From: Sulfidibacter corallicola
GTDB lineage: Bacteria > Acidobacteriota > Holophagae > Acanthopleuribacterales > Acanthopleuribacteraceae
DNA length: 64,000 nt
Assembly (NCBI RefSeq): GCF_017498545.1
Contig: NZ_CP071793.1
Coordinates: 1,674,001 to 1,738,000 of the forward strand
Direction of reading: 5' to 3'
The position numbers were made by a program, and so were the translations under genes. The notes beneath the pieces were generated by a model that worked only from the letters and a program-made list of their open reading frames with translations, was not told where the DNA came from and searched no databases. Position 1 is the stretch's first letter. Every line of letters starts with the position of its first letter. Shown here piece by piece: positions 1-64,000 of this stretch.

Positions 1-136
1 GTACGTCCAGGTGACGGAAACCCGTGTCGTGCGCATGGCCCCGCTTCGGGACATCCGCGGCCCATCCCGTCGCGACCAACACGCACAGGAGGACCAACGC
101 GAGGGTTGGCGACAGGTAGCCTCGTTTCAGGCACAT
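1..136 (-). CDS. Secreted protein of unknown function, N-terminal part only
   Basis: Reading the minus strand from the ATG at 136 gives 45 codons that stay open to the window edge. The first residues look like a Sec signal peptide: a basic start (MCLKRGYL), a hydrophobic core (ALVLLCVLVATG) and a plausible cleavage site after WAA. The ATG lies 17 bp beyond the stop of the STAS gene on the same strand, so it is probably the distal gene of that operon. No good Shine-Dalgarno sequence is visible. The mature domain lies outside the window, so no function can be given. The signal peptide is fairly clear; the rest is unknown. Confidence 0.6.
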   Translation of the reverse strand, partial: MCLKRGYLSPTLALVLLCVLVATGWAADVPKRGHAHDTGFRHLDV

Positions 137-153
137 GGCAGGGCAGGAATCCT

Positions 154-492
154 TCAGTTGAAGGACGCTACGGCCAATTCCTCGTCATTGAAGTACTCGA
201 AAATGCTGAGGATTTGGGCAATGAACAGCAAGTTCTTGATCTTCTTGCTGATGTTGAGCAGTTTGAACTGCCCCTCGTGTTCCTGAATGTGCTGGAGGCA
301 GGCCATGAGTTCGCCGACCCCGGAACTGTCCATGTAGGTCACGCGCGCCATATTGAGCAGAATGCGTTTCTGGCCGATTTCCACGAGCTTGTGGATCGCT
401 TCGCGCAGTTGGACATCACCTTCGCCAATGGTGATCTGGCCTTCCAGATCGAGAATGGTGATGTCGTCGACGCTGCGATGGTAGATCTTCAT
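154..492 (-). CDS. STAS-domain anti-sigma factor antagonist (SpoIIAA/RsbV-like)
   Basis: This 112-residue protein is one STAS domain, the usual length for a stand-alone anti-anti-sigma factor. The phosphorylatable motif MDSSGVGEL (S56/S57) follows a hydrophobic strand at about 43-49, as in SpoIIAA and RsbV. In that family the unphosphorylated protein binds the anti-sigma kinase and releases the sigma factor, and the kinase inactivates it by phosphorylating the serine. Its ATG overlaps the stop codon of the upstream kinase gene by four bases (ATGA), so the pair is probably translationally coupled. No sigma factor gene lies beside it in the window, so the target could be elsewhere or not a sigma factor at all. 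The family call is secure and the target is unknown. Confidence 0.93.
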   Translation of the reverse strand: MKIYHRSVDDITILDLEGQITIGEGDVQLREAIHKLVEIGQKRILLNMARVTYMDSSGVGELMACLQHIQEHEGQFKLLNISKKIKNLLFIAQILSIFEYFNDEELAVASFN

Positions 493-944
493 GCTTCTTC
501 ATCCGTTTCTTTTTGGCGCTTGACCAGGGTGACCTTGGTGCCGTTTTCGGTATTGTACTCGACGCGATCCATGAAGCTGCGCATGTAGAAAATGCCGCGG
601 CCACTGGTTTTCAGCAGGTTTTCCTTACGGGTTGGGTCGGGGACTTCCTGGACGTTGAAGCCTTCGCCCTCATCCTGGACGACGATGCGGAACTCACCTT
701 GATCGACCTGGAGACCGAACAAAACCTTCTTGTTTGGATCGAACTTGTTGCCGTGTTTGATGGCGTTGTTGAGCGCTTCTTGGGTAGCCAGCCAAATCCA
801 GTATTGGCTGTCCTCGTCAAACCCCAACTGGTCACAGACCTTGTTGGTGATGGGTTGGATCATGTCGAGGATGGAAAGGCTGCTGTTGAAGCGGATTTCG
901 ACCAGCGTGATCTCACGAGGCAAATGGGGCGATGTATCGGGCAT
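489..944 (-). CDS. Anti-sigma regulatory factor, GHKL-type serine kinase (SpoIIAB/RsbW-like)
   Basis: The predicted protein of about 151 residues carries the GHKL ATPase boxes: the N box EALNNAIKHGN, the G1 box DEGEGF and the G2 box SGRGIFYM. These define the small serine kinases that hold a sigma factor and phosphorylate STAS antagonists. The frame is open to 1130, but the conserved domain begins at TLVEIRF, so I place the start at the ATG at 944. The extra upstream residues look unlike the family, although ATGs at 1025 and 1130 cannot be excluded because no strong ribosome site marks any of the three. It overlaps the STAS gene by four bases, forming the classic partner-switch pair. Confidence 0.9.
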   Translation of the reverse strand: MPDTSPHLPREITLVEIRFNSSLSILDMIQPITNKVCDQLGFDEDSQYWIWLATQEALNNAIKHGNKFDPNKKVLFGLQVDQGEFRIVVQDEGEGFNVQEVPDPTRKENLLKTSGRGIFYMRSFMDRVEYNTENGTKVTLVKRQKETDEEA

Positions 945-1214
945 AACGGATTCACTCGACGGTGGGGTGAAATCGGAGCTAGCTTCCACGAAAATCGTGA
1001 TGGATGTCCCACAGTATAACAACATCCTGAATGAGCGTGCTAGCCCGCAATTTTCAATTCTGGCGAGCTTGGCCGATCGCGAAGCTGTGCCTGCCGAGAT
1101 TTCGGCCGAAGTTCGAGGATCGGAGAGCAAGGTCCGTGTTTTCAGCAGGTTTTATTTGGCCCTCGGAAAGATGCGAGGTCTGGCGTAAACCGCGCGAGAC
1201 GGCGCCATAAACGC

Positions 1215-1242
1215 AAAAAGCCCCCGTGCGGTGACGGGGGCT
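1215..1242 (-). terminator. Rho-independent terminator downstream of fabH
   Basis: Read on the minus strand, a 9-bp GC-rich stem (AGCCCCCGT paired with ACGGGGGCT, loop of about 6 bases) is followed directly by a run of Ts. It begins about 30 bp after the fabH stop, so it should end the fabH transcript and separate it from the anti-sigma/STAS genes. Confidence 0.85.
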
Positions 1243-1270
1243 CGAAGGGGGACCGATTGGTGGAACGGTT

Positions 1271-2260
1271 TCAGAAGGACCATTCCAGCAGCGCGCTGCC
1301 CCAGGTGTAGCCGGCACCGAAGGTGGCCAGCAGGAGCAGGTCGCCTTTTTTGAGTCGACCCTGTTCGACCGCTTCGACCATGCAGCTCGGCAGGGTGGCG
1401 GAGGTCGTGTTGGCACGACGGTCGATATTGAGCATGACGGTTTCTTCCGGCAGGTTCAGGCGGTTGGCCGCGCTCTCGATGATGCGGATATTGGCCTGGT
1501 GTGGGATGAACAGGGCCAGGTCCTCTTTCGTGTATCCGTGTTTTTCCATGAGGGAGACGCTGACCGCGGCCATTTCGCGGACGGCCGACTTGAAGACTTC
1601 GCGGCCGTTCTGGTGCACGTAGTGTTCTTTGTTGGCGACGGTCTCGGCCGTGGCGGGTTTGACGCTGCCGCCCGCCGGCATGTACAGGTTCTGGCCGCCG
1701 GCGCCGTCGATGTGAAGTTCGCAATCGATCCAGCCGCCCGAGTCCACTTCCTCGAGCAGGGCCACGCCGGCGCCGTCGCCGAAGAGCACGGCAGTGGTGC
1801 GATCTTCCATATTGATGATGCGGCTCATGACGTCGACGCCCACGACGAGGCATCGTTTGGAGCGACCGGCGGCGACCAGCGCCTGGCCGGTAGAGAGCGC
1901 GTAGAGAAAACTGCTACATGCGGCGGAAAGGTCGAAGCCCCAGGCATTGGTGGCGCCGAGTTTGTGTTGCAGTAGACAGGCGGTGGCCGGGAATAGCATG
2001 TCGGGAGTGACGGTTGCCACGATGATGCAGTCGATATCGGTAGGGGCGAGGCCGCGTTTTTCGAGAACTTCCTGGGCGGCGGGTAGCGCCAGATCCGAGG
2101 CGCCCACGCCGGGAGCCGCGTGGTGGCGTTGCGTGATGCCGGTGCGGGTCCGAATCCATTCGTCGGAGGTGTCCATAATTTTGGCCAAATCGTCGTTCGT
2201 CACGATGTTTTCGGGGAAGTAACTGGCCACGGCGGTAATGCCGACCCGTTTTGCCGTCAT
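1271..2260 (-). CDS. fabH: 3-oxoacyl-ACP synthase III (FabH, beta-ketoacyl-ACP synthase III)
   Basis: The 329-residue length is typical of FabH, which condenses acetyl-CoA or a branched acyl-CoA with malonyl-ACP to start fatty acid synthesis in the cytoplasm. The catalytic triad is visible: Cys115 in SAACSSFLYAL, His254 in IPHQAN and Asn284 in RANTTSATLPS. The ATG at 2260 has an AGGAG ribosome site about six bases upstream. It is a single-gene unit, closed by the terminator at 1215-1242 and facing a 410-bp gap that it shares divergently with the RHS gene. FabH paralogues also serve secondary metabolism. Nothing nearby suggests that here, so the housekeeping role is preferred. Confidence 0.95.
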   Translation of the reverse strand: MTAKRVGITAVASYFPENIVTNDDLAKIMDTSDEWIRTRTGITQRHHAAPGVGASDLALPAAQEVLEKRGLAPTDIDCIIVATVTPDMLFPATACLLQHKLGATNAWGFDLSAACSSFLYALSTGQALVAAGRSKRCLVVGVDVMSRIINMEDRTTAVLFGDGAGVALLEEVDSGGWIDCELHIDGAGGQNLYMPAGGSVKPATAETVANKEHYVHQNGREVFKSAVREMAAVSVSLMEKHGYTKEDLALFIPHQANIRIIESAANRLNLPEETVMLNIDRRANTTSATLPSCMVEAVEQGRLKKGDLLLLATFGAGYTWGSALLEWSF

Positions 2261-2673
2261 GATGTGCTCCTGGGTTGATACTGCATGTGCAAGCGCTGGG
2301 GAGAACCCCGGTTTTCAGATGGGGTTGGCGGTGCCATTCGGGTGTTCGAGCCCTTGCCGATTAGTGGCCCATCTTACATGAGCGTGGCTGAAGGGTCGAG
2401 TTTTTCTTTGGTGGCCGGGAACGCCGCCCCGTTGGGCCTTCTGGGCCGCCAGGACCCTGGATCACGCCCTCGCAACGAGTCGGAACTCTTTGAGGTAGAC
2501 CGGTACCTGAGAGGGACGTGTCTCGTGGCGCATGTTCCCGTAAAATCATGTTTTCCCCCTTCTTTCATGGCAGCTTTTTCAATCCCCGTCCGGGCTTTTT
2601 GATGCTTTCTGCAAGACTTCCCTTCGCGCAGCTCTATTTCGTTCCGATAAGATGCTTCTGTGAGGTCTGCTCC
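2261..2673. promoter_or_regulatory. Divergent upstream region between fabH and the RHS gene
   Basis: About 410 bp separates the two divergent start codons and must hold both promoters. I see no convincing -35/-10 pair. The plus-strand frame of the RHS gene stays open back to 2518, but that stretch is not protein-like, and the signal peptide fixes the real start at 2674. Confidence 0.4.
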
Positions 2674-5600
2674 ATGTTTGCCAAGCGATTGATTCCGGGT
2701 CTCCTGCTGCTCCTCGGCCCCGCCTGGGCCGCCTTCGCGCAGGAAACCATCACCATCGCGCTCGACGACACTCCCCGCTTCCGCGCCGCGGCCACCGCCA
2801 CCCTTTCCGGCACTGTCACCCCCGTCGAGGCCAGCCTTTCGCTCGACGGTGCCGTCCTCGCCCTCGACGGCAATGGCCGCTTCAGCTACGACGTCACCCT
2901 CACCGAAGGCCTCAACACCTTTTTCCTCATCGCCGCCGTGGACGGTCTGCCCGAAGCCCGCCTCAAACGCGACCTTTTCCGCGACACCGTCGCACCGGTT
3001 CTCGCCATCTCCGACCCGCTGCCCGACCTGCCTACCAACCGGACCAGCCTCCACATCATCGGCGAGGCCGACGACGCCCTGTCGAAACCGGTCAGCCTCA
3101 CCCGCGACGGCCAGCCCGTCACCGTTCTCGGCGGCCGTTTCTACGACCGCGACGTCCCCCTCCAGCCCGGCGCCAACACCTTCCACTACACCCTCACCGA
3201 CGCCGCCGGCAACACCGCCAAGCAGTCGCTGACCGTGCACCACAAGACCGAGCCGCCCACGATCGACCTCACCGCGCCCGGTTCCGTCGATGCCCGCGGC
3301 AGTTTCGACATCGCCGTGTCCTTCGAGCCCGCTAGCGAGATCGTCTCGGTTCGGGTCTACCTGAACGCCGACCTGGTTCGCGAAGCCAGCGACGGTAGCA
3401 CCCTGCAGCAAACCTTTCAGGACGACGGCAGCCGCGCCGGCCACCAGCTCCGCATCGAGGTCCGCGACGCCTACGGCAACCAGGCCCAGCTCGAGCGCGA
3501 CCTGCCCGTGGCCCACCCCAACTTCGTGCACGGCCTGGTCCTCGACAGCGAGACCAGCCGCCCGCTGGCCGGCGTCACCGTCCAGCTCGCCAGCCCCGCG
3601 GCCGCAACCACCGCCGTCACCGACCCCGCCGGCCACTACGTCGCCTACCTGGCCGGTTCGCCCATCACCGCCCGCGTCATCGACCCCACCTACGTCCCCA
3701 TCACCCGGACCCTGGACGTCCCGCCCGCCGGCGGCGCCCGGCTCTTCGACCTGCGCCTCACCCGCCGCGGCCCGCCCCACTCCACTGCCCAGGTCTTCGA
3801 CGATCCCTTCCTGCGGCTCCAGTTCGTCTCCGGCTTCAGCGGCACCGCCCGCGTCACCCCGCTCCGCACCCAGGCCCTGCCCGCCCTGCTCCCGCTTGGC
3901 TACGCTCCGTTGCGCGCCTTCGAACTGGCCGACGCCACCGGGAGCGGCCCGCTCCAGGCCCAGCTCCGCCGGCCGCCGCGCGAGCTTCCGCCGGCTACCG
4001 AAGTCCTGCTCCTGCGCCAGGACGGCGACGGCTGGCGCGTCTCCGAGCGGCTGACCGCCGGCGGGACCCGCATCGACGCCACCTGGCCCACCGCCGGGAA
4101 CGGGGTCTACGCCGCCGTACTTCGTGATACTCGCTTCGTTACCGAAACCCCTGCCGTCGGCAGTTTCCTGATCCGCCAAAACCACGCGTGGATTGCGCGC
4201 GCAGATACCGCTGACGCGGTCGCGTTTCCTCGAATGGTTTCACTCCTGGACACGCCACGCACTCTACTCCGTTTCCTCGCCCACGGTCATCATCCTTCTG
4301 GCGCCTTCGCCCGCCTCCGCGCCCGCGAGCACCACACCTATTTTGACGGCCAGCACCTGTTCCCCGACTACCTGCTCGACGTGACCTGCTACTACTACGG
4401 CGAAAACCTCGACGGCCGCGCCAAGCTGGTGGGCCGCCTGCCCATCGAGGCCCGCGGTGAGATCACCCGCGGGCACACCCGCGCCGCCTCGATTAAGTTC
4501 TACCTGGAAGGTGGGTCACCGCCACTCGGTGGCTTTCGTTACGACGCGGTGCACGACCTCGGTCCACTCCAGCTCGATTTCGGACCTCAGCCCGTCTATC
4601 CCCGCGCCGTCCGCACCCGGCTCGCCGATATCTCTGACGTCCCAACACCCGCCGGGGCCGAGCGTCTCACCTCGTTCACGCTCACCGTCGGCCGCGAGCT
4701 GGACGCCTCGCCGAGCATTCGCTTCCAGCACGGCGCCCGTGAAGCGCTGGTTCTGCTGCGCCGCCAGGACGCGGCGACCTGGGTCTACGCCGGCCGGCTG
4801 CGCTTCGTCGATGGTGCTTGGCAGGCCGCGCCTGAAGACGTCGACGTCACCACTACCGGCGCCTATGCTTTGGTTGCCCTGCCGTTTTCGATCACGGAAC
4901 TGCGCGGTCAGGTCACCTTTGCCGCGAGCCCTGTTGCCGAGGTCACCCTCCAGACCGAAGTCCACCCCTGGCGGGCGACCAGCGTCGCCGACGGTGGGTT
5001 CCGCTTCGCCGTCGTCCGCTGGAACCATCCCCAGAATGTGGACGCCTACGACCCCGCCACCACCCGCAGCGCCCAGCTCCACCTGGCCGACACCTCGGCC
5101 GACGACCTGCGCGACGGCCTCGACCTCGCGCTCCAGGCGCCCGACTTCCGCCTTGTCGAGCACCAGCCCGCCGCCAATCAAGTCCACGTCAGCCGCCACG
5201 AGATCCCCAGCCTGACTTTCTCCCACGCCCTCGGCGGCAGCGTCGACGACTGGACCCAGGCGATCACGCTCCAGAGCGGCGGCACCACCGTCCCGCTCCG
5301 CATCCAGCGCGAGGCCGACTACCGCACCCTGACCCTCAACCCCCAGGCCCCGCTCTCCGACGACACCGAATACACCGTCACGGTTGGCACCGGTCTGCTC
5401 AGCCAACACGGCCACCCGCTGGTTTCGGCTGCGTCGTTCAGCTACCGGACCGCCGACCGCAGTGCCGTCGGCACCCTCGACCTCAAGAAGTTCTACCTCA
5501 CCGCCAGCGGGGACGACCTCGTCGTCCACGCGCCGGCCGACGCCTACCCGGCTCGCAGCCAGATCCGCCTGATCAACCGCCACACCGCCGCCACGGTGAC

Positions 5601-8600
5601 CGACACCATGCTGGGCGGCGACTACCAGCGGGGCATCGCGGGCGACATCGGCGACCGGATCCAGGTGGCCGTCACCCGGCCCGACGGCCAAACCGCCTCG
5701 ATCGAGCTGGACAGCATCCGCACGGGTCCCGGTCAGGTCATCCTGGGCGGCCAACCCTTCGTGCTCGACCTCGGCGACGGCACCACCCTCCACGTCGAGC
5801 GGGTGCTGGACGGCGTCGGCCGCGAGGTCCGCTTCGCCCTGGCGGACGAGGCCGAGGTCCGCGCCGAACTGGCCAAGGTCCCGCGTCACGGCGACGACCC
5901 CTTCGGCACCTTCTACGGCGGGCTGCGCATCACGCCGCTCGACGGCGGCCCCGTGCCTCGCCTTGCCGGCCGATTCCAGCTCGACCTCGACCCCGCCACC
6001 ATCGGGACCACCATGCTCGCGTTCGTGGCGCTGCAGCCCGAAGTCCCGTTCCCGGCCAACCCGCTCGAGCCGGAGACCCTGACGCCCCACACCTTCGCCA
6101 CGCTGGCCGATGCCGTCGCCGTCCGCGACGGCCAGCTCGGCAGCGCCACCAAGCGGACCCGCACCAAGCGGTTCGGCGGCCGCATCGCCGCCTCGCTGGG
6201 CCAGGCCTATGCCCGCCTCTACGGCCTGTTCCACACCGACAGCACCAGCTTCATCTTCGGCCAGAGCCTGCGCCAGGATGTCCGCGACATCGTGGCGGAC
6301 GACTACGGCAACCTGATGTGGGTCGAGCCGCCGCCGTCCTGGTTCAACCCGGACCGCTACACCCGCGCGGGAACCCCCTACTACCCGTGCCAAAACATCT
6401 ACTTCTACCAACGCTTCGGCGACGGCGAGAACGCCTTCTTCAAGCCGCTCGGCCTCACCGGCCCGCTGGCCGACGGCGACTTCCTCGCCGAGCCCGACCC
6501 CGGCCAGCCCACCATCCTGGCCATGGACCCGGTCACCCACCGGCTCACCTTGCTCGAACTGCGCCCTTCCAGTGCCTCATACTTGCTGGCCGGTTCCCGC
6601 GCCTACCGAGCCACGGCCTGGCTGCGCTGGCCCAAGCAAGGCGGCGCCGGCAGCGACGCCGAGCTGGAACTCGATTGGCGGGTCGTGACCCTGGACGGCG
6701 ACGAGCCCGTGGTCCACGCCGGCCTGACCGAGACCTTTCGGCAGACCGGCAAGCTGCTGCTCGATCCCGGCCAAACCGAAGGCAAAACCCCCCAGATCCA
6801 GGTGACCATCAAGGCCGATCAGCCCCTGAAACACGCCGTGGCCAAGATCCCCGAGGTCGACTGGAACGAGACGGTCACCCGCGACACCCGCCACGACGCG
6901 ATCACCGTCCTGCTGCCCGCCACCGCCTACGGCACCGAGCGCAAGCTCGACGTCGCCCTGACCGTGGTGGACGGTTTCGACCAGAGCCAGGACGTCTACA
7001 AACGGGTCTGGCTGGTTCGACCCGACCAGGCGGCGGGCATCCCCAACGTCGCGCCGGCGGTGCTCGCCAGCACGCCCCAGGACAAGGGCACCGACGTCCT
7101 GATCGCCGACCCGCTCTACCTCGAATTCAGCGAGCCGGTCCGCAACGTGGGCCCGGCCACCGTGACCCTGACCCCCGACGGCGGCGACCCGGTCACGCTG
7201 GCCTTCTCCGACGCCAACGGCCTGCCGGTCGAAGCCGCGACCGAGGTCCGCCTGCTCACCGTCCAGCCGACCGAAGCGCTCAAGCTCGACACGCGCTACA
7301 CGTTCGACGTGCGCGGCGTCCGCGACCAGGAGAACCGGACCCTGCTGCAGCCGGCGGACACCACGGCCTCGGGCACCGAGCCAGCCAAGGATCACTACCG
7401 CATCCAGTTCCGGATCCAGACCAGCAGGCCCCAGACGGTGGTGCCGGAGGCGGGCGACCTGCGCGCCTATGCCGGGCTACGCAACCTGCTGGTAGGCCTG
7501 GACGGGATCACGAACCCGGACGGCATCGCCTCCGGCTTCAAGTTGCGCGTCTACGACACCGACACCCGCCACGCCGAGCCGCGCCTGCTCACCGAGTACC
7601 GCGAGGCGATTCGGGCCCCGGGCATGCTGGCCCCCAACCTGGTCCTGATCACCAAGGAAGCGCTGGCCGCGGCGCCCGGCGCCGAGGTCTTCGCCATCGA
7701 GCGCGACAACCGCGAGCGGCTGCGGGCCCTGCCCGCCGGAACCCTACTGGTCGTGCAGTACTACTCGTTCGCCCAGCACAGTTACGTCCTGATGTTCCTG
7801 CACTACGACGGGGCCACCTTCGAGGAAAAGGGCCACTTCCGCGTGCCGACCACGGGGACCCAGGGCGGGTTCGCCGCGATCGGGCCCTACCTGATCCTTG
7901 GTGACTTCGACCTGACCGAGGCCGGCCCGGTCGGTACGGCCACGGTCCACGACGTGCGCCAGTACCTGGAACGGCTCGCCAACGTCGACCCCGCCACGCT
8001 TCAGGACAGCCTGGGCGGCGGCCGCCACTTCCATGCCTGGCAGCAAACCAAGCCGGTGGGCCACTACGCCAACCCGCGCGGGGTGGTCCGCCTCGCGCCT
8101 TTCCTCCACCAGACCGAGGACGGGCTGGTCCCGGCCTTCGCCGCGGCCGCCTTCGGCTACCCGGGCCTGAACGCGATCGTGCCCCAGGCATCCGACCTGC
8201 TGCCACCCGACCATCCGCCCTACGACCGCCGCGCCCTGGCCAAAACCGTCTGGCCCCACCGCGCCGGCACCCAGATCGGGCCAGGCGAGCCGGGCCGCTT
8301 CGGCGTCTCCCGCCTGCGCTGCGCCGTGGTCGAGGCCTTCCCGACCCAATCCGCCCTGGGCGAGACGCTGACCCGCGACATCGCGATCTTCGGCGAGCGC
8401 GGCCTCGACCAGGACGGTTCCCTCTATATATATGAAGTCCCCGAGAAGACCGACCTCGAGCAGGCAACTCCGCCGCGCTTCACCCTGCACCTGCCTGGCG
8501 GGTTCCTGGGCCTGGCCGCCGACCGCGCCCACGGCCTGGTGGCGGTGCGGACCCGAATCGGCAACGAAGAGGTGGGCGTCGGCGTGCTGGACCTGCGCGC

Positions 8601-11600
8601 GCTCTACGCCCGCGGTTGGGCGCAAGGTGTCAGCCAATGGACCCTCGACCAGGCGTTCGCGGAGGAGATGTTCCTGACCTGGATCGACGGTGACGCGGAC
8701 CAAGCCCCGGTGGGGCGCCAGTTGTTCATGCACGACGGCGCGCTCTACTGGAGCCTGTCGGACGAGCGCCTGCGCCGCCTGCCGCTGGCGAACAACCCCT
8801 ACCGGACCTTCGGCTGGCTGACCTACGACCTGGCCCGCTGGCAGGCCGGCACGGCGCGGCACGACACGAGCGGCCGGATCCGCGACCCGCAGGGCATGCT
8901 GACCCACCAGCCCTACGGTGTGCTCTACGCCACCGACCTGGACGTCGAGGGCGAAGTGCCGGCTGGCGGAACGGGCGAGGCCCAGACCGAGTTGGCCTTC
9001 ACGGTAGAGATGGGGACCTTCGAGGTCGAGGTCTTCGCCCAGGAGAGCCTGAAGCTGGTCTACCGCCTCGAAGGCGAGTCCGGCGCGGCCGAGGTGGTCC
9101 ACGAGGTCAAGGACGCGAAGGCCCGCACGCTGGTGGGCTTCGACACCCGGAAGCTGAACGTCGAAATCCAGAACCAGGCCAAGGCCCTGCGCGAGCACGG
9201 GTTCCTGAAGGGCGAGGTGGCCTTGACCCTCACCCGCCAGGGCACCACCGTGATGCAGCGGACCCTGCCGTTTCTGGTGGCCTGGCACAGCGTGCCGACC
9301 CGCTACGTGGACGACCTCCGCTTCCACGGCGGCCTCGACCTGCTGACCGGCTCGCCCGAACTGCACCAGACCGACCTCGCCGTGAGCACCCGCGATGCCC
9401 GGCTCGACCTGAGCTGGCGCCGCAGTTTCCACCGCGACTACGCCTTCGGCAGCGGGCCGTACGGGGTCGGCATGCTGGACGGCGCGCGGCTCTACCAGGC
9501 CATGCCGGTCTGGTGGCGGCCGCAGGACGTGGCCGCGGTCGACGGCGCCGCCCCGGAGCCGGGTGAAGGCGGTACGGCCACCAAATCCGAAGGCTCCATC
9601 GCCCGCGACTTCACGGGGGCAAAGGTCCACCAGCGGCTGATCTTCGAGCAACCGGGCCAGTTCCAGATCCAGGCCGGCCTCGCCGAGGACGGGGACCAGG
9701 TCGGCGTGCGCAACGACGCCCTCAGCCAGGTGCGTCGTTTCCCGGACCGCGGCCCTTGGCACCTGATCCACCGCGGCAACGTCGTCTACAAGCTCCGCAG
9801 CAAACTGCGTTGGCCCGAGTACCGCGACCTGCTGGGCCAAATCAACGAGAAGACCCGCGCGAGCGACGAAACCGACCGCCTGCGGTTCCCGCTGATGCGT
9901 TTCCCGGGCTCGATGCAGGCACCGGGCGCGCTCTACGGCGAGGTCCGGTTGACCGAACGGGTCGACTACCCCTGGAAGAACCGGATGGCGGCGGAGGACG
10001 CGGCCCGCTTCCCCACCGAGCTGTGGGACGCACCCAACGACCGCGGCGGCCGGCGCACCGTCGACCGGACCTGGAAGAGGAACCCGGTCGGGACCGTGAT
10101 CGAGACCCAGACGATGCAGACCCGCAGCATCCGGGGCACCTACGCCTACACGGACGACGGCTACCTGGCCCGGGTGGAACTGAACCAAACCAGCGGTGGG
10201 GGGACACCGCGCGGCTACACTTTGACCTGGAGCGAGCCGGTGGCCGAAGTGGGCCAGCTCAAACTGCGGCGGTTGGTCAAGGTCGAGGCGCTGCACGCAG
10301 GCGACGACGACGTGGTCTTCGAATCCCGGTACCCGGAGAACAGCCTGGCCGCATCGCACCTGGGCGACGGCTACTGCCTCCAGAGCCTCGACGTCACCCG
10401 CGACGGGACGAGCGGCCGCGTCGTGTCGGTGGCCCTGCCCGGCTGCGGTGAGGTGCCGGAGCTGAGGCGGACCTTCGCCACGGTGGGCGGGACGCGGCTG
10501 TCCTCGGGTTACACCTTCGCAGGGGTCGACGCGACCCACACCTTCTCGCGAACCTGGGAACGGCGCAAGCTGGACGGGTTCCGCTTCGATCCCGATCAGG
10601 GCGGCACGGCCGTGGCGATGGGTGGCTCGATCCTGCCCATCCACCAGTGGCTGCTGACGGGCGACGGCTTCGGCGACCAGACCTTCGACTACGACGGCTT
10701 GGGCCGCCTGACCGCCCACCTGATCCACGGCGCCAGCCAGCGCTGGACCTACCAGGCCGCGCCCTGGTGGATCGAGACGCCCGCCACCACGACCGACCCC
10801 GTGGGCGGCACCCTGCGCTACGACGTGACGCAGGCGTTCCTGCGGGTCTCCGACGCCAACGCCTCGGGCGAGGGCGGCACCAGCGCGACCCACACCACCT
10901 TCTTCAGCACCAGCGGCGTGCCCATCCTCACCGAGGACCTCGTGGGCCGAATCCAGGGCGGGACCGCTTCGGTCCACTACCGCCCCAGCGACAAGGACCT
11001 GGACGCGGACGCCTTCAGCGTGCGGACCCTGAACCTGCCCGGCACCGGCAAGGCCATGACCGAGCGCCGGCTCAACCCGTTCGGCGACGTGACCGAGGAA
11101 ACCCACCTCGACGTCACGAACCGGTTCACCTACGACGGCTTGGGCCGGCTCGACACCGCGACCGACGTCACACTGGGCCGCACGCTGAATCTCGACTACG
11201 AGGTCGTTGCGGGGCAGGGGCCGCGGGTGGCGGTCGTCGACCAAAGCACCGAGGTCACCACCGAGACCGACTACGACATCTGGGGCCGGGTCACGGCCCA
11301 GCGGCGAACCGCGCCGGACCCCCGCAACCAGGCCTATACCTATGACGCGTTGGGCCGGTTGGCGCGCACTACCGACACCCAAACCGACCAGACCGAGACC
11401 TACACCTACTTCGGGACCACGTCGCTGCCGACGCGGATCGTCACCGGCCAGGGGGGCACCAGCCTCACGACCGCCTACAACGTCGTGCAGGGCGGGGAAG
11501 GTCCGGTCGTCCAGGGGATGACGGTCCAAGCCGAGGGGGAATCCTACGCGGAGCACCTGGTGACCGATGCGCTCGGCCGCGTCGTGGAAACCCAGATGGC

Positions 11601-14600
11601 CGATGTCGGCAGGGTGCGCACCGCCTACGACGTCTTCGGGCGGGCCACCCGCGTCGAGAAACTCCCCGAGGACCCGGCCAAGGCCGACGAGGGCGAAGAC
11701 GGCGCCGAGCCCGCCCTCGTGATCACCTACGAAAAGGGCAAGATCACCGTGGCGGACGGGTTCAAGGACGTCACGACCGTGACGCGCTGGTCCGACCCGG
11801 CGGGGCAGACGGTAACCACCACGGTGTCCGGCAGCGGCGTCGACAAGGCGCGCGAAACCGAGACTGCCACCACGGTTGCCGGCAGCCCGCGACGGCTGCG
11901 CGTGGTGACCGAGGAGAAGAGCGAGGGCCACACGGTGACCACCACGGCCGAGGTCAACGGACGCGGCGCCGTGGTCAAGGCCGGCTCGGGCCCGATCGAG
12001 GTGACCGCCGACGCGTTCAACAGCGCGGGCATGCCGACCCAGATGACGGTCGCCTCGACGCTGGGCGGCGGCCAGGCGAAACGGGCCCAGGCGGCCACCT
12101 CCGTGGCCTTTACATACGACCGCTACAACCGCGTCACGGGCGGGACCAACGCCCACGGGCTGGACTGGTCGGTCGACGGCTACGACGGGCGCTGGCGGCC
12201 CACGGGCACGACCGACACCCGCGGCCTCGGCACCCAGCGCAGCTACGACGACTGGCAGGACACCCTGCGCGCGGTGACCACCACCGAGCCCAACCGTTCC
12301 GGCAACGAGACCCTGACCCTGTTCAGCCGCGAACGGGAGGGCCAGGCGGGCATGTCGCTGCTGACCGAACGCGCCACCTCCTGGCTGGGCGCGACCACCG
12401 AGGTCACGCGGCACATCGCCAACGCGTCGGCCGGGGTCGACGTCACCCGCAACGGCAAGACCATGCGGGTCCGGCGCGACGCCGAGACCGGCGAGGTCCG
12501 AACGGTCGACGACTTCGAGAGCAACCGCACCCAAGTCGATCCCGAGCGTTTCGGCCGCCGGGTCCGGGCGACGCTACCCGACGGCGCCGAGCGTGAGCTA
12601 GAGCTGAATGGCTTCGGCCAGCCGCGGGCGTTTCGCGACAACGGCGTGACTACGCGCGAGTGGGTGCGCGACGCGCTGGGCCGGGTCGACGAGGTCCGCA
12701 CGCCCGACCGGGTCTACGACTTCGCCTACAGCGCGGAGAGCCAGGGGCTGGCGTCGATCACGGGCGGCCGCCACGACCTGAACTTCAGCAACTGGAGCCC
12801 GTTGGGTCAGGCGCAGACCATCGAGATCGGCGACGTGGCGCGGATCGAGGTCCAATACCATCCGGGCGGCCGGCCGAGCTGCGCGACCCTGACCCGCAAG
12901 GGCGGACTGCCGACCCAGATGAACTACAACGCCCACGGCGACCTGGTGGGGCTCAAGCGGGGCAACCAGCCGCTGACCGAGTACAGCTACAACCGCTGGG
13001 GCGCGGTGGCGAGCATGACGGTGGGCAACGGCCAACCGCTGCAGGTCTTTGGCAGCGGCGACAGCGCGACCGTCAACCTGCCGGGCGGGGTCACGGCCGA
13101 CATCGACCCCGAGGGCCGGCTGTCACAGGTGACCTACCCGGGCCTGGCCACCAAGGAATACGGCTACGACGGCCTGGGCCGAACGACTCGGGTAACGATC
13201 GGCGGGGTCCTGCTGCGGCGTTACCAATACGGCCAGGGTCGGTTGGAACAGATCACAGCGGGCGAGCCGGGCAGCGAGGAAGTCTACGTCTATGGGTACG
13301 ACGCCGACGGCCGCCTGACGAGCCTGACGCGCGATGGCGTCGCCTGGGGAAGCTGGACCTACCCCGACCTGGCGGACCTGCGCCAACAGGAGGGACTGGC
13401 CGATCCCAACCGGATGCAGCGCTACACCGACCCCAATGGCGTGACCCAGTCGTACGGCTACGAGGACGGCCAGGTCACCCTGATCGACATCGCCCAAGGG
13501 CCGAGCTTCCAGATGGTCTACGACGCGGGCGGCAACCAGACCCAGATCCGCGCGATGGGCATGGAGGCGACCTTCACCGAGTGGGTCAACGGCATGCCGA
13601 CCCGGATCGCCTGGGGCGACGGCACCACCTTCGATTTGAGCCAGGACGAAAAGGGCCAGCTCGACACGATCACGGGTGATGGCGGAGTCTTCCTACTCGA
13701 CCTCAACTGGGAGGATGTCCCCCGCGAGGGCCTGTGCAGTGAAGCGGGCGAGGCGGGCCCACCGGACAAGAAGATCAGCAAGGTGACGCGCAAGGCGCCG
13801 GGCCTCGAAGAGACCTGGGAGCCCGCGTACACCGAGGCGCAGCAGCTCCAGTCGATCCAGATCACGCACACGGGCGGCCAGGGAACGGCCACCGTGACCG
13901 AGAGCTACGGCGAGGTGCGGAACCAGCTTCTGGGCGGCCTGACCCGGGTGTTGAACGGCACGGTGGTGCGCGACGATGTCTTCACCCACGACGCCACGGC
14001 CGACCACCGCCGGGTGGGCAGCGTGGCGGGCATGGGCGGGGTCGATGTCTATGCCTACGATCCGGTCCTGGGCAACCTGATGCGGATCGACACCCGCGAC
14101 GGCCGTGTGCGGGAGTTCGCGTGGGACGGCTTTCGGCGCCTGACCGAGATCCGCGAGGACGGCCAAGTTTTGGGTGCGTACGCCTACGACCACCAGAACC
14201 GCCGGATCCGGGCGGCGACGCCGGCGAGCGACGTGCCGTTGGTGTTCGCATGGCACGGCTCGCGGGTGATCGCGATCGGCCAGCAGCGTGGCACGGCGGA
14301 GACGCCGCGCATCGCGTGGACGCACGCCATCGGCCAGGGCCCGCTGGGCCCGGCCTTCCTGAAAGATCTCACGGGTGGTGGCCACGACTACTACATCGCG
14401 ACCGACCACCTGGGCACGCCCTACGCGTACAAGCACGTGGCCAGCGGGACGGTGTACCTCGGCCCGTTGACGCCTTGGGGCGAGCGGGTCCAAAGCCCAT
14501 CGCTGGGAGCACAGGCGGGTGTGGTACCGGACAGCGTCTTCGCCAGCGCCCCACTGGGCCTGGGCGGCCACCTGGTCGACTGGGAAACCGGCCTGACGCA

Positions 14601-15855
14601 GATGCACCACCGCTACTACGACGCAAAGCTGGGCCATTTCCTCAACCCCGACTTTCGCGAGCCGAACCTCTACGACCCCACCACGGTCAAGGAGCCCTAC
14701 GCCTACGCCGCTGGAAATCCGATCCTGTTCTGGGACCCGGATGGTCGACGCGTCGTATTCCTAGGTCAAGACTCCAATGGATTCGGTTGGATGGGAATCT
14801 TGTACACCCTGAACGGTTCGCCCCAAATCGCCTTGATCTCTAGATTGGAATGGGAAATGGCCATGAAAGGACAGGGTCAACCCATCGGCAATATGAAATT
14901 TGTCGGTACTGACACCGATGCGTTTTGGGTGCGAACCGAGTTCCTGCAATACCAAATCCTTGAGCAAATGCATGGGTACGGGGGAGGCGTCGAGATCTTA
15001 CCCGATCCGATGAAACATTTTAAGCGCGATGCTATGCTATTTACCGGTGCTGCAGCCGTGGCTCCGTTTGCAATCGGTGCAATGATTGTTGGGTTGCCCG
15101 CTGAAGCAACTATTGGGATTGCCGCCGCTCACCTAGGTTCCTTTTCCATGGCTGCCGGTACAACACTACCTGTTGCCTTTTTTACCGATCTAGGAAAAGG
15201 CACAAGCTACACCCCAGACGTGATCGATGCCTTGAAGATGACTGCGGGGGTTCAAACTGGCCATACACTTGGTCATTCGATGGGCGCTGGATTCGCTGGG
15301 GAAGGTTCCGCAGCATGGCGAGGATTTCGGCTTGGCTCGAATCGTAACTTGAAAATTACTAACCTAACGGACGAATCGATCATGATCGACAACAATATCG
15401 TTTCAGCCTTACAAAAATACGAGGCGACAGGACAAACACTTCAAACTGGCGAGCAGGCTGCTTTAAGGCATCTTGATGATATGGCCCTGAGTGGAAGGTG
15501 GGATCTTCGCGTTTCAGAAACCGCATTCAGAGAAGGTGGGTATATAAATCAAGGATTCCCGATTTCAGTCTCTAGGAACTCTAGAGAGTACCAGGATTTA
15601 TTAAAGGTCTTAGAGAATGTGAACTTAGGTCAGAAGAAAGGCTTTAATGACCGTCTGATCGTTGCCGATGCATTTTTTGCTAAAGGCACCTCGAAGGTCT
15701 TTATGTCTGCTGATAAAAAAATCATAAACAAACTCTACTTGCTTACTGGAAACAATCCCGCCAAACTTGGTCGTTCAATCACTTCTGCCTTCCCTAAGGG
15801 ATTCAATGTCACCATAAACAATCGCACAATTACCGTGATTCCGTCGGTTTTTTAA
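2674..15855 (+). CDS. Giant secreted RHS/YD-repeat polymorphic toxin protein
   Basis: The protein has 4393 residues. The start at 2674 (GAGG about nine bases upstream) gives a clear signal peptide, with hydrophobic core LIPGLLLLLGPAWAAFAQ. Residues about 285-360 resemble a carboxypeptidase-regulatory-like beta domain. Residues about 830-925 and 1460-1570 resemble SbsA/Big-type Ig domains, each with a strand ending in FSHA or FSEP. From about 2670 to 3850 run many YD repeats (YDGLGRL, YDIWGRV, YDAGGN). The RHS core follows: TDHLGTPYAY, a cage-closing segment with HRYYDAKLGHFLNPD, and DPDGRR at about 4021-4026. RHS cores form a shell that encloses the variable C-terminal tip, which begins just after this motif. 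No VgrG, PAAR or type VI gene is nearby, so Sec-dependent export with an Ig-domain stalk is inferred. The YD part is very GC-rich and the tip is clearly AT-richer. Confidence 0.93.
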   Translation: MFAKRLIPGLLLLLGPAWAAFAQETITIALDDTPRFRAAATATLSGTVTPVEASLSLDGAVLALDGNGRFSYDVTLTEGLNTFFLIAAVDGLPEARLKRDLFRDTVAPVLAISDPLPDLPTNRTSLHIIGEADDALSKPVSLTRDGQPVTVLGGRFYDRDVPLQPGANTFHYTLTDAAGNTAKQSLTVHHKTEPPTIDLTAPGSVDARGSFDIAVSFEPASEIVSVRVYLNADLVREASDGSTLQQTFQDDGSRAGHQLRIEVRDAYGNQAQLERDLPVAHPNFVHGLVLDSETSRPLAGVTVQLASPAAATTAVTDPAGHYVAYLAGSPITARVIDPTYVPITRTLDVPPAGGARLFDLRLTRRGPPHSTAQVFDDPFLRLQFVSGFSGTARVTPLRTQALPALLPLGYAPLRAFELADATGSGPLQAQLRRPPRELPPATEVLLLRQDGDGWRVSERLTAGGTRIDATWPTAGNGVYAAVLRDTRFVTETPAVGSFLIRQNHAWIARADTADAVAFPRMVSLLDTPRTLLRFLAHGHHPSGAFARLRAREHHTYFDGQHLFPDYLLDVTCYYYGENLDGRAKLVGRLPIEARGEITRGHTRAASIKFYLEGGSPPLGGFRYDAVHDLGPLQLDFGPQPVYPRAVRTRLADISDVPTPAGAERLTSFTLTVGRELDASPSIRFQHGAREALVLLRRQDAATWVYAGRLRFVDGAWQAAPEDVDVTTTGAYALVALPFSITELRGQVTFAASPVAEVTLQTEVHPWRATSVADGGFRFAVVRWNHPQNVDAYDPATTRSAQLHLADTSADDLRDGLDLALQAPDFRLVEHQPAANQVHVSRHEIPSLTFSHALGGSVDDWTQAITLQSGGTTVPLRIQREADYRTLTLNPQAPLSDDTEYTVTVGTGLLSQHGHPLVSAASFSYRTADRSAVGTLDLKKFYLTASGDDLVVHAPADAYPARSQIRLINRHTAATVTDTMLGGDYQRGIAGDIGDRIQVAVTRPDGQTASIELDSIRTGPGQVILGGQPFVLDLGDGTTLHVERVLDGVGREVRFALADEAEVRAELAKVPRHGDDPFGTFYGGLRITPLDGGPVPRLAGRFQLDLDPATIGTTMLAFVALQPEVPFPANPLEPETLTPHTFATLADAVAVRDGQLGSATKRTRTKRFGGRIAASLGQAYARLYGLFHTDSTSFIFGQSLRQDVRDIVADDYGNLMWVEPPPSWFNPDRYTRAGTPYYPCQNIYFYQRFGDGENAFFKPLGLTGPLADGDFLAEPDPGQPTILAMDPVTHRLTLLELRPSSASYLLAGSRAYRATAWLRWPKQGGAGSDAELELDWRVVTLDGDEPVVHAGLTETFRQTGKLLLDPGQTEGKTPQIQVTIKADQPLKHAVAKIPEVDWNETVTRDTRHDAITVLLPATAYGTERKLDVALTVVDGFDQSQDVYKRVWLVRPDQAAGIPNVAPAVLASTPQDKGTDVLIADPLYLEFSEPVRNVGPATVTLTPDGGDPVTLAFSDANGLPVEAATEVRLLTVQPTEALKLDTRYTFDVRGVRDQENRTLLQPADTTASGTEPAKDHYRIQFRIQTSRPQTVVPEAGDLRAYAGLRNLLVGLDGITNPDGIASGFKLRVYDTDTRHAEPRLLTEYREAIRAPGMLAPNLVLITKEALAAAPGAEVFAIERDNRERLRALPAGTLLVVQYYSFAQHSYVLMFLHYDGATFEEKGHFRVPTTGTQGGFAAIGPYLILGDFDLTEAGPVGTATVHDVRQYLERLANVDPATLQDSLGGGRHFHAWQQTKPVGHYANPRGVVRLAPFLHQTEDGLVPAFAAAAFGYPGLNAIVPQASDLLPPDHPPYDRRALAKTVWPHRAGTQIGPGEPGRFGVSRLRCAVVEAFPTQSALGETLTRDIAIFGERGLDQDGSLYIYEVPEKTDLEQATPPRFTLHLPGGFLGLAADRAHGLVAVRTRIGNEEVGVGVLDLRALYARGWAQGVSQWTLDQAFAEEMFLTWIDGDADQAPVGRQLFMHDGALYWSLSDERLRRLPLANNPYRTFGWLTYDLARWQAGTARHDTSGRIRDPQGMLTHQPYGVLYATDLDVEGEVPAGGTGEAQTELAFTVEMGTFEVEVFAQESLKLVYRLEGESGAAEVVHEVKDAKARTLVGFDTRKLNVEIQNQAKALREHGFLKGEVALTLTRQGTTVMQRTLPFLVAWHSVPTRYVDDLRFHGGLDLLTGSPELHQTDLAVSTRDARLDLSWRRSFHRDYAFGSGPYGVGMLDGARLYQAMPVWWRPQDVAAVDGAAPEPGEGGTATKSEGSIARDFTGAKVHQRLIFEQPGQFQIQAGLAEDGDQVGVRNDALSQVRRFPDRGPWHLIHRGNVVYKLRSKLRWPEYRDLLGQINEKTRASDETDRLRFPLMRFPGSMQAPGALYGEVRLTERVDYPWKNRMAAEDAARFPTELWDAPNDRGGRRTVDRTWKRNPVGTVIETQTMQTRSIRGTYAYTDDGYLARVELNQTSGGGTPRGYTLTWSEPVAEVGQLKLRRLVKVEALHAGDDDVVFESRYPENSLAASHLGDGYCLQSLDVTRDGTSGRVVSVALPGCGEVPELRRTFATVGGTRLSSGYTFAGVDATHTFSRTWERRKLDGFRFDPDQGGTAVAMGGSILPIHQWLLTGDGFGDQTFDYDGLGRLTAHLIHGASQRWTYQAAPWWIETPATTTDPVGGTLRYDVTQAFLRVSDANASGEGGTSATHTTFFSTSGVPILTEDLVGRIQGGTASVHYRPSDKDLDADAFSVRTLNLPGTGKAMTERRLNPFGDVTEETHLDVTNRFTYDGLGRLDTATDVTLGRTLNLDYEVVAGQGPRVAVVDQSTEVTTETDYDIWGRVTAQRRTAPDPRNQAYTYDALGRLARTTDTQTDQTETYTYFGTTSLPTRIVTGQGGTSLTTAYNVVQGGEGPVVQGMTVQAEGESYAEHLVTDALGRVVETQMADVGRVRTAYDVFGRATRVEKLPEDPAKADEGEDGAEPALVITYEKGKITVADGFKDVTTVTRWSDPAGQTVTTTVSGSGVDKARETETATTVAGSPRRLRVVTEEKSEGHTVTTTAEVNGRGAVVKAGSGPIEVTADAFNSAGMPTQMTVASTLGGGQAKRAQAATSVAFTYDRYNRVTGGTNAHGLDWSVDGYDGRWRPTGTTDTRGLGTQRSYDDWQDTLRAVTTTEPNRSGNETLTLFSREREGQAGMSLLTERATSWLGATTEVTRHIANASAGVDVTRNGKTMRVRRDAETGEVRTVDDFESNRTQVDPERFGRRVRATLPDGAERELELNGFGQPRAFRDNGVTTREWVRDALGRVDEVRTPDRVYDFAYSAESQGLASITGGRHDLNFSNWSPLGQAQTIEIGDVARIEVQYHPGGRPSCATLTRKGGLPTQMNYNAHGDLVGLKRGNQPLTEYSYNRWGAVASMTVGNGQPLQVFGSGDSATVNLPGGVTADIDPEGRLSQVTYPGLATKEYGYDGLGRTTRVTIGGVLLRRYQYGQGRLEQITAGEPGSEEVYVYGYDADGRLTSLTRDGVAWGSWTYPDLADLRQQEGLADPNRMQRYTDPNGVTQSYGYEDGQVTLIDIAQGPSFQMVYDAGGNQTQIRAMGMEATFTEWVNGMPTRIAWGDGTTFDLSQDEKGQLDTITGDGGVFLLDLNWEDVPREGLCSEAGEAGPPDKKISKVTRKAPGLEETWEPAYTEAQQLQSIQITHTGGQGTATVTESYGEVRNQLLGGLTRVLNGTVVRDDVFTHDATADHRRVGSVAGMGGVDVYAYDPVLGNLMRIDTRDGRVREFAWDGFRRLTEIREDGQVLGAYAYDHQNRRIRAATPASDVPLVFAWHGSRVIAIGQQRGTAETPRIAWTHAIGQGPLGPAFLKDLTGGGHDYYIATDHLGTPYAYKHVASGTVYLGPLTPWGERVQSPSLGAQAGVVPDSVFASAPLGLGGHLVDWETGLTQMHHRYYDAKLGHFLNPDFREPNLYDPTTVKEPYAYAAGNPILFWDPDGRRVVFLGQDSNGFGWMGILYTLNGSPQIALISRLEWEMAMKGQGQPIGNMKFVGTDTDAFWVRTEFLQYQILEQMHGYGGGVEILPDPMKHFKRDAMLFTGAAAVAPFAIGAMIVGLPAEATIGIAAAHLGSFSMAAGTTLPVAFFTDLGKGTSYTPDVIDALKMTAGVQTGHTLGHSMGAGFAGEGSAAWRGFRLGSNRNLKITNLTDESIMIDNNIVSALQKYEATGQTLQTGEQAALRHLDDMALSGRWDLRVSETAFREGGYINQGFPISVSRNSREYQDLLKVLENVNLGQKKGFNDRLIVADAFFAKGTSKVFMSADKKIINKLYLLTGNNPAKLGRSITSAFPKGFNVTINNRTITVIPSVF
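14752..15855 (+). other. C-terminal toxin tip of the RHS protein, PIN-like RNase candidate
   Basis: This is the part of the RHS protein after the DPDGRR motif, about residues 4027-4393. Base composition falls sharply here, the usual sign of an exchangeable toxin module. A Gly/Ala-rich hydrophobic stretch at about 4115-4165 could be a translocation segment. The last 160 residues have a PIN-like pattern: a strand ending in Asp4239 (IMIDNNIVSALQ), then NDRLIVADAFFAKG with Asp4326, then a strand and Asp4347 (FMSADKKIINKLY). PIN domains are metal-dependent RNases that use such spaced acidic residues. The assignment is pattern-based and untested; another nuclease fold is possible. Confidence 0.55.
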
Positions 15856-15867
15856 TGAGGTACGAAA

Positions 15868-16272
15868 ATGGGGATGTTCGATTATTTTGCCGGCCCACTT
15901 AGGTGTTCTAGCTGTGGAGTAGTAACAAGAGATGAAACTACCAACATGCAAATAAAAATTCGAAAATCACCCAATCTCCAAATATTTCGGATCAGAGATC
16001 AATTAGAACACCTGAACCCATTTGAGGATAGTGGATACTACAAAATACAAAATCCAAGCGGATCAACAATTAATCTCCTAGAGACTTGGGACTGCCCTCA
16101 TTGTCATACTTCTTTTCAGTGGGCTAAAATCACTATCGTTAATTGGGTAGTTCATGAAATATGCGAATCTAATCTCACTCCGGAAACGTTGAGAGGCATC
16201 CACTACATTAGTGATGAGGTCGATTATCTTCTTGAAGAAATGCCATTTTTGAAAGCGATGATACAATCATAA
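15868..16272 (+). CDS. Small two-CxxC protein, candidate immunity protein for the RHS tip
   Basis: This 134-residue protein starts 12 bp after the RHS stop, with GAGG just upstream, and shares the AT-richer composition of the toxin tip. Two pairs of cysteines (C13/C16 in CSSC, C76/C79 in CPHC) could form one zinc ribbon. I do not recognise a family. A small gene directly behind an RHS toxin module, with the same foreign-looking composition, is normally its immunity gene, acting in the cytoplasm by binding the tip. That role is inferred from position alone. A zinc-ribbon immunity protein would be unusual. Confidence 0.6.
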   Translation: MGMFDYFAGPLRCSSCGVVTRDETTNMQIKIRKSPNLQIFRIRDQLEHLNPFEDSGYYKIQNPSGSTINLLETWDCPHCHTSFQWAKITIVNWVVHEICESNLTPETLRGIHYISDEVDYLLEEMPFLKAMIQS

Positions 16273-16671
16273 GAATGAGCATGAGTTTTTTTGAAATCTC
16301 CTGCAGGCGTGCTCATTGACAACTATAGATCGGAAAATTGTCAGAATCAGCTTGGTAAATGGGTGGCTCCAGCGAAGTGAAGTCTGCTCGTTGGGAAGAC
16401 CGAGTAGCCGGAGTTCTCAGCACCATCAACCACCAAGATCCTTGAGACCCTGATATGACGAGTCCGAAAGAATATTTCTACATGTGTTCGCGGAAAAATT
16501 GTTTGCGACAGGATTGGCCTTCCTGCGTGCCAGGATAGGTTTCGCGCCCGCTGGGCCAGAATTTTCCGCTTCAGGTCCCGGGGGCCAGGACCTCGGCGGG
16601 ATCGGGAACGCCAACTCAGGGTAGGCCAGGGGTACCGGCGCGAGTGCGACGGTGGTCGAGGCCCGCCCGGC
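16273..16671. other. Non-coding gap between convergent genes
   Basis: About 400 bp lies between the candidate immunity gene and the end of tubulin-like gene B. A short inverted repeat (ATGAGCA at 16275, TGCTCAT at 16310) encloses a T-run but lacks a proper terminator layout. I see no gene and no clear terminator. The base composition returns to the GC-rich norm across it, so it probably contains the edge of the exchangeable RHS tip module. Confidence 0.4.
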
Positions 16672-19600
16672 TCAGGACGGTTCCGGGGTATGGGGCGTGG
16701 CCTCTTGCTCGAAGAGGGCGATCGATCGCACATAGGCGAGGAGATCCCACAGGTTCGCGTCTTTATCCGCCAACTCCGCCTGGGCCTTCAGCGATCGAAC
16801 CAAGGCTTCGAACGGTAGGCTTTCCTTCGAGGCGGCCTCGTTCGTGGCTTCTTCCAAGTCATCGAGGGGAAGCGGCAGGTTCTCCAGGTCGCGGCCGCGT
16901 ACGAATTGGTCGAATGCGCCGAACAGGGGCGTTCTCGGAGGGGTCTGAACGTCGCACTTTCGCCAGAGCGGATAGACCTGGCTCCATTGGTCTTCGGGGC
17001 CGGCATGCGCATCGGCGGCGACCGCGGGCGCGATCACCAGAGAAATGTCCCTTGGCGCGCCGACCCACCCGTGCTCGATGAATCCGTACAGCAGGGCTCT
17101 GGCGAAAAGGGCCACGCGGCTTTCGGCCTCCAGGTACCCGGTGAAGGCCGGCCCCAGCGGCCTGAGTGCATCGACGGATTCGATGAGTCGCTGCTCCAAG
17201 ACGAGGGCGCGACGCTCGGGTCGGAACACGTGTAGGCCAAGGCGCACATGGGCCGGAAGGTTGTAATAATCCTTCTGTAACCGCTGGTAGGGCTTCAGGG
17301 ACGGCAAAGGCAGCGCGTCGATCGAGGTAATCGCCGAAAACACGTGTGGATCGCGAAAGGTACACCGACAAAGGTGCTGCTTCTTGGCGAACTCGGGCTC
17401 CAACGCTTCCTGAAGTCCGGTGCAGAAGTCGCTCTCGTTCAGGTTGAGATGCATGTGGAAACCGTGGCGAGGGGCCAGGTTGCGATCGAAACGCACCATG
17501 GGGTAGGCCTTCCGGAACAACTCTCGAGCCAGGTGTTGCGGTGACGGCTGGCGCGCGGCGAGGTATGGGGTGATGTCCGTGTGGCACATGTCCCGCGTCA
17601 GGATATCCGCCAACCGCGTGAGCGCCTCCACGTGTTCCTCGACCCGCTCGGGGCTGGGGCTCAGCGTGTGGTGCCGGTCCGTCACCCACGTCAGTTTGAC
17701 CAGGGGCTGTCTATCTTCCGCGGAAAGATGCCACACCAAGCGGTGGAGGTTTCCGTAGCAACCTCGATCGCCCAAGTACGCCTGGTAAAGGCGCTCCTCG
17801 AGTGCGTCCGAGTAAAGGTACTCGCGGACCGCGATGTCCAGGTCCGCCGCGCGTTGCTTTTTCAAGGCCTCTTCCCGTTCGGCGAGCACGGTGATCAAGG
17901 GCGTGCGTCGCGCGTCCTCGGTCTTTTCGGGGGGACCGACGATCGGCTCCACATAACGCGCCAGTTGCACGCGGATGGCCTGCACGATGCGTTGAAATTC
18001 TTCGATCAAGTCGGCGCCGAGATCTCGAAATTTGATTTGCTGCAGGTCGGGCTGGCTTTGCAGGCAAAGGTCCCGCAGCCTGTCCAGCGATGACGCCAAG
18101 GCTTCCAAGAGAAGGACCGTATCGCGGAATCTGGGAGCCGCAGTGCCCGATTCCACCGCGCCTCGGGTGTTGTTGAGCCAGTGCATTACGTTGCGCGAGA
18201 GTGACCATTGAAAGTTGAGCCTGTGGCTTTGTAAAAAATCTTGGGGCCGCTTGTGGGCGCGATCGGCTTCGAGGATCGCAAACAGCAGAAGAGGGTCGGT
18301 TCTGTTGACGGCCTGCATGATTTCTTGAATGGATCCGTTGGGTCCTTCCGCGGCGAGAAAGGTGTCCAACTGGTCGCGGATTTCCTGCATGTCCGATGCG
18401 CTCGGTTTCACGAATCCCCAACCCCCACCGGGTTTGGACTCCACCTGAAAATAAAAGGCGAGGAATTGGCGTGCGAAGCGAAATCGGAAGAGGGTCCAGT
18501 ATTGGTAGATGGGTAGCCGAACGGTGAAACTGCCCATGGCGGAGATCACTCCGTGACCGCCGGCCTCTCTTTGGATTTGGTGCGACATGCGTTGCTGTTG
18601 CCAATGATGATCGAAGGCGCCGCCCGGTTGCGTGTAGAGGAAGCTGTGGAGCACATCGGCCATGGTCGGGTAAAGTGCCCGCTCCGGAGGTAGTTGGTGC
18701 ACGGGAAAGCGCTCGCGATCACTGTCGAACAGCGTGACATGGTCCCAGATCGTGGTTTCCCAGGGTCCGTTCAAGGGTGAGTTAGGATCCGAAGCATAGC
18801 GTTCGCGATGGTCGATGCCCTCGTTCAGGAGGAATCGGTCGAGTTCGCGCAAGGTGGCGAAGCTGTTGGCTCGGGTCAGGCTCAGGTTGTCGGACTGAGA
18901 CTGGAATCCGGTCGCGGTTGCCAGAAGGGCGTGATTGGTCAAACCCGGCATGCCCAGGTCGCGGGCCACGCGCTTGGTCAAGTGGCCCAGATCGGCGAGC
19001 ATGGCGCTGCCGGTACCGCCGCAGTCGGAAGCCACGCAAAAAACCTTCGGCGCCTTTCCGCGTTCGGCCTGGTGCACGGCCGTCAGGGCCTGGGTGAGAG
19101 AATGCCAGATGCGACTCTCTTCGGTTCCTTTTTCCAGGTCCAGAAAGAGCGCGAGCCGACCCAACGGGCGTCGTTGGCCGGTACCCTTGGAGATGAGCAG
19201 TTCCTGATCGGCGAGGGTCGTGAACAATTCGCGCGGCCACCAACGCGCGATGCCCTCGTGCAAAAACCCGCCCTTGCCGCGCAGCGCGTCGAGATACGCG
19301 GTCCCCAACTCCGATTCTCGATGAAGGATCACACATTCGTCCGAGGTCAAGGCCACGCCGCCGACGCGGACCTCCATGGCCCGATCTCCCCGAATTTCCT
19401 GGTCGCAGGTATCCAGCAGCAAGAAGCGCAGGGTGTTCGGTACCTTGCCGAAGTTGGTCTCGATGATCGCTTTCTTGAGAAAGGTGAGGACCCAGCGCCC
19501 GGTTCCGCCCAATCCGACGACCAGCGTGGGCGCGGTGGGACGAATGAACGATTCCGGCTCGAAATGCGGCAGGAGATCGGGCGGTGGCGTGAGTGGTGGA

Positions 19601-19881
19601 GGCTCGCCGGGTTCGGGTACGCGCGCCGGTGCCCGTGACGCCACATACATGCGATAGGCGCTCCACTGCCAGGGCAGCAGACTGGCCAGCCAGGCCGCTG
19701 CCAGCGTCGTCCAGAGCCAAAGCGGTACCGATGCCGTGACTTCCGGAAGACTCCCCGTCACCACACCCGGAATGGCGAGCATGGCCGCGACGGCCGGCGG
19801 GAGCCCGAAAAACAGGGCAAGGGCCCTGGTTCTTTTTTGGCGATGTACCAATTTTTGATCCAGGAGTAGTCGTCCTCTCAT
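16672..19881 (-). CDS. Tubulin/FtsZ-like GTPase-family protein B with N-terminal membrane segments
   Basis: This 1069-residue protein starts at the ATG at 19881, with GGAGG about eight bases upstream. Residues about 20-75 contain two hydrophobic segments separated by a short loop, probably a membrane hairpin. An N-terminal glycine-rich nucleotide loop (VVGLGGTGRWVL) follows at about 125. A tubulin-signature-like GGTGSA lies near residue 284 (canonical GGTGSG), then the helix LADLGHLTKRV. The remaining ~750 residues are mostly helical and unrecognised. This matches the very large tubulin-like proteins of bacteria (Pfam Tubulin_2-like), proposed to act in membrane remodelling next to vWA genes. 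It is the last gene of the seven-gene minus-strand block. Loss of the final signature glycine may alter GTP use. Confidence 0.8.
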   Translation of the reverse strand: MRGRLLLDQKLVHRQKRTRALALFFGLPPAVAAMLAIPGVVTGSLPEVTASVPLWLWTTLAAAWLASLLPWQWSAYRMYVASRAPARVPEPGEPPPLTPPPDLLPHFEPESFIRPTAPTLVVGLGGTGRWVLTFLKKAIIETNFGKVPNTLRFLLLDTCDQEIRGDRAMEVRVGGVALTSDECVILHRESELGTAYLDALRGKGGFLHEGIARWWPRELFTTLADQELLISKGTGQRRPLGRLALFLDLEKGTEESRIWHSLTQALTAVHQAERGKAPKVFCVASDCGGTGSAMLADLGHLTKRVARDLGMPGLTNHALLATATGFQSQSDNLSLTRANSFATLRELDRFLLNEGIDHRERYASDPNSPLNGPWETTIWDHVTLFDSDRERFPVHQLPPERALYPTMADVLHSFLYTQPGGAFDHHWQQQRMSHQIQREAGGHGVISAMGSFTVRLPIYQYWTLFRFRFARQFLAFYFQVESKPGGGWGFVKPSASDMQEIRDQLDTFLAAEGPNGSIQEIMQAVNRTDPLLLFAILEADRAHKRPQDFLQSHRLNFQWSLSRNVMHWLNNTRGAVESGTAAPRFRDTVLLLEALASSLDRLRDLCLQSQPDLQQIKFRDLGADLIEEFQRIVQAIRVQLARYVEPIVGPPEKTEDARRTPLITVLAEREEALKKQRAADLDIAVREYLYSDALEERLYQAYLGDRGCYGNLHRLVWHLSAEDRQPLVKLTWVTDRHHTLSPSPERVEEHVEALTRLADILTRDMCHTDITPYLAARQPSPQHLARELFRKAYPMVRFDRNLAPRHGFHMHLNLNESDFCTGLQEALEPEFAKKQHLCRCTFRDPHVFSAITSIDALPLPSLKPYQRLQKDYYNLPAHVRLGLHVFRPERRALVLEQRLIESVDALRPLGPAFTGYLEAESRVALFARALLYGFIEHGWVGAPRDISLVIAPAVAADAHAGPEDQWSQVYPLWRKCDVQTPPRTPLFGAFDQFVRGRDLENLPLPLDDLEEATNEAASKESLPFEALVRSLKAQAELADKDANLWDLLAYVRSIALFEQEATPHTPEPS

Positions 19882-20000
19882 TAGGGGCCCTCCAAAGCAG
19901 ATGTTTCGCGGTGGGGAAAAGGGGATGCTCCGTGGCGAGGAGCCGAGCGGGCCGAACGCGTCGAGGGCCGAGGCGGTTCCTCGTCCCGACGGGGATCGGA

Positions 20001-20873
20001 CTAACGCCCGGTTTCGAGGCGATGGGCGTATTTTGGCGGGAGTTGGAAGCGCGCCATGCGGGCCTGGGTCTTCTCGATGGCATAGGGCACGTCGTGGAAA
20101 TGCAGGGTGGCGCGATTTCCCAAAACGAAAGGTCTCGCGGGGTTTCGGGTCGACTCGGTTTCCAGGGTGGCATAGGCGGCATTGGGGTTACCGTTGCGCG
20201 GTTGACCGACGCTGCCTGGATTGATCACGTGGAATGGTGCTTCCAGAGAGATCGGGTTGCGTGCCAAGTCGAATTTTTCCACTTGGGGATCCCCTGAAAC
20301 ATCGGTCAGGGCGTAGCAGAGCGGAATGTGGGTGTGTCCCGCGATCATCAGGCGTGGCAGGTCCCGACCGAATCGCGATTTCAGTGCCTGCAGCTCCAAC
20401 AAGGCGTCGTCCGGATAACGGGTATAGGTGCGGGTGAGACGGTCGCTGCGAAAACCACCGTGTACGAGCACGCAATCTCCGTCGCGCAGGTATTCGGGCT
20501 GATCGCCGAAGATCGGCGCGTTCGTGGCGAGGAGCTGCATCTGCTCCACCGTGACCGCCAGGCTTTGTAGCATGGCCTCGTCATCGGCGATGAAAAAGCC
20601 CAGGGCGTCGCGATGGGTTCGAATGCGCTCCGGAATGGTCCCGGCCAGCCCATGCACCAGAAGGGCGGCCTGGTCGTGATTGCCCAAGATCCAATGGTCG
20701 GGATCGACGATTTCTTCGAGCAGGTTCAGGCACCGATGGGATTCCGGCCCGTAGTTCACGGCATCGCCCAGAAACCAAAAGGTATCGACATCCTGGGCTT
20801 CGGCGTGGTCCACCACGGCCTCGAGCGCTTGATAATTGCCGTGGACATCGCTGATCAGTCCGATTTTAGGCAT
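20001..20873 (-). CDS. Calcineurin-like metallophosphoesterase
   Basis: This 290-residue protein has the full two-metal phosphoesterase signature: DVHGN at residues 9-13, GDAVNYGP, GNHD and AGHTHIP. Family members hydrolyse phosphoserine/threonine, dinucleotides or cyclic nucleotides. Its ATG lies inside the end of the preceding helical-repeat gene (8-bp overlap), so translation is probably coupled. Because the same operon encodes a protein kinase, protein dephosphorylation is an attractive role, but the sequence does not separate this from nucleotide substrates. A 119-bp gap precedes tubulin-like gene B. The enzyme class is secure; the substrate is inferred. Confidence 0.92.
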   Translation of the reverse strand: MPKIGLISDVHGNYQALEAVVDHAEAQDVDTFWFLGDAVNYGPESHRCLNLLEEIVDPDHWILGNHDQAALLVHGLAGTIPERIRTHRDALGFFIADDEAMLQSLAVTVEQMQLLATNAPIFGDQPEYLRDGDCVLVHGGFRSDRLTRTYTRYPDDALLELQALKSRFGRDLPRLMIAGHTHIPLCYALTDVSGDPQVEKFDLARNPISLEAPFHVINPGSVGQPRNGNPNAAYATLETESTRNPARPFVLGNRATLHFHDVPYAIEKTQARMARFQLPPKYAHRLETGR

Positions 20874-23800
20874 GTTCGATCACCCGCTTGTAGTACAGGA
20901 GGTGTTTGTTGAAGGGGTCGAGCTCGAGGCCCTGGAGGACCAAGGCGCCCGCCTCGCTCAGATGCCGCCTGTCGATGGCGTCTCCGGCCCGTGCGAGAAG
21001 ATCTTCCAGCCGTTCGTAGTGCATCAGACAGGCGTCGCTCTCGGATTGCCACTTTTTCCGATGGGCCTCCAACAGGGTGCGGCCGTGGTGGATGTCGTCC
21101 ACGAGGGCTCGTGCCGGTTCGGAGGTTGCCGGTTCCGGAGGCTCGGCAAGGTTGAGCAGTCGCCGTTCGGCTTCATCGGCAAGGTCCTTGAGGCCTTTTG
21201 CGAGCGCCAGGTGGTCGCGCTTCTGTTCCTGCTCCTTGCGCAAGTGCGCCTCTCGGCCCAGCAGGTCGTCCAGGTCCGGAGCGGACTGCCGGTGCCAGGC
21301 ACGCAGCATTTCCAGGTTGGCCAACCGTTGTTCGGCCCAGGCGCCCAGCTCGGCCAATTTGAGGGTGCGATTGGCAAACCGATCTCGGAGCCTGCCGACG
21401 GTGCGGCGGGCGTGGTAGTCGTCGTTGGGGTCCAGGTTGAACAGTTCCTGAACGAGTCGGGAGACTTCCGCGAAGTCGTGTTCGGCAAAGGCGGTGGCCA
21501 GGGCGGCCGCCGAATCGTGCACCTTTTGGCGCTGCTCCCGAACCTGTTGGATCCGGCGTTTCATGGATTGGACGCGGTGATGGTGATACTTGACGTATTG
21601 AACGGCCTCCGCGAACAGCCGATCCACGGCCGAATCGTCACCGGTTTCCTTGGCTTCCTCCAGGTATCCCTCGACCATCTTCATTTTGTGTTCGAACATT
21701 TTCAGGCCGTTGATGCGCTGATCGATCTTGTGAAGTTGGGCCATCAGCTTCGTTTTTTGGGCTTCCTTGGCCTGACCGAGGGCTTGGCGGATTTGTTCGG
21801 CCATGTCCTCCAGTTCGTCCAACCCCGGTTCCTCGCGTTCGAGACGGACGGCCCGCTGGATGAGTTCCTGCACATGGGCGTCGAAGCGAACAAGCAGGGC
21901 GCCGAGCCGTTCGCGCGGCTCCTGCAGGTCCGGATCGATGCGCGTGAGTTCGGTATATTTCGCGAGGAGGGTCACCACCGATTCACGACGGATCTCCAAG
22001 TCCTCGATATCCGAGGCCAGGCGCCGAACGGCTTCGGCCTGGAAATCCCGATACCGTTGCTGAACCGCCTCGCCGAAGCATTCGTGACCGCGCCCTGCCT
22101 GTTGGAGCCGTTCGAGCGCGGCTCGAATCGCGCCTTTGGCGTACATGTCTTCGACCTCGTCCAAATCTCGGCACAACGCCAGGGCGGTTTTGGCGATGGC
22201 CTCCAGGGAACCACCCGCGTTCTGGCGCATGCGGGCGATCTCTCTGGCGCGGTGCCGCTTGTCGGTGCGGAAGTACAATTCGAGCAACCTGCGATCCAAT
22301 TCGAGGTTCGGTTTTTGTGCGCGGAACAGGGGCTCCAGCACGTGCAGTTCGCGTTCGGGATCGGTCTCGACGGCGGCGTGTTCGAACGCGAGTCGAAGGT
22401 GGGCGTGGGCCAAACTGTTGGCGATGTGTTCATCGCGATGGTTCAGTTTGCGAGCGGCCTCCCAGTGGGTGATCGCCGCGGTCCAGTCACCGCTCTGGGC
22501 GGCCTGCTCGGCCCGGAATACGGCGTGCTCCAATCGAACGCGGTGGACCAGGTTGCGTTCTTCGGTGCCCGAAAGGTCCGTCAATTGTTCCAGGACTTCG
22601 GCCGCATCTTCGAAATCCCGGTTCGCCAAAATCGTTTCCAGCCGGGTAACCAGTTGGGCGCGATAACGATCGTGGAGATCGACCTTGAGCCGGACCAGGC
22701 GGTCGCGATACGAAGAGGGCTTCAAGGGTTCGCTTTCCAAGCGCGCCAGGGCCTGTCCCAAGAGACCGCGCTCGTCCAGGAGCTGGATCTCCTCGTGCAG
22801 GGCTCTCGCTTCCTCCTCCTGGCCTTCCAATTGGGTGAGCCTGCCCAGATAGGATGCCGCTTCCTCGCGGTGTCGCGCGTTCAGGGCACACACGCGCTCG
22901 AAGGCCAGGCGCGCGTTCTGGAAACGACCGGCTTCGAAGGCTTCGCAGCCCGCCTGGAACTGGGAAGCGGCCTCCACGTTTTGCGACAGCGCCTCGACAT
23001 CTCCGTTACCTGGCCATCGCTCGCTCAGGATCGCGATCTGTTCCCGGGCGTTTTCCAGGCGGCCTTCTCGGAACGCGTGGCGGGCCAGTTCCATGTTTTG
23101 ATGGAATCCCTGTTGCTGGACCAGTTGGATTTCGAGGTCGTGAATGGTCGGGTTTTCGCGCACCTCGCGATCGAGCCGTTCCAACAGGGTCTTGGCATGG
23201 TCCAGATCTTTGGAGGCCAGCAATCGTTCCAACCGTGCCGCCGCGTTCCGAACCGCTTCGGCCACATCCTCGCGACGGTAGATTTCGTCCAACAGCTCGT
23301 TGCAACGGTGGTGAAGTGCCGTTGCCTGCTCGTTTTCTTCGAGCGTCGACAACTGCTCCAAAACGTGTTGGAGTCCCGTTTTCGCTTGTTCCAGTTGGGC
23401 GCGGCGCAGATCGGTCTGGGCCCGAACGACGCTCTGGCGTAGATGATCCAGCAGCCGGCGTTGCTCCAGGCCTCGGGCCCGCTCCAGGTAATAGGTCGCC
23501 TGCTCCATGTGAGGATGGCTGACCGATATCTCTTCGAGGATGAAGGCCGCCCGCTGGAATTCGTTGTGCTCGTTCATCAAGCGCAGGGCTTCCTGCATTC
23601 GGTCGTTCACCCGTTCACGCTCGTGGATCGCCAGGTCGAGTCGGTCTTTGATGCTTTGCAATTGATCGATTTTTTTATCGGGAAGATAGGGCAGCTCGAG
23701 CGCCTTTTGAATGTAGGTCAAGGCGAGATGCGGATTTTCTTTCTCGCATTGACGCGCCTTCTCGATCTTGTCGCCGGCTTTCTGTTCCGCGACATCGGCG

Positions 23801-24459
23801 GCGCGGCCTTCCAGCTTGCCTCGATAGGCATAGATGTCGTGGGTATTGCCATCGGAATCGGTGATTTCGGTGAGCTGGCGCTCGATCATTTGGTCCACCA
23901 TGCGCAGCGCATCGGTGAACCGTTTCGCTTCGTCGAGGGTCGCGAGTTGGCCCAGCATCTTCTTGATTTGGGCCCGTTCGGCATTGGCCCGTTCCAGGAG
24001 TTCCCCGATCTGGGGCCCGGACTCGGGATCGGTACTCAACTCCTCCAGAAGTTGGCGGGCCTGTTCCACGTTCTCCAAGGACTTGGCGCCGTGATCGAGC
24101 AGGGTGACGGCGTGATCGCGCTTTTCGGCCCACGCCTTGTGCCTTCGGTGGGCAACTTCCCTTTCGTAGAGGTCGGCGGCGGCGGCCTGAACCTCGGTAT
24201 CGCGAGGTGCGAGGAAGCGGGCCTGGTCGATGCAGGAACGCGCCGTCTGAAAATCTCCCGCCGCGATGGTATCGCGAAATCGATCCATGATCTCGCGGAG
24301 CGAACGGTTGACCGCTTTTGCCAGGCGCTGTTCGAGATCGCGTTTTTCGGGACTGTCGGGCAGATCCTCCAGCGCGGTTCTCGCCTCGTGAAATTGACCC
24401 TTGGCCAACAAATCATCGGCCTGCACCAGCGGTTCTTGTACGTGAGGATGGGGGGCCAT
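20866..24459 (-). CDS. Very long helical repeat / coiled-coil protein
   Basis: This 1197-residue protein is almost entirely charged amphipathic helix with recurring TPR-like pairs (pattern A..AL..G.F..A) and Glu/Arg/Leu-rich coiled-coil stretches. No signal peptide or membrane segment is visible, so it should be cytoplasmic. The ATG at 24459 has AGGAGC upstream. It sits 12 bp after the membrane coiled-coil gene and overlaps the phosphoesterase gene. Such proteins are scaffolds; here it may link the kinase, membrane protein and tubulin-like proteins. The helical region resembles the C-terminal part of the upstream kinase protein in composition and repeat style, which suggests shared ancestry. 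No catalytic motif was found. Confidence 0.8.
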   Translation of the reverse strand: MAPHPHVQEPLVQADDLLAKGQFHEARTALEDLPDSPEKRDLEQRLAKAVNRSLREIMDRFRDTIAAGDFQTARSCIDQARFLAPRDTEVQAAAADLYEREVAHRRHKAWAEKRDHAVTLLDHGAKSLENVEQARQLLEELSTDPESGPQIGELLERANAERAQIKKMLGQLATLDEAKRFTDALRMVDQMIERQLTEITDSDGNTHDIYAYRGKLEGRAADVAEQKAGDKIEKARQCEKENPHLALTYIQKALELPYLPDKKIDQLQSIKDRLDLAIHERERVNDRMQEALRLMNEHNEFQRAAFILEEISVSHPHMEQATYYLERARGLEQRRLLDHLRQSVVRAQTDLRRAQLEQAKTGLQHVLEQLSTLEENEQATALHHRCNELLDEIYRREDVAEAVRNAAARLERLLASKDLDHAKTLLERLDREVRENPTIHDLEIQLVQQQGFHQNMELARHAFREGRLENAREQIAILSERWPGNGDVEALSQNVEAASQFQAGCEAFEAGRFQNARLAFERVCALNARHREEAASYLGRLTQLEGQEEEARALHEEIQLLDERGLLGQALARLESEPLKPSSYRDRLVRLKVDLHDRYRAQLVTRLETILANRDFEDAAEVLEQLTDLSGTEERNLVHRVRLEHAVFRAEQAAQSGDWTAAITHWEAARKLNHRDEHIANSLAHAHLRLAFEHAAVETDPERELHVLEPLFRAQKPNLELDRRLLELYFRTDKRHRAREIARMRQNAGGSLEAIAKTALALCRDLDEVEDMYAKGAIRAALERLQQAGRGHECFGEAVQQRYRDFQAEAVRRLASDIEDLEIRRESVVTLLAKYTELTRIDPDLQEPRERLGALLVRFDAHVQELIQRAVRLEREEPGLDELEDMAEQIRQALGQAKEAQKTKLMAQLHKIDQRINGLKMFEHKMKMVEGYLEEAKETGDDSAVDRLFAEAVQYVKYHHHRVQSMKRRIQQVREQRQKVHDSAAALATAFAEHDFAEVSRLVQELFNLDPNDDYHARRTVGRLRDRFANRTLKLAELGAWAEQRLANLEMLRAWHRQSAPDLDDLLGREAHLRKEQEQKRDHLALAKGLKDLADEAERRLLNLAEPPEPATSEPARALVDDIHHGRTLLEAHRKKWQSESDACLMHYERLEDLLARAGDAIDRRHLSEAGALVLQGLELDPFNKHLLYYKRVIEHA

Positions 24460-24471
24460 GGCACGCTCCTT

Positions 24472-25392
24472 TTATTGGTTTGGCGATGTTTTAAATAGTA
24501 GGGATTGAGATGAGGAAGCATTAAGCGTCGGTTCACAATTTAATTTGAATTTGTCGTTTGTGTATTTCCCAAAAAAGACCCAGCGGTTATTGAATGGATC
24601 ATGTGTACTATTGGTAATTTTTGAAAATATAAATTTTTTATCTGGGATGATTTCGAGATCCGAGATGCTGAAGTTGAATTTACCCTTAGTGGTGTTCACT
24701 ATGTATTGATCTTCCAATTTGGGTTCCGAGCGAATTGCGTAACCTGGTTCTCGATAGGTAATCCGATTTACCGCCTGGTATGCCGAGGCTCCCTTTTGAA
24801 TTGGGTCGTGATAGTTGAACCAGATCCATTGCTCGTTTACCTTGGCGAACCCCGAGAATTCCGTGGCGATTACCGAATCTCGTGCGGCGACGGCGGTCAG
24901 AATCTCGGCTGGTGAGGGAGGGGTATTGTCCATGTTGCGACGCTCGGTTTCGAGCTGTTCGTTCTTCTCTTGCAGTCGTGCGTTTTCGTTCCTCAGTCGA
25001 GAGATCTCGTGTGTCAGGTTCTCGTTTTCCCGGTGCAACGCCAGTCCTACCGGATCCTGTTGCCCATGCGGGCCTGGTTGCCCTGCAATGTGTTGCGATG
25101 CTTGAGAGACTTGGTCGATGAAAAGTTTGACGCTGAAACCCATGAGCGCCACGATCGCGATCGCCAGGGGGATCAGGATGGCCAGGAGCATGGGGTTCTT
25201 CGGCAAGTCTGCCGTGCGCGAGCTTCTTTGTGAAAACGCATGGCGAATGTTTTCGCGTTCCACATCGCCGAGTGGCCTTCGACGTTGATTCGCCTGAACC
25301 TCTTCGAACAGCGTGGCGAGCGCTTGATGGGTTTGACCCCTTTCCAAGCTCTTTCGGACCTGGGACCAATACTGGTGTTGCATGCTTGTCAT
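24472..25392 (-). CDS. Single-pass membrane protein with coiled coil and beta-rich C-terminal domain
   Basis: I start this gene at the ATG at 25392, four bases after the kinase stop, with AGGA about ten bases upstream, giving 306 residues. Residues 1-65 form a helical cytoplasmic head. Residues 67-91 are a strong transmembrane segment. Residues about 119-152 are a coiled coil with heptad Leu/Asn, and about 160-306 form a mixed domain rich in aromatic and beta-prone residues. The last ~150 codons are clearly AT-richer than the neighbours. The topology would place the coiled coil and C-terminal domain outside the cytoplasmic membrane. It may anchor the kinase/helical-scaffold complex to the envelope. 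No family was recognised. Confidence 0.75.
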   Translation of the reverse strand: MTSMQHQYWSQVRKSLERGQTHQALATLFEEVQANQRRRPLGDVERENIRHAFSQRSSRTADLPKNPMLLAILIPLAIAIVALMGFSVKLFIDQVSQASQHIAGQPGPHGQQDPVGLALHRENENLTHEISRLRNENARLQEKNEQLETERRNMDNTPPSPAEILTAVAARDSVIATEFSGFAKVNEQWIWFNYHDPIQKGASAYQAVNRITYREPGYAIRSEPKLEDQYIVNTTKGKFNFSISDLEIIPDKKFIFSKITNSTHDPFNNRWVFFGKYTNDKFKLNCEPTLNASSSQSLLFKTSPNQ

Positions 25393-25396
25393 GACA

Positions 25397-28300
25397 TCAT
25401 TTCCTATCGGTGGATGATACTTTCTCTTTGGGGTAGTGGAAGCCGAATTCAACCAGACGCGTAACCGTTGCATGAATGTTGAAAAGGATGTGTAGGCCAT
25501 GGTCATTGGCTTGATTTAGACAGTGTTCCAAGCTTGAAATTATGGTTCTGGTGAACGCGGTCGGCGTTCTCGATCTCAGCTCCGAGCGACATTCGGATTT
25601 CAACGCTTCCGCAAGACAACGCAACTTGTACCCTTTTGGATCGGCGGCACAACTGAGAAAAAGATTTTGTAAATTCAGCTTGTTTTTTTTGATTTTTTCT
25701 CTGAGGTGCTCAATAAACAGCTTTTGATGGAGTTCGGGAAAGTCGCCATGTGTTCTTTGAATGGTAAGTAACGAATTTAGAGGATTCGTTTCGCGCCTAC
25801 AGGCATCCTGGAGCTCCTGATAAGCTCGTTTCGCCTTTTCGAGATAGGATTGGGTGGCGTTTGGTTCGATCCCGCTGTAGGTCATTTCGATTTCGAGGTA
25901 GGGGCGGACCTTTCCCGTTTCCAGGTAGTCCTGCATGACGAGGTACTGAATGCGGTTCACTTTGCGCTGCAGGTCTTTGGTCGACCTGTCCGCGAGCTTG
26001 GAGAGTTTCGGCAGGCCGGCCATCAGGGATGTCGCGCGTTCCGAAGCCAGGCCGTTCAATTCCTCGATATCGGTTTTCAGTTGCGCCACTTCTTCGCAGG
26101 GGACCGAAAGCGGATCCTGGCTCAAAGCCTCGAAGACGTTCTGTTTCCTCATGGTGAGATGGGAAGCCCATTTGTCCAACGTGTTCCGGCGTTCCTCCTG
26201 GAGCTCCTGGATACGCCGCTCGACCTTGGCCAGCAGCGAGGGAGGACCCTGGCTTTTGCGAATCCGTTCCCGTTCGCGTTCCAAATCTTCCCGGAGCTGC
26301 TGAAGCCTGTGGTATCGCACGGGGGAGTCGGATTCGCTTCGATAGCCGTGGTCATCGACCAACTTGTGAACCGCAATGGCCAGGTCGCATCGATCGCGAA
26401 GGCACTGAGCCCTCTGGTCATAACCAAACCGTTCGATGGTGCGCAACACGGTCTCCGGATCCTCGTCGGTCTGCATGAGCGCCTCGACGTAGGACTGCTC
26501 CCACTTCAAGTATTCGAAAAACCACTGCAAGACAGGGCGATCGAGTGAACGGGCCTGCAATTCCGAAAGAAGAGAGGCGATGCTCTTGGGCGTCCCATCC
26601 CGGTTGCGGACCTGAAGATGATGGCCGGCAAGGTAATCGGCCAACCAATCGATCGACAGCACGGCGGCTAAATCGGATCGGTCATGCTCGAGGTTTTCGA
26701 GGTGCGGCGCCAGTGCTTTCAAGAGGAGATAGTATTCGTACTGGGCCTCGCAGTCCGATTGGAACTGACGGGCAGGAGCCTCGTTTTCTTGGATCAGGTT
26801 CTCGAATTCCCCAAGCGTCCTGTTGATGGTCTCGGCATGAAGCTGTCGTATCTTCGCCGAAGTTCTGTAGTAGATGGCATTCCATGACGACTTGAACCGG
26901 TGTTTTAGAGATGATTCCAGGGTTTCGGTTCGAGGGTCGATCCAAACCGTGTCGCATAGCTGAGAAATCAAATCCTGTCGCTGAGTTCTCTGAAGAATTT
27001 CTTTTTTTAACGCGGATTGATTCGGTTTCACCTGGGCACGCGAAGCTTTCTCGATCGCCGTATTGAAGTCGATCACCTGTCGTAACGCCCGCGTTCGTTC
27101 CTGGAGGCGGGCTTTGGCCGCGTCACTTTCGATGACCTCACCGATTTCCAGATAGGCCTCGAGCTTTTGTGTCGTCCGTTCCAGGAAATCGTCGGGTCGT
27201 TCCTTTTGGAAGTAGTGATCCAGAAACGTCCACTCCAGATTGGCGACCGATGCGTTGTGTGCATCCGAGAGTGGGTTGACCGTCGCTTTCGAAAGGAGGG
27301 CGCGGTGGGTCTTGGCGGCTTCGAGCTGGTCCAGCGACAGCATCTCCGGTGGATGGGCCAGGAAGTGTAGGGCTTCCTTCACCTGGAACAATTCCTCCTG
27401 CCACGCCGCGCCCTCTTCAAGGGCGGCCCATCCCTTCGCATCGATGTCGGCGAGCGCGTCGGCGCAGGTGTGCTCGCCGATGTCCGGGTGTTGTCGAAAC
27501 GCCGATCTTGCCTTCCGGATCGCTTCGCGTTCGCGAGCGAGAAGCGCGTCGAGGCGGGCGCGAATGGCCGCGCTGGTTTCGCCCTCGTAGACCCAGTGAT
27601 CGAAAACCGGCCGTTTCAGGAGTTCCTGCAGCGTTTCCGCTCTTTGCCATAGGGGTCGATGGGACAGTTCGATGTAGGTGCGTTCGATGGCTTGGGCCCA
27701 ATCTCTGAGCGTGGTCCGAAACGACTCCAGCTTGTTCCCTTCGAGAAAAGGCAGGCGGCTCAGCGCTTCATCGTTCTGTTGAAACGCGTCGCTGGTGGGA
27801 TGGGCGCGAAGGCACTCGATGCACGCTTCCGCTTCCCGTTCGGCGAGCTGGGCCAAACGTCTTGACAGGGCCGCATTTTTTTCCGCATGTTCGGGCCTAT
27901 GTTCCGGGTAACACGTCAACTGGTGCCAAGCAGCCTCCAGGTCGGACAGTGGTTGGTTCGCTTCGATCATCATCGCCAATCGGGCGCGAAGATGTTCCGC
28001 CGTTCGCGTTTCGAACATACGTTTCACCGGCTCTTGAACCAGGCCGCGTTGCAGGTGTTCGTGGATTTCGTCGTAGCGATCTTCTCTCGATTTCCGTTCC
28101 AGGTAACAACCGAGGACGCTCTGCGCCAAACAGGCCTTGGCGTGGGCGTGAAAGTCGTCGTCGCGTAACGTTTTCGCGAAATGCTCGCTCGCCTCCTGCC
28201 AATGACCCCGCGACAATGCCTTCGTGCCATTTTCCCAACACCGAACGAGCCGGTTCAGGCGTGCCTGAAGATCGTTTCGTTTTTCCTCCAAGGGTGGAAG

Positions 28301-29797
28301 GTGATCCAAATTCGGATTCTCCTGGTGCGTTTCCACCGGAAAAGCCGAAAGCGCGTCCAAGGCCTGGGTCAATTGATTTTCGGCAATGTGCGATTGAACC
28401 CGCCCCTGAACGTTCAGGAATTCGATTTCCCGTTGCAGGGGGCGAAAGACGGGAAGTGCCTCTGCCGGCAGGTTTTGAATGTGCATCGACGCCGTGTCGA
28501 AATCGCCATCCAAAGTGGCGTCGATGATGGATTTGATGAAGTCCTCGAAGGGTGCCGTGAGCTTGGAAGAATGGAGCACGTTGTTTTGGGTGGCGACCGC
28601 GTAGAGCCGGACCTCCGTGTTCTCGGGTTCTTCCGCGAGGGCCAACTTGAAGTCCTCCATCGCTTTGCGCGTATGCCCCGTGCGCAGCCGGGACATGGCG
28701 CTGGCGAAATGGGTCCGCTGGTTCCGGCTCAGTTCATCGCGCACGTCCTGCAAGGCCTGGATCACTTCGAGCTGTTGCGCACTGGAGAAAAGCTCCGGAT
28801 GCTGCCGTTTGCTCAGGACATCCAGTGCCAGATGGGCGTCGTGCAGTTGCTTGTGCGCCTTGTCCCGCCGCGCCTGGATCATGAGCCGCTCGGGATCGGT
28901 CATCGCGAGGTCCAGCCGTTCCAGGTGACGGTCGATCCGTGATTGGATCTCGCCCGGGTGTGTGTCGCGAGGCGGTTGGTCGGGGTTCCCGACCACCAGG
29001 GCCGTGACGATGCCTTGGGTTCCCACCGTCAGGTTACGGAAGGGTGCGGCTTCGAGGTAGGCTTGGTTTTCCAATTGCCGACGCCCGTCGTTCGTGCGGC
29101 AAATCGGCAGCGGTACACCCGTGAGCAATTGGTGCAGGTAGTTGCCCATGCGCAGGAAATCTTCCCGATTGCCTTGCTCCAAGTCCTTTTTGTTCAAGAC
29201 GTTCCAGTCGATGACCGTCAAGTGGCCCTCGTGCCAGAACAGGTTGCCCAACTTCATGTCCGAGTAACTGGCCTGTAGGTCACCGTGCAGCATCTCCAAC
29301 ACGTCGGCCAACTGCCTTCCGATCCGCAGCACTTCGCGTTCGTCGAAAGGCTTTAGCCGGCGCTGGGTCAGGGTGTCGTCGAGCGCCATCCCCGGCGCGA
29401 GGGTCATCACGAAAAAGGGGAGGGGAGTGGCGGCTTCTCCGGGTTTCGCGGGATACGCGAGGGTGCCCTCGTCGATCACCCGTGGGATATGGCGGCTCCT
29501 GCGCCGGGTCTCCACCTGTTCGAAGTGGCGCAGGGTTTGGATCTCGGTGAGAAAGGTCGATTTGAGGGCGTGATCCAAGTCCGGTTTGCTGCATTTGAGG
29601 GCATAGGCGCGGTCCTGGGAATCGACGACGTGGAACACGACCGCCGTCGCTCCGGGCAGACCGAGCGGTTGGGTCACGCGATAGGTGTTTCGGGTGGTCG
29701 AGATCGTCGTGCCCGCCTTGATGGCGAACGAGGCGGATGCCCGTTCACTGGGTTGACGATCGGCGAGGGCTTTGGGGGATGCGGTGGTCTGCTGCAT
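25397..29797 (-). CDS. Serine/threonine-kinase-like protein fused to a long helical region
   Basis: This 1466-residue protein begins with a kinase domain (about 35-290). The glycine loop is degenerate, but Lys68 (YALKC), an alpha-C Glu near 85, the catalytic-loop core Asp180-Met-Lys-Leu-Gly-Asn185 and the metal-binding Asp197 (IDWN in place of DFG) are present. The usual HRD triad reads YSD. Retained K/D/N/D residues suggest activity, with atypical regulation. After residue ~310 the protein is TPR-like and coiled-coil helix to the end. No membrane segment is visible. The ATG at 29797 follows the tubulin-like A stop at once; a TTG at 29803 is an alternative start. Likely roles are phosphorylation of the tubulin-like or scaffold proteins. 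Confidence 0.85.
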   Translation of the reverse strand: MQQTTASPKALADRQPSERASASFAIKAGTTISTTRNTYRVTQPLGLPGATAVVFHVVDSQDRAYALKCSKPDLDHALKSTFLTEIQTLRHFEQVETRRRSRHIPRVIDEGTLAYPAKPGEAATPLPFFVMTLAPGMALDDTLTQRRLKPFDEREVLRIGRQLADVLEMLHGDLQASYSDMKLGNLFWHEGHLTVIDWNVLNKKDLEQGNREDFLRMGNYLHQLLTGVPLPICRTNDGRRQLENQAYLEAAPFRNLTVGTQGIVTALVVGNPDQPPRDTHPGEIQSRIDRHLERLDLAMTDPERLMIQARRDKAHKQLHDAHLALDVLSKRQHPELFSSAQQLEVIQALQDVRDELSRNQRTHFASAMSRLRTGHTRKAMEDFKLALAEEPENTEVRLYAVATQNNVLHSSKLTAPFEDFIKSIIDATLDGDFDTASMHIQNLPAEALPVFRPLQREIEFLNVQGRVQSHIAENQLTQALDALSAFPVETHQENPNLDHLPPLEEKRNDLQARLNRLVRCWENGTKALSRGHWQEASEHFAKTLRDDDFHAHAKACLAQSVLGCYLERKSREDRYDEIHEHLQRGLVQEPVKRMFETRTAEHLRARLAMMIEANQPLSDLEAAWHQLTCYPEHRPEHAEKNAALSRRLAQLAEREAEACIECLRAHPTSDAFQQNDEALSRLPFLEGNKLESFRTTLRDWAQAIERTYIELSHRPLWQRAETLQELLKRPVFDHWVYEGETSAAIRARLDALLAREREAIRKARSAFRQHPDIGEHTCADALADIDAKGWAALEEGAAWQEELFQVKEALHFLAHPPEMLSLDQLEAAKTHRALLSKATVNPLSDAHNASVANLEWTFLDHYFQKERPDDFLERTTQKLEAYLEIGEVIESDAAKARLQERTRALRQVIDFNTAIEKASRAQVKPNQSALKKEILQRTQRQDLISQLCDTVWIDPRTETLESSLKHRFKSSWNAIYYRTSAKIRQLHAETINRTLGEFENLIQENEAPARQFQSDCEAQYEYYLLLKALAPHLENLEHDRSDLAAVLSIDWLADYLAGHHLQVRNRDGTPKSIASLLSELQARSLDRPVLQWFFEYLKWEQSYVEALMQTDEDPETVLRTIERFGYDQRAQCLRDRCDLAIAVHKLVDDHGYRSESDSPVRYHRLQQLREDLERERERIRKSQGPPSLLAKVERRIQELQEERRNTLDKWASHLTMRKQNVFEALSQDPLSVPCEEVAQLKTDIEELNGLASERATSLMAGLPKLSKLADRSTKDLQRKVNRIQYLVMQDYLETGKVRPYLEIEMTYSGIEPNATQSYLEKAKRAYQELQDACRRETNPLNSLLTIQRTHGDFPELHQKLFIEHLREKIKKNKLNLQNLFLSCAADPKGYKLRCLAEALKSECRSELRSRTPTAFTRTIISSLEHCLNQANDHGLHILFNIHATVTRLVEFGFHYPKEKVSSTDRK

Positions 29798-29799
29798 GG

Positions 29800-32700
29800 T
29801 CAAACCAGCGCCAAGCGCTCGACTTCATCGGCCAGCATCAAATGGAACAGGTCTTCGAGGTCGGTTTTCAAACCCTGTTCCATCCGTTGCAGGTAGCCGC
29901 CGAGTGACTCGTCCAAAAATTGGTGGATACGCTCGATGTTGGCCGCCTCGTCTCCGGATTCCGCTTCCCGAGCCAGCAAAATGCCTTTCAGGTGGTTTTC
30001 CTCAATCGGCGTGTTGGGGGCGTGCAAACCGCCGCAACGGCAATCGTTGCGTTTGAAGACGAAGGTGTCGATGGCTTCGAACAGATCCGGCATCCGTTCC
30101 TGGGGTTGGGTCAACCATACGTGTTTGGCGCCGAATCGCATGCCCCGAAACTCGGTTTCCGGCATCTTCAGCGCATAGAGCGGCAGGCCCTCGTCGTCCT
30201 TGTCGCGCACGATGAGGCCGTAGACCAGGGCACGCAAAAAGTGACGGACCCAGGGACGGTGCTCCAGAATGAAGGTGATGCGTGTGGAGAAGGTCCGCCT
30301 GCTCTTGTTGCGTTCCTGCAACCGATCTTCGTAGTGGACCGCGTGGACTTCGGCCGGGAAGTTGTGGAGCAGGGTGCGGTTGGCCGGGTACTCCATGTAG
30401 GCTTTTTTCAGTTCTTCATAGAGTGCCAATGACGGCAATTCGATCACGTCCTGGGTGTTGACCAGGGTGGCCTTGTAGGTATTGCCGCAGGAGGTCAACT
30501 GGGCGTCGTCCTTTTTGGCACCGCTGTGACGCCGAACGCCCAAGGCAACCTGTTCGAAAAAAGGTGCATCGCCCTCGATCCGGCCGCACTGGATCGAAAG
30601 GTAGTTGGCCGGCTCCATGTGCGGCGGTGTGCGGCGCAGGCGAAGCAGGGGGCTGCCGTGAAGGTGGAAGGCGTCGGCCACGTCATCCGGGGTTTGGTCC
30701 ATGAGGCGCTTGGCCACGGTTTCTTCTTGGGCCAGGGTTTCGAAGGCATCCTTGGTGATGTCGAGGAGGAGGCGTGCGCGGGCCTCGATGGAGTCCAAGT
30801 GTCGATGTTTCTCGCCTCGAAACGGTTGCCGGCCGACGTGGAGCATCACCTCGCCTCGATCAACATCGATCGACCAGTGACTCTTGCGGAGCAGTTGGTC
30901 CAGGTAGTCATCGGCCCGTCGACGGTACAGCAATTCTTCGTAGGCCTTGTTGGTGATTTCCCGTTGGACCGGCGCCAACTTCGCCGCATGCTCGCGACGG
31001 GCGATGACGCGATGACGAGCCGCTTGAATGCGGGCGTAGATCGAGGTCGTCTGGTGGTCTCCGAGCACCAGGGAGGTGCTCCAGTTTTTGAAGGCGGCCA
31101 AAAGGTCGTTGGTGACTTCGAGAAGGTCTTCCGTAACCAGGCCGACCATGTCCCAGAGGAGTTCCTGTTTTTCGGCTTCGAGCAGGGCCTCGGCGGCGGC
31201 GAGGTAGGCCGTTTGAGAGGTGAAGCCCGAGCGTTCCAGGAAACCGAACTTCTCCTTGTCGCGCGTCATTTGGGCGCGCGAGGCTTGCGCCTCGTGCCGC
31301 AAGCGGTCCAGGGCGCCGATCCCGCCGCGGTATTGCCTGACGGCACCGAGAAACAGGCCGTAGCGTTCCAGGCTCCTGGTGAGTTCCCTCAGAAAAGCCA
31401 AGCCGTAGCCCAGCTTGCCGCCCCGGGCGATGCGCGGTTCGGCATCGCCGGTGCCGTTGAGGAGTTCGAGGCATTGGTGCGTCAGGCACTGGGAGAACCG
31501 CAGCTTCTGGATGCCGCGATAGCGTTCCAAAGCCTGACGAAACTTGCCGCCGCGCGCGAGCCCGTCGTCACCGGTTCGCCCCAGGTACTCGGCCCGGTAG
31601 TGGTCCACCTCGCGGATGATGCGGTCGTAGTCGAGATTGGGCTTGCGTTTGAGTTCCTTCGACGTCTTGACCTTCTGGCGAAGGCGATTGTCGATGAGCA
31701 TGGCGCTCACTTCCAGGCGGACGTCCGAAAAATCGGCGTCGTTCATGTCGGGTTCGATTTTCCGCAGCAAATCCAGCGTCTCGCGACTGGCTTCCTGCTC
31801 GACCAACACGGACGAGCGGTCACCACCCTGATCCAGGATGGTGAGGACTTCTCGAAGGTACAGGGTGCCGCGTGCGCCCTCCGCCGTACGTGGGTTGTTC
31901 ATGAACTCTCGGGCCTCGTCCGCACCGCTCGCGTGATCCCGTTCGCGGTTTTCGTTGTCGGCGAGCCGCTTGGGATTGCCGGACACGTCCATCTCGGGAG
32001 AGGTGAGCGTGACCAGGAACTCCAGGGCGAGGGTGCAGGCGTGCTGCTCGATGATGTCGTTGAGCGGTAATTTGAAGGCGTAGGTGCCCAGGGTACTGAA
32101 ATAGGCGGTGCAGTCGTTTCGATTCAACTTCTGCATGACGTTGGTCGCATGTGTCGCCTGGTCCTTGCCGGCATGGTCGTCGATGAAGGTCAGAATCGCG
32201 TCGGCCAGGGAGGGGTAGACGCCGTATTTGGCGTCGACCGTTTCCAGCGGATTTTTTTCCCGGCCGGCATCGACCAGGTAACAGAGGTCGAACAAGCGCT
32301 GGCGAACCGGTTCGCGCAGTTCGCTGAACGCCGCATTGAGGTTGTAGTCCATGGGGTATGCACGGTCACCGAACACGGTCAGAAACCGGCTCAGTTCCCG
32401 CAGGGTGGCAAATGCGCGGGCCTTCATCCCCAGATCGTTGCCCCCGGCGAAGGTACTTTGAAACGCCGCCGGGAGGACGAAAAAGCCACGCATGGTGAAC
32501 CGGTCACCCAAGGTATCGCGGGCGATGGTTCGGGTCAGGTGGGCCACGTCGATCGCCATGCCGGACCCGGTTCCCCCGGAGAGCGACGCCACGATCGCGA
32601 TCTCCATCGAACCGCGTTCGTGCACCTCGGCGCGAATCGATTGAAGCGCCTCCTGGATGGAGGAAAACAAATGGGACGAGGTGGGGCTGGCCTCGAGGCT

Positions 32701-33099
32701 CTTGAATACGGCCATGCGGCCGAAGGGCCTCATCTGACCGGCGCCTTCCTCCAGGTCGTAGGCCGCGGCCGGCAAGCTGGTCAGATAGGTTTTGGCCTGC
32801 AACCACTTGGCGATGTGCGGATGGGCGGATTCGGTCACGATTTCGCGCACGATGTTTTGGATGTTGCCGCCCATGTGCCGGAACTCGCCCGCATCCAGGC
32901 GAACCCCTTCCACCACGATGGGCTCTTCCTCGCGAGGCTTGGGCGAGGATTCCGTCATCTGGGGTGCGGTATCGAAGGCCAGCAGTTTGACCTCCTTCGG
33001 AAGGGTACCCTGTCCCTCTTCCAGCAGTTCTTTCTTGATATAGGTGAGCACCCATTGACCGGTGCCACCCAGGCCGATGACCAGTGTGGGTCTAGACAT
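29800..33099 (-). CDS. Tubulin/FtsZ-like GTPase-family protein A
   Basis: The ATG at 33099 has an AGGAG site, giving 1099 residues. The frame is open further upstream, but the conserved beta strand and glycine loop begin at once (TLVIGLGGTGQWVL, residues 5-18), so this start is firm. The tubulin signature GGTGSG lies near residues 171-178, followed by MAIDVAHLTRT. The rest is long, helical and without a recognised catalytic motif. There is no signal peptide or membrane segment. The overall plan is like protein B, so the operon carries two divergent paralogues, one soluble and one membrane-anchored. Bacterial families of this size, near vWA genes, have been proposed to form GTP-dependent filaments at membranes. 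Assembly and GTP use are unproven here. Confidence 0.85.
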   Translation of the reverse strand: MSRPTLVIGLGGTGQWVLTYIKKELLEEGQGTLPKEVKLLAFDTAPQMTESSPKPREEEPIVVEGVRLDAGEFRHMGGNIQNIVREIVTESAHPHIAKWLQAKTYLTSLPAAAYDLEEGAGQMRPFGRMAVFKSLEASPTSSHLFSSIQEALQSIRAEVHERGSMEIAIVASLSGGTGSGMAIDVAHLTRTIARDTLGDRFTMRGFFVLPAAFQSTFAGGNDLGMKARAFATLRELSRFLTVFGDRAYPMDYNLNAAFSELREPVRQRLFDLCYLVDAGREKNPLETVDAKYGVYPSLADAILTFIDDHAGKDQATHATNVMQKLNRNDCTAYFSTLGTYAFKLPLNDIIEQHACTLALEFLVTLTSPEMDVSGNPKRLADNENRERDHASGADEAREFMNNPRTAEGARGTLYLREVLTILDQGGDRSSVLVEQEASRETLDLLRKIEPDMNDADFSDVRLEVSAMLIDNRLRQKVKTSKELKRKPNLDYDRIIREVDHYRAEYLGRTGDDGLARGGKFRQALERYRGIQKLRFSQCLTHQCLELLNGTGDAEPRIARGGKLGYGLAFLRELTRSLERYGLFLGAVRQYRGGIGALDRLRHEAQASRAQMTRDKEKFGFLERSGFTSQTAYLAAAEALLEAEKQELLWDMVGLVTEDLLEVTNDLLAAFKNWSTSLVLGDHQTTSIYARIQAARHRVIARREHAAKLAPVQREITNKAYEELLYRRRADDYLDQLLRKSHWSIDVDRGEVMLHVGRQPFRGEKHRHLDSIEARARLLLDITKDAFETLAQEETVAKRLMDQTPDDVADAFHLHGSPLLRLRRTPPHMEPANYLSIQCGRIEGDAPFFEQVALGVRRHSGAKKDDAQLTSCGNTYKATLVNTQDVIELPSLALYEELKKAYMEYPANRTLLHNFPAEVHAVHYEDRLQERNKSRRTFSTRITFILEHRPWVRHFLRALVYGLIVRDKDDEGLPLYALKMPETEFRGMRFGAKHVWLTQPQERMPDLFEAIDTFVFKRNDCRCGGLHAPNTPIEENHLKGILLAREAESGDEAANIERIHQFLDESLGGYLQRMEQGLKTDLEDLFHLMLADEVERLALV

Positions 33100-33191
33100 A
33101 CAAACTCCTTGGCGATCGTTCGGTTCTGCGATCTCTTCTTGGAAACCGGCACGGCCCCTCGGGGCGATCTCGGTTCCCGGGCGATGGGGAC

Positions 33192-35285
33192 TCAGCGTGT
33201 GCCGGATTCGTAGCGCACGAGAAAGGGTGCACCGTCGAGTGAGGCGGCGGTGCCGTCGGTCAAGACGCGCGATTCCAGAAGGACCTCTTTCTGCGGGCCG
33301 CGCGCCGAAACCACGATTCCGCCCAAGGCATCGGCTTGGGATCGAATGGCGAGTTCGTGGATGTTGGTGCGGGCCGGAAGATCCTTCGCCTTCAACACCA
33401 TGCGATGGCGCCATTTTCGCGAGATGGGAATGGGATACTTCCAAAAGCTGCCGTGTTGTTCGAAGGTCAGGGTGCCCACGAGCGGAAATCGCACGGTGCG
33501 GTAGGTGCGCCATACCGCACCCGACAGCCCGGCCAGCAGGAGCAGCACCACACAACCCAATTGGACGAGATGCCATGGGGTGAGCACCACCTCGACCGAA
33601 GGTGTCGGTGCCGTGGGCAACGAGACGATGTACCGCTGTTTGATGAGGACGGGGTCCAATTTGGGGTCGAGCCGGTAGGTTCCCGGCGGCCACCACGGCA
33701 GTGCCACGCTCCCGCCCAGGCGATGCGGTTCCTCGCGCAGGAGAGGCACCGCCGTGCGGTGACCGTTCGGGTGCACCAGGTCCATGGTGAAAAACGCGTC
33801 GTGAGTCAGGCTGTCCAACGGCACGGGTTGACCCGCCTCGTCGCGAAACTCCCAGGTGAAGGGCTGGGTTCTGCGGGTGAACATCCAGAATCCCCACAGG
33901 GGAACCGCAGGTGGGTTGGGCAGGATGGGCTGCGCCCGAACCCCGTCACCGGAACCGACCTTGAATTTGGCGTAACGATCCCGGTAGATTTCGATCGGGT
34001 GACCCTGGTGGTCGAGAGCCCCTACCAGGATCTCGGCGCGATAGGTGCCTTCCCGTTCCAGGGACACCGGCACCACCGTTTCGAACAAGCCGGGATCCTC
34101 GGATGCGGCGGCTTTCATCGAGACGCGATCCTGAACCGCACCGTCGGGATCGACCAGGGCCAATTGAAGGCTCAGCGGGTAATCGGGATGCTCCACGACC
34201 GGTTGGCCGAGGTCGTCGATGACTCGGTAGCGAATGCGGGTGCGTTCGGTCCTGCGCAGCCGTTGTTGCGCGTGGGGCGATTCGAGTGCGCCTCGAACAA
34301 AAAACTGCTTCACGCGAACCTGGACCTTGTCGCCGAAATGCGTCTTGCGGATTTTCCAGAGACCGGGCGTGGGCCTTTTGATCAGTACCGTCTCGAGGTT
34401 GGGGCCGACCCGGGTCACTTCCATCCGCGTTTCGTCCAGCGGGTCGGTTTCGTTTGGTGGATAAAAGAGCACCCCGTGATCGGATTCGGTTTTGAAGACA
34501 TTGAGCACCACGGAATCCAGATAGGGTGGGATGAACCTGTTCTGGCCTGGCAGCCAGTTGTCCCCACAGATGCTCAGGGCTTCGCAAAGCCGGGAATACA
34601 CCGATTCGGCATCCGATTGATCCAACTTTTCCGCATGCCCCCCGGTGACCCGAGCCCAAAAGGGACCGTACTCGTCCCAGTAGTCGCTCCCTGCCGCGTT
34701 CAGCCCGAACACCCATATCGCGACATCCTCCAATTCCGTTTGGATCAGATCCGCCAACTGCGCCTTGTACTTTTCCCGAATATCTCGATAACCCACGAAC
34801 GCCGGGCGACCGTCGGTGATGATGATCATTTGGCGCACTCGCTCCGGATCGCCGGGAAGCCGCCGAAAGTGTTGGGTTCCGGTTCGCAGGGCCCGCATCA
34901 TGCGGGTTTCGCTCGAGTCGCGGTACAGCGATTCGGGCTCCAGTACCTCGCGGAGCCGGGCGATGGAACGGTCGGTCACCGAGGTGAACGGCAAGGATAC
35001 CCATACCGAGTCACCAAAGCCGACGACGCACAACCGGTGGACCACCCGGCTGGTACGCTGGTCGTTGTAGAGATGATCCAGGATCATGCCGATCATCTGG
35101 TTCCGCATGTTGCTCGGGTCGTTGGGCGGCAGTCTTTTTCCGTGGCCGTGAAACCGGGACATGCTGCCGGATTGATCGACGGCCACCAACAGGTCGAGCC
35201 CGGGTTCCGCTTTCCCCGATGGGTTCCAAAAAAGGAGGGCGGCGAGGCACCAGGCCATTTTTGTCCAACCGATTCCAGGTTTCAT
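33192..35285 (-). CDS. Secreted, membrane-anchored von Willebrand factor A protein
   Basis: This 697-residue protein has a start at 35285 with GGAGG upstream. Residues 1-26 are a signal peptide. The vWA domain follows with the MIDAS motif D37-Q-S39-G-S41 and a later TDGRP loop. A large beta-rich middle is followed by one transmembrane segment (about 570-592) and a ~105-residue tail that should be cytoplasmic. The tail (SARG...L.DG..FLVRYE) has the look of a small beta sandwich, perhaps FHA-like, though that is weak. vWA domains bind ligands through a divalent metal. The gene heads the block, 92 bp before tubulin-like gene A, so it may sense or bind an envelope ligand and signal to the cytoplasmic GTPases. 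Confidence 0.88.
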   Translation of the reverse strand: MKPGIGWTKMAWCLAALLFWNPSGKAEPGLDLLVAVDQSGSMSRFHGHGKRLPPNDPSNMRNQMIGMILDHLYNDQRTSRVVHRLCVVGFGDSVWVSLPFTSVTDRSIARLREVLEPESLYRDSSETRMMRALRTGTQHFRRLPGDPERVRQMIIITDGRPAFVGYRDIREKYKAQLADLIQTELEDVAIWVFGLNAAGSDYWDEYGPFWARVTGGHAEKLDQSDAESVYSRLCEALSICGDNWLPGQNRFIPPYLDSVVLNVFKTESDHGVLFYPPNETDPLDETRMEVTRVGPNLETVLIKRPTPGLWKIRKTHFGDKVQVRVKQFFVRGALESPHAQQRLRRTERTRIRYRVIDDLGQPVVEHPDYPLSLQLALVDPDGAVQDRVSMKAAASEDPGLFETVVPVSLEREGTYRAEILVGALDHQGHPIEIYRDRYAKFKVGSGDGVRAQPILPNPPAVPLWGFWMFTRRTQPFTWEFRDEAGQPVPLDSLTHDAFFTMDLVHPNGHRTAVPLLREEPHRLGGSVALPWWPPGTYRLDPKLDPVLIKQRYIVSLPTAPTPSVEVVLTPWHLVQLGCVVLLLLAGLSGAVWRTYRTVRFPLVGTLTFEQHGSFWKYPIPISRKWRHRMVLKAKDLPARTNIHELAIRSQADALGGIVVSARGPQKEVLLESRVLTDGTAASLDGAPFLVRYESGTR

Positions 35286-35779
35286 GGTTCCTCCGACGAC
35301 GCAGTTTTCGCGCGATCCGTGACACTTTCGTGTTCGCGAGAGGAAGACCCCGATCGGTCGAGAGGGTTTAGCGGGACGCGGGAAAGAGGCGACGGATGTT
35401 CGGGGTCGTCGGTGGTCGGCTGGTTGGTCCGGGTTCCGGTCACGAAGATTTTTCGTGAGAGAATGGTGATGGGTAATTTGCTTGTAGGTGAAAGTTTGTT
35501 GTCGATAAAATAAAGCAAATTTTTAACAGGTTGATGTTGGTTGGTATAAGAGAGAATTAATATATTTTCCAAAAATGCTAAACCTGTGAAGCGACCTCCA
35601 GTCTTTACGGGCAAACCTTGCCACCCCGCCACGACAAGACCGGGGCGTGGCGTTCGTCGATCCGTGGAGCGACGCGACGAACCCCCTGTCCACTCCGGAA
35701 GAGATCAACGTCAACCCTTGCGTAACCATATCAACTACATGATTTTACGTGTTTCTGCGAGAAGCCGAATGGGAGAAAG
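35286..35779. promoter_or_regulatory. Divergent control region between the vWA/tubulin block and the sigma-factor block
   Basis: About 495 bp separates two divergent operons. The stretch 35505-35585 is strikingly AT-rich for this genome (for example AGAATTAATATATTTTCC), the natural place for promoters in both directions. I cannot pick a unique -35/-10 pair. If the ECF sigma factor at 35780 controls itself, its site should also recur in front of the vWA gene. Confidence 0.5.
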
Positions 35780-36421
35780 ATGTCAATGGAGCACTTGCTG
35801 ACAGGTTTACCCGGCTCCCCTGAGTACCCGACCCTTCGCGACCAACTCACCCTTTTTTACAGTGAAGGTTACCTGCACCGGTTTTTTCGGAAGCGGGGGT
35901 GTACCCATCATGAATGTGAAGACTTGACCCATGAGGTCTTTTTGAGAGTTTGCAAATCCTTGAATACGTTGAAAAAAGCCGGTTCCGTCAAGTCCTGGGT
36001 CTACACGATCGCCCGCAACGTGTTTGCGGACTATCTCAAGAGCACCAAGGGAAAATGCACGCGTGACGGCGAATCGGTAAAAATCGTTTCACTCGAGGCG
36101 GAGGACGGTCCCGGTTCCACCGATTCCCTTCCGGAACGCGTGGCGGCCTCCCGTTCACCGACTCCTGAAGAGGCGTTGTTACAAGGGGAAGAGCAGGCCA
36201 TGAAACAACACCGCCTGAAGCTGTTGAAAACGGCGATCGAACAACTGCCGACCCAACGTCGTCACGTGATTCTTTTGCGGTATTATCAGCAGTACTCCAT
36301 TCTAGAAGTTGCGGCCATCAAGAAATTGAGTCCGGGTGCCGTGAAGGCGACCCAAAGTCAAGCCGTTCAGCAACTCAGGGAAAGACTGGGTGACGAATTT
36401 CAGTTCGACATCGACATGTGA
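35780..36421 (+). CDS. ECF-type RNA polymerase sigma factor
   Basis: This 213-residue protein has the two ECF domains. Region 2 (about 25-90) contains CEDLTHEVFLRVCKSL and the -10-contacting helix SVKSWVYTIARNVFADYL. Region 4 (about 150-205) has QLPTQRRHVILLRYYQQYS and a helix-turn-helix ending in AVKATQSQAVQQLRERL. An acidic linker of about 50 residues separates them. GGGAGAA lies just before the ATG; a second ATG two codons later is possible. It is followed directly by a zinc-finger anti-sigma gene and a CHAT protease gene, so it most likely directs its own operon and perhaps the divergent tubulin block. Confidence 0.93.
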   Translation: MSMEHLLTGLPGSPEYPTLRDQLTLFYSEGYLHRFFRKRGCTHHECEDLTHEVFLRVCKSLNTLKKAGSVKSWVYTIARNVFADYLKSTKGKCTRDGESVKIVSLEAEDGPGSTDSLPERVAASRSPTPEEALLQGEEQAMKQHRLKLLKTAIEQLPTQRRHVILLRYYQQYSILEVAAIKKLSPGAVKATQSQAVQQLRERLGDEFQFDIDM

Positions 36422-36438
36422 AGAAACGAGGAGAGATT

Positions 36439-37197
36439 GTGCCCCCCAAACCTTCCATCAACGAAGCTTTTCGGGAATTGGCTTCGCTCGATCATATGGC
36501 ACCCGGCGACGATCATCCGGACGAAGAGGTCCTGGTGGATTACGTGGATGGCTTGCTCGACGAATCGGAGAACGAGACGGTCGCCGAACACTTGAGCCGG
36601 TGTCCGTCGTGTTCGAAAACGGTGCTGTACCTCGGCAATGCCGCCATCCCATCGTCGCCGGATCCCGCCTCATCGAGTCCCGCGGCCGAGACCGCGACCG
36701 TCGCGCCGTCGGTCGCGGAACCGTTGCGTCGAGGGAAGGGAGGGCGTCCGTGGATTCCGGTCATGGCTGCGGCGGTGGTGGCCGGCCTCGCCTTGTTGGC
36801 GGGCTACTTCTACGGTGCAAGTGCACGCCCGGCCGCGGCCTATCCGGTAGATCTGTTCGCGATGGAGACCTGGGAGGTGCGCGGGCCGGATTCGGTGAGC
36901 GTCGCGACACCGAGCGACAAAACACCCTACCTCGTGTTGAACCTCAACACCAATCCCGAACGGGAATACGACAGCTACCGCGCCAGTCTCTACGTGGAAG
37001 CGACGCCCTTGGGCGGAGCCTTGTTGGAGCAGGAACTCTTTTATTTGAAGAAAGACGGCTATTTTTCCATGATCGTGCCCACCCGTCGGTTACCGGAAAA
37101 CCACTACCGCATCGTAATCACGGGGCATGCCGATCGCGCCGACGCGAACCCCGTCTCCTTGGCCAATTTCACGTTCAAGGTCCAACATGCGCCCTGA
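36439..37197 (+). CDS. Membrane anti-sigma factor with zinc-finger (zf-HC2-like) domain
   Basis: I choose the GTG at 36439 because GAGGAG lies five bases before it; a GTG at 36418 overlapping the sigma stop has no such site. The protein has 252 residues. The N-terminal domain carries His26 and the H51-x3-C55-x2-C58 motif typical of zinc anti-sigma factors that clamp ECF sigma factors. A Pro/Ser/Ala-rich linker leads to one transmembrane helix (about 104-126) and a ~125-residue beta-rich outer domain, which may sense envelope stress. It follows the sigma gene, as expected for a cognate pair. The outer domain is not recognised. Confidence 0.9.
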   Translation: MPPKPSINEAFRELASLDHMAPGDDHPDEEVLVDYVDGLLDESENETVAEHLSRCPSCSKTVLYLGNAAIPSSPDPASSSPAAETATVAPSVAEPLRRGKGGRPWIPVMAAAVVAGLALLAGYFYGASARPAAAYPVDLFAMETWEVRGPDSVSVATPSDKTPYLVLNLNTNPEREYDSYRASLYVEATPLGGALLEQELFYLKKDGYFSMIVPTRRLPENHYRIVITGHADRADANPVSLANFTFKVQHAP

Positions 37198-40100
37198 TCC
37201 GTGTCGAAAAAGAACACGGACGTCGCGAGAGCCCAAATCGGGATCGCTGCTACGCGTCTTTGCCGTTCTCGCTTGGCTGTGTGCGATTTTTAGCTGCACG
37301 GCGCCGTCCGATGTGAACTCACCCGTATCCGGTGCCGGCAAGGAACCCAAGCCGGATGAAACATGGGTGACCGACCGGTTGGCGTTGGCGGCTACGCTGG
37401 AAAAGGACGAAACCAGGGCTTTCCGCATGGAAGTCGAACCCGGTGATGTCATCGCCGTTCGGGTGTTGCAACGAAACCTCGATGTGGCCCTGCACCTGTT
37501 CGGGCCGGCAGATCGGGAGCGGTGGGTGGAAGATGGACCCACGGGCGGTCATGGTTTGGAGATCCTGTGGTTTCCGGTACGCGAAGGGGGAACTCATCGG
37601 CTGGAACTGGTACGCATCGGATCCGCCGGTGCCGATCCCCGTTTCGAACTGGACATTCGCAAACTGGCGGACCCGACGGAAGCGGAGTGGAGCCGGGCTC
37701 AGGCTCAGTCGTTGACGCGCGAAGCCCTTTTGGCGGGGCGACGGGAAGGACGTGCCGCCCTGCCCACCGAACGCTTCCTGGAAGCGCTCGATCTTTGGGA
37801 ACGCGGCCGATATCCCGCCGGAAAGGCACGCACGCTGGACCGGCTCGGTGATCGTTGGTTCCGCCTGCAACGCCTGGACAAAGCCGTCGCCGTGTGGAAA
37901 ACATCCGTCGAGATATTGCGGGCCGAGGGCGATTGTGCCCTGGCCCTCACCATCCAAACCAAGCTCGCGCGGGCGTTCGAGGAGATGGGTGACCTGGCTT
38001 CGAGTCGAGGCCAGCTCGTCGATGCGGTCCAATTTGCCGACACCTGCCCGTCGCCGCATTGGAAAGCCGGGACCGTCAGGAACCTCGGCGCCTATCATCA
38101 CCGTCGCAACCAAATCGGGATTGCGATCGACCAATTTCGCAGGTCGTGTGCGATGTTTCGGAACCTCGGTGATCCCGTGGAAGAGGCTCGGTGCCTGGAA
38201 CATATCGCCGCCGCGTTTCTGCTCGCGGGCAAACCCGAGGATGGATTGAGGGAGTTGGCCGAAGCTCGGGCACTGTGGCGGGGATTGGATGATTCGCAGC
38301 CCGCGGCACGGGAGCAGGCGGGGAACTTGATTCAAATCGGCCGGGCGAATCACCAGCTCGACCGGCTCGATCGAGCCCTGGCCGCTTTCGAGGAAGCGCT
38401 GGTTTTGGTGAGGGGCGCCCAGGATTTTCCCACGATGATCACCGTGCTCGACGGAAAGGGAAAGATCCACCGCGCCCGAAAAGAGTTCGCAGATGCCCGC
38501 GAATGTTACGAGCACGCCATCGACCTGGTCGAACGACACGGATTGCCGTCGTGGCAGGCCCATCTCTCCTTGAACCTGGCGCGCACGCTTTACGAGGAGG
38601 TCGCCGAAGGGCCTCCGGCCCCTGGCGAACGGGAGCTGCTGGCCACGGCGCTGACCCTGGTCGACAGCGCCTTGGTCTCCCATCGCCGGCACGACAGTGT
38701 CGAGGGCCTCGTTTGGGACTATTACCTGCGCGGCAGGATTTTGGATCGGCAGGGCCGGCATCCCGAAGCACTGGAAGCCCTCGAGCAGGCGATCCGCGAA
38801 CTCGCGCACGCCATGCCCAGCCGCGGCATCTTGGCGAAAAGTTTCCGGCATACGCGCGACCTCGTTTTTCGGGAATACCAACAGTTGGCGATGGCCCAGG
38901 CACGAAGAACGAGTGACCCGTCGCTGGTGGATCGCGTCTTCGCGGTGCACGAGTACCAAACGGCTTTCGGCCTCGAGGCTTCTCTGGCGCTTCACGACAT
39001 CGAGGGTGCTTCGGCGCATCGATCCGCCTACCGTGCGCTGCAAGCGCGGATCAATGAAAACGAATATCAACGGGTTCAACTGTTGCTCCAGGGGCGCAAT
39101 CCCGAATCCGTCGCCGAGCTCGAACGCCTCGTCCAAGCGGATCTCCTGCAGTTGCATCAATTGCGACCGACTCCGGTCAAGCTCCCGGACGATGCGCCTT
39201 TTCGCCGAGTTCCCGTTCCGGAGATCCAACGGGAGCTGTTGGCAACCAACGATATCGCGATGGTGTTCATGCTCAACGAACCCCGGAGTGTCTTGTGGTG
39301 CATCGATCGCGAAGGGGTTCGCATGTTCGAGGACCTTCCGGGACGCGCGCGGCTCACCCAATTGGCCCGTCAATATGCCCACGTCGTCGGGGCCGGCCCG
39401 ATGGAGAGCCGAAAGCGGCGTCAGGTGCAAAAGGCCATTCAATTGCGCGACGCCCTTTTTGGCGAAGCCGTTCAGGTCATGAAGGGAAAGCATCGGTTGT
39501 TACTGGTCCTCGACGACGCCCTGCATCAGGTGTCGTTCGCCACCTTGGCTTCTCCCATCGACGATGTCCCTGTCGGGAACTTGGGTTATCGCCCTTTGAT
39601 CGCCGATTTCGAGATCACGCGACTGCCGTCCCTGGGGGCGGCGCTCACCATGGTTCGCCAGAATCGCCGCCGATCTCCGGCGCCCCGAATCGTGGCCCTC
39701 TTCGGCGACCCGGTATACAACCCGGACGATCCGCGTTTGGTTCGGAAGCCGGTATCGGTCGGACCGCCGCCAATCCTGAATGAAGATCCCACCGGGTGCG
39801 GGATTCGCGAGTACGCCCGCCTTTCGCGGGCTGCGCAAAATGCCGAGATCATCACGGGCCTGGTGGCGGATCCCGACCTGAAACATCGCGAGCTCGGATT
39901 GGACGCCACCCCGCTCCGATTCTGGCTTTCGGAGCCCCATCGATACCGGATTCTGCACTTCTCCGCCCACGGCCTCCTTCATCCCGGCGAAGAGGAGTTG
40001 TCCGCCATCGTGCTTTCGCTTTGGAACGCGGAGGGCATGCCGAGCGACGGCTACCTACGGGCTCACGATCTCTACGAGAGCTACCTGCCTGCGGAATTGG

Positions 40101-40411
40101 CGGTCATCGGTGGTTGTCGCACGGCCGATGGCCAATGGGTCAGCGGCGAAGGAGTGGTCGGCCTCTCGCAGCATTTCATGTCGGCGGGTTGTTCCCGCGT
40201 AATCGCGGGCATGTGGCCGATGAGCGAAAACGCCGCCGCCGATATCGTTTCCTCTTTTTACCGCATCCTTTTCGACCGGAGGATATCCAGCACCGGCGCC
40301 TTGCGTGCGGCACAGCTCGACGCGATCGAGCGGGCCGAGTTGGCGGATCCCTTTCATTGGGGCGTGTTCATTCACCACGGCCTGGGCGCGCCCTTTTCCC
40401 TCGATCCCTAA
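37187..40411 (+). CDS. Envelope TPR-CHAT protease with PPC-like domain
   Basis: The ATG at 37187 overlaps the anti-sigma gene by 11 bp and gives 1074 residues. A basic start and hydrophobic segment end in the lipobox-like IFSC (Cys37), so it may be a lipoprotein. Residues about 60-155 resemble a PPC beta-sandwich. Residues about 190-600 are TPR repeats (for example YPAGKARTLDRLGDRWFRLQ). The C-terminal ~350 residues are a CHAT domain, a caspase-like protease, with catalytic His928 (HFSAHG) and Cys977 (GGCRTADG). Sigma factor, anti-sigma factor and TPR-CHAT genes form one operon. It could cleave an envelope target or the anti-sigma factor under stress; the substrate is unknown. Confidence 0.92.
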   Translation: MRPDPCRKRTRTSREPKSGSLLRVFAVLAWLCAIFSCTAPSDVNSPVSGAGKEPKPDETWVTDRLALAATLEKDETRAFRMEVEPGDVIAVRVLQRNLDVALHLFGPADRERWVEDGPTGGHGLEILWFPVREGGTHRLELVRIGSAGADPRFELDIRKLADPTEAEWSRAQAQSLTREALLAGRREGRAALPTERFLEALDLWERGRYPAGKARTLDRLGDRWFRLQRLDKAVAVWKTSVEILRAEGDCALALTIQTKLARAFEEMGDLASSRGQLVDAVQFADTCPSPHWKAGTVRNLGAYHHRRNQIGIAIDQFRRSCAMFRNLGDPVEEARCLEHIAAAFLLAGKPEDGLRELAEARALWRGLDDSQPAAREQAGNLIQIGRANHQLDRLDRALAAFEEALVLVRGAQDFPTMITVLDGKGKIHRARKEFADARECYEHAIDLVERHGLPSWQAHLSLNLARTLYEEVAEGPPAPGERELLATALTLVDSALVSHRRHDSVEGLVWDYYLRGRILDRQGRHPEALEALEQAIRELAHAMPSRGILAKSFRHTRDLVFREYQQLAMAQARRTSDPSLVDRVFAVHEYQTAFGLEASLALHDIEGASAHRSAYRALQARINENEYQRVQLLLQGRNPESVAELERLVQADLLQLHQLRPTPVKLPDDAPFRRVPVPEIQRELLATNDIAMVFMLNEPRSVLWCIDREGVRMFEDLPGRARLTQLARQYAHVVGAGPMESRKRRQVQKAIQLRDALFGEAVQVMKGKHRLLLVLDDALHQVSFATLASPIDDVPVGNLGYRPLIADFEITRLPSLGAALTMVRQNRRRSPAPRIVALFGDPVYNPDDPRLVRKPVSVGPPPILNEDPTGCGIREYARLSRAAQNAEIITGLVADPDLKHRELGLDATPLRFWLSEPHRYRILHFSAHGLLHPGEEELSAIVLSLWNAEGMPSDGYLRAHDLYESYLPAELAVIGGCRTADGQWVSGEGVVGLSQHFMSAGCSRVIAGMWPMSENAAADIVSSFYRILFDRRISSTGALRAAQLDAIERAELADPFHWGVFIHHGLGAPFSLDP

Positions 40412-40456
40412 ATGTGCGAACACCCAGGAGAAGGATGCGACCGTGCCCGTCCCAAC

Positions 40457-40592
40457 AATTCGAAGTGATCCATACGAGGAGTTCCCGCATGCTTTGAGGG
40501 TTGCCATTGCAGTAGGTTGGGCTGCCAGCCCGACACTTCGAAGCAACGTATGTAGCAGAAGAGAGTTACGCCAAAGAGCGAAGCGGATACTC
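40457..40592 (+). repeat. Dispersed repeat, copy A
   Basis: This 136-bp block matches 61133-61270 over its whole length at roughly three bases in four. It opens with ATTCGAAGTGATCCAT, has the core GTAGGTTGGGCTG and CCCGACACTTCGAAGC, and ends near AAAGAGCGAAGCGGA. Its ends carry the inverted words CGAAGTG and CACTTCG, so it can fold back. It is non-coding and may be a small mobile or REP-like element. Confidence 0.8.
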
Positions 40593-40665
40593 TCCCGCCC
40601 CGTGCGTCATCGAAGCCGTAAAACCAACACTCTGCCCATCGCGAGAGGGAAGGTAAGGGGTCGGT

Positions 40666-40721
40666 AAGGCAGGGCCGGCAAAGCAAGGCCGGCAAAGCAG
40701 GGCAGGTAAGGCAGGGCCTGC
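40666..40721. repeat. 14-bp tandem repeat, four units
   Basis: Four adjacent units at 40666, 40680, 40694 and 40708 follow the pattern AA[GA]GCA[GA]GGC[CA][GT]G[CT]. They lie between copy A and the inverted copy C of the dispersed repeat. This is a small degenerate minisatellite with no visible spacer, so it is not a CRISPR array. Confidence 0.8.
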
Positions 40722-40826
40722 TCAACCAATCGAAGCAACCGGGAAAAAATCGAAATCCATCATTGGGAGATCTAGAGACCCGAATTTTCTGCTCCGCTCT
40801 TTTACCACTCGAGATGGCGAAGCGTG

Positions 40827-40880
40827 AACTGCTTCGAAGTGTCGGCCCAGCGCCCTGGGTGAGCCCGGCACCTACCGCAA
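40827..40880 (-). repeat. Dispersed repeat, partial inverted copy C
   Basis: On the minus strand this stretch reads GCGGTAGGT, a short insertion, then GCTGGGCCGACACTTCGAAGC, nearly identical to the core of copies A and B. The 5' part of the element is missing or diverged. Together with copy A it forms a loose inverted pair around the tandem repeat. Confidence 0.65.
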
Positions 40881-41117
40881 CGACGCCTTTCTCGCAAATG
40901 TGGGAACTTCCGACCAATTGGTTCCTGTCATGAAATCCATCGATCTGAGCGGCGACTATGTGATTCGAATGGTTGATGTTGGCGTCTCACCCCACTGATG
41001 AGGAGTCTTGAGGCATTCGGTGCGTTCTTGGATGGCGACACGGCTAAACCCGGGCCCGGTTTCCAAGTCTTCCTTCATGAGGCCCGCGCGGTCTCGAAAT
41101 GACTACGGTGGAGGAAC

Positions 41118-41273
41118 ATGATGGAAGAAAAAGCCAATCACGATCAGCAGCCCATGAATACGCAGGCCCCCGTTCAGGAACGCACGACCAAGACCCAACC
41201 GCAGAAACCTGCCGCGGGAGGCTGCCCCGGCAACGAACCCAAACCAGGCGATTTCAGCAAGACCTTGACCTGA
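41118..41273 (+). CDS. Small 51-residue peptide of unknown function
   Basis: An ATG at 41118 (or the next codon, 41121) has a strong GGTGGAGG site and opens a 51-codon frame. The peptide is hydrophilic and rich in Gln, Pro, Thr and Lys (MMEEKANHDQQP..., ending GCPGNEPKPGDFSKTLT). Its single Cys comes directly after Gly-Gly. It lies 126 bp before the unknown gene at 41400 on the same strand. The ribosome site is the main reason to accept it. It could be a precursor peptide cut after Gly-Gly, a disordered accessory protein, or a false positive; no modification enzyme sits beside it. Confidence 0.5.
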   Translation: MMEEKANHDQQPMNTQAPVQERTTKTQPQKPAAGGCPGNEPKPGDFSKTLT

Positions 41274-41399
41274 TGCACTGGGGTTCCAGGGAGTCGGGTC
41301 GAACCATGGGACTCCGATCCCCTGCTTGCCGCGACCCGCTCTCTCGAACCTCGAGAATGTTCTCCTGAACCCGGGGAACATGGAACCACAGGAGGAGCA

Positions 41400-42404
41400 A
41401 TGATGGCCGACATGGCGTCCTTGGCGCGGGTGCTTCCCCCCTTGCCACTTTTGCAGCGGATTTTTTCCAAGGGAACGCTGCACCACGCCCTCGACCTGTT
41501 TCGGAAAGGCGACGAAGAAGGGACCTGGACCTATGTGATGTCGTATTTCGGCATGAGCACTTCCGACATCGCCTTCCCGGACGTGTTCGTTCAAAAGGTC
41601 GCGGATCGCGCAGCCGGGCTCGATCCGAGAGAGTCTTTCGCGACGATGCTGCTCTTCGGCTATTTTCTGGGGAAAAAGGACCTTCCCCATGTGGGCCTTG
41701 AACTCATGGATCGTCACCTTGGCCTGCTTCGTCCCGTGGACCGCCCCGACGACCTGCTTGCCGCGATACACCGCCATCCGGCGGCCCTCGCGCCGGAATG
41801 GTACGACGCCTGTTTGGGCGGCTATATCCATTTATTGGTTCTCGCGCAAAGGTCCCATTTCGCCGGAGCCCTGCTCGAAGGACATCTCGAACTCGGACGT
41901 GCGGACTATGCCCGACCTCATTTTCTGGTGCAAAAGATCCAGCGGTTCGGGAGGCGGTTCGGCTACCGAACCGCCTTGGACCGCATTTCCAATTTGGTTT
42001 CGCTGAGGAGGGAGACCCACTGGCGCCTGGCCGGGATCGCCCTGTACGAGGCCGCCCTGGGACTTCATCGCTCACCCTCGCGCGAGGTCATCGAATACCG
42101 CAATTTGGAGGCCCAGGTTTGTGATATTCCGGGCCTGAACCGGCCGCTGGAACGGCTGTTGTTTCTTTGGCCCTTCATTTATTGCCTGATCTCCAGAAAG
42201 AGTGCGAAAACCGCGCTCACCGTCTGGGAGGTGGCGGCCGGCATGGTCGGCGTGAATTTGAGCTATGCCTGTTTGCCTGTATCCCTCGTGGAGGACTTTC
42301 GCGAAACCGGATCCCAGGCCGCCTTGATTTCGTGTTGGCAGGGGTTGCTGCACCTTCACGACCGCGCCGAGGATGCCGACCTGCTCGCCCGATTGGCGAG
42401 TTGA
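41400..42404 (+). CDS. Helical protein of unknown function
   Basis: This 334-residue protein has a strong ribosome site (AGGAGGAGC) before tandem ATGs at 41400 and 41403. It is mostly helical, with Leu-rich amphipathic segments and a few hydrophobic stretches (LLVLAQ, FLWPFIYCLI) that are too short or interrupted for certain membrane helices. No catalytic motif, repeat or signal peptide was recognised. It lies between two CHAT/caspase-fold gene groups and its end converges with the gene at 42578. A role as a regulator or partner of those proteases is possible but rests only on position. Confidence 0.75.
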   Translation: MMADMASLARVLPPLPLLQRIFSKGTLHHALDLFRKGDEEGTWTYVMSYFGMSTSDIAFPDVFVQKVADRAAGLDPRESFATMLLFGYFLGKKDLPHVGLELMDRHLGLLRPVDRPDDLLAAIHRHPAALAPEWYDACLGGYIHLLVLAQRSHFAGALLEGHLELGRADYARPHFLVQKIQRFGRRFGYRTALDRISNLVSLRRETHWRLAGIALYEAALGLHRSPSREVIEYRNLEAQVCDIPGLNRPLERLLFLWPFIYCLISRKSAKTALTVWEVAAGMVGVNLSYACLPVSLVEDFRETGSQAALISCWQGLLHLHDRAEDADLLARLAS

Positions 42405-42577
42405 TCGTTGCGAACCACGGGCGGCCCCCTTGGCTGGCGGGATTCCGTCCTCCAATCGAACCGAACGTGTGGCGCCGCTGTGGGCCCGGAAGCATCGAGA
42501 CGATGTCGACGATGGCTTCCGGGCCTCGGTTCACCAACAGGACGCCGTGGTTTGCGCCATCGAGATCCGCTTTGTCC

Positions 42578-43987
42578 TCAGAATGGCCTCAAACGGACTG
42601 CTGGATCTCCGAAAACGAGGTAGTTGCGCGCATCGATCCGAGCGGCCCAGAGAAACGCCAGGCTGGCCGACTTTGGCGGCCGGCCACGCTCGACCGCATC
42701 GATTTCCGCTTGGAGTTCCGTGGTCAGCTCCGCGAATCGACGATCGAAACACTCCATTGCGTAGCCGACGGGGTAGCCTTCCAAAAGGTGTTGAAAGGTG
42801 GAGCGGAAGGTGGCGATTTGGGCGGGCGCGTCCGGCCAGGAGAAGGAGGCGACCTTGGCGCGTTCCACATGGCCGACCACCGCCAGGGCACCGCCGTTGG
42901 GGTGCGACAGGAGGCGCTGCGGCAATGCGGAGATGAAGGGACGCGGGGCCAGCGGTGGACTGTTCAGATCGTAGTCGTTCTCACGGGGTGTTCCCAAACC
43001 GTAGCAGTTGAAGAGGAACCACATCATGCCGTTCGGGTGGCAGGTTCGATCCAAGTCCTCCGCCAGGAAAAGGTGTTCGCGGGACAGGGGGTCCGCGACG
43101 TGCCGATAATCGCCGCACACCAACCCGCCTTGCATCGCGGCTTGATTCTCGTGACCGCTGGCGAACACCAGGCCATGGGAAACCGAAAACAAAAGGTCCG
43201 GTCTGCCGCCAGGTTTTCGAAACAGCTCCAGGAGTGTTCGGCGCGAGGCTTGGCGACCGCTGGCCTGCGTCACGTGGCAATCCAAATCATTGGCGCGGGA
43301 GAGCCAGTCGTACAGCGGACCGGTCATCTCCTTTTGCGCTCGAATGGTGGGTTTGTCCTGTTGGTGGTGAACCCCGAAAAAGTGGCACCTTGAACGCGGA
43401 TGGGCAGATGCCGATTCGGCCGTCTCCGCTGCGACCACCGAGTTGGCGTAGGCTTCGTAGTCGTTCAGGGTGGAGAAGTGAACCCTTCCCACCCCGTAGG
43501 ACACATCCAATTGATACTGAAACGATAGGGAGATTCGCGTCACATCGGCGACGATCAGCAGGTAATAGGGCATGAGCTTCGGATCTGCCGGCCCGGGTCC
43601 CACGCCGTGGCGCGCCAGGAATTCCCGCTTCGTCTCTCCCGGCAGGACACCGTCCTCGCCGTGAAACTCGCGATACCGTTCCCCGGCCTGGGCTTTGCGA
43701 TGCGCCAGTAGGGGCGACAAGGCCTCGCGGAGTGCGGGGTCGGCATCGGAGGCGAAAATCACCCCCCAACCCGCCTGATCCAACCGTTTGGGGTCCACGC
43801 CTGCGATCGGACCCAGAAAGTCCCGTTGTTTCCACCATCGCCAGAGGCGAATCAACCCGCGGACCCAAGTGGGTTCCGGTTTCCTGAGAGCCACGTCCGC
43901 CAGGGCTGCCGGAGCCACGGGGGGAAAGGCATAACCACCTTTCACGCCGTCGATTCCACCAAATTGCCAAAGTTCATCCTGTTCCAT
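42578..43987 (-). CDS. CHAT/caspase-fold cysteine protease-like protein
   Basis: This 469-residue protein has the His/Cys pattern of caspase-fold proteases: a hydrophobic strand followed by His271-Gly (LLFSVSHGL), then a second strand ending in Cys328 (FLFNCYGLGTP), then a Gly/Ala-rich strand (GGALAVVGHVE). The spacing fits CHAT or clostripain/gingipain-like domains. The N-terminal ~250 residues are a separate unrecognised domain. No signal peptide is present. It is divergent from the CHAT gene at 44187, with a 199-bp gap between the starts. Activity is likely from the retained dyad, but the family assignment within the clan is not certain. Confidence 0.75.
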   Translation of the reverse strand: MEQDELWQFGGIDGVKGGYAFPPVAPAALADVALRKPEPTWVRGLIRLWRWWKQRDFLGPIAGVDPKRLDQAGWGVIFASDADPALREALSPLLAHRKAQAGERYREFHGEDGVLPGETKREFLARHGVGPGPADPKLMPYYLLIVADVTRISLSFQYQLDVSYGVGRVHFSTLNDYEAYANSVVAAETAESASAHPRSRCHFFGVHHQQDKPTIRAQKEMTGPLYDWLSRANDLDCHVTQASGRQASRRTLLELFRKPGGRPDLLFSVSHGLVFASGHENQAAMQGGLVCGDYRHVADPLSREHLFLAEDLDRTCHPNGMMWFLFNCYGLGTPRENDYDLNSPPLAPRPFISALPQRLLSHPNGGALAVVGHVERAKVASFSWPDAPAQIATFRSTFQHLLEGYPVGYAMECFDRRFAELTTELQAEIDAVERGRPPKSASLAFLWAARIDARNYLVFGDPAVRLRPF

Positions 43988-44186
43988 GTCACAACTCCCG
44001 AGGCCCCGATTTGAGGTGCGCGACCCTTGCTCGCGGGTCCGGTAGGGGCCTCGAGAGGAAAGACTGGGATGATTGGCGGTGGATCAGTGGTTTTTTTGGG
44101 AAATGCCGATCCACGCGATTCCTAGGGTCCGTCACTAAACCTCGAGGTCGCGCGCAGGTCTTGCCTGGATGGTGAAGGAGGAATCC

Positions 44187-45476
44187 ATGGCGGCTGAAAC
44201 GGTGGATCTCGCGTTTTTGGTCCAGGAGCGTGAACGCGCGGAGTTATTCGTGCAGGGCAGTGCCATGTACTCGGGCAGCACCCAACTCGAGCGCATGGCA
44301 TCGCAAGCGGGCCTGGCGATCGCCGATCCCAAGGCCTATGGACAGCGCCTGTTCGACGCATCCTTTGGCGATGGAAACCTTCGCGAAGGGTATCGCCTGG
44401 CCAAAACGCTCGCCGAGGAACGCGGTCACGCGCTGCGTTTCCAGTTGATGATCCATGATTCGGCGCCCCTGCATGCCCATCACCTCCATTGGGAGTTGGG
44501 TCGCGCCGGGGAAGATCACTATTGCTGGGGCGCCTCGCCGAACCTTTGGTTTTCCCGCTGCCCATGGCTGTCCAAGCAACCCACCGAATTTCGCGTCGAA
44601 CAACCGCGTTTGGGTGTGGCCGTGGCCGCGCCCACGGATGTCGCGCGATATGGCTTGGCCCACCTCGACCGTAGGATCGTTCTGGATACCTTCAAAAAGC
44701 GTCTGAAGCGGTTGGCACCTCGTCTTGCCCTCAGCGTGCTCGACGGACGTGTCACCTCGGACCGCTTGAGCGAGTTTTGCCGCGATCGAGGCCTTCATAT
44801 GTTGCTGCTGGTCGCCCATGGTGTCCAGAGGGCCAGCCTCGCTACGGCCGAAATGGTGCTGGAACAGCGGTCGGGCGAAGCCTTGTTTGTCGATCAATCT
44901 CGGTTTGGCGATCTCCTCGACGGTTGCCGGTCGTTGCGTCAGGTGACCTTGTTGACCTGCTCCGGAGCGCAGATCACGGGGACAGATCCGTTTTCGGGCA
45001 TCGGCCCTGCCTTGGTCGGCCGCGGCATTCCCACGGTCATCGCGATGAACAGCCCGATATCTTTGAATCACGCGCTGCCCTTCGCCCAGGATTTCTACCA
45101 AAACCTGGCTTCGAACGGATGTGTCGACAGGGCGATGGCCGCGGCCCGGCACAAGGCTTATTTGCAAGAGCCGGAACTTCCCTTTTGGCACGCGCCGCTG
45201 TTGTACATGCGACCGCGCGACGGGTACATCTGGCGCCACGCGGACGATGACGGGCGTCGAAAGCCCGATCCGATGAAGCGGCATTCCCAGGAGGAACGAC
45301 CCTGGCACGGGGGAGGCGTTCCCGGCGTCCTGAATGCGTTGAAAGGCAATCGGGTAGAGGGCGCCGTGATCATCGAGAACCAAACGGAGACAGGGGATAA
45401 GGGACATATCGTCAATGACGTCGATCAAAACCACGTTGGGTCGATAAAGATCGCGAACAGGATTCACAGAGACTAA
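44187..45476 (+). CDS. CHAT protease with C-terminal signalling-type tail
   Basis: I use the ATG at 44187, which follows AGGAGG, rather than one six codons upstream; this gives 429 residues. The CHAT domain has His211 (LLLVAHG) and Cys258 (VTLLTCSGAQ) at the ends of adjacent strands. The last ~45 residues form a polar tail with two copies of a short motif: N388-R-V-E-G-A-V-I-I and N415-H-V-G-S-I-K-I. The same motif occurs near the N-terminus of the NTPase two genes downstream, so the two proteins may recognise each other through it. The SPFH-like gene starts 32 bp after the stop. CHAT proteases in such operons are usually effectors activated by a partner NTPase. Confidence 0.87.
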   Translation: MAAETVDLAFLVQERERAELFVQGSAMYSGSTQLERMASQAGLAIADPKAYGQRLFDASFGDGNLREGYRLAKTLAEERGHALRFQLMIHDSAPLHAHHLHWELGRAGEDHYCWGASPNLWFSRCPWLSKQPTEFRVEQPRLGVAVAAPTDVARYGLAHLDRRIVLDTFKKRLKRLAPRLALSVLDGRVTSDRLSEFCRDRGLHMLLLVAHGVQRASLATAEMVLEQRSGEALFVDQSRFGDLLDGCRSLRQVTLLTCSGAQITGTDPFSGIGPALVGRGIPTVIAMNSPISLNHALPFAQDFYQNLASNGCVDRAMAAARHKAYLQEPELPFWHAPLLYMRPRDGYIWRHADDDGRRKPDPMKRHSQEERPWHGGGVPGVLNALKGNRVEGAVIIENQTETGDKGHIVNDVDQNHVGSIKIANRIHRD

Positions 45477-45508
45477 CTGGAGTTTGCAGTTTCCGAGCAA
45501 GGAGGGAA

Positions 45509-46789
45509 ATGATGCCCAATCTCACGCAGACGCACATGGTCGTCAAAGACACGCAGCACCTGAAGCCGGTGCCCGATCACGACCTCGTGGTCTATAAAAT
45601 CGACGGCGGTGCCCGCATCTACCAGGCCACCCAGCCGGCGGGCGAGGCCTTCAAACTGAAAATCTGGGAATCGACCCGTTCCTTCAAGGGGTATGCCGTC
45701 AACAAGGACCCGAACCTGCGTTTCGAAGAGGAAACCAGGGTCAACATGACCGACGGCATTCATTGGTTCACCTTGCTGCTCGTCGTCGAGTACCGCGTGA
45801 TCAATTCGCGGCAACTGGTGGAGAAATTGGCCAGCGATCCTTTGGAGCGTCTGCGCAAGGAAGTATTGAGTGTGGTGGCGGGCGGGGCGGCCCACTTGGC
45901 CTGGGACGATATCAAGACGGAGAGTCGCCGCTTCCACGATCTCGTGCGCGATTCCCAAACCGTGGATTCAGGGCACATGTATACCAAATTCGACATGCTT
46001 CAGAATTACAGCGCGGAATTGGGGTTTCGGCTCAATGCGATTCATCTCGGTCGCCGCATTCCTCCGGATTTCCTGTTGAATGAAAAGAAGCGGTTCGAAA
46101 GCAAGACCGAAGAAGCGATCAAGGAACTGGAAACGGAGGTCGCCATCAACGACCTCGAACGCCAGGATCGCATCGATTTGAAGAAACACGAATTGGAAAT
46201 GCGGGGCTTGAAGCGCGATGAAGAGGAGAACCGAGAAAAGCACCGCATCTCGATCGACGGCCAGGAGGATCGTTCCGCGATCAACGCCTGGCGCAGGGGG
46301 GAAAAGCTCAAAGATGAATTTGCGGAGGATGCACGCATTGGCGTGGATAGGGCCGTCGAAAGCATCGACAATTTCCGCGATTTGGAGAATGCCGCCGGCA
46401 CCATGACCCGGATCGGGAATTCCTTCGTCGCGCCTTCGTCGCCGGGACCCGCGTTGGCGTCCGGTGGCGAAAGTGAATTGCGCGCGTTGACCGCCGCGGC
46501 CGAGGATGCGATCCAGCCGGGATCGGTGGGCATTGCGGGGAAATTGCTCTTGCAGGGGTTCTCCAACATCCAGAGCTTGAGCGGCGACCGGCGCGCCTTC
46601 CTTGCCGCCTTTTTGCACACGGTGGCCGAGACCATGCTGCAAGAAGATGCCGACGAAGCGGCACTCCAGACCTACGCGCGCCAGCTCGGCCGTCACGTGG
46701 GGACGGCGCGCACGGTTCTGGAACGCGACCAAATCGAATTCTTCCAAAAGATCGTAGACCGCGAAGCCATGCGCGAATATTTCGCCTGA
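45509..46789 (+). CDS. SPFH/band-7-like (stomatin-type) protein with coiled coil
   Basis: This 426-residue protein has AAGGAGGG before tandem ATGs. Residues about 20-185 resemble an SPFH/band-7 domain: strand-rich start, TDGIHWFTLLLVVEYRV, then a helix with DPLERLRKEVLSVV. Residues about 195-265 are a strongly charged coiled coil, as in stomatin and flotillin proteins, followed by a helical C-terminal domain. There is no clear N-terminal membrane anchor, unlike most SPFH proteins. It stands between the CHAT protease and the NTPase genes with 32- and 9-bp gaps. SPFH proteins form rings on membranes, so this one may provide a scaffold or pore for the system. The SPFH call rests on pattern only. 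Confidence 0.62.
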   Translation: MMPNLTQTHMVVKDTQHLKPVPDHDLVVYKIDGGARIYQATQPAGEAFKLKIWESTRSFKGYAVNKDPNLRFEEETRVNMTDGIHWFTLLLVVEYRVINSRQLVEKLASDPLERLRKEVLSVVAGGAAHLAWDDIKTESRRFHDLVRDSQTVDSGHMYTKFDMLQNYSAELGFRLNAIHLGRRIPPDFLLNEKKRFESKTEEAIKELETEVAINDLERQDRIDLKKHELEMRGLKRDEEENREKHRISIDGQEDRSAINAWRRGEKLKDEFAEDARIGVDRAVESIDNFRDLENAAGTMTRIGNSFVAPSSPGPALASGGESELRALTAAAEDAIQPGSVGIAGKLLLQGFSNIQSLSGDRRAFLAAFLHTVAETMLQEDADEAALQTYARQLGRHVGTARTVLERDQIEFFQKIVDREAMREYFA

Positions 46790-46798
46790 GGTTGAAAG

Positions 46799-49474
46799 AT
46801 GACTGGATCGACGCGAGATCAAGACCATTTCGAACCGAGTGGGCCTTCTCATCATGTGGCGGAAGCGAGCGATTTGGGCTCCGGGGCCGATGGAACCATT
46901 GCCGATGACGCGCGCCCGGATTTTTCGCCCGGCGCTGATTCGGGCGCTTCGGCGTCCGACCTCGCCGGCTCCGGTGTGCAAGAGGAACCCCGAACCGATC
47001 CGATTGACACTCCTGAAACCGGAGAGGAAGATCCCAGGGTCGATGACGTGTATGGTTCATCAAGTGATTCGAACGCTACGGAGGACTCTGCGAACCGAGG
47101 CAAGAAAGAACCGGAGCCCGAAACGGATCGGGACCCTCGGGCTTCGCGGGGCGACGACCCCCGCACCGAACCCACCGCCGGGGAAACGACAGCCACCGGT
47201 TCGGTCCATACCTCCCTGCAAGACAACAAGGTTCTGGGAGATGTCTACGTCCAGACCATCGTCGATTCGGGTAGGGAGCAGCTCAAGGAACTGACCCCGA
47301 GGTCTTTCGACGAATGTTTGGATGTGGCCGCATTGAATCGTCGGGCGAACCGAATCGTTGCCGATCCGGAACAGTTGGATCGCCTGGTCCAAAGCGCCCT
47401 GCGACATCGCATGCTGATTTTATGCGGGGAGCGTGAGTCGGGTAAGGGCGCCACCTTGTTGGCGGTGGCGCAGCGCTTGTGTGCCCTCGAGCCCGACATG
47501 CAGGGCTCCATGGCGCTTTCCCGGCCGGGCTGTTATCTGCGGATTCTGCCGCGACGGATCGTGGAATCACCGCGATCCTATCGTGGCAAGGTCCTGATAT
47601 TTCGCGATGCGCTGGGGTTCGGCAATCAGAGCCTTCGGCAATTTTTCGAACACTGCAGCCGCGACACGCTGGTCCAACTGGCCCGACGCCTGGAAGCCAC
47701 CGAGACCTATCTTCTCTTTTCGCTCAACAACCACAGCTCGCCGGCCAGCAGGGACCGCCTACAGGATCTCGATGTGCTTCACGATCTTCCGCTCTTGAGC
47801 GCGTCCCTTTTGCTGAAGGGTTTCGAGCAGGAAATCCGGAGAAAGAACCAATCCCTGACCATCCCCTTCGCCGAAACCGAGCTGGACGCCAAACTGGCCG
47901 ACAAGGCGCGCATCGCCACGGCGCTCGGAAGCATGAACCGGATCGTCGTCTTCTCCGAATGGGTGCCGGCCATCGTACGCGGGGCGCTCTCTCTGGAAGA
48001 GGCGCTGCACCGTACGACCGACTTGAAGAGGTGGTTCGCCGACGAGGTGGCTGCCGATCCCGATAGTTTCTGTTTCGGTCTGAGCCTCGTGCTCTGCCAC
48101 GCGGCGCCGTCCGCCATCGTTGTCGGATTGAACGAGTTCCACGCCTTTCGGCTCCAGTTGTCGAAGTTTCTCGAGAAGCGGTTGAAGACCGAAGCGCAGG
48201 AGCGCACACCGCGCATGTACCTCGGCGACACGGAACTGTTGGGGCGGGTGCGGGCCGAAGTGAAAGTCGCCAGCGGCGAACCGGACCTCATTCGATTTTG
48301 CCGCGACGACTACCCCGATCGGTTGTGGGAAGTGTTTCAAAACCACGCTCAGGGGTTGGCGGCCGAGCTGGTTCCCTGGCTGATCCAACAAACGCGTCAT
48401 CCGGAAAGCATGACCGCCGTCATTGCGGCCAGGGCCCTGGGCCGTATCGGCCGGCTCGATCCGTGGCGCATCACCTGGCCCTTGCTCGAACGATGGGCTC
48501 GGGATGAGGCGACCCAGGAGTTGGTCGGATACCTCCTCCAGGGTGTCATGGCCAGCCGCGACAGCGACTATCGGCATCGGGCCCTGGCCAAGCTTCGCGT
48601 CATGTTCCATACCAAGGACATGGTGGTGATTCAATCCGTGACGCTCGCGCTCCTGCGCCTGGGTGAAATCGATCTTCATTTGGCCGTGACCGAGCTGGAT
48701 GGCATCCTCCGGCGCCGATTCAACCGCAAGATCAAAGATCTGGGCGGACTTCGCCAGTTTTGGCGGAAAATCGAGCATCAGGTCCTACCGGCCTTGACCC
48801 AGGGTCGTCAGAGTCGCCTCGATCCGAAGTCGCGGAACCGGGTGCTTTTTGAAATAGCCGAACGCGTCTTGGGCGATCAAATGGGGTTCGAAGTGCTGAA
48901 AGCCGTCCAGTACGCCTTGGTGGGTCTTTGCCTGACACTCGATCCCGCGGAAGTGCTGGGTCGCTTGAGCGAGGCCATGTCGCCCTCGATCTCGACGCCC
49001 GTTATCGCCATTCTCTTTCTTCGCGATCGAGGGATGGCCGATACCCTGGCCCGATTCAGCCAGGACGTGCCCTGGGAGAAGGACAAGCCGGCCAGACAAC
49101 GGGCCAAGACCAATTGGATTTTGGTTTCGATCGCGCTCGACGACCGCGCCAACGAAACGATGCGCTTGTTTTTGGTGCGCGTCCTGAAAGGGTTGTCGGC
49201 CTTCCCACCCTTGATGCGGGAGATTCTCCAGGCCAAATTCAACCTGTTGCTCAAGAAGTGGATCCGCCAGGCGAAGGGCATCCCGCGCTGTGAGCGAGCC
49301 CTGGTGACGATGGTCGCCAAGTTGGCCGACAGTCCGATCGAAGAAATTCGCGATCACTTGTTCCAACTGCTCAATCGGGATCCCGGCTTCGTGGAACCCA
49401 ATTCCGATCTCGCCTCGTTCGCGGACAAGGTGTTGACCCAAAATCTAGACCTGTCCCGAATCGATGGGCACTGA
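46799..49474 (+). CDS. P-loop NTPase with helical-repeat C-terminus (STAND-like)
   Basis: This 891-residue protein starts 9 bp after the SPFH-like gene. Residues 1-130 are acidic, Ser/Pro/Glu-rich and probably disordered. At N143-I154 lies the motif DNKVLGDVYVQTI that is shared with the CHAT tail. A Walker A loop (GERESGKGAT, about 210-219) follows the strand MLILC, and a hydrophobic strand VLIFRDA may be Walker B-like. From about 430 to the end are amphipathic helical repeats resembling HEAT units (AARALGRIGRLDPWRIT). This order (adaptor, NTPase, repeats) is that of STAND sensor proteins, which oligomerise on binding a ligand and activate an effector. The effector would be the CHAT protease upstream. 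The NTPase subclass is not certain. Confidence 0.78.
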   Translation: MTGSTRDQDHFEPSGPSHHVAEASDLGSGADGTIADDARPDFSPGADSGASASDLAGSGVQEEPRTDPIDTPETGEEDPRVDDVYGSSSDSNATEDSANRGKKEPEPETDRDPRASRGDDPRTEPTAGETTATGSVHTSLQDNKVLGDVYVQTIVDSGREQLKELTPRSFDECLDVAALNRRANRIVADPEQLDRLVQSALRHRMLILCGERESGKGATLLAVAQRLCALEPDMQGSMALSRPGCYLRILPRRIVESPRSYRGKVLIFRDALGFGNQSLRQFFEHCSRDTLVQLARRLEATETYLLFSLNNHSSPASRDRLQDLDVLHDLPLLSASLLLKGFEQEIRRKNQSLTIPFAETELDAKLADKARIATALGSMNRIVVFSEWVPAIVRGALSLEEALHRTTDLKRWFADEVAADPDSFCFGLSLVLCHAAPSAIVVGLNEFHAFRLQLSKFLEKRLKTEAQERTPRMYLGDTELLGRVRAEVKVASGEPDLIRFCRDDYPDRLWEVFQNHAQGLAAELVPWLIQQTRHPESMTAVIAARALGRIGRLDPWRITWPLLERWARDEATQELVGYLLQGVMASRDSDYRHRALAKLRVMFHTKDMVVIQSVTLALLRLGEIDLHLAVTELDGILRRRFNRKIKDLGGLRQFWRKIEHQVLPALTQGRQSRLDPKSRNRVLFEIAERVLGDQMGFEVLKAVQYALVGLCLTLDPAEVLGRLSEAMSPSISTPVIAILFLRDRGMADTLARFSQDVPWEKDKPARQRAKTNWILVSIALDDRANETMRLFLVRVLKGLSAFPPLMREILQAKFNLLLKKWIRQAKGIPRCERALVTMVAKLADSPIEEIRDHLFQLLNRDPGFVEPNSDLASFADKVLTQNLDLSRIDGH

Positions 49475-49490
49475 GCCGCACGGCTGCCCG

Positions 49491-50279
49491 CTACCGGCTC
49501 GCGCCGATGGGTTTGCCCGCTTCGTGAGCCGCGAGGATCGCTCTCATTTGGTCGAAACGCGGCAGGGTCTCCGGACCTGGCGGCAATGTCTCCGCGACCA
49601 GCCGGTGAAACTCGGGGTCCGCCTCTCGAAGCAGGTTCATGGCGTTGAAGCATCCCCATTTGGTGTAGATGTCCAGCTCCAGTTGAATGAATCGGTAGTC
49701 GATCAGCAATTGCAGGATCGTCATCATGCGCGGCCGATCCTCGGCCAACGCGGAGACGATGCGGCCGTCCTCCCCGACGAGGCCCTCCAGCTCTCGATCC
49801 AATCCGGCGCGCAGGATGCCGCCCGACTGCCGCCGCTTCCCGATCAGCTCCCAATTCTCGCGGACCATCTCGCCGATGTAGCCGTGTGGATCGTGAACGG
49901 GGCACAGGTTGGCGATGTAGCCCGTGAAGGTGCTGAAGAAACGCAGGACGTAGTGATCCAAGCGCTGCCTGAACTGGGGGGTCAGGCCCAGAACGTTGAT
50001 CTTGATGCCGTCCTTCACGAAGACGAACTGGTAGTTCCCGGCCAAGCCGGGATCCACCAGGAGGAAATCGATGTCGCTCTCCGGTCGGTGGCTCTTCTTG
50101 GCCACCGAACCGGTGATCCCGATCGAACCCTCGGGGAATCGGGCCCGCAACAGTTCGGCCAGTTCCTTGGCGAGGGCGAGGTGGCGATCGTCCGTTTCAT
50201 CCTCGAATACCACCCGATCGGGAATGCCGCGGGTCTGCTCCTGAAAGCTTCGGTGTCGTTGTTGCATTGCCGAGGTCAC
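49491..50279 (-). CDS. Nucleotidyltransferase-fold protein
   Basis: I choose the GTG at 50279, preceded by AGGGGG, giving 262 residues; an ATG four codons later lacks a ribosome site. The motif G57-S58 ... S-D69-I-D71-F (TGSVAKK followed by ESDIDFLLV) is the core of the nucleotidyltransferase fold, with two metal-binding Asp residues. The rest is helical and not recognised. It starts 11 bp after the LanC-like gene stop on the same strand, so it belongs to the peptide-product cluster. It could transfer a nucleotide to the product or to a protein, or act as an antitoxin-type enzyme. The fold is well supported and the substrate is unknown. Confidence 0.8.
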   Translation of the reverse strand: MTSAMQQRHRSFQEQTRGIPDRVVFEDETDDRHLALAKELAELLRARFPEGSIGITGSVAKKSHRPESDIDFLLVDPGLAGNYQFVFVKDGIKINVLGLTPQFRQRLDHYVLRFFSTFTGYIANLCPVHDPHGYIGEMVRENWELIGKRRQSGGILRAGLDRELEGLVGEDGRIVSALAEDRPRMMTILQLLIDYRFIQLELDIYTKWGCFNAMNLLREADPEFHRLVAETLPPGPETLPRFDQMRAILAAHEAGKPIGASR

Positions 50280-50290
50280 GGTGATTCCCC

Positions 50291-52504
50291 CTAAAAATGT
50301 GACACGAAATAGTCTTCGTTCTTGAAGAACCCGTAACCGACCCACGCGGCGATCTCTCGTGCCCGTTCACATTTAGTCTCGAAATCGCCTGCCGCCTGAA
50401 AGGCGTCGATCAGGGGTTCGAAAAAGTGAAATGCGTGGAGCTTACGTAGGTTTTCGGTCAACTGCAAGACCAGTCGTTCCAACTGAAAATGGCTCAGGGT
50501 TCGGTCGTCGAGTTCCAGGTCGCGGTGGATGCGCCCGGCATTTTTTCGCACCAACGCCTCGTAATGGCCGTAGGTCTGGTAACTGTTCCTTTCGGAAGTG
50601 ACCACGGCGAAACTTTCCACGTAATCCGCCAGATCCCGATGTCGGTTCAGCGCCAGGAGCCGCCGGCGATACATCGCCACGGCCAGGTTGCGAAAGGCGT
50701 CGAAGGAACGCGTCGACCCGCACCCGGCGAACAGCTCCGACGACCACCGGGCGGGCCGCTCGAATGCCAGGAGAAACAGCGCCTGTTCCCGGGACAAAGG
50801 TGCCCTGCAAATTCGGTTTCCATACGGGAACAGCAACTGGTAGTTGACCCTGGCCGGGGGCTGGGCGTCCGAGTCGGCCCAATCGTCCCAGTCGAATTGA
50901 CGTTCGACCACCTTGACCCCGGGCGCGAGGTAGAGTTCCGCGCCTTCCCAGTCGATATCCTCGGGATCCAACAGCGGTGTCATGCGGGCATAGGAGGCGG
51001 TGAAATCGGTCATGGCGGCCCACAGCGACCAGCGCGAGCGTTCGAGAAGGAAGGCGTCTTCCAGCAAGGTTCGACGTTGGCGATCCGGTTCGGCGTGAAC
51101 CCGTCGACAGAGTTGGGCATGGGCTTGGGAGGGGTTCTCGGGCGGGTTCGGCTCCTCATCGATGCCCAATCTGCGGAACGCCGTGCGCGTGGCCTCGAAA
51201 AAGCCGTCCCGATCCACGGCGAAGGCATCGGTCGCCCGCGGTGTTTGGGGAGGTTTGGGAGCCGTCCCAGGCATCAGGATCGACGGCACGTCGGAATCGC
51301 CCAGACGCAGCAAGCAGTAGCCCACACCGGCCAGACCGTACATCAACTCGGTGGTTGCGTGGGGAGAATCCGAGGGGCGACTCATGCTCGCGGCTACATG
51401 TCGGTCGACCGCGCGATGGACGCGACCGACCCAGGTGGGCTCGTCCAGAAGTTCCGCCGCCGCCAACACCACTTCGAGGATGCCGCCCCACTCCCTGGCC
51501 AAGGTCAGGGAAGGGTGTTCCGCGTCTTCCAGATGTGCCAGGTCTCGCAGGATGATCGGGCGTACGGGTTCCAACAGGTCCGTTCGGTTCAGGATCGCCG
51601 CGGCCCGCATGCGAACCAGGCAAATGCCGCTGGCTCCGAACAGCCAGGAATCGTTGAAGTTACCGCCGTATGGCTGCTGGCGTCTCAGATCCTGGTAATC
51701 GATCGGTTGGCCGTGGATTCGGGCCTGTACCAGGAGATCGAGCAGCAGGGGATCGCGCAAATCGACCCAGTTCCCCATGGCTTCGTCGTAGAACTGCGCC
51801 TCGTAGCGCAATCCCTCCTCGGCGGCACGTCGAAAGCGCGCGAACCCGGTTTCGGCATAAAGATCCAACAGCGCCATGACCACGCCACTCGATCCGTCCA
51901 ACCCCACTGGATGGCGCACGCAACAGGGATGGGTATCCCACGACCAGCCCAATGGCTCGCGACAGGCGAGGTCCAGAAGTCGGTCGCCCAGGCGGACCGC
52001 CAATTCCAGGTCGCGGTGTGGTGCACTCAGAAAAAAGGGGATCGCGGAGGTGAAGCCCGTCGCGTAACCGGGCTGCTCCAGGTTTCGAACGGGAATCCGC
52101 GCCGGATCCAGCGCGGTTTCCGCACGTGCGACCAGAGATGGATCGTCCAACAGAAGCGAGAGCCGGTGCGCGACCCAAAAAATGCCGGTGCGGCCGTTGT
52201 AAAAGCCGATCTGGGCCGCCGGCAGGTCATCGGCCAGGTCGATCGCGCGTTCGATCAGTTGCCGTGCCACCCTTCCGTAGGCATCGTCACCGGTTCGGCC
52301 GAAGGTTTCGCCGAACACCAGGGCGCAGCCTGCCAATCCTCGTTCGAGGGTGGGATCGATGCTTTGGAAAAAGACGGGATTCGATGAGGGGAAGGTGAAG
52401 GAATTGGGGGCAACATCGATGTCGCCCAAGATGAGTTTGCATATTTCGACGAGGCGAGCAAGTGAGCTATCGGTGAAGTTTTTTCGTGGTTTCTTGTTCA
52501 TCAA
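50291..52504 (-). CDS. LanC-like (lanthionine-cyclase-fold) protein without zinc ligands
   Basis: In this 737-residue protein, residues 1-420 show the repeated glycine motifs of the LanC alpha/alpha toroid: GLAGCALVFG (56-65), GRTGIFW (104-110), GLDGSSGVVMALL (201-213), SWLFGASGICL (286-296) and ELMYGLAGVGYCLL (386-399). In true cyclases the fourth motif reads WCxGxxG and the fifth CHGxAG, supplying Cys and Cys-His for zinc. Here these are replaced by Leu and by Met-Tyr, so normal lanthionine cyclisation is unlikely. Residues 430-737 are a separate helical domain I do not recognise. It is divergent from the radical SAM gene across an AT-rich gap. It may bind the peptide or have a new activity. 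Confidence 0.72.
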   Translation of the reverse strand: MMNKKPRKNFTDSSLARLVEICKLILGDIDVAPNSFTFPSSNPVFFQSIDPTLERGLAGCALVFGETFGRTGDDAYGRVARQLIERAIDLADDLPAAQIGFYNGRTGIFWVAHRLSLLLDDPSLVARAETALDPARIPVRNLEQPGYATGFTSAIPFFLSAPHRDLELAVRLGDRLLDLACREPLGWSWDTHPCCVRHPVGLDGSSGVVMALLDLYAETGFARFRRAAEEGLRYEAQFYDEAMGNWVDLRDPLLLDLLVQARIHGQPIDYQDLRRQQPYGGNFNDSWLFGASGICLVRMRAAAILNRTDLLEPVRPIILRDLAHLEDAEHPSLTLAREWGGILEVVLAAAELLDEPTWVGRVHRAVDRHVAASMSRPSDSPHATTELMYGLAGVGYCLLRLGDSDVPSILMPGTAPKPPQTPRATDAFAVDRDGFFEATRTAFRRLGIDEEPNPPENPSQAHAQLCRRVHAEPDRQRRTLLEDAFLLERSRWSLWAAMTDFTASYARMTPLLDPEDIDWEGAELYLAPGVKVVERQFDWDDWADSDAQPPARVNYQLLFPYGNRICRAPLSREQALFLLAFERPARWSSELFAGCGSTRSFDAFRNLAVAMYRRRLLALNRHRDLADYVESFAVVTSERNSYQTYGHYEALVRKNAGRIHRDLELDDRTLSHFQLERLVLQLTENLRKLHAFHFFEPLIDAFQAAGDFETKCERAREIAAWVGYGFFKNEDYFVSHF

Positions 52505-52794
52505 TGTTCCCCTATAAGATCATGTTAACTTGTTTTGAGCATCGAGTGATAGCTTGTGATTTTTCATGTTGAATGGTAAAAACAGATGGCCTATAATTTT
52601 CAAATCCGCCCTGTATGTGTCTGCAGCTATTGATCTAGATGTTTTTCAGTGTCTATTTTTTGATGTTCGTGTGTGTTTTTAGATATTTGCTCGCCCAGCT
52701 AGCCAACCCCACACCGTCAACCATTTGTGTTGAATAAATGTCGCTGTACGCTTTTTAATAAATATGGCGATTGACTTTATTAGGAGAATAATTG
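52505..52794. promoter_or_regulatory. AT-rich divergent promoter region of the peptide cluster
   Basis: About 290 bp between the LanC-like gene (minus) and the radical SAM gene (plus) is far AT-richer than the window, with T-runs and TATAAT-like words (for example GCCTATAATTTTC near 52590). It should hold the promoters for both arms of the cluster. AGGAGA at 52782-52787 is the ribosome site for the GTG at 52795. Confidence 0.6.
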
Positions 52795-54288
52795 GTGCGA
52801 ACCTCCAATTACACTATCTATGTCGATTTACCCGATGATCCCGAAAATGTGTTGCTCGTTCATGGCTATACCGGTGCCTATGACCGCGTTTCCAAAAAAG
52901 TGGCGAACTTCGTGCGGTCCATCGAAAGCCGAAAACCCTTCAAGCCCCTCTATGGTTCCTGGTCGCCCGAACCGGTGGTGGACGAAGCGCAGCATCTCGA
53001 TGACGAGCATGTAAAAGTCTTGATGAAAAGAGGTTATCTCACTTCGAAGTCCGAAGAGGAGGAAGCGCACTTTTTCGAGAAGATTACCGACAACCTCCAC
53101 CACTTCAAATCGCGCAAGATGCCCGACTACGTCATCATGCCCACCTACAGTTGCAACCTGCGCTGTCATTATTGCTTTCAGGATCACATGCGCACGGATC
53201 CCAAGTTGAAGCCCCTGCTCCGCGTGATGAGCAAGGCGATGGTCGACCGCATTTTGGGCGCGTTGCCCGAATTCGAACAGATGCACGGCTTGGAGCCCGA
53301 CAGCGGCCTGTCCCGCAATTTCATCTTGTTCGGTGGCGAGCCGCTGCTGGCGGAAAGTCGCGATTCGGTGGCGTACCTGATGGCGCGGGGGGCGGAAATC
53401 GGACCCTTGCGGGTCCGCGCCATTTCCAACTGCACCGACCTGCATCACTACCGGGACCTGCTGGGGCCGGGGAAGATCGACACCATTCAGGTCACCCTGG
53501 ACGGCCCTTCCTTCGAGCACGACAAGCGCCGTATTTACGCGGATGGATCGGGTTCCTGGGAACGCATCGCCGAAAACATCGGCATGGCCCTGGCGTTGAA
53601 GGTCAACATCAGTGCCCGCATGAACGTCGATCGCGACAACATCTACAAACTGCCCCAACTCGCCAAGGAGTTCGTCAAGTACGGTTGGGTGGAGAGCCCG
53701 CATTTCTCTTCCTATGTGGCGCCGATTCATCCTTCCAACGACAAGACCGACAAAAAGGCTTGTCTGAATTCCTACAAGGTGGATCTGGCGATCAAGGAAC
53801 TGCGCACCCAATTCGAGGAGATGAAGTACATCGGCAGTCCCAGCGACGGGCTGCACCATCAGGTCATGAGCATGCTGGCGGGGAAACACAGCGGGCCCAA
53901 TCTCAAAACCAGCTTTTGCGGCGCCCATACCAGTATGTATGTGCTCGATGCCTTCGGCGACATCTACACCTGTTGGGAACGGACCGGTGACAAGAAACAC
54001 CGGGTCGGGTACATCAACGCGGACCACAGCCTGACGTTCGAGGACGAGCGTTTGAAGATGTGGCGGGATCGGACGGTGGTCACCAACCCCACCTGTAAAA
54101 AGTGTCGCTTCGCCTTCTATTGCGGTGGCGGGTGCGCGGTCCTGGCCCAGAACGCCACCGGCAACTACTACACGAACTATTGCGACGGTTTTCAAAATCG
54201 GTTTCGGGCGACGGTCGCCGAAGCCTTCGTGGACTTCAAGGGTGCGCGCGACCCGGCCAAGGTCGATGCACCCATGTGCGAAGTCTGA
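52795..54288 (+). CDS. Radical SAM/SPASM peptide-modifying enzyme
   Basis: I start at the GTG at 52795, seven bases after AGGAGA; a TTG one codon earlier is too close. The protein has 497 residues. The radical SAM cluster is C120-N-L-R-C124-H-Y-C127. A GGEPLL motif follows for SAM binding. The SPASM region near the C-terminus has CGAHTSMYVLD, DIYTCWE, CKKCRFAFYCGGGCAVLAQ and a final YCDGF, enough Cys for two auxiliary clusters. Residues 1-100 may hold a PqqD-like peptide-recognition domain. The family modifies ribosomal peptides, often making thioether (sactionine or ranthionine) or C-C links. The Cys-rich precursors directly downstream are the obvious substrates. Confidence 0.93.
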   Translation: MRTSNYTIYVDLPDDPENVLLVHGYTGAYDRVSKKVANFVRSIESRKPFKPLYGSWSPEPVVDEAQHLDDEHVKVLMKRGYLTSKSEEEEAHFFEKITDNLHHFKSRKMPDYVIMPTYSCNLRCHYCFQDHMRTDPKLKPLLRVMSKAMVDRILGALPEFEQMHGLEPDSGLSRNFILFGGEPLLAESRDSVAYLMARGAEIGPLRVRAISNCTDLHHYRDLLGPGKIDTIQVTLDGPSFEHDKRRIYADGSGSWERIAENIGMALALKVNISARMNVDRDNIYKLPQLAKEFVKYGWVESPHFSSYVAPIHPSNDKTDKKACLNSYKVDLAIKELRTQFEEMKYIGSPSDGLHHQVMSMLAGKHSGPNLKTSFCGAHTSMYVLDAFGDIYTCWERTGDKKHRVGYINADHSLTFEDERLKMWRDRTVVTNPTCKKCRFAFYCGGGCAVLAQNATGNYYTNYCDGFQNRFRATVAEAFVDFKGARDPAKVDAPMCEV

Positions 54289-54632
54289 CCACCGCGCGAA
54301 AACTCCAGAAATCGTCGAAACGTGCTGTTGATCGAGCACCTTTCGAGCCTATCCGTCGACTCCCGTGACCTGTTTCCACGTTGGGGAGCCTGCCATCAAT
54401 CCTGTCACGGGCCGTTTCGCGGCCCGTGTACGGACCCCTATCCATTCCGTCCTTCTCCGCGAGTCGGCGCGCACGCGATGTTTCCGCGCCCGTGGCGGCC
54501 CGTCGCTCGTCCGGGTTTCTCGGTCCGGGCGTCGCGTGGGCCTCGCATTTGGGTCCGGTCGGGTGTGCGGCGATCGGCTGGCTGGCGGAGTGGGCGCCTC
54601 ATACATCAAAGTCACCATTCAAGGATTTTTCT
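54289..54632. other. Gap with a strong hairpin between radical SAM gene and first precursor gene
   Basis: About 340 bp without a gene. At 54406-54428 a perfect 9-bp stem (CACGGGCCG paired with CGGCCCGTG) closes a 5-base loop. It is not followed by Ts, so it is not a normal intrinsic terminator. It may slow transcription or stabilise the precursor mRNA end, so that peptide and enzyme amounts differ. AGGA lies about eight bases before the precursor ATG. Confidence 0.5.
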
Positions 54633-54875
54633 ATGGAAAAGAAAGATAAGGAATTGGAAATCGAGAGCCTCAATCTGGATGAATTGGACGTGGAGGAGCT
54701 GGAACGCCGTTTGGAAATGTCTTCGGCCCTCGGCTCCATCTCGACCGCGGCCCTGTGGTGCGGAACCGATTGCGGCGTCAATTGCGGGGTGGACGACTGC
54801 TCCTGCTTCGGCAATGCGGTGATCTGTACCGTGGATGTCTGCGATACCGATTACGTCGATCCCTCGTCGAGCTGA
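54633..54875 (+). CDS. Cys-rich ribosomal precursor peptide 1
   Basis: This 80-residue peptide has an acidic helical leader (residues 1 to about 34) with LDELDVEELERRLEMSSALG. The likely core holds seven Cys at 43, 47, 51, 56, 58, 65 and 70, spaced by small and acidic residues (WCGTDCGVNCG, DDCSC) and ending in DYVDPSSS. Leader plus Cys-rich core beside a radical SAM/SPASM enzyme is the pattern of a RiPP precursor. Peptide 2 has the same leader and the same Cys spacing. There is no Gly-Gly site, so cleavage may follow the Ala-Leu-Gly/Ser-rich junction, possibly by the M50 protease encoded downstream. An odd number of Cys implies that not all are paired. Confidence 0.88.
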   Translation: MEKKDKELEIESLNLDELDVEELERRLEMSSALGSISTAALWCGTDCGVNCGVDDCSCFGNAVICTVDVCDTDYVDPSSS

Positions 54876-55313
54876 TTCGCGACGATCGAACGACCCGCTT
54901 GCGTCTTCCCTTTTTCCACACATCGAAACCCTTCGGGAAGTGTCCTTCCCGAGCGAATCCGCCAGTGGATCGGTTCGGAACGCGCGTGCCTGAACGGACG
55001 GCCTTCGGTTCGGGCGCCTCGTTCGAAGAGACGAGATGGTTCCGCGATGAGCTGGATGGCGATTCGATGGGCGCGAAAACCACGCATGCCGCAATCCTTT
55101 CGAACCGACCGAATCCCCGGTGATTTCGATCAGGTTCACCACGCCGCCAGATGGGCGAACGGGTGTGACCCCTGCCAGGGGGCCCGAACCGGGGAAGGAG
55201 GACGGGTACGGGATACGGGGGCCGCGCGTCCCCGTTTCGAGCGCCGCGCGCACGGTTCCACCAGGATCCACACTCCGCCAGCACCTCTTCAACTTCATTC
55301 ACTAGGACGTCAC
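54876..55313. other. Non-coding gap between the two precursor genes
   Basis: About 440 bp. No open frame looks like a protein and I see no third precursor copy. There is no clear terminator. TAGGACG lies seven bases before the second precursor ATG. The unusual length suggests a second promoter or RNA signal for precursor 2. Confidence 0.45.
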
Positions 55314-55553
55314 ATGGAGAAAAAAAAGGAATTGGAAATCGAGAATCTCAACATGGACGATCTGGACGTCGAGGAACTCGAGCGTCGTCTGGAAATGTCT
55401 TCGGCCCTTGGCACCGTGACCACCGCAGCCCTTTGGTGCGGTGCGGATTGCGGCAACCTCTGCGGCGTGGACGACTGCAGTTGCCTCGGCAACGCCGTGG
55501 TCTGCACCGTGGATATCTGCGATTCGGACTACGTCGATCCGTCGAGTAGCTGA
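55314..55553 (+). CDS. Cys-rich ribosomal precursor peptide 2
   Basis: This 79-residue peptide is a close paralogue of peptide 1. The segment EELERRLEMSSALG is identical and the seven Cys (42, 46, 50, 55, 57, 64, 69) keep the same spacing. Changes are conservative (TDCGVN to ADCGNL, CSCF to CSCL, CTVDVC to CTVDIC), and the tail SDYVDPSSS is almost the same. This shows selection on the core, not only on the leader. Both peptides probably yield closely related products, or the two halves of a two-part product. The isoprenoid-synthase gene begins 106 bp downstream. Confidence 0.88.
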   Translation: MEKKKELEIENLNMDDLDVEELERRLEMSSALGTVTTAALWCGADCGNLCGVDDCSCLGNAVVCTVDICDSDYVDPSSS

Positions 55554-55659
55554 TCCATCACTCGGACACGGGAGCGAGTTCCGTTCTCGTGTCTTTTCCG
55601 CGATCCGGTACCGCTCCCGTCGGGAGCCTGCCGGGGGAGCGCATGCAAAGGACCTCGCC

Positions 55660-57744
55660 GTGGATGAAAAGAACCCCGACTCGAACAGCCCGCTTGCGAA
55701 GCTATCCCGTGACATCGACCTGTTGAACGCCGCATTGGCCCCGGCCAGGGCGCGCTGGTCCCAACGGTTCGATTTCGACGAGATCGCCTACGATTCCTAT
55801 TACAGTTGCCATCCGCTCGTCTTTCGGGAGGCCTTTCCCGAGGCGAACGAGGAACGGGTCCACCTCCTGACCCTCGCCTGCCACCATTTGGCCCGGGCCG
55901 CCTGCTATGCGGACGACGTGATGGACGAAGCCCAGGGACCCCACTCGCCGACCCGATTCCTGATGAACCTGCACGCCCATCACTTCGAGTGCTACCAACA
56001 TTTTTTCAAGCTCTTCGAGGTGGGTCATCGCTTTTGGGAGAAATTTCACACCTGCTACGCCGCCTACACGGAAGCGTGCCTGACCGAAGCCGATTTCGTA
56101 CTCGGCAAGCGCTCCTGGTCGGATTTCGACGAGGTCACCGGTCGGCGCGTCATCGTCGATTACCTGGGCATGTCCCACATCGGGATCTGGGGATTGGCGG
56201 CGCTCACGGACCGCGAGGCGACGGCCGAAGCGGTGGTGGCCTCGGAACGGGCCTACCATCTGGCCCGCCAGCTTTGGGACGACCTGTGTGATTGGAAGCT
56301 GGACCTACAGCGCGGTTTTCCGACGATCCTGCTGAAAAGGGTCCTGCCCGAACAGCCCACCTGGCAGGACAAACGCGAACTGCAACGCCTGGTACACCGA
56401 CTCGCCGGGAAGATCTACTACCAGGGTTACGCCGAAACGGCGATGTTGGAAATCCTGGCCTACCTGGACCAGGCCGAAACGGCCCTCGGCGCTTTGACCG
56501 TGCCGGTCTGGCGCGGGCTGATTCAAAAACTGCGCGGTGAGTGCACCCGGTTGCGGCGCGATATGAACCAACTGATCCAAACCAACGTGGACCGCTCCAA
56601 GGAAACCAAGGCATTCGATTTCGTGTTGGCCCCGCCGAGGAATCCGCTCGACCACATGATTCAGGCGGCCGCCACGTTCGTGGTCGGCCAATGGCAAAAG
56701 GGTTTGGGCGAAGTGCGCCACATCATGCTCCTGGCCGACGATGGCGACGCATCCCGCGGGGAGTCCTATCGTCACGGCGATGTGTTTCAGCGGGCCCTGA
56801 TCGCCGATGCCCTGCAGGACGCCGATCGGATTTTGGACGGCGGCCTGAAACCGGTCATCGACGAGGAAGTCGTGTACCTTCTTTCACAGAGGCAAACCGA
56901 GGGCATGGGCGGCTGGAAATACGTGCCCGACATGGCGGAACTCCCGCCCGATACCGCCAACCTCGCCCAAATGATCCTGGTCCTGGTCGGCGCCGGTCGA
57001 CGGGACGAGGTCGATCGACTGTGTCGACCCCTGATCGAGGTTCTCTTGCGCGACAACACCCGCGAGGACGGCGGCATCGAGACCTGGATCGTACCGGCTG
57101 GAGCGGATCTTTCGAAACAGGCGGATCGGCGCTGGCTCGACGCCTTCAAAGGGGGCGCCGGACCCGACGTCGAGATCGTGGCCAACATGGCCTACGCGCT
57201 TCTGCATTACGATCCCGAACACTACGAAGAACCCATCCGCAAGGCCGCACATTTTCTGGAAGGGCGCATCGAAGAGGCGGGCTGCTGGCGTTCGCCTTGG
57301 TGTTTCGGTCCCTTCTTTCCCACCTACTTGGCGCTCCGGCTGTTGACGCGGGTCCAGCCCCAATCTCCGGCGATCCTCGAGGCGAGGGACTTCCTGTTGG
57401 CGCGCCAACAGGAGGACGGGAGCTGGGGCCAGGGCGGGAAAAACGATCCGCTCGCCACCGCCCACGCGTTGCTCGCCCTCCGGGAACTCGAGGATGATGT
57501 GGCGCCGGAGCTGCTGCACACGCGGGTCCGGAACGGCCTGCGGGCGCTTTCGCGGACCCGTCGCTCCCAAAGCGGTTGGCCGGCGGTCCATTTCATCAAG
57601 TCCCGGTTTCAGCATCCCTACTCCAGCCAAACCGTCACCACGGCATTCGCCCTCAAGGCCGCCTCCGTCTGGCAGGCCTACTCCATGGACCACGACCAGG
57701 TGGTTTCCGGAAAGTGGCGGGCCGCGAAGGGAGAACATCGATGA
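55660..57744 (+). CDS. Class I isoprenoid-synthase domain fused to a squalene-cyclase-like barrel
   Basis: I start at the GTG at 55660, preceded by AGGA; the frame runs further upstream only through the precursor gene. The protein has 694 residues. Residues 1 to about 310 are helical with two Asp-rich motifs: D85-D-V-M-D-E90 and D207-D-L-C-D-W-K-L-D215, the pattern of prenyl-diphosphate and class I terpene synthases binding diphosphate through magnesium. Residues about 330-680 resemble the alpha/alpha barrels of prenyltransferase and squalene-hopene cyclases, with a QW-like QQEDGSWG and GGWKYVP. The class II acid motif DxDD appears as PPDTA, with one Asp kept, so protonation-type cyclisation is doubtful. 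Its substrate could be a prenyl diphosphate, the peptide, or both. Confidence 0.8.
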   Translation: MDEKNPDSNSPLAKLSRDIDLLNAALAPARARWSQRFDFDEIAYDSYYSCHPLVFREAFPEANEERVHLLTLACHHLARAACYADDVMDEAQGPHSPTRFLMNLHAHHFECYQHFFKLFEVGHRFWEKFHTCYAAYTEACLTEADFVLGKRSWSDFDEVTGRRVIVDYLGMSHIGIWGLAALTDREATAEAVVASERAYHLARQLWDDLCDWKLDLQRGFPTILLKRVLPEQPTWQDKRELQRLVHRLAGKIYYQGYAETAMLEILAYLDQAETALGALTVPVWRGLIQKLRGECTRLRRDMNQLIQTNVDRSKETKAFDFVLAPPRNPLDHMIQAAATFVVGQWQKGLGEVRHIMLLADDGDASRGESYRHGDVFQRALIADALQDADRILDGGLKPVIDEEVVYLLSQRQTEGMGGWKYVPDMAELPPDTANLAQMILVLVGAGRRDEVDRLCRPLIEVLLRDNTREDGGIETWIVPAGADLSKQADRRWLDAFKGGAGPDVEIVANMAYALLHYDPEHYEEPIRKAAHFLEGRIEEAGCWRSPWCFGPFFPTYLALRLLTRVQPQSPAILEARDFLLARQQEDGSWGQGGKNDPLATAHALLALRELEDDVAPELLHTRVRNGLRALSRTRRSQSGWPAVHFIKSRFQHPYSSQTVTTAFALKAASVWQAYSMDHDQVVSGKWRAAKGEHR

Positions 57745-58931
57745 AGGTACTGTTGACGACACCCGGAACACCGGGCTTCCTGTTTCCGACGATCGGCATC
57801 GCGCGGGCACTGGTGGCCAAAGGGCACGAAGTGGCGTTCGCCACCAGCCAAACGGCGGGCGACCTGCTGCGAAGTGCAGGTCTGGAACGCATTCCCCGCA
57901 CCGAAAAAGACGGACACAGCTTCGAAATCTTCAATTGGTTCCATCCGACCGCGATCGGGCTCCAACTCAAACACATCCACTACGCCACCAAGCACTTCGG
58001 GCCGGATCTGTTGTTGGGGCATCCGCTGACCATGGGCACCTACCTGGCCGCCGAGCTGCTCGATTTGCCGCTCGCCGTGATCGGCTCCCCCAATTTCCTG
58101 TGGCCCGTGGCGGGTGATCGCGACCCCGAATCGATTCGGCGCCGTAAATGGCGCTGGCGGGACTTTCTCAAGTACTACAACCTGGCGCGTCAGGCGCTGG
58201 GCATCGATCGGGTCGATGTGTCCCAGGGCAACCCGTTCCTCGGCGATCTGTATTTGATGCGCAGCCTGGCCGAGGTGGAGCCGGAAGCGGCTCACTTTCC
58301 CGAGAAGGTGAAACTAGTCGGTGATTGCTTGTGGGAACCGCCCGAGACCAGCCGTGCCGTGGGCCGGCTGCTGCGGGAAGCCGAGGAAACGGGAAGGGAA
58401 CTGTGGTTCGTGCAGGTCGGCCGGTCGTTTCAACGGACGTCCTATTTCCACTCCTTGGTGGCGATCGCCGAACGCAGGCATTGGCTGTTGGTGCTGTGCC
58501 GCGACCGCATGGATTTGGACCTCGACGGACTGCCGGAAAACATGCGCGTGTTCGATCACCTCCCGTTGGGTCAGCTCGCGCCCAGGCTGGGCGGCATGAT
58601 CGCGGTGGGCGGGCCGACGGCCGTGCTGAGCGGATGGCGTCACGGCGTGCCCATGCTGATCATTCCAGGCGGCTCGGAGCAATGGGACAGCGCCGATCAC
58701 GTGGTCGACGCCGGTGTGGGCACCTCGCTCGTGCCCGAGGAAGTGACGCCCGACTTGTTGCTGCGCACCGTGGAGGAGCTGGCGGCGGACGAGGGGATTC
58801 GCCGTCGTTGCGGCGAAGTGTCCCAGGTGTTTCGAGCCTTCGACGGTCACCGCTGCGTGGCCGATCACCTGGAAAACTGGGCCGATGAACGCTTGGGCAT
58901 CGGTCAAATGGGCTATTCTGGAGTCAAATGA
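57741..58931 (+). CDS. GT1-family (UGT/GT-B fold) glycosyltransferase
   Basis: This 396-residue protein starts in an ATGA overlap with the isoprenoid-synthase stop, so the two are coupled. The start MKVLLTTPGTPGFLFPTIGIARAL is the N-terminal Rossmann strand and helix of macrolide/UGT-type glycosyltransferases. The C-terminal donor-binding region has the family layout (FDHLPLGQLAPRL, AVGGPTAVLSGWRHGVPMLI, GGSEQWDSADHV), though the usual HGG of the motif reads VGG. Such enzymes add a sugar to hydrophobic natural products, including terpenoids. Here the acceptor may be the prenyl group or the modified peptide. The assignment is strong at family level. Confidence 0.9.
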   Translation: MKVLLTTPGTPGFLFPTIGIARALVAKGHEVAFATSQTAGDLLRSAGLERIPRTEKDGHSFEIFNWFHPTAIGLQLKHIHYATKHFGPDLLLGHPLTMGTYLAAELLDLPLAVIGSPNFLWPVAGDRDPESIRRRKWRWRDFLKYYNLARQALGIDRVDVSQGNPFLGDLYLMRSLAEVEPEAAHFPEKVKLVGDCLWEPPETSRAVGRLLREAEETGRELWFVQVGRSFQRTSYFHSLVAIAERRHWLLVLCRDRMDLDLDGLPENMRVFDHLPLGQLAPRLGGMIAVGGPTAVLSGWRHGVPMLIIPGGSEQWDSADHVVDAGVGTSLVPEEVTPDLLLRTVEELAADEGIRRRCGEVSQVFRAFDGHRCVADHLENWADERLGIGQMGYSGVK

Positions 58932-58941
58932 GGAAGGCCAC

Positions 58942-60210
58942 ATGATGGAAGCCAGCCGGCTGGAGTTCGATTCGGACCAGCCCATCGACAGCGCGGAGCG
59001 AAAGCGATCCTACCTGGTCAAGACGCCGGGCGGGAAATACCTCAAGGTGACACCTTCCGCCTACGAACTGCTCCAGTTGGCGCAGGAACACACGGATTAC
59101 GGCAAGATCGCGGGTTGCCTGACGACCAAGTCCGGCGAGCCGGTGACCGCCGAATGGGTGGAGAAGGCCTACAACCACCTGATGGAAAAAATCGACCGCA
59201 TCGAGAAGAAGGACAGCACCATCCGCAAGGGATTCTGGATTCGGCAGGAAATCCTGCCCGCCTCCTGGGTCAACCTGATGTCGGCACCCATGACCCTGGC
59301 CTTCAGCGCCACGGCGGCCTGGACGTCCCTGGCGCTGCTGGTCGTCACCTTCTTCGTTTCGCGGTCGACCTGGTCCACCTGGACGCTGGACCTGAGCTTC
59401 GCCAACCTCGCCTGGGGTTACGTGCTGTTGCTGGTTTCCCTGATCATGCACGAGTTCGGGCACGCCAGCGCCTGTCTTCGCTACGGCGCGGCGCCCAGCG
59501 GGATCGGCATCGGGGTCTACATGGTGTATCCCGTCTTCTACAGCGATGTCACCTCGGCCTGGTCGCTGAAGCGCTGGCAGCGGGGCGTGGTCGATCTGGG
59601 CGGGATGTACTTTCAGACTGTCTGCGGCTGCCTGTACCTGCTCCTGTTCTCGGCCACCGGCCTGCAGCCCTTTCTGATCGGCGCCATCCTGATCGGCAGC
59701 AACCTCATGTTCTCGCTCAATCCCGTGTTTCGGTTCGATGGCTACTGGGTCATTTCCGATTTTCTGGGGATACCCAACCTGAGCCAACAGAAGGAGCGGG
59801 TCGCCAAATTCGTGTTCGACTACTTGCGCGGCAAGCCGGTGGAGCCGTTGCCCTGGTCGCGGGGGCTCTCCATCTTCATGATCGCCTACAGCCTGGTGGG
59901 CTACCTCTTCTATGCCCTGTTTTTCTTCGTGATTCTGCCGCGCCATTTGGACCGCATCCTGGACTACCCCACCATCGCCGGCGACTTTTTCCGGAAACTG
60001 TTTCATCCGGACCAGATGCCCACCCAACCCGAGGTCATGACGTTCCTCGGCACCAGTTTCGGCGTCTTTTTGGCTGGATTCCTGTTGTGGCGATTCGGCA
60101 GTGCCTGGGTGCTCAAGGGTTGGCACGCCCTGCGTTCTTCCAAGCTGTTCGGCGCAGGACGAAACCGGCAAGGTGTCCCGAGCGGGCTGTCCCGCGAATC
60201 GAAGAAGTAG
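58942..60210 (+). CDS. PqqD-like/M50 membrane metalloprotease, likely leader protease
   Basis: The ATG at 58942 (or 58945) follows AGGAAGG, giving 422 residues. Residues about 20-90 look like a PqqD-type winged-helix domain, which binds RiPP leaders. At least four hydrophobic segments follow. The zinc site is HEFGH (170-174) in a membrane segment, with the third ligand in N260-PVFRFDGYW (Asp266). This is the M50 (site-2 protease) plan seen in other peptide-maturation clusters. A leader-binding domain and an intramembrane protease fused together suggest removal of the precursor leader at the membrane, possibly with export. No ABC transporter gene is visible nearby. Confidence 0.88.
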   Translation: MMEASRLEFDSDQPIDSAERKRSYLVKTPGGKYLKVTPSAYELLQLAQEHTDYGKIAGCLTTKSGEPVTAEWVEKAYNHLMEKIDRIEKKDSTIRKGFWIRQEILPASWVNLMSAPMTLAFSATAAWTSLALLVVTFFVSRSTWSTWTLDLSFANLAWGYVLLLVSLIMHEFGHASACLRYGAAPSGIGIGVYMVYPVFYSDVTSAWSLKRWQRGVVDLGGMYFQTVCGCLYLLLFSATGLQPFLIGAILIGSNLMFSLNPVFRFDGYWVISDFLGIPNLSQQKERVAKFVFDYLRGKPVEPLPWSRGLSIFMIAYSLVGYLFYALFFFVILPRHLDRILDYPTIAGDFFRKLFHPDQMPTQPEVMTFLGTSFGVFLAGFLLWRFGSAWVLKGWHALRSSKLFGAGRNRQGVPSGLSRESKK

Positions 60211-60292
60211 TCCTCTTGGGCGGCCGCGTGGCCGAGCGATCGGGTGGGGCCAACCGTGCCCATGCCGATGGGGTCACCAGCGGCAGGCACCT

Positions 60293-60841
60293 TCATTCGG
60301 AAGCGTTTCCGTCATCGCCGTTCCCTGATCCTTGCTGCATCTGTGATCGCGCGTATGACAGAAATGCCTCTTCGATCCATAAATCTCCGGGAAAGTAACA
60401 GGCCAATTCATCGCCGCCGGCAAACGGCGCGGGCGGGGTTTTCCCCGGCTCCGGCGTGGTGATGCGCCATGCGCAATCGACGATATCCACCCTGGCGTTG
60501 ATTTCCAAGCGCCTTTGGTTCTCGAAAGTGATGACGATGTCGTCGGTTTCGGTGACGTAGGCATCGGCAATCGGTTGGCGCTTCAAACTGTAAATCATCG
60601 CGACTTGTGCGACCTCTTGCGGATCGGCTCCATTCAGAAGAGGGACGGGAGCCTTTGTCAAGAATTGGTTCAATGCTTCTTCTTCGGGAAAGGTGATTGC
60701 GTGAAAATTGAGGATGAACCCACCCGAAAACCTCATTTCCCACCAATCGGCGGAGGATGCTTCGACGATGAAATCCTCGACCATGAGGTGCTTCATGATT
60801 TTGGAGGCTTGATCGCTGTCGATTTTCGTCATTTGTCTCAT
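60293..60841 (-). CDS. Small protein of unknown function
   Basis: The frame is open from 60982, but GGAGG lies seven bases before the ATG at 60841, so I use that start, giving 182 residues. The protein is mixed alpha/beta with conserved-looking Trp/Phe (ASSADWWEMRFSGGF), no signal peptide and no catalytic motif. It converges on the M50 gene across 82 bp. I do not recognise it. It may be a bystander of the peptide cluster or an immunity-type protein; only position speaks to this. Confidence 0.6.
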   Translation of the reverse strand: MRQMTKIDSDQASKIMKHLMVEDFIVEASSADWWEMRFSGGFILNFHAITFPEEEALNQFLTKAPVPLLNGADPQEVAQVAMIYSLKRQPIADAYVTETDDIVITFENQRRLEINARVDIVDCAWRITTPEPGKTPPAPFAGGDELACYFPGDLWIEEAFLSYARSQMQQGSGNGDDGNASE

Positions 60842-61132
60842 GAGAATGCCTCCGACCATGCGGCGTCGCGTTTTTGGGATTTCGTACACCGTGAAAAATA
60901 ACGGGGCGTGATCTGGTGACGCAAATCCGGTCCTGAAAGTATACCCTTGAAACGGAGGGTGACTCGCGGAGGTCGGTGTCATTCTCTGGATGTGATCCGC
61001 GCGAAGAATCCGAGGTCGATGTAGCCTTGGGGTTCGGGGCTTTCTCGAAACAAAGTCGCTCGGAGTTCCCGAATACTGAGAGATTCGTCGTGCCCGGTAG
61101 GTTCAGCAGGGGCGGTAAGCCCGCCGGCTGAA

Positions 61133-61270
61133 CGATTCGAAGTGACCCATGCCAGGAGTTCCCTCCTGCTTTGAGGATCGGCATGGTGGTAGGTTGGGCC
61201 GCTGGCCCGACACTTCGAAGCGATCAAAGCTGCACGCACACGAAACACCAAAGAGCGGAGCGGATTCGTC
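61133..61270 (+). repeat. Dispersed repeat, copy B
   Basis: This 138-bp block aligns with 40457-40592 from end to end. Both have ATTCGAAGTGA(T/C)CCAT at the start, TGCTTTGAGG, GTAGGTTGGGC and CCCGACACTTCGAAGC in the middle, and CAAAGAGCG(A/G)AGCGGAT at the end. Both are in the same orientation, 20 kb apart, and both lie just after an operon. Confidence 0.8.
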
Positions 61271-61418
61271 GGTCCGCTAGATCTCTCGATGATCGAGTTC
61301 GATTTGTGCTTGATCACTTCGATTGATCGAGCAAGCTGGCAGGCCGGCCGTGCTCGACCTGTGGGCTTTACGTCTCTTGCGGGCATGCGGGCTCCCTTGG
61401 CCTGCTCACTTCGCGGTG

Positions 61419-61473
61419 TTTCTTTCTCGAAATCGAGCCGGGTGTGCCCGCTGGTCTGCGGCTCTCTAGAAAC
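61419..61473 (+). repeat. Direct repeat of about 53 bp, copy 1
   Basis: This reads TTTCTTTCTCGAAATCGAGC, then GGGTGTGCCCGCTGGT, then GGCTCTC and GAAA at its end. It matches 61674-61726 with about five differences. Confidence 0.75.
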
Positions 61474-61544
61474 AAAATGGTACCTTTAATCTGAGCTGGG
61501 TCTTGCCGTCGTCGAACCAATATCGGGAAACCCGAAAAGTTCGC

Positions 61545-61614
61545 AACCAGGAAAAGCCAGGAAATGGTGTGCCACCAAGTGTCCAACCTTTCCTGGCTTC
61601 CGGAATTCCTGGTT
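61545..61614. repeat. Long inverted repeat
   Basis: The left arm at 61545-61564 (AACCAGGAAAAGCCAGGAAA) pairs with the right arm at 61589-61614, which reads TTTCCTGGC, an extra TTCCGGAA, then TTCCTGGTT. The loop is about 24 bases. It lies between the two direct-repeat copies. There is no T-run, so termination is unlikely. Confidence 0.7.
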
Positions 61615-61673
61615 ACCTGCTTCATTTTTCAGGAGCATGGCCCATGGTCCTTCGCCAGAAACCAAGTGCGAAA

Positions 61674-61726
61674 TTTCTTTCCCGAAATCGAGCGGGTGTG
61701 CCCGCTGGTGCGTGGCTCTCCTGAAA
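61674..61726 (+). repeat. Direct repeat of about 53 bp, copy 2
   Basis: The second copy of the direct repeat at 61419-61473, 200 bp further on and in the same orientation. The pair flanks the inverted repeat, a layout that resembles a small insertion with direct flanks, although the repeats are far longer than target duplications. Confidence 0.75.
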
Positions 61727-61805
61727 AAGCAGAAAGCCGATCCCTTACGAAAGACAGGACAGGTCTCACACGACGAAAGGGCTCGACATGTCACGAGCCA
61801 GGCCA

Positions 61806-63632
61806 TCAATCACAGGCGGCCCAGCTCGATATGGCGCGCAACAGATCGACTTGATCCACCGAACCGCTCGCGTTCAAATCGCCGGCACAGGGAACGGGAC
61901 AGTCGCCGGTTTCATTGACGAGGGTGGCGAAGTCCAACACGCTGGTTCTTAGATCCATATCGATATCGGCTCCGCACCAAGTTTCGTTTGCGGGACGAAA
62001 CGTGTTGAATCGAAACGCCTTACTGATCGCAATCCCACCCGGAGCGGCTGGGTCCGAAACGTACCAGCGACCATAATAGGGACCGTTCGATGGACTGGCG
62101 CTTGGGTCGATCGTCAAGTTTACCGAAGCGTAACCCTGACCCTCGCCGGTACCCTGAAGGGTAACTTCGCGACGGGCGAAACCCGCTTGGGCGGGGATTT
62201 GCGCGGTCACGCCCGGATCCTGGTCGTCGACAACCAGGACGGCGGCGGCGCCGCCAAGTCCCTGGGCAATCGCGACCGTAAAGTTGTCACTGCCGGCGAT
62301 GGGTGGCTCCAATGCGATCGGTCTCGGTTCGAATCCGCCGGAGCCGGCCAACCCGATGCCTTCGATTTGGGGGACCCGGTCCGATTGGCTGTATAGGATG
62401 ACTGGATCGAACGGGGCCGAACCGGCTTCGACCCGTGGATCGATCAAGGGACGCTTCAGGAAGGCGATCAGTGCGGCCCGCTCTTCCGCGGTCACGTTGT
62501 TGCGCGGTCGAATGAACCCGGGCTTGTTCGGTGCGTCGAAATCACCGCCACGCAGGTAGAAATCGACGACGTCTTCGAGGGTTTCGAAGCGACCGGTATG
62601 GAAATAAGGTGGTCGCAGGGCTACATTGCGCAGGCTAGGGGTGCGAAACTCGCCCAAATGATCGGGGTTCCCGGTTTCGCCAAATCGGCCGACATCTTCA
62701 TCCGGAGGACGAATACCGATGAAGCGAAAGCCGTTGTCGGTGAGTGGCCCGCCCTCGTGGCATGCGTGACAGTTGTTTTCCACGAACACCTCCAGGCCCA
62801 GTTGTTCCTGGGCGGTAAGCGGGGTGCCGCCCCGTAGGGCCACGTCCAGCGGGGTCTGGTCGGAGTACAGAATACGTTCATAGGTAGCGATGGCCATGGC
62901 GATGCGCGCGGAGGTCACTTCGGCGGTGCCGAAGGCTTCCGAGAAGAGTTCCGGATAGGTGCGGTCGCCGATCCATGAATGCAAGGCGGCTGGCACGGCT
63001 TCTGCCAACGCCAACGGTCGGGCCGCGGCAATCCGCGTCACCACCTCGCCCCATTCACGGTTGACGTGACCCATTTCCACATCGCTTACCGGAGGGCCCA
63101 TGACCTGATTTTCCAGGGCGCCATTGCCCCGGATGAGGACTCTGCCGGTATCCGGATCGAAGAACCGGTTCCCGGCCCGTCCGTCCCAGAACAGGCTGTT
63201 GGCGTATGCGACATCGATGGACGGTGGTGTTTTTCGACCGGTGACTTGGGGTTCGCAACCGAAATGGGTGATGGTTCCGTAGGTCCCGTCGTCGAAGTGG
63301 AGCGAGACCCCGAGTGAGCCCACGACGTCGTCCTCGGTGCCCAAAAGATTGTCGGCGCCAGGATGGAAGGGTTTCGGAACGTCGCCGATCAGACGGGGAT
63401 CGCAGCCACCCGCGGAGGGCAGGTGACAGGTTCCGCAGGCAACGGTTCCGTTGGAAGAGAGTTGTTCATCCCAAAACAGGGCTTTACCCAAATAGGCCTT
63501 GGCCGGCGTAACCGGGTTTTCCTCGGGTTGGGGTGGGGGTGACAGGGGTGCGGGGGGCTCGTTCACGACTTGAGCCCCGAGAAACGATACACAGACATTG
63601 AAAAGGAACAAAAACGAAACGGCTCGATGCAT
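61806..63632 (-). CDS. Secreted di-haem cytochrome c peroxidase (MauG/CcpA-like) with dockerin-like tail
   Basis: I use the ATG at 63632, which opens a signal peptide (MHRAVSFLFLFNVCVSFLGA) and follows GGAG, giving 607 residues. Two haem-binding motifs mark the family: CGTCH (C66-C69-H70) and CHACH near 287. The N-terminal two thirds (to about 440) matches di-haem peroxidases, which reduce hydrogen peroxide or oxidise a partner outside the cytoplasmic membrane. An extra ~120-residue beta-rich region follows, and the last ~55 residues (DLNASGSVDQVDLL and an earlier DIDMDLRTSVLDF) resemble two dockerin-type calcium loops. The tail is unusual for this enzyme and may attach it to an extracellular surface. 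It stands alone on its strand. Confidence 0.9.
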   Translation of the reverse strand: MHRAVSFLFLFNVCVSFLGAQVVNEPPAPLSPPPQPEENPVTPAKAYLGKALFWDEQLSSNGTVACGTCHLPSAGGCDPRLIGDVPKPFHPGADNLLGTEDDVVGSLGVSLHFDDGTYGTITHFGCEPQVTGRKTPPSIDVAYANSLFWDGRAGNRFFDPDTGRVLIRGNGALENQVMGPPVSDVEMGHVNREWGEVVTRIAAARPLALAEAVPAALHSWIGDRTYPELFSEAFGTAEVTSARIAMAIATYERILYSDQTPLDVALRGGTPLTAQEQLGLEVFVENNCHACHEGGPLTDNGFRFIGIRPPDEDVGRFGETGNPDHLGEFRTPSLRNVALRPPYFHTGRFETLEDVVDFYLRGGDFDAPNKPGFIRPRNNVTAEERAALIAFLKRPLIDPRVEAGSAPFDPVILYSQSDRVPQIEGIGLAGSGGFEPRPIALEPPIAGSDNFTVAIAQGLGGAAAVLVVDDQDPGVTAQIPAQAGFARREVTLQGTGEGQGYASVNLTIDPSASPSNGPYYGRWYVSDPAAPGGIAISKAFRFNTFRPANETWCGADIDMDLRTSVLDFATLVNETGDCPVPCAGDLNASGSVDQVDLLRAISSWAACD

Positions 63633-63841
63633 ACAAGGACACTCCAAAGGAAAAAATGCCTTTCTTCCATGGCAGATCACCAAACACGGGATTTGGTTGA
63701 AACGAGAAATGTATCGATGGGCACATTCAACCAAGATTTCCCCGTAACCGACGTGACCGGAAACAAAAAAGCGTATCTTTCAGGAATATTTCGCCCGCGA
63801 GGGTCGAGACACTTGCGCGTCCGAAATCCTGTGTTTCGCGT

Positions 63842-64000
63842 TCAGGCTTGTCCGGGGCGGATCGCCTGTTGGTAGATGCGGACATCGCCGTTGCAGCCTT
63901 CGAAAAGGCCCGGCTCGTTCACGGTTTGGTAGCACCCGATTAGCAGATCCCACATATTGCCATCCGCCGGGATGTCGGGGATCTCGACCGTGTCTTTCTG
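63842..64000 (-). CDS. C-terminal end of an unknown protein
   Basis: On the minus strand a frame of 52 codons enters from the window edge and ends at a TGA at 63842-63844. It reads as ordinary protein (EIPDIPADGNMWDLLIGCY, then DVRIYQQAIRPGQA at the end). It is upstream of the peroxidase gene on the same strand with a ~210-bp gap. Too little is present to name a family. Two Cys in the fragment are the only notable residues. Confidence 0.5.
   Translation of the reverse strand, partial: QKDTVEIPDIPADGNMWDLLIGCYQTVNEPGLFEGCNGDVRIYQQAIRPGQA

Follow-up and report, generated by a model that had tools for sequence, protein, structure and literature searches.

The window, a 64,000-nucleotide stretch of the Sulfidibacter corallicola genome, contains the eight genes listed in Table 1. 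Every member of the gene set named in the sequence-only reading is present (8/8), as judged from the ORFs and Pfam/NCBIfam matches and, for the isoprenoid synthase (the prenyltransferase-cyclase fusion TC), from a family profile and the predicted fold. The coupled starts that it described are found at three junctions: the GT1 ATG at 57741 overlaps the TC stop codon, the M50 ATG at 58942 lies 10 bp past the GT1 end (an earlier ATG at 58885 would overlap GT1), and the NT start at 50279 is 11 bp from the LanC stop codon. The description does not extend to the two precursor genes, which are preceded by gaps of 344 bp and 438 bp; coupling is therefore not universal in the cluster.

Table 1 Genes of the cluster and its flank, with coordinates in the window.
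Gene product	Coordinates	Strand	Characteristics
Minimal nucleotidyltransferase-like protein (NT)	49491..50279	-	Motif GSVAKKSHRPESDID; NTP_transf_2
LanC-like protein	50291..52501	-	736 aa; without zinc ligands; C-terminal extension; divergent
rSAM/SPASM maturase	52792..54288	+	498 aa; cluster motif CNLRCHYC
Precursor A1	54633..54875	+	80 aa; leader EIESLNLDELDVEELERRLEM, core ..LWCGTDCGVNCGVDDCSCFGNAVICTVDVCDTDYVDPSSS
Precursor A2	55314..55553	+	79 aa; 82% identical to A1
TC fusion	55660..57744	+	Trans-prenyl-synthase-like and class II cyclase-like domains; GTG start, AGGA upstream
GT1-type (EryCIII/MGT-like) glycosyltransferase	57741..58931	+	Assigned by Pfam/NCBIfam; 34% identical to the G068 GT1
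PqqD-like RRE fused to M50 intramembrane metalloprotease	58942..60210	+	HEFGH, NPVFRFDGYW; predicted leader peptidase

Homologues of the radical SAM (rSAM) enzyme, 42-56% identical, are found in 47 loci, and the core gene set recurs in part across them; with this recurrence in other genomes, the gene set is more than a chance grouping. At least five bacterial phyla have some version of it. Among 48 loci, a count that includes L053 with its TC-like pieces and no precursor found, TC is present in 15, GT1 in 18 and M50 in 18. The combination of rSAM, TC, GT1 and M50 seen in the window occurs in six of them, all with precursors (L027, L030, L046, L048, L052 and L071), which contradicts the separation of isoprenoid synthase and glycosyltransferase from rSAM gene and precursors that had been named as the observation counting against a joint pathway. 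The co-occurrence of these five components supports the proposal of a hybrid RiPP, isoprenoid and glycosyl pathway. L030 has the gene order of the window with a single precursor (rSAM-A-TC-GT1-M50) and is its sister in the rSAM tree with support of 94/94, the tree having been computed without L048, L056, L063-L065 and the weakly scoring L075. The order in G068, from another family of the same phylum, is rSAM-A-A-TC-M50-GT1, and its rSAM and RRE-M50 proteins are 48% and 35% identical to those of the window. A TC-first search added L114, which shares a genome with L072 and holds rSAM, TC, M50 and six precursors. Within the phylum of the window, 58 of the 60 genomes matching the TC profile match the barrel only; these proteins, probably squalene-hopene cyclases, were excluded from the TC counts. 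A Thiodictyon squalene-repeat match and the gene names FlmE/OhkG led nowhere.

The N-terminal domain of TC (residues ~8-346) has no Pfam match. Its family profile finds polyprenyl synthetase 4lob (1.6e-6), with 12/12 profile matches being trans-prenyl synthases, and the top matches of its predicted fold are also trans-prenyl synthases, with Ord1 at rank 29. The domain carries the motifs D85xxxD89 and Q204xxD207D208LxD211. Residues D85, D89, D207, D208, D211 and D215 are invariant in 14 aligned alpha domains, an alignment that omitted L004, L027, L048, L053 and the second TC of L071, and Q204, upstream of the second Asp motif, is near-invariant across TC sequences. In that second L071 copy the first Asp is missing from motif 1. 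The C-terminal domain (residues ~370-680) is class II cyclase-like, the barrel matching SQHop_cyclase_C in Pfam (1.5e-7) and 8pak (3.4e-12) and MstE (1.1e-9) in Foldseek; in the TC model (pTM 0.67) the mutual orientation of the two domains is uncertain. The DxDD motif, as DADD or DLDD, is retained in 10 of the 16 long TC sequences, with variants in the remainder, and is replaced by D431-T-A-N in the window; it is intact in L030, L037 and L047. The corresponding region is missing in L046 (Myxococcus), and the cyclase domain is absent from L057 and L068. Loss of DxDD makes the window TC atypical. The prenyltransferase domain would bind an allylic diphosphate through its two Asp motifs and prenylate the aromatic residue next to the first Cys of the core, a Trp in the window. 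The class II domain fused to it would then, in most relatives, cyclise the prenyl chain by way of DxDD; with DTAN at this position, the prenyl group on the window peptide would probably be left linear (acyclic).

Fused prenyltransferase-cyclase peptide maturases are described in passages of PMC13290415 under the names ChrPC and NctPC (the source paper is presumably Hubrich et al., Chem 2024, 10, 3224, as cited in PMC12715784). TC-type isoprenoid maturases have been reported only recently, and because such fusions are already known, the statement in the sequence-only reading that no RiPP class with this set had been described goes too far where the terpenoid part is concerned. It is possible, if somewhat doubtful, that the present cluster is another of this published group and that a report of the rSAM combination may already exist, a reading compatible with the pathway proposed here. 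ChrPC has the architecture of TC, with a trans-IDS-like prenyltransferase domain and a cyclase domain, and prenylates and cyclises on an internal Trp (PMC13290415). Against membership stand the passages of that source, which do not link ChrPC-type enzymes to radical SAM chemistry, the titles and abstract openings among the matches listed, none of which names such a RiPP/terpenoid or rSAM/glycosyl set, and the absence of the cyclase DxDD from the window TC.

The rSAM enzyme matches Radical_SAM (1.9e-11) and the SPASM domain model TIGR04085 (56.2 bits, cut-off 27). Its nearest NCBIfam maturase models are TIGR04463 (118 bits, cut-off 525), the PapB model NF047865 (115 bits, cut-off 340) and CefB (114 bits, cut-off 600), all far under cut-off, and ten relatives reach at most 132, 134 and 136 bits, respectively. 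Since 11/11 rSAM proteins score under the cut-off of every maturase model listed, the chemistry is not assigned by model. In 41 cores, with redundancy removed only on the basis of the 25 C-terminal residues and with the weak-leader loci L036, L066 and L074 and the L046 fragment still included, the residue three positions after Cys is Asn or Asp in 81/166 cases against a shuffled mean of 27.7 (0/2000 shuffles reach 81); Gly and Pro are each found in 0/166, with a shuffled Gly mean of 23.3 and zero Gly in 0/5000 shuffles. The Cys+4 position, as in the CX3D pattern of PapA, shows no enrichment (14/165, under the shuffled mean of 20.8). Precursors with GG leaders have no excess of Asn/Asp at Cys+3 (8 versus 6.5 expected), and a general CX2(N/D) rule was rejected because it fails there; in these precursors N, D, F, Y, W, K and H together account for 27 versus 11.9 expected, and Gly and Pro for 1/39 each. 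The constraint on the Cys+3 residue therefore points to Cys-X2-X cross-links. It is consistent with a Cys thioether to a non-alpha carbon, and the rSAM/SPASM enzyme is predicted to join each core Cys to the side chain of the +3 residue (C-X2-N/D in the window), giving a chain of small rings in which we infer thioether bridges.

A different outcome of the rSAM reaction, such as alpha-carbon thioethers of the sactipeptide type, C-C or C-O cross-links or epimers, is unlikely. It would be in keeping with the scores below all maturase cut-offs and with the varied residues at +3, which also include Phe, Tyr, Leu, Ala and Lys. The best model for each of the 11 rSAM proteins, however, is PapB (ranthipeptide), CefB or TIGR04463; PapB bridges Cys to Asp or Glu in CX3D and accepts CXnD with n=0-6, and the lack of Gly at +3 favours a reaction at the side chain.

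Both window cores place Trp beside the first Cys (LW-CGTD and LW-CGAD). A Trp or Tyr no more than two residues away from the first Cys of the core is found at 14/16 TC loci versus 4/21 loci without TC (p=4.7e-5, a post hoc Fisher value that ignores phylogeny). This comparison omitted the near-identical L048 and L063-L065, L053 (TC-like pieces, no precursor found) and, among ELE-type rows, the fragment L046:7243-7689 and the weak leader matches L033, L035, L036, L066 and L074; L033 and L066 were entered as GG. The neighbour is Tyr rather than Trp in G068, L030 and L046, and neither residue is present at this place in L068 and L071. These observations bear on the view that TC works as a stand-alone terpene synthase, with a product separate from the peptide and a position that is coincidental or regulatory. 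The class II terpene cyclase fold would suit such a role, as would the orphan TC genes of L106-L108, in three of the four Myxococcota genomes with TC, where a span of about 9 kb shows no rSAM, M50 or leader. L111 has TC, M50 and a precursor with no rSAM within 15 kb, and together these four loci mean that TC is not obligately tied to rSAM. Independence from the peptide is nevertheless improbable, given that in most TC loci, across five phyla, TC has the precursors on one side and M50/GT1 on the other, that the aromatic residue near the first Cys tracks TC, and that L039 (Microcystis), where only a TC remnant is left, has a core without Trp or Tyr.

Precursors across the loci share the leader EIxSLN...ELExRLELA, and the leader profile also matches ORFs in about 20 related loci. 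The EIESLN box is likely the rSAM recognition site, because it is also present in 8/17 GG-leader loci of the same rSAM family; it is missing from the other 9/17. ELERRLEM is likely the recognition or cleavage element for the RRE-M50 protease. A leader of the ELE type is present at each of the 18 M50 loci (16 by regex; L030 and L055 by leader profile) and 0/17 GG-leader loci have M50 (Fisher p=3e-5, which ignores phylogeny, the loci not being independent). The PqqD and M50 matches of the window protein fall under the Pfam cut-offs, and HExxH is kept in 19/19 M50 homologues listed. GT1 matches EryCIII-like_C/MGT models (Pfam/NCBIfam). An obligate pairing of TC with GT1 was rejected, with GT1 in 7/15 TC loci (Fisher p=0.52, ignoring phylogeny).

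The LanC-like protein matches LANC_like (2.9e-20) and NT matches NTP_transf_2 (5.6e-6) in Pfam. The former has SWLFGASGI and LTLAREWGG at positions that read AWCHG.PGI and YSLCHG.AG in two relatives and that we take to contain the zinc-ligand residues; the earlier description of a LanC fold without zinc ligands is thus borne out. A LanM model match spans only the cyclase part of the protein. Neither protein is found in any of 49 related loci, several of which are short contigs. Both are therefore probably not core, contrary to their earlier inclusion in the set, and would not be needed for the pathway. Plasmid LanC matches led nowhere. A lanthipeptide pathway, with the LanC-like protein cyclising dehydrated residues, is very improbable despite the LANC_like match and the best relatives in apparent class I lanthipeptide-like loci, given the lost ligand positions, the 0/49 recurrence and the lack of any LanB/LanM-type dehydratase among the eight cluster genes (Pfam/NCBIfam).

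Overall, it is reasonably probable that the genes between 52.8 and 60.2 kb form a cluster for RiPP biosynthesis and that this cluster belongs to a widespread radical-SAM family. From the genes, their co-occurrence, the leader and core patterns, the domain identities and the DxDD loss, we infer its chemical steps and their order. A bipartite leader would be read by the rSAM enzyme at EIESLN and recognised or cleaved by RRE-M50 at ELERRLEM. After cross-linking and prenylation, GT1 would add a sugar, and the membrane M50 protease would cut the leader away, perhaps with export. The expected product is probably a small ribosomal peptide, Cys cross-linked, carrying an isoprenoid and a sugar and freed of its leader. 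More tentatively, and with the balance slightly against it, the family may constitute a RiPP class of its own, defined by tandem Cys-X2-(Asn/Asp/Tyr/Phe) rSAM cross-links, a trans-IDS-like prenyltransferase (with an active cyclase or not) acting on Trp/Tyr beside the first Cys, a GT1 sugar, and a leader whose second half is swapped with the protease (ELExRLELA with RRE-M50, GG with C39) while the EIxSLN box is often kept. Such a cluster would unite rSAM Cys cross-linking with isoprenoid attachment and cyclisation on ribosomal peptides, plus glycosylation; the first two are not linked in the parts of the literature examined. Since the family is found in several phyla and has short precursors that can be aligned, it offers a C-X2-X rule open to testing, a prediction of the acceptor residue and a modular leader/protease swap, in addition to natural variants with the cyclase domain intact, degenerate or absent.

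Several known systems resemble parts of the cluster. The protein at 50291-52501 is homologous to the LanC proteins found in lanthipeptide-like loci, with relatives in G216, and differs from them in the loss of zinc ligands, the lack of an adjoining LanB/LanM and its absence from related clusters. As in daptides (protease MpaP), an RRE is fused to an intramembrane site-2 protease; in passages of the daptide paper this protease is paired with an ELExMEAP leader, which resembles ELExRLELA. In contrast to daptides, both window precursors end in DPSSS without a C-terminal Thr, the daptide protease model NF041824 is matched at 102.9 bits (2e-29; cut-off 300), and the daptide decarboxylase, aminotransferase and methyltransferase models find no match among the eight genes (Pfam/NCBIfam). 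The ranthipeptide systems (PapB/freyrasin, CefB) are the nearest rSAM/SPASM families and share a Cys with an acidic or amide partner at fixed spacing in many repeats; they differ in their CX3D rather than CX2(N/D/Y/F) pattern, the window rSAM lies far under their family cut-offs, and the window cluster adds isoprenoid, sugar and M50 steps. The C-terminal domain of TC has the fold and DxDD-type motif of MstE, which according to PDB titles was crystallised with prenylated dihydroxybenzoates, and of single-domain class II cyclases (6sbc, 8pak, 8paj), unlike which it is fused behind a prenyltransferase domain, with the motif lost in the window copy. By described architecture, TC resembles ChrPC in joining an N-terminal trans-IDS-like domain to an MstE-like class II cyclase. 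It also shares with ChrPC and NctPC the Trp in the core and the Gln that closely precedes the second Asp motif, which section 9 of PMC13290415 names as a feature of the ChrPC kind. TC differs in its rSAM/SPASM, GT1 and RRE-M50 neighbours, in the lost cyclase motif of the window copy and in the replacement of Trp by Tyr in some relatives. Characterised trans-IDS-like peptide prenyltransferases are described in passages of PMC13290415 as Trp-specific, and the Tyr-acceptor members would, if true, break this Trp-only rule.

All genes claimed by the sequence-only reading are present with unchanged coordinates, and its interpretation of the locus as a hybrid RiPP, isoprenoid and glycosyl cluster holds in outline. 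The window spans positions 1,674,001-1,738,000 of a host genome that comprises 11.79 Mb in a single contig. Elsewhere in the window, a plus-strand open frame of 4445 codons (2374-15855), with large frames also on the opposite strand, has ~70% GC, clearly above the rest (~60%). The minus strand at 61806-63734 encodes what we take to be a protein resembling cytochrome c peroxidase, whose C-terminal tail looks dockerin-like.

Genes of the cluster in window coordinates
Feature	Position	Strand	Basis
Nucleotidyltransferase (NT)	49491-50279	- (divergent)	domain searches
LanC-like protein	50291-52501	- (divergent)	domain searches
Radical SAM/SPASM enzyme (rSAM)	52792-54288	+	domain searches
Precursor A1	54633-54875	+	
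Precursor A2	55314-55553	+	
Prenyl synthase-cyclase fusion (TC)	55660-57744	+	domain searches
Glycosyltransferase (GT1)	57741-58931	+	domain searches
RRE-M50 protease (M50)	58942-60210	+	domain searches

A search of 396 Acidobacteriota genomes with the TC alignment yielded one more full-length TC, in genome G068 of another family (2.9e-105); in the remaining 58 matching genomes the match was confined to the barrel. No further TC emerged when the search was restricted to 60 relatives. G068 carries consecutive genes for rSAM, two precursors, TC, M50 and GT1, with identities to the window of 48% (rSAM), 32% (TC), 34% (GT1) and 35% (M50). With the rSAM alignment as query, one scan of a collection of 84,980 species returned at least 47 loci, a non-exhaustive set because the scan was seeded by two short peptide patterns. 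Among 48 loci (these 47 and G068), TC was counted in 15, GT1 in 18 and M50 in 18 at a threshold of at least 100 bits, the low TC scores being 136 bits (L053) and 156 bits (L068). The TC N-domain occurs without the cyclase domain, before M50, in L057 and L068. All four enzymes accompany one another, as in the window, in six of the 48, spread over both strands in L071. The LanC-like protein and NT were found in 0/49 loci (the 48 plus Gemmatirosa; phmmer E<1e-3). The two divergent genes are therefore probably not core. The phyla with TC loci are Acidobacteriota, Chloroflexota, Myxococcota, Actinomycetota and Cyanobacteriota; Vulcanimicrobiota contributes L053, which is partial. In the rSAM tree the window enzyme pairs with that of L030 (support 94/94, just below the star threshold), an acidobacterial locus of identical gene order. 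TC presence requires nine changes on this tree (shuffled mean 12.6; 10/500 shuffles as low), and therefore TC has frequently been gained or lost.

The precursor cores show a marked pattern three residues after cysteine. At 166 such positions in 41 cores, N/D occurs 81 times, F/Y/W 33 times, and Gly and Pro never. When non-Cys residues were shuffled, N/D averaged 27.7 and none of 2000 shuffles reached 81, while Gly averaged 23.3 and none of 5000 gave zero; no excess was seen at Cys +1, +2, +4 or +5 in these cores. The A1 core reads CGTD-CGVN-CGVD-..CFGN-..CTVD-.CDTD and that of L030 CGAD-CGTN-CVGN-CPGN-CVGN-CATN-CVAN-CVAN-CGID. The 15 cores with GG-type leaders show no N/D enrichment at Cys+3 (8 vs 6.5 expected); N/D/F/Y/W/K/H are jointly enriched (27 vs 11.9; 0/3000 shuffles), and Gly occurs once in 39 positions (mean 4.7). 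The partner position is constrained, with residue identity differing by subfamily. PapB links Cys to Asp/Glu in CX3D, with CXnD tolerated for n=0-6 (PMC9413430). The best NCBIfam scores of the window rSAM and ten relatives (PapB, CefB or TIGR04463) are 113-136 bits each, against cut-offs of 340, 600 and 525, respectively; judging by these 11 of the 49 proteins, release 20.0 contains no model specific to this family.

Two variants of the rSAM loci were also observed. A Rhodospirillales ORF adjoining the rSAM gene (L069:11541-11933) contains several GCVVKW/GCVVNW repeats and may be another kind of multi-core precursor served by this rSAM family. The cyanobacterial L040:9234-13848 combines an rSAM-family member with an ORF that reads as tryptophan-halogenase-like; it, L038 and L042 encode long GG-leader peptides, all ending FYYG..(S)CSQW. 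A halogenated-Trp peptide alongside rSAM is possible for this type of locus.

A leader profile, E(I)xSLNxxDLDVEELExRLELA, matches precursors in every TC or M50 locus of the 48 except L053, weakly in L044 (E=0.22). Because 8/17 GG-leader loci (L029, L031-L034, L041, L056, L066) show an EIxSLN-like box ahead of the GG motif, the leader organization suggests that this box serves rSAM and the second half the protease. The ELE (ELExRLELA-type) leader occurs in all 18 M50 loci (16 by regex, L030 and L055 by leader profile). M50 is found in 0/17 GG-leader loci; in seven of these a simple signature points to a C39-type transporter. The ELE-leader loci lacking M50 (L043, L047, L059) all end at a contig end.

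All 12 PDB sequences retrieved by the TC N-domain profile with E values no higher than 1 are trans-prenyl synthases (4lob, 1.6e-6). Its model (pLDDT 89.8) likewise matches mainly trans-prenyl synthases, with the prenyltransferase Ord1, whose substrate is free Trp (PMC13290415), at rank 29. Six Asp are invariant across 14 aligned N-domains, an alignment that leaves out L004, L027, L048, L053 and the second TC of L071, the last lacking the initial Asp of motif 1. For the C-domain, both profile and fold searches point to squalene-hopene cyclase and class II cyclases of a single domain, the fold matches including 8pak (3.4e-12) and MstE (1.1e-9). The relatives' LPPDADDLAQ aligns to PADADSTAN of 8pak; the window TC reads PPDTANLAQ here. 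In Ktedonosporobacter (L072), a second TC match (12710-14907) has three internal stops; the copy upstream of it, at 4667-6802, is open.

The cores also offer a candidate prenyl acceptor. Trp/Tyr lies no more than two residues from the first Cys of the core in 14/16 TC loci vs 4/21 others (p=4.7e-5), and in 14/16 vs 1/7 among ELE-leader loci (p=0.0017); this definition was chosen post hoc, the p values ignore phylogeny, and L072 counts as positive through one of six precursors. Trp alone near this Cys gave a weaker association (10/16 vs 4/21, p=0.015). For Trp at any core position, the association with TC was not significant (12/16 vs 9/21, p=0.09). Microcystis (L039:11584-13706) retains rSAM, precursor and M50, with TC reduced to a remnant of the barrel that is in frame with M50; its core contains neither Trp nor Tyr.

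As a control, genomes were searched by TC profile rather than rSAM. Matches were obtained in 4/195 Myxococcota genomes, one within an rSAM cluster (G410 = L046) and three (L106, L107, L108) with an orphan TC having no rSAM, M50 or leader within ~9 kb. Six of 301 Chloroflexota genomes matched, two by barrel only and four with full-length TC, which lies beside rSAM in G411, G702 and G710; in G879 (L111) it accompanies M50 and a precursor, with no rSAM in the 15 kb covered. Five of 386 genomes of the phylum of Nostoc carneum matched, all chiefly in the barrel. Since L072, L048 and L047 come from G411, G702 and G710, respectively, these three genomes add only L114. TC usually, though not always, belongs to the rSAM cluster. 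On the Gemmatirosa megaplasmid (L004:7509-11185) TC adjoins M50, accompanied by a small PEP-CTERM-like ORF with leader-like ESLEERIEF, with no rSAM match in 18.7 kb. Separately, L116-L119 contain class II cyclase ORFs; those of L116, L118 and L119 have a long N-terminal part that reads as isoprenoid-synthase-like, and those of L117-L119 adjoin membrane-receptor- or histidine-kinase-like ORFs. Such loci could represent signalling of the ComQ/ComP type in which the prenyl group is cyclised.

The LanC-like protein has matches in 9/297 genomes of the phylum, its own counted. Two relatives in G216 (31% and 28% identity) keep AWCHG and SLCHG where the window reads SWLFG and TLARE, which bears out the proposed absence of zinc ligands. 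By reading, these relatives adjoin a LanB-C-like or a Cys-rich ORF, and G216 has no match to the window's rSAM family. In the genus of G068, L087:193-2829 encodes a LanC whose zinc ligands are intact; the 106-aa Cys-rich ORF after it may be a lanthipeptide precursor.

Among known systems, ChrPC and NctPC are prenyltransferase-cyclase fusions that prenylate Trp and cyclise the chain (PMC13290415). The prenyltransferase of ChrPC is trans-IDS-like, and that of NctPC is of the ABBA type. A peptide-terpenoid fusion enzyme is therefore already known, and the suggestion that no described RiPP class has this set stands only for the combination of such an enzyme with this rSAM family, RRE-M50 and GT1, which is absent among the literature matches listed; the presumed ChrPC/NctPC source, Hubrich et al., lies outside their coverage. 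Epipeptide and pearlin pathways are listed with M50 proteases in a second paper. The pairing of leader and protease in the M50 loci is also described for daptides, where a site-2 protease fused to an RRE goes with a leader of the ELExMEAP type.
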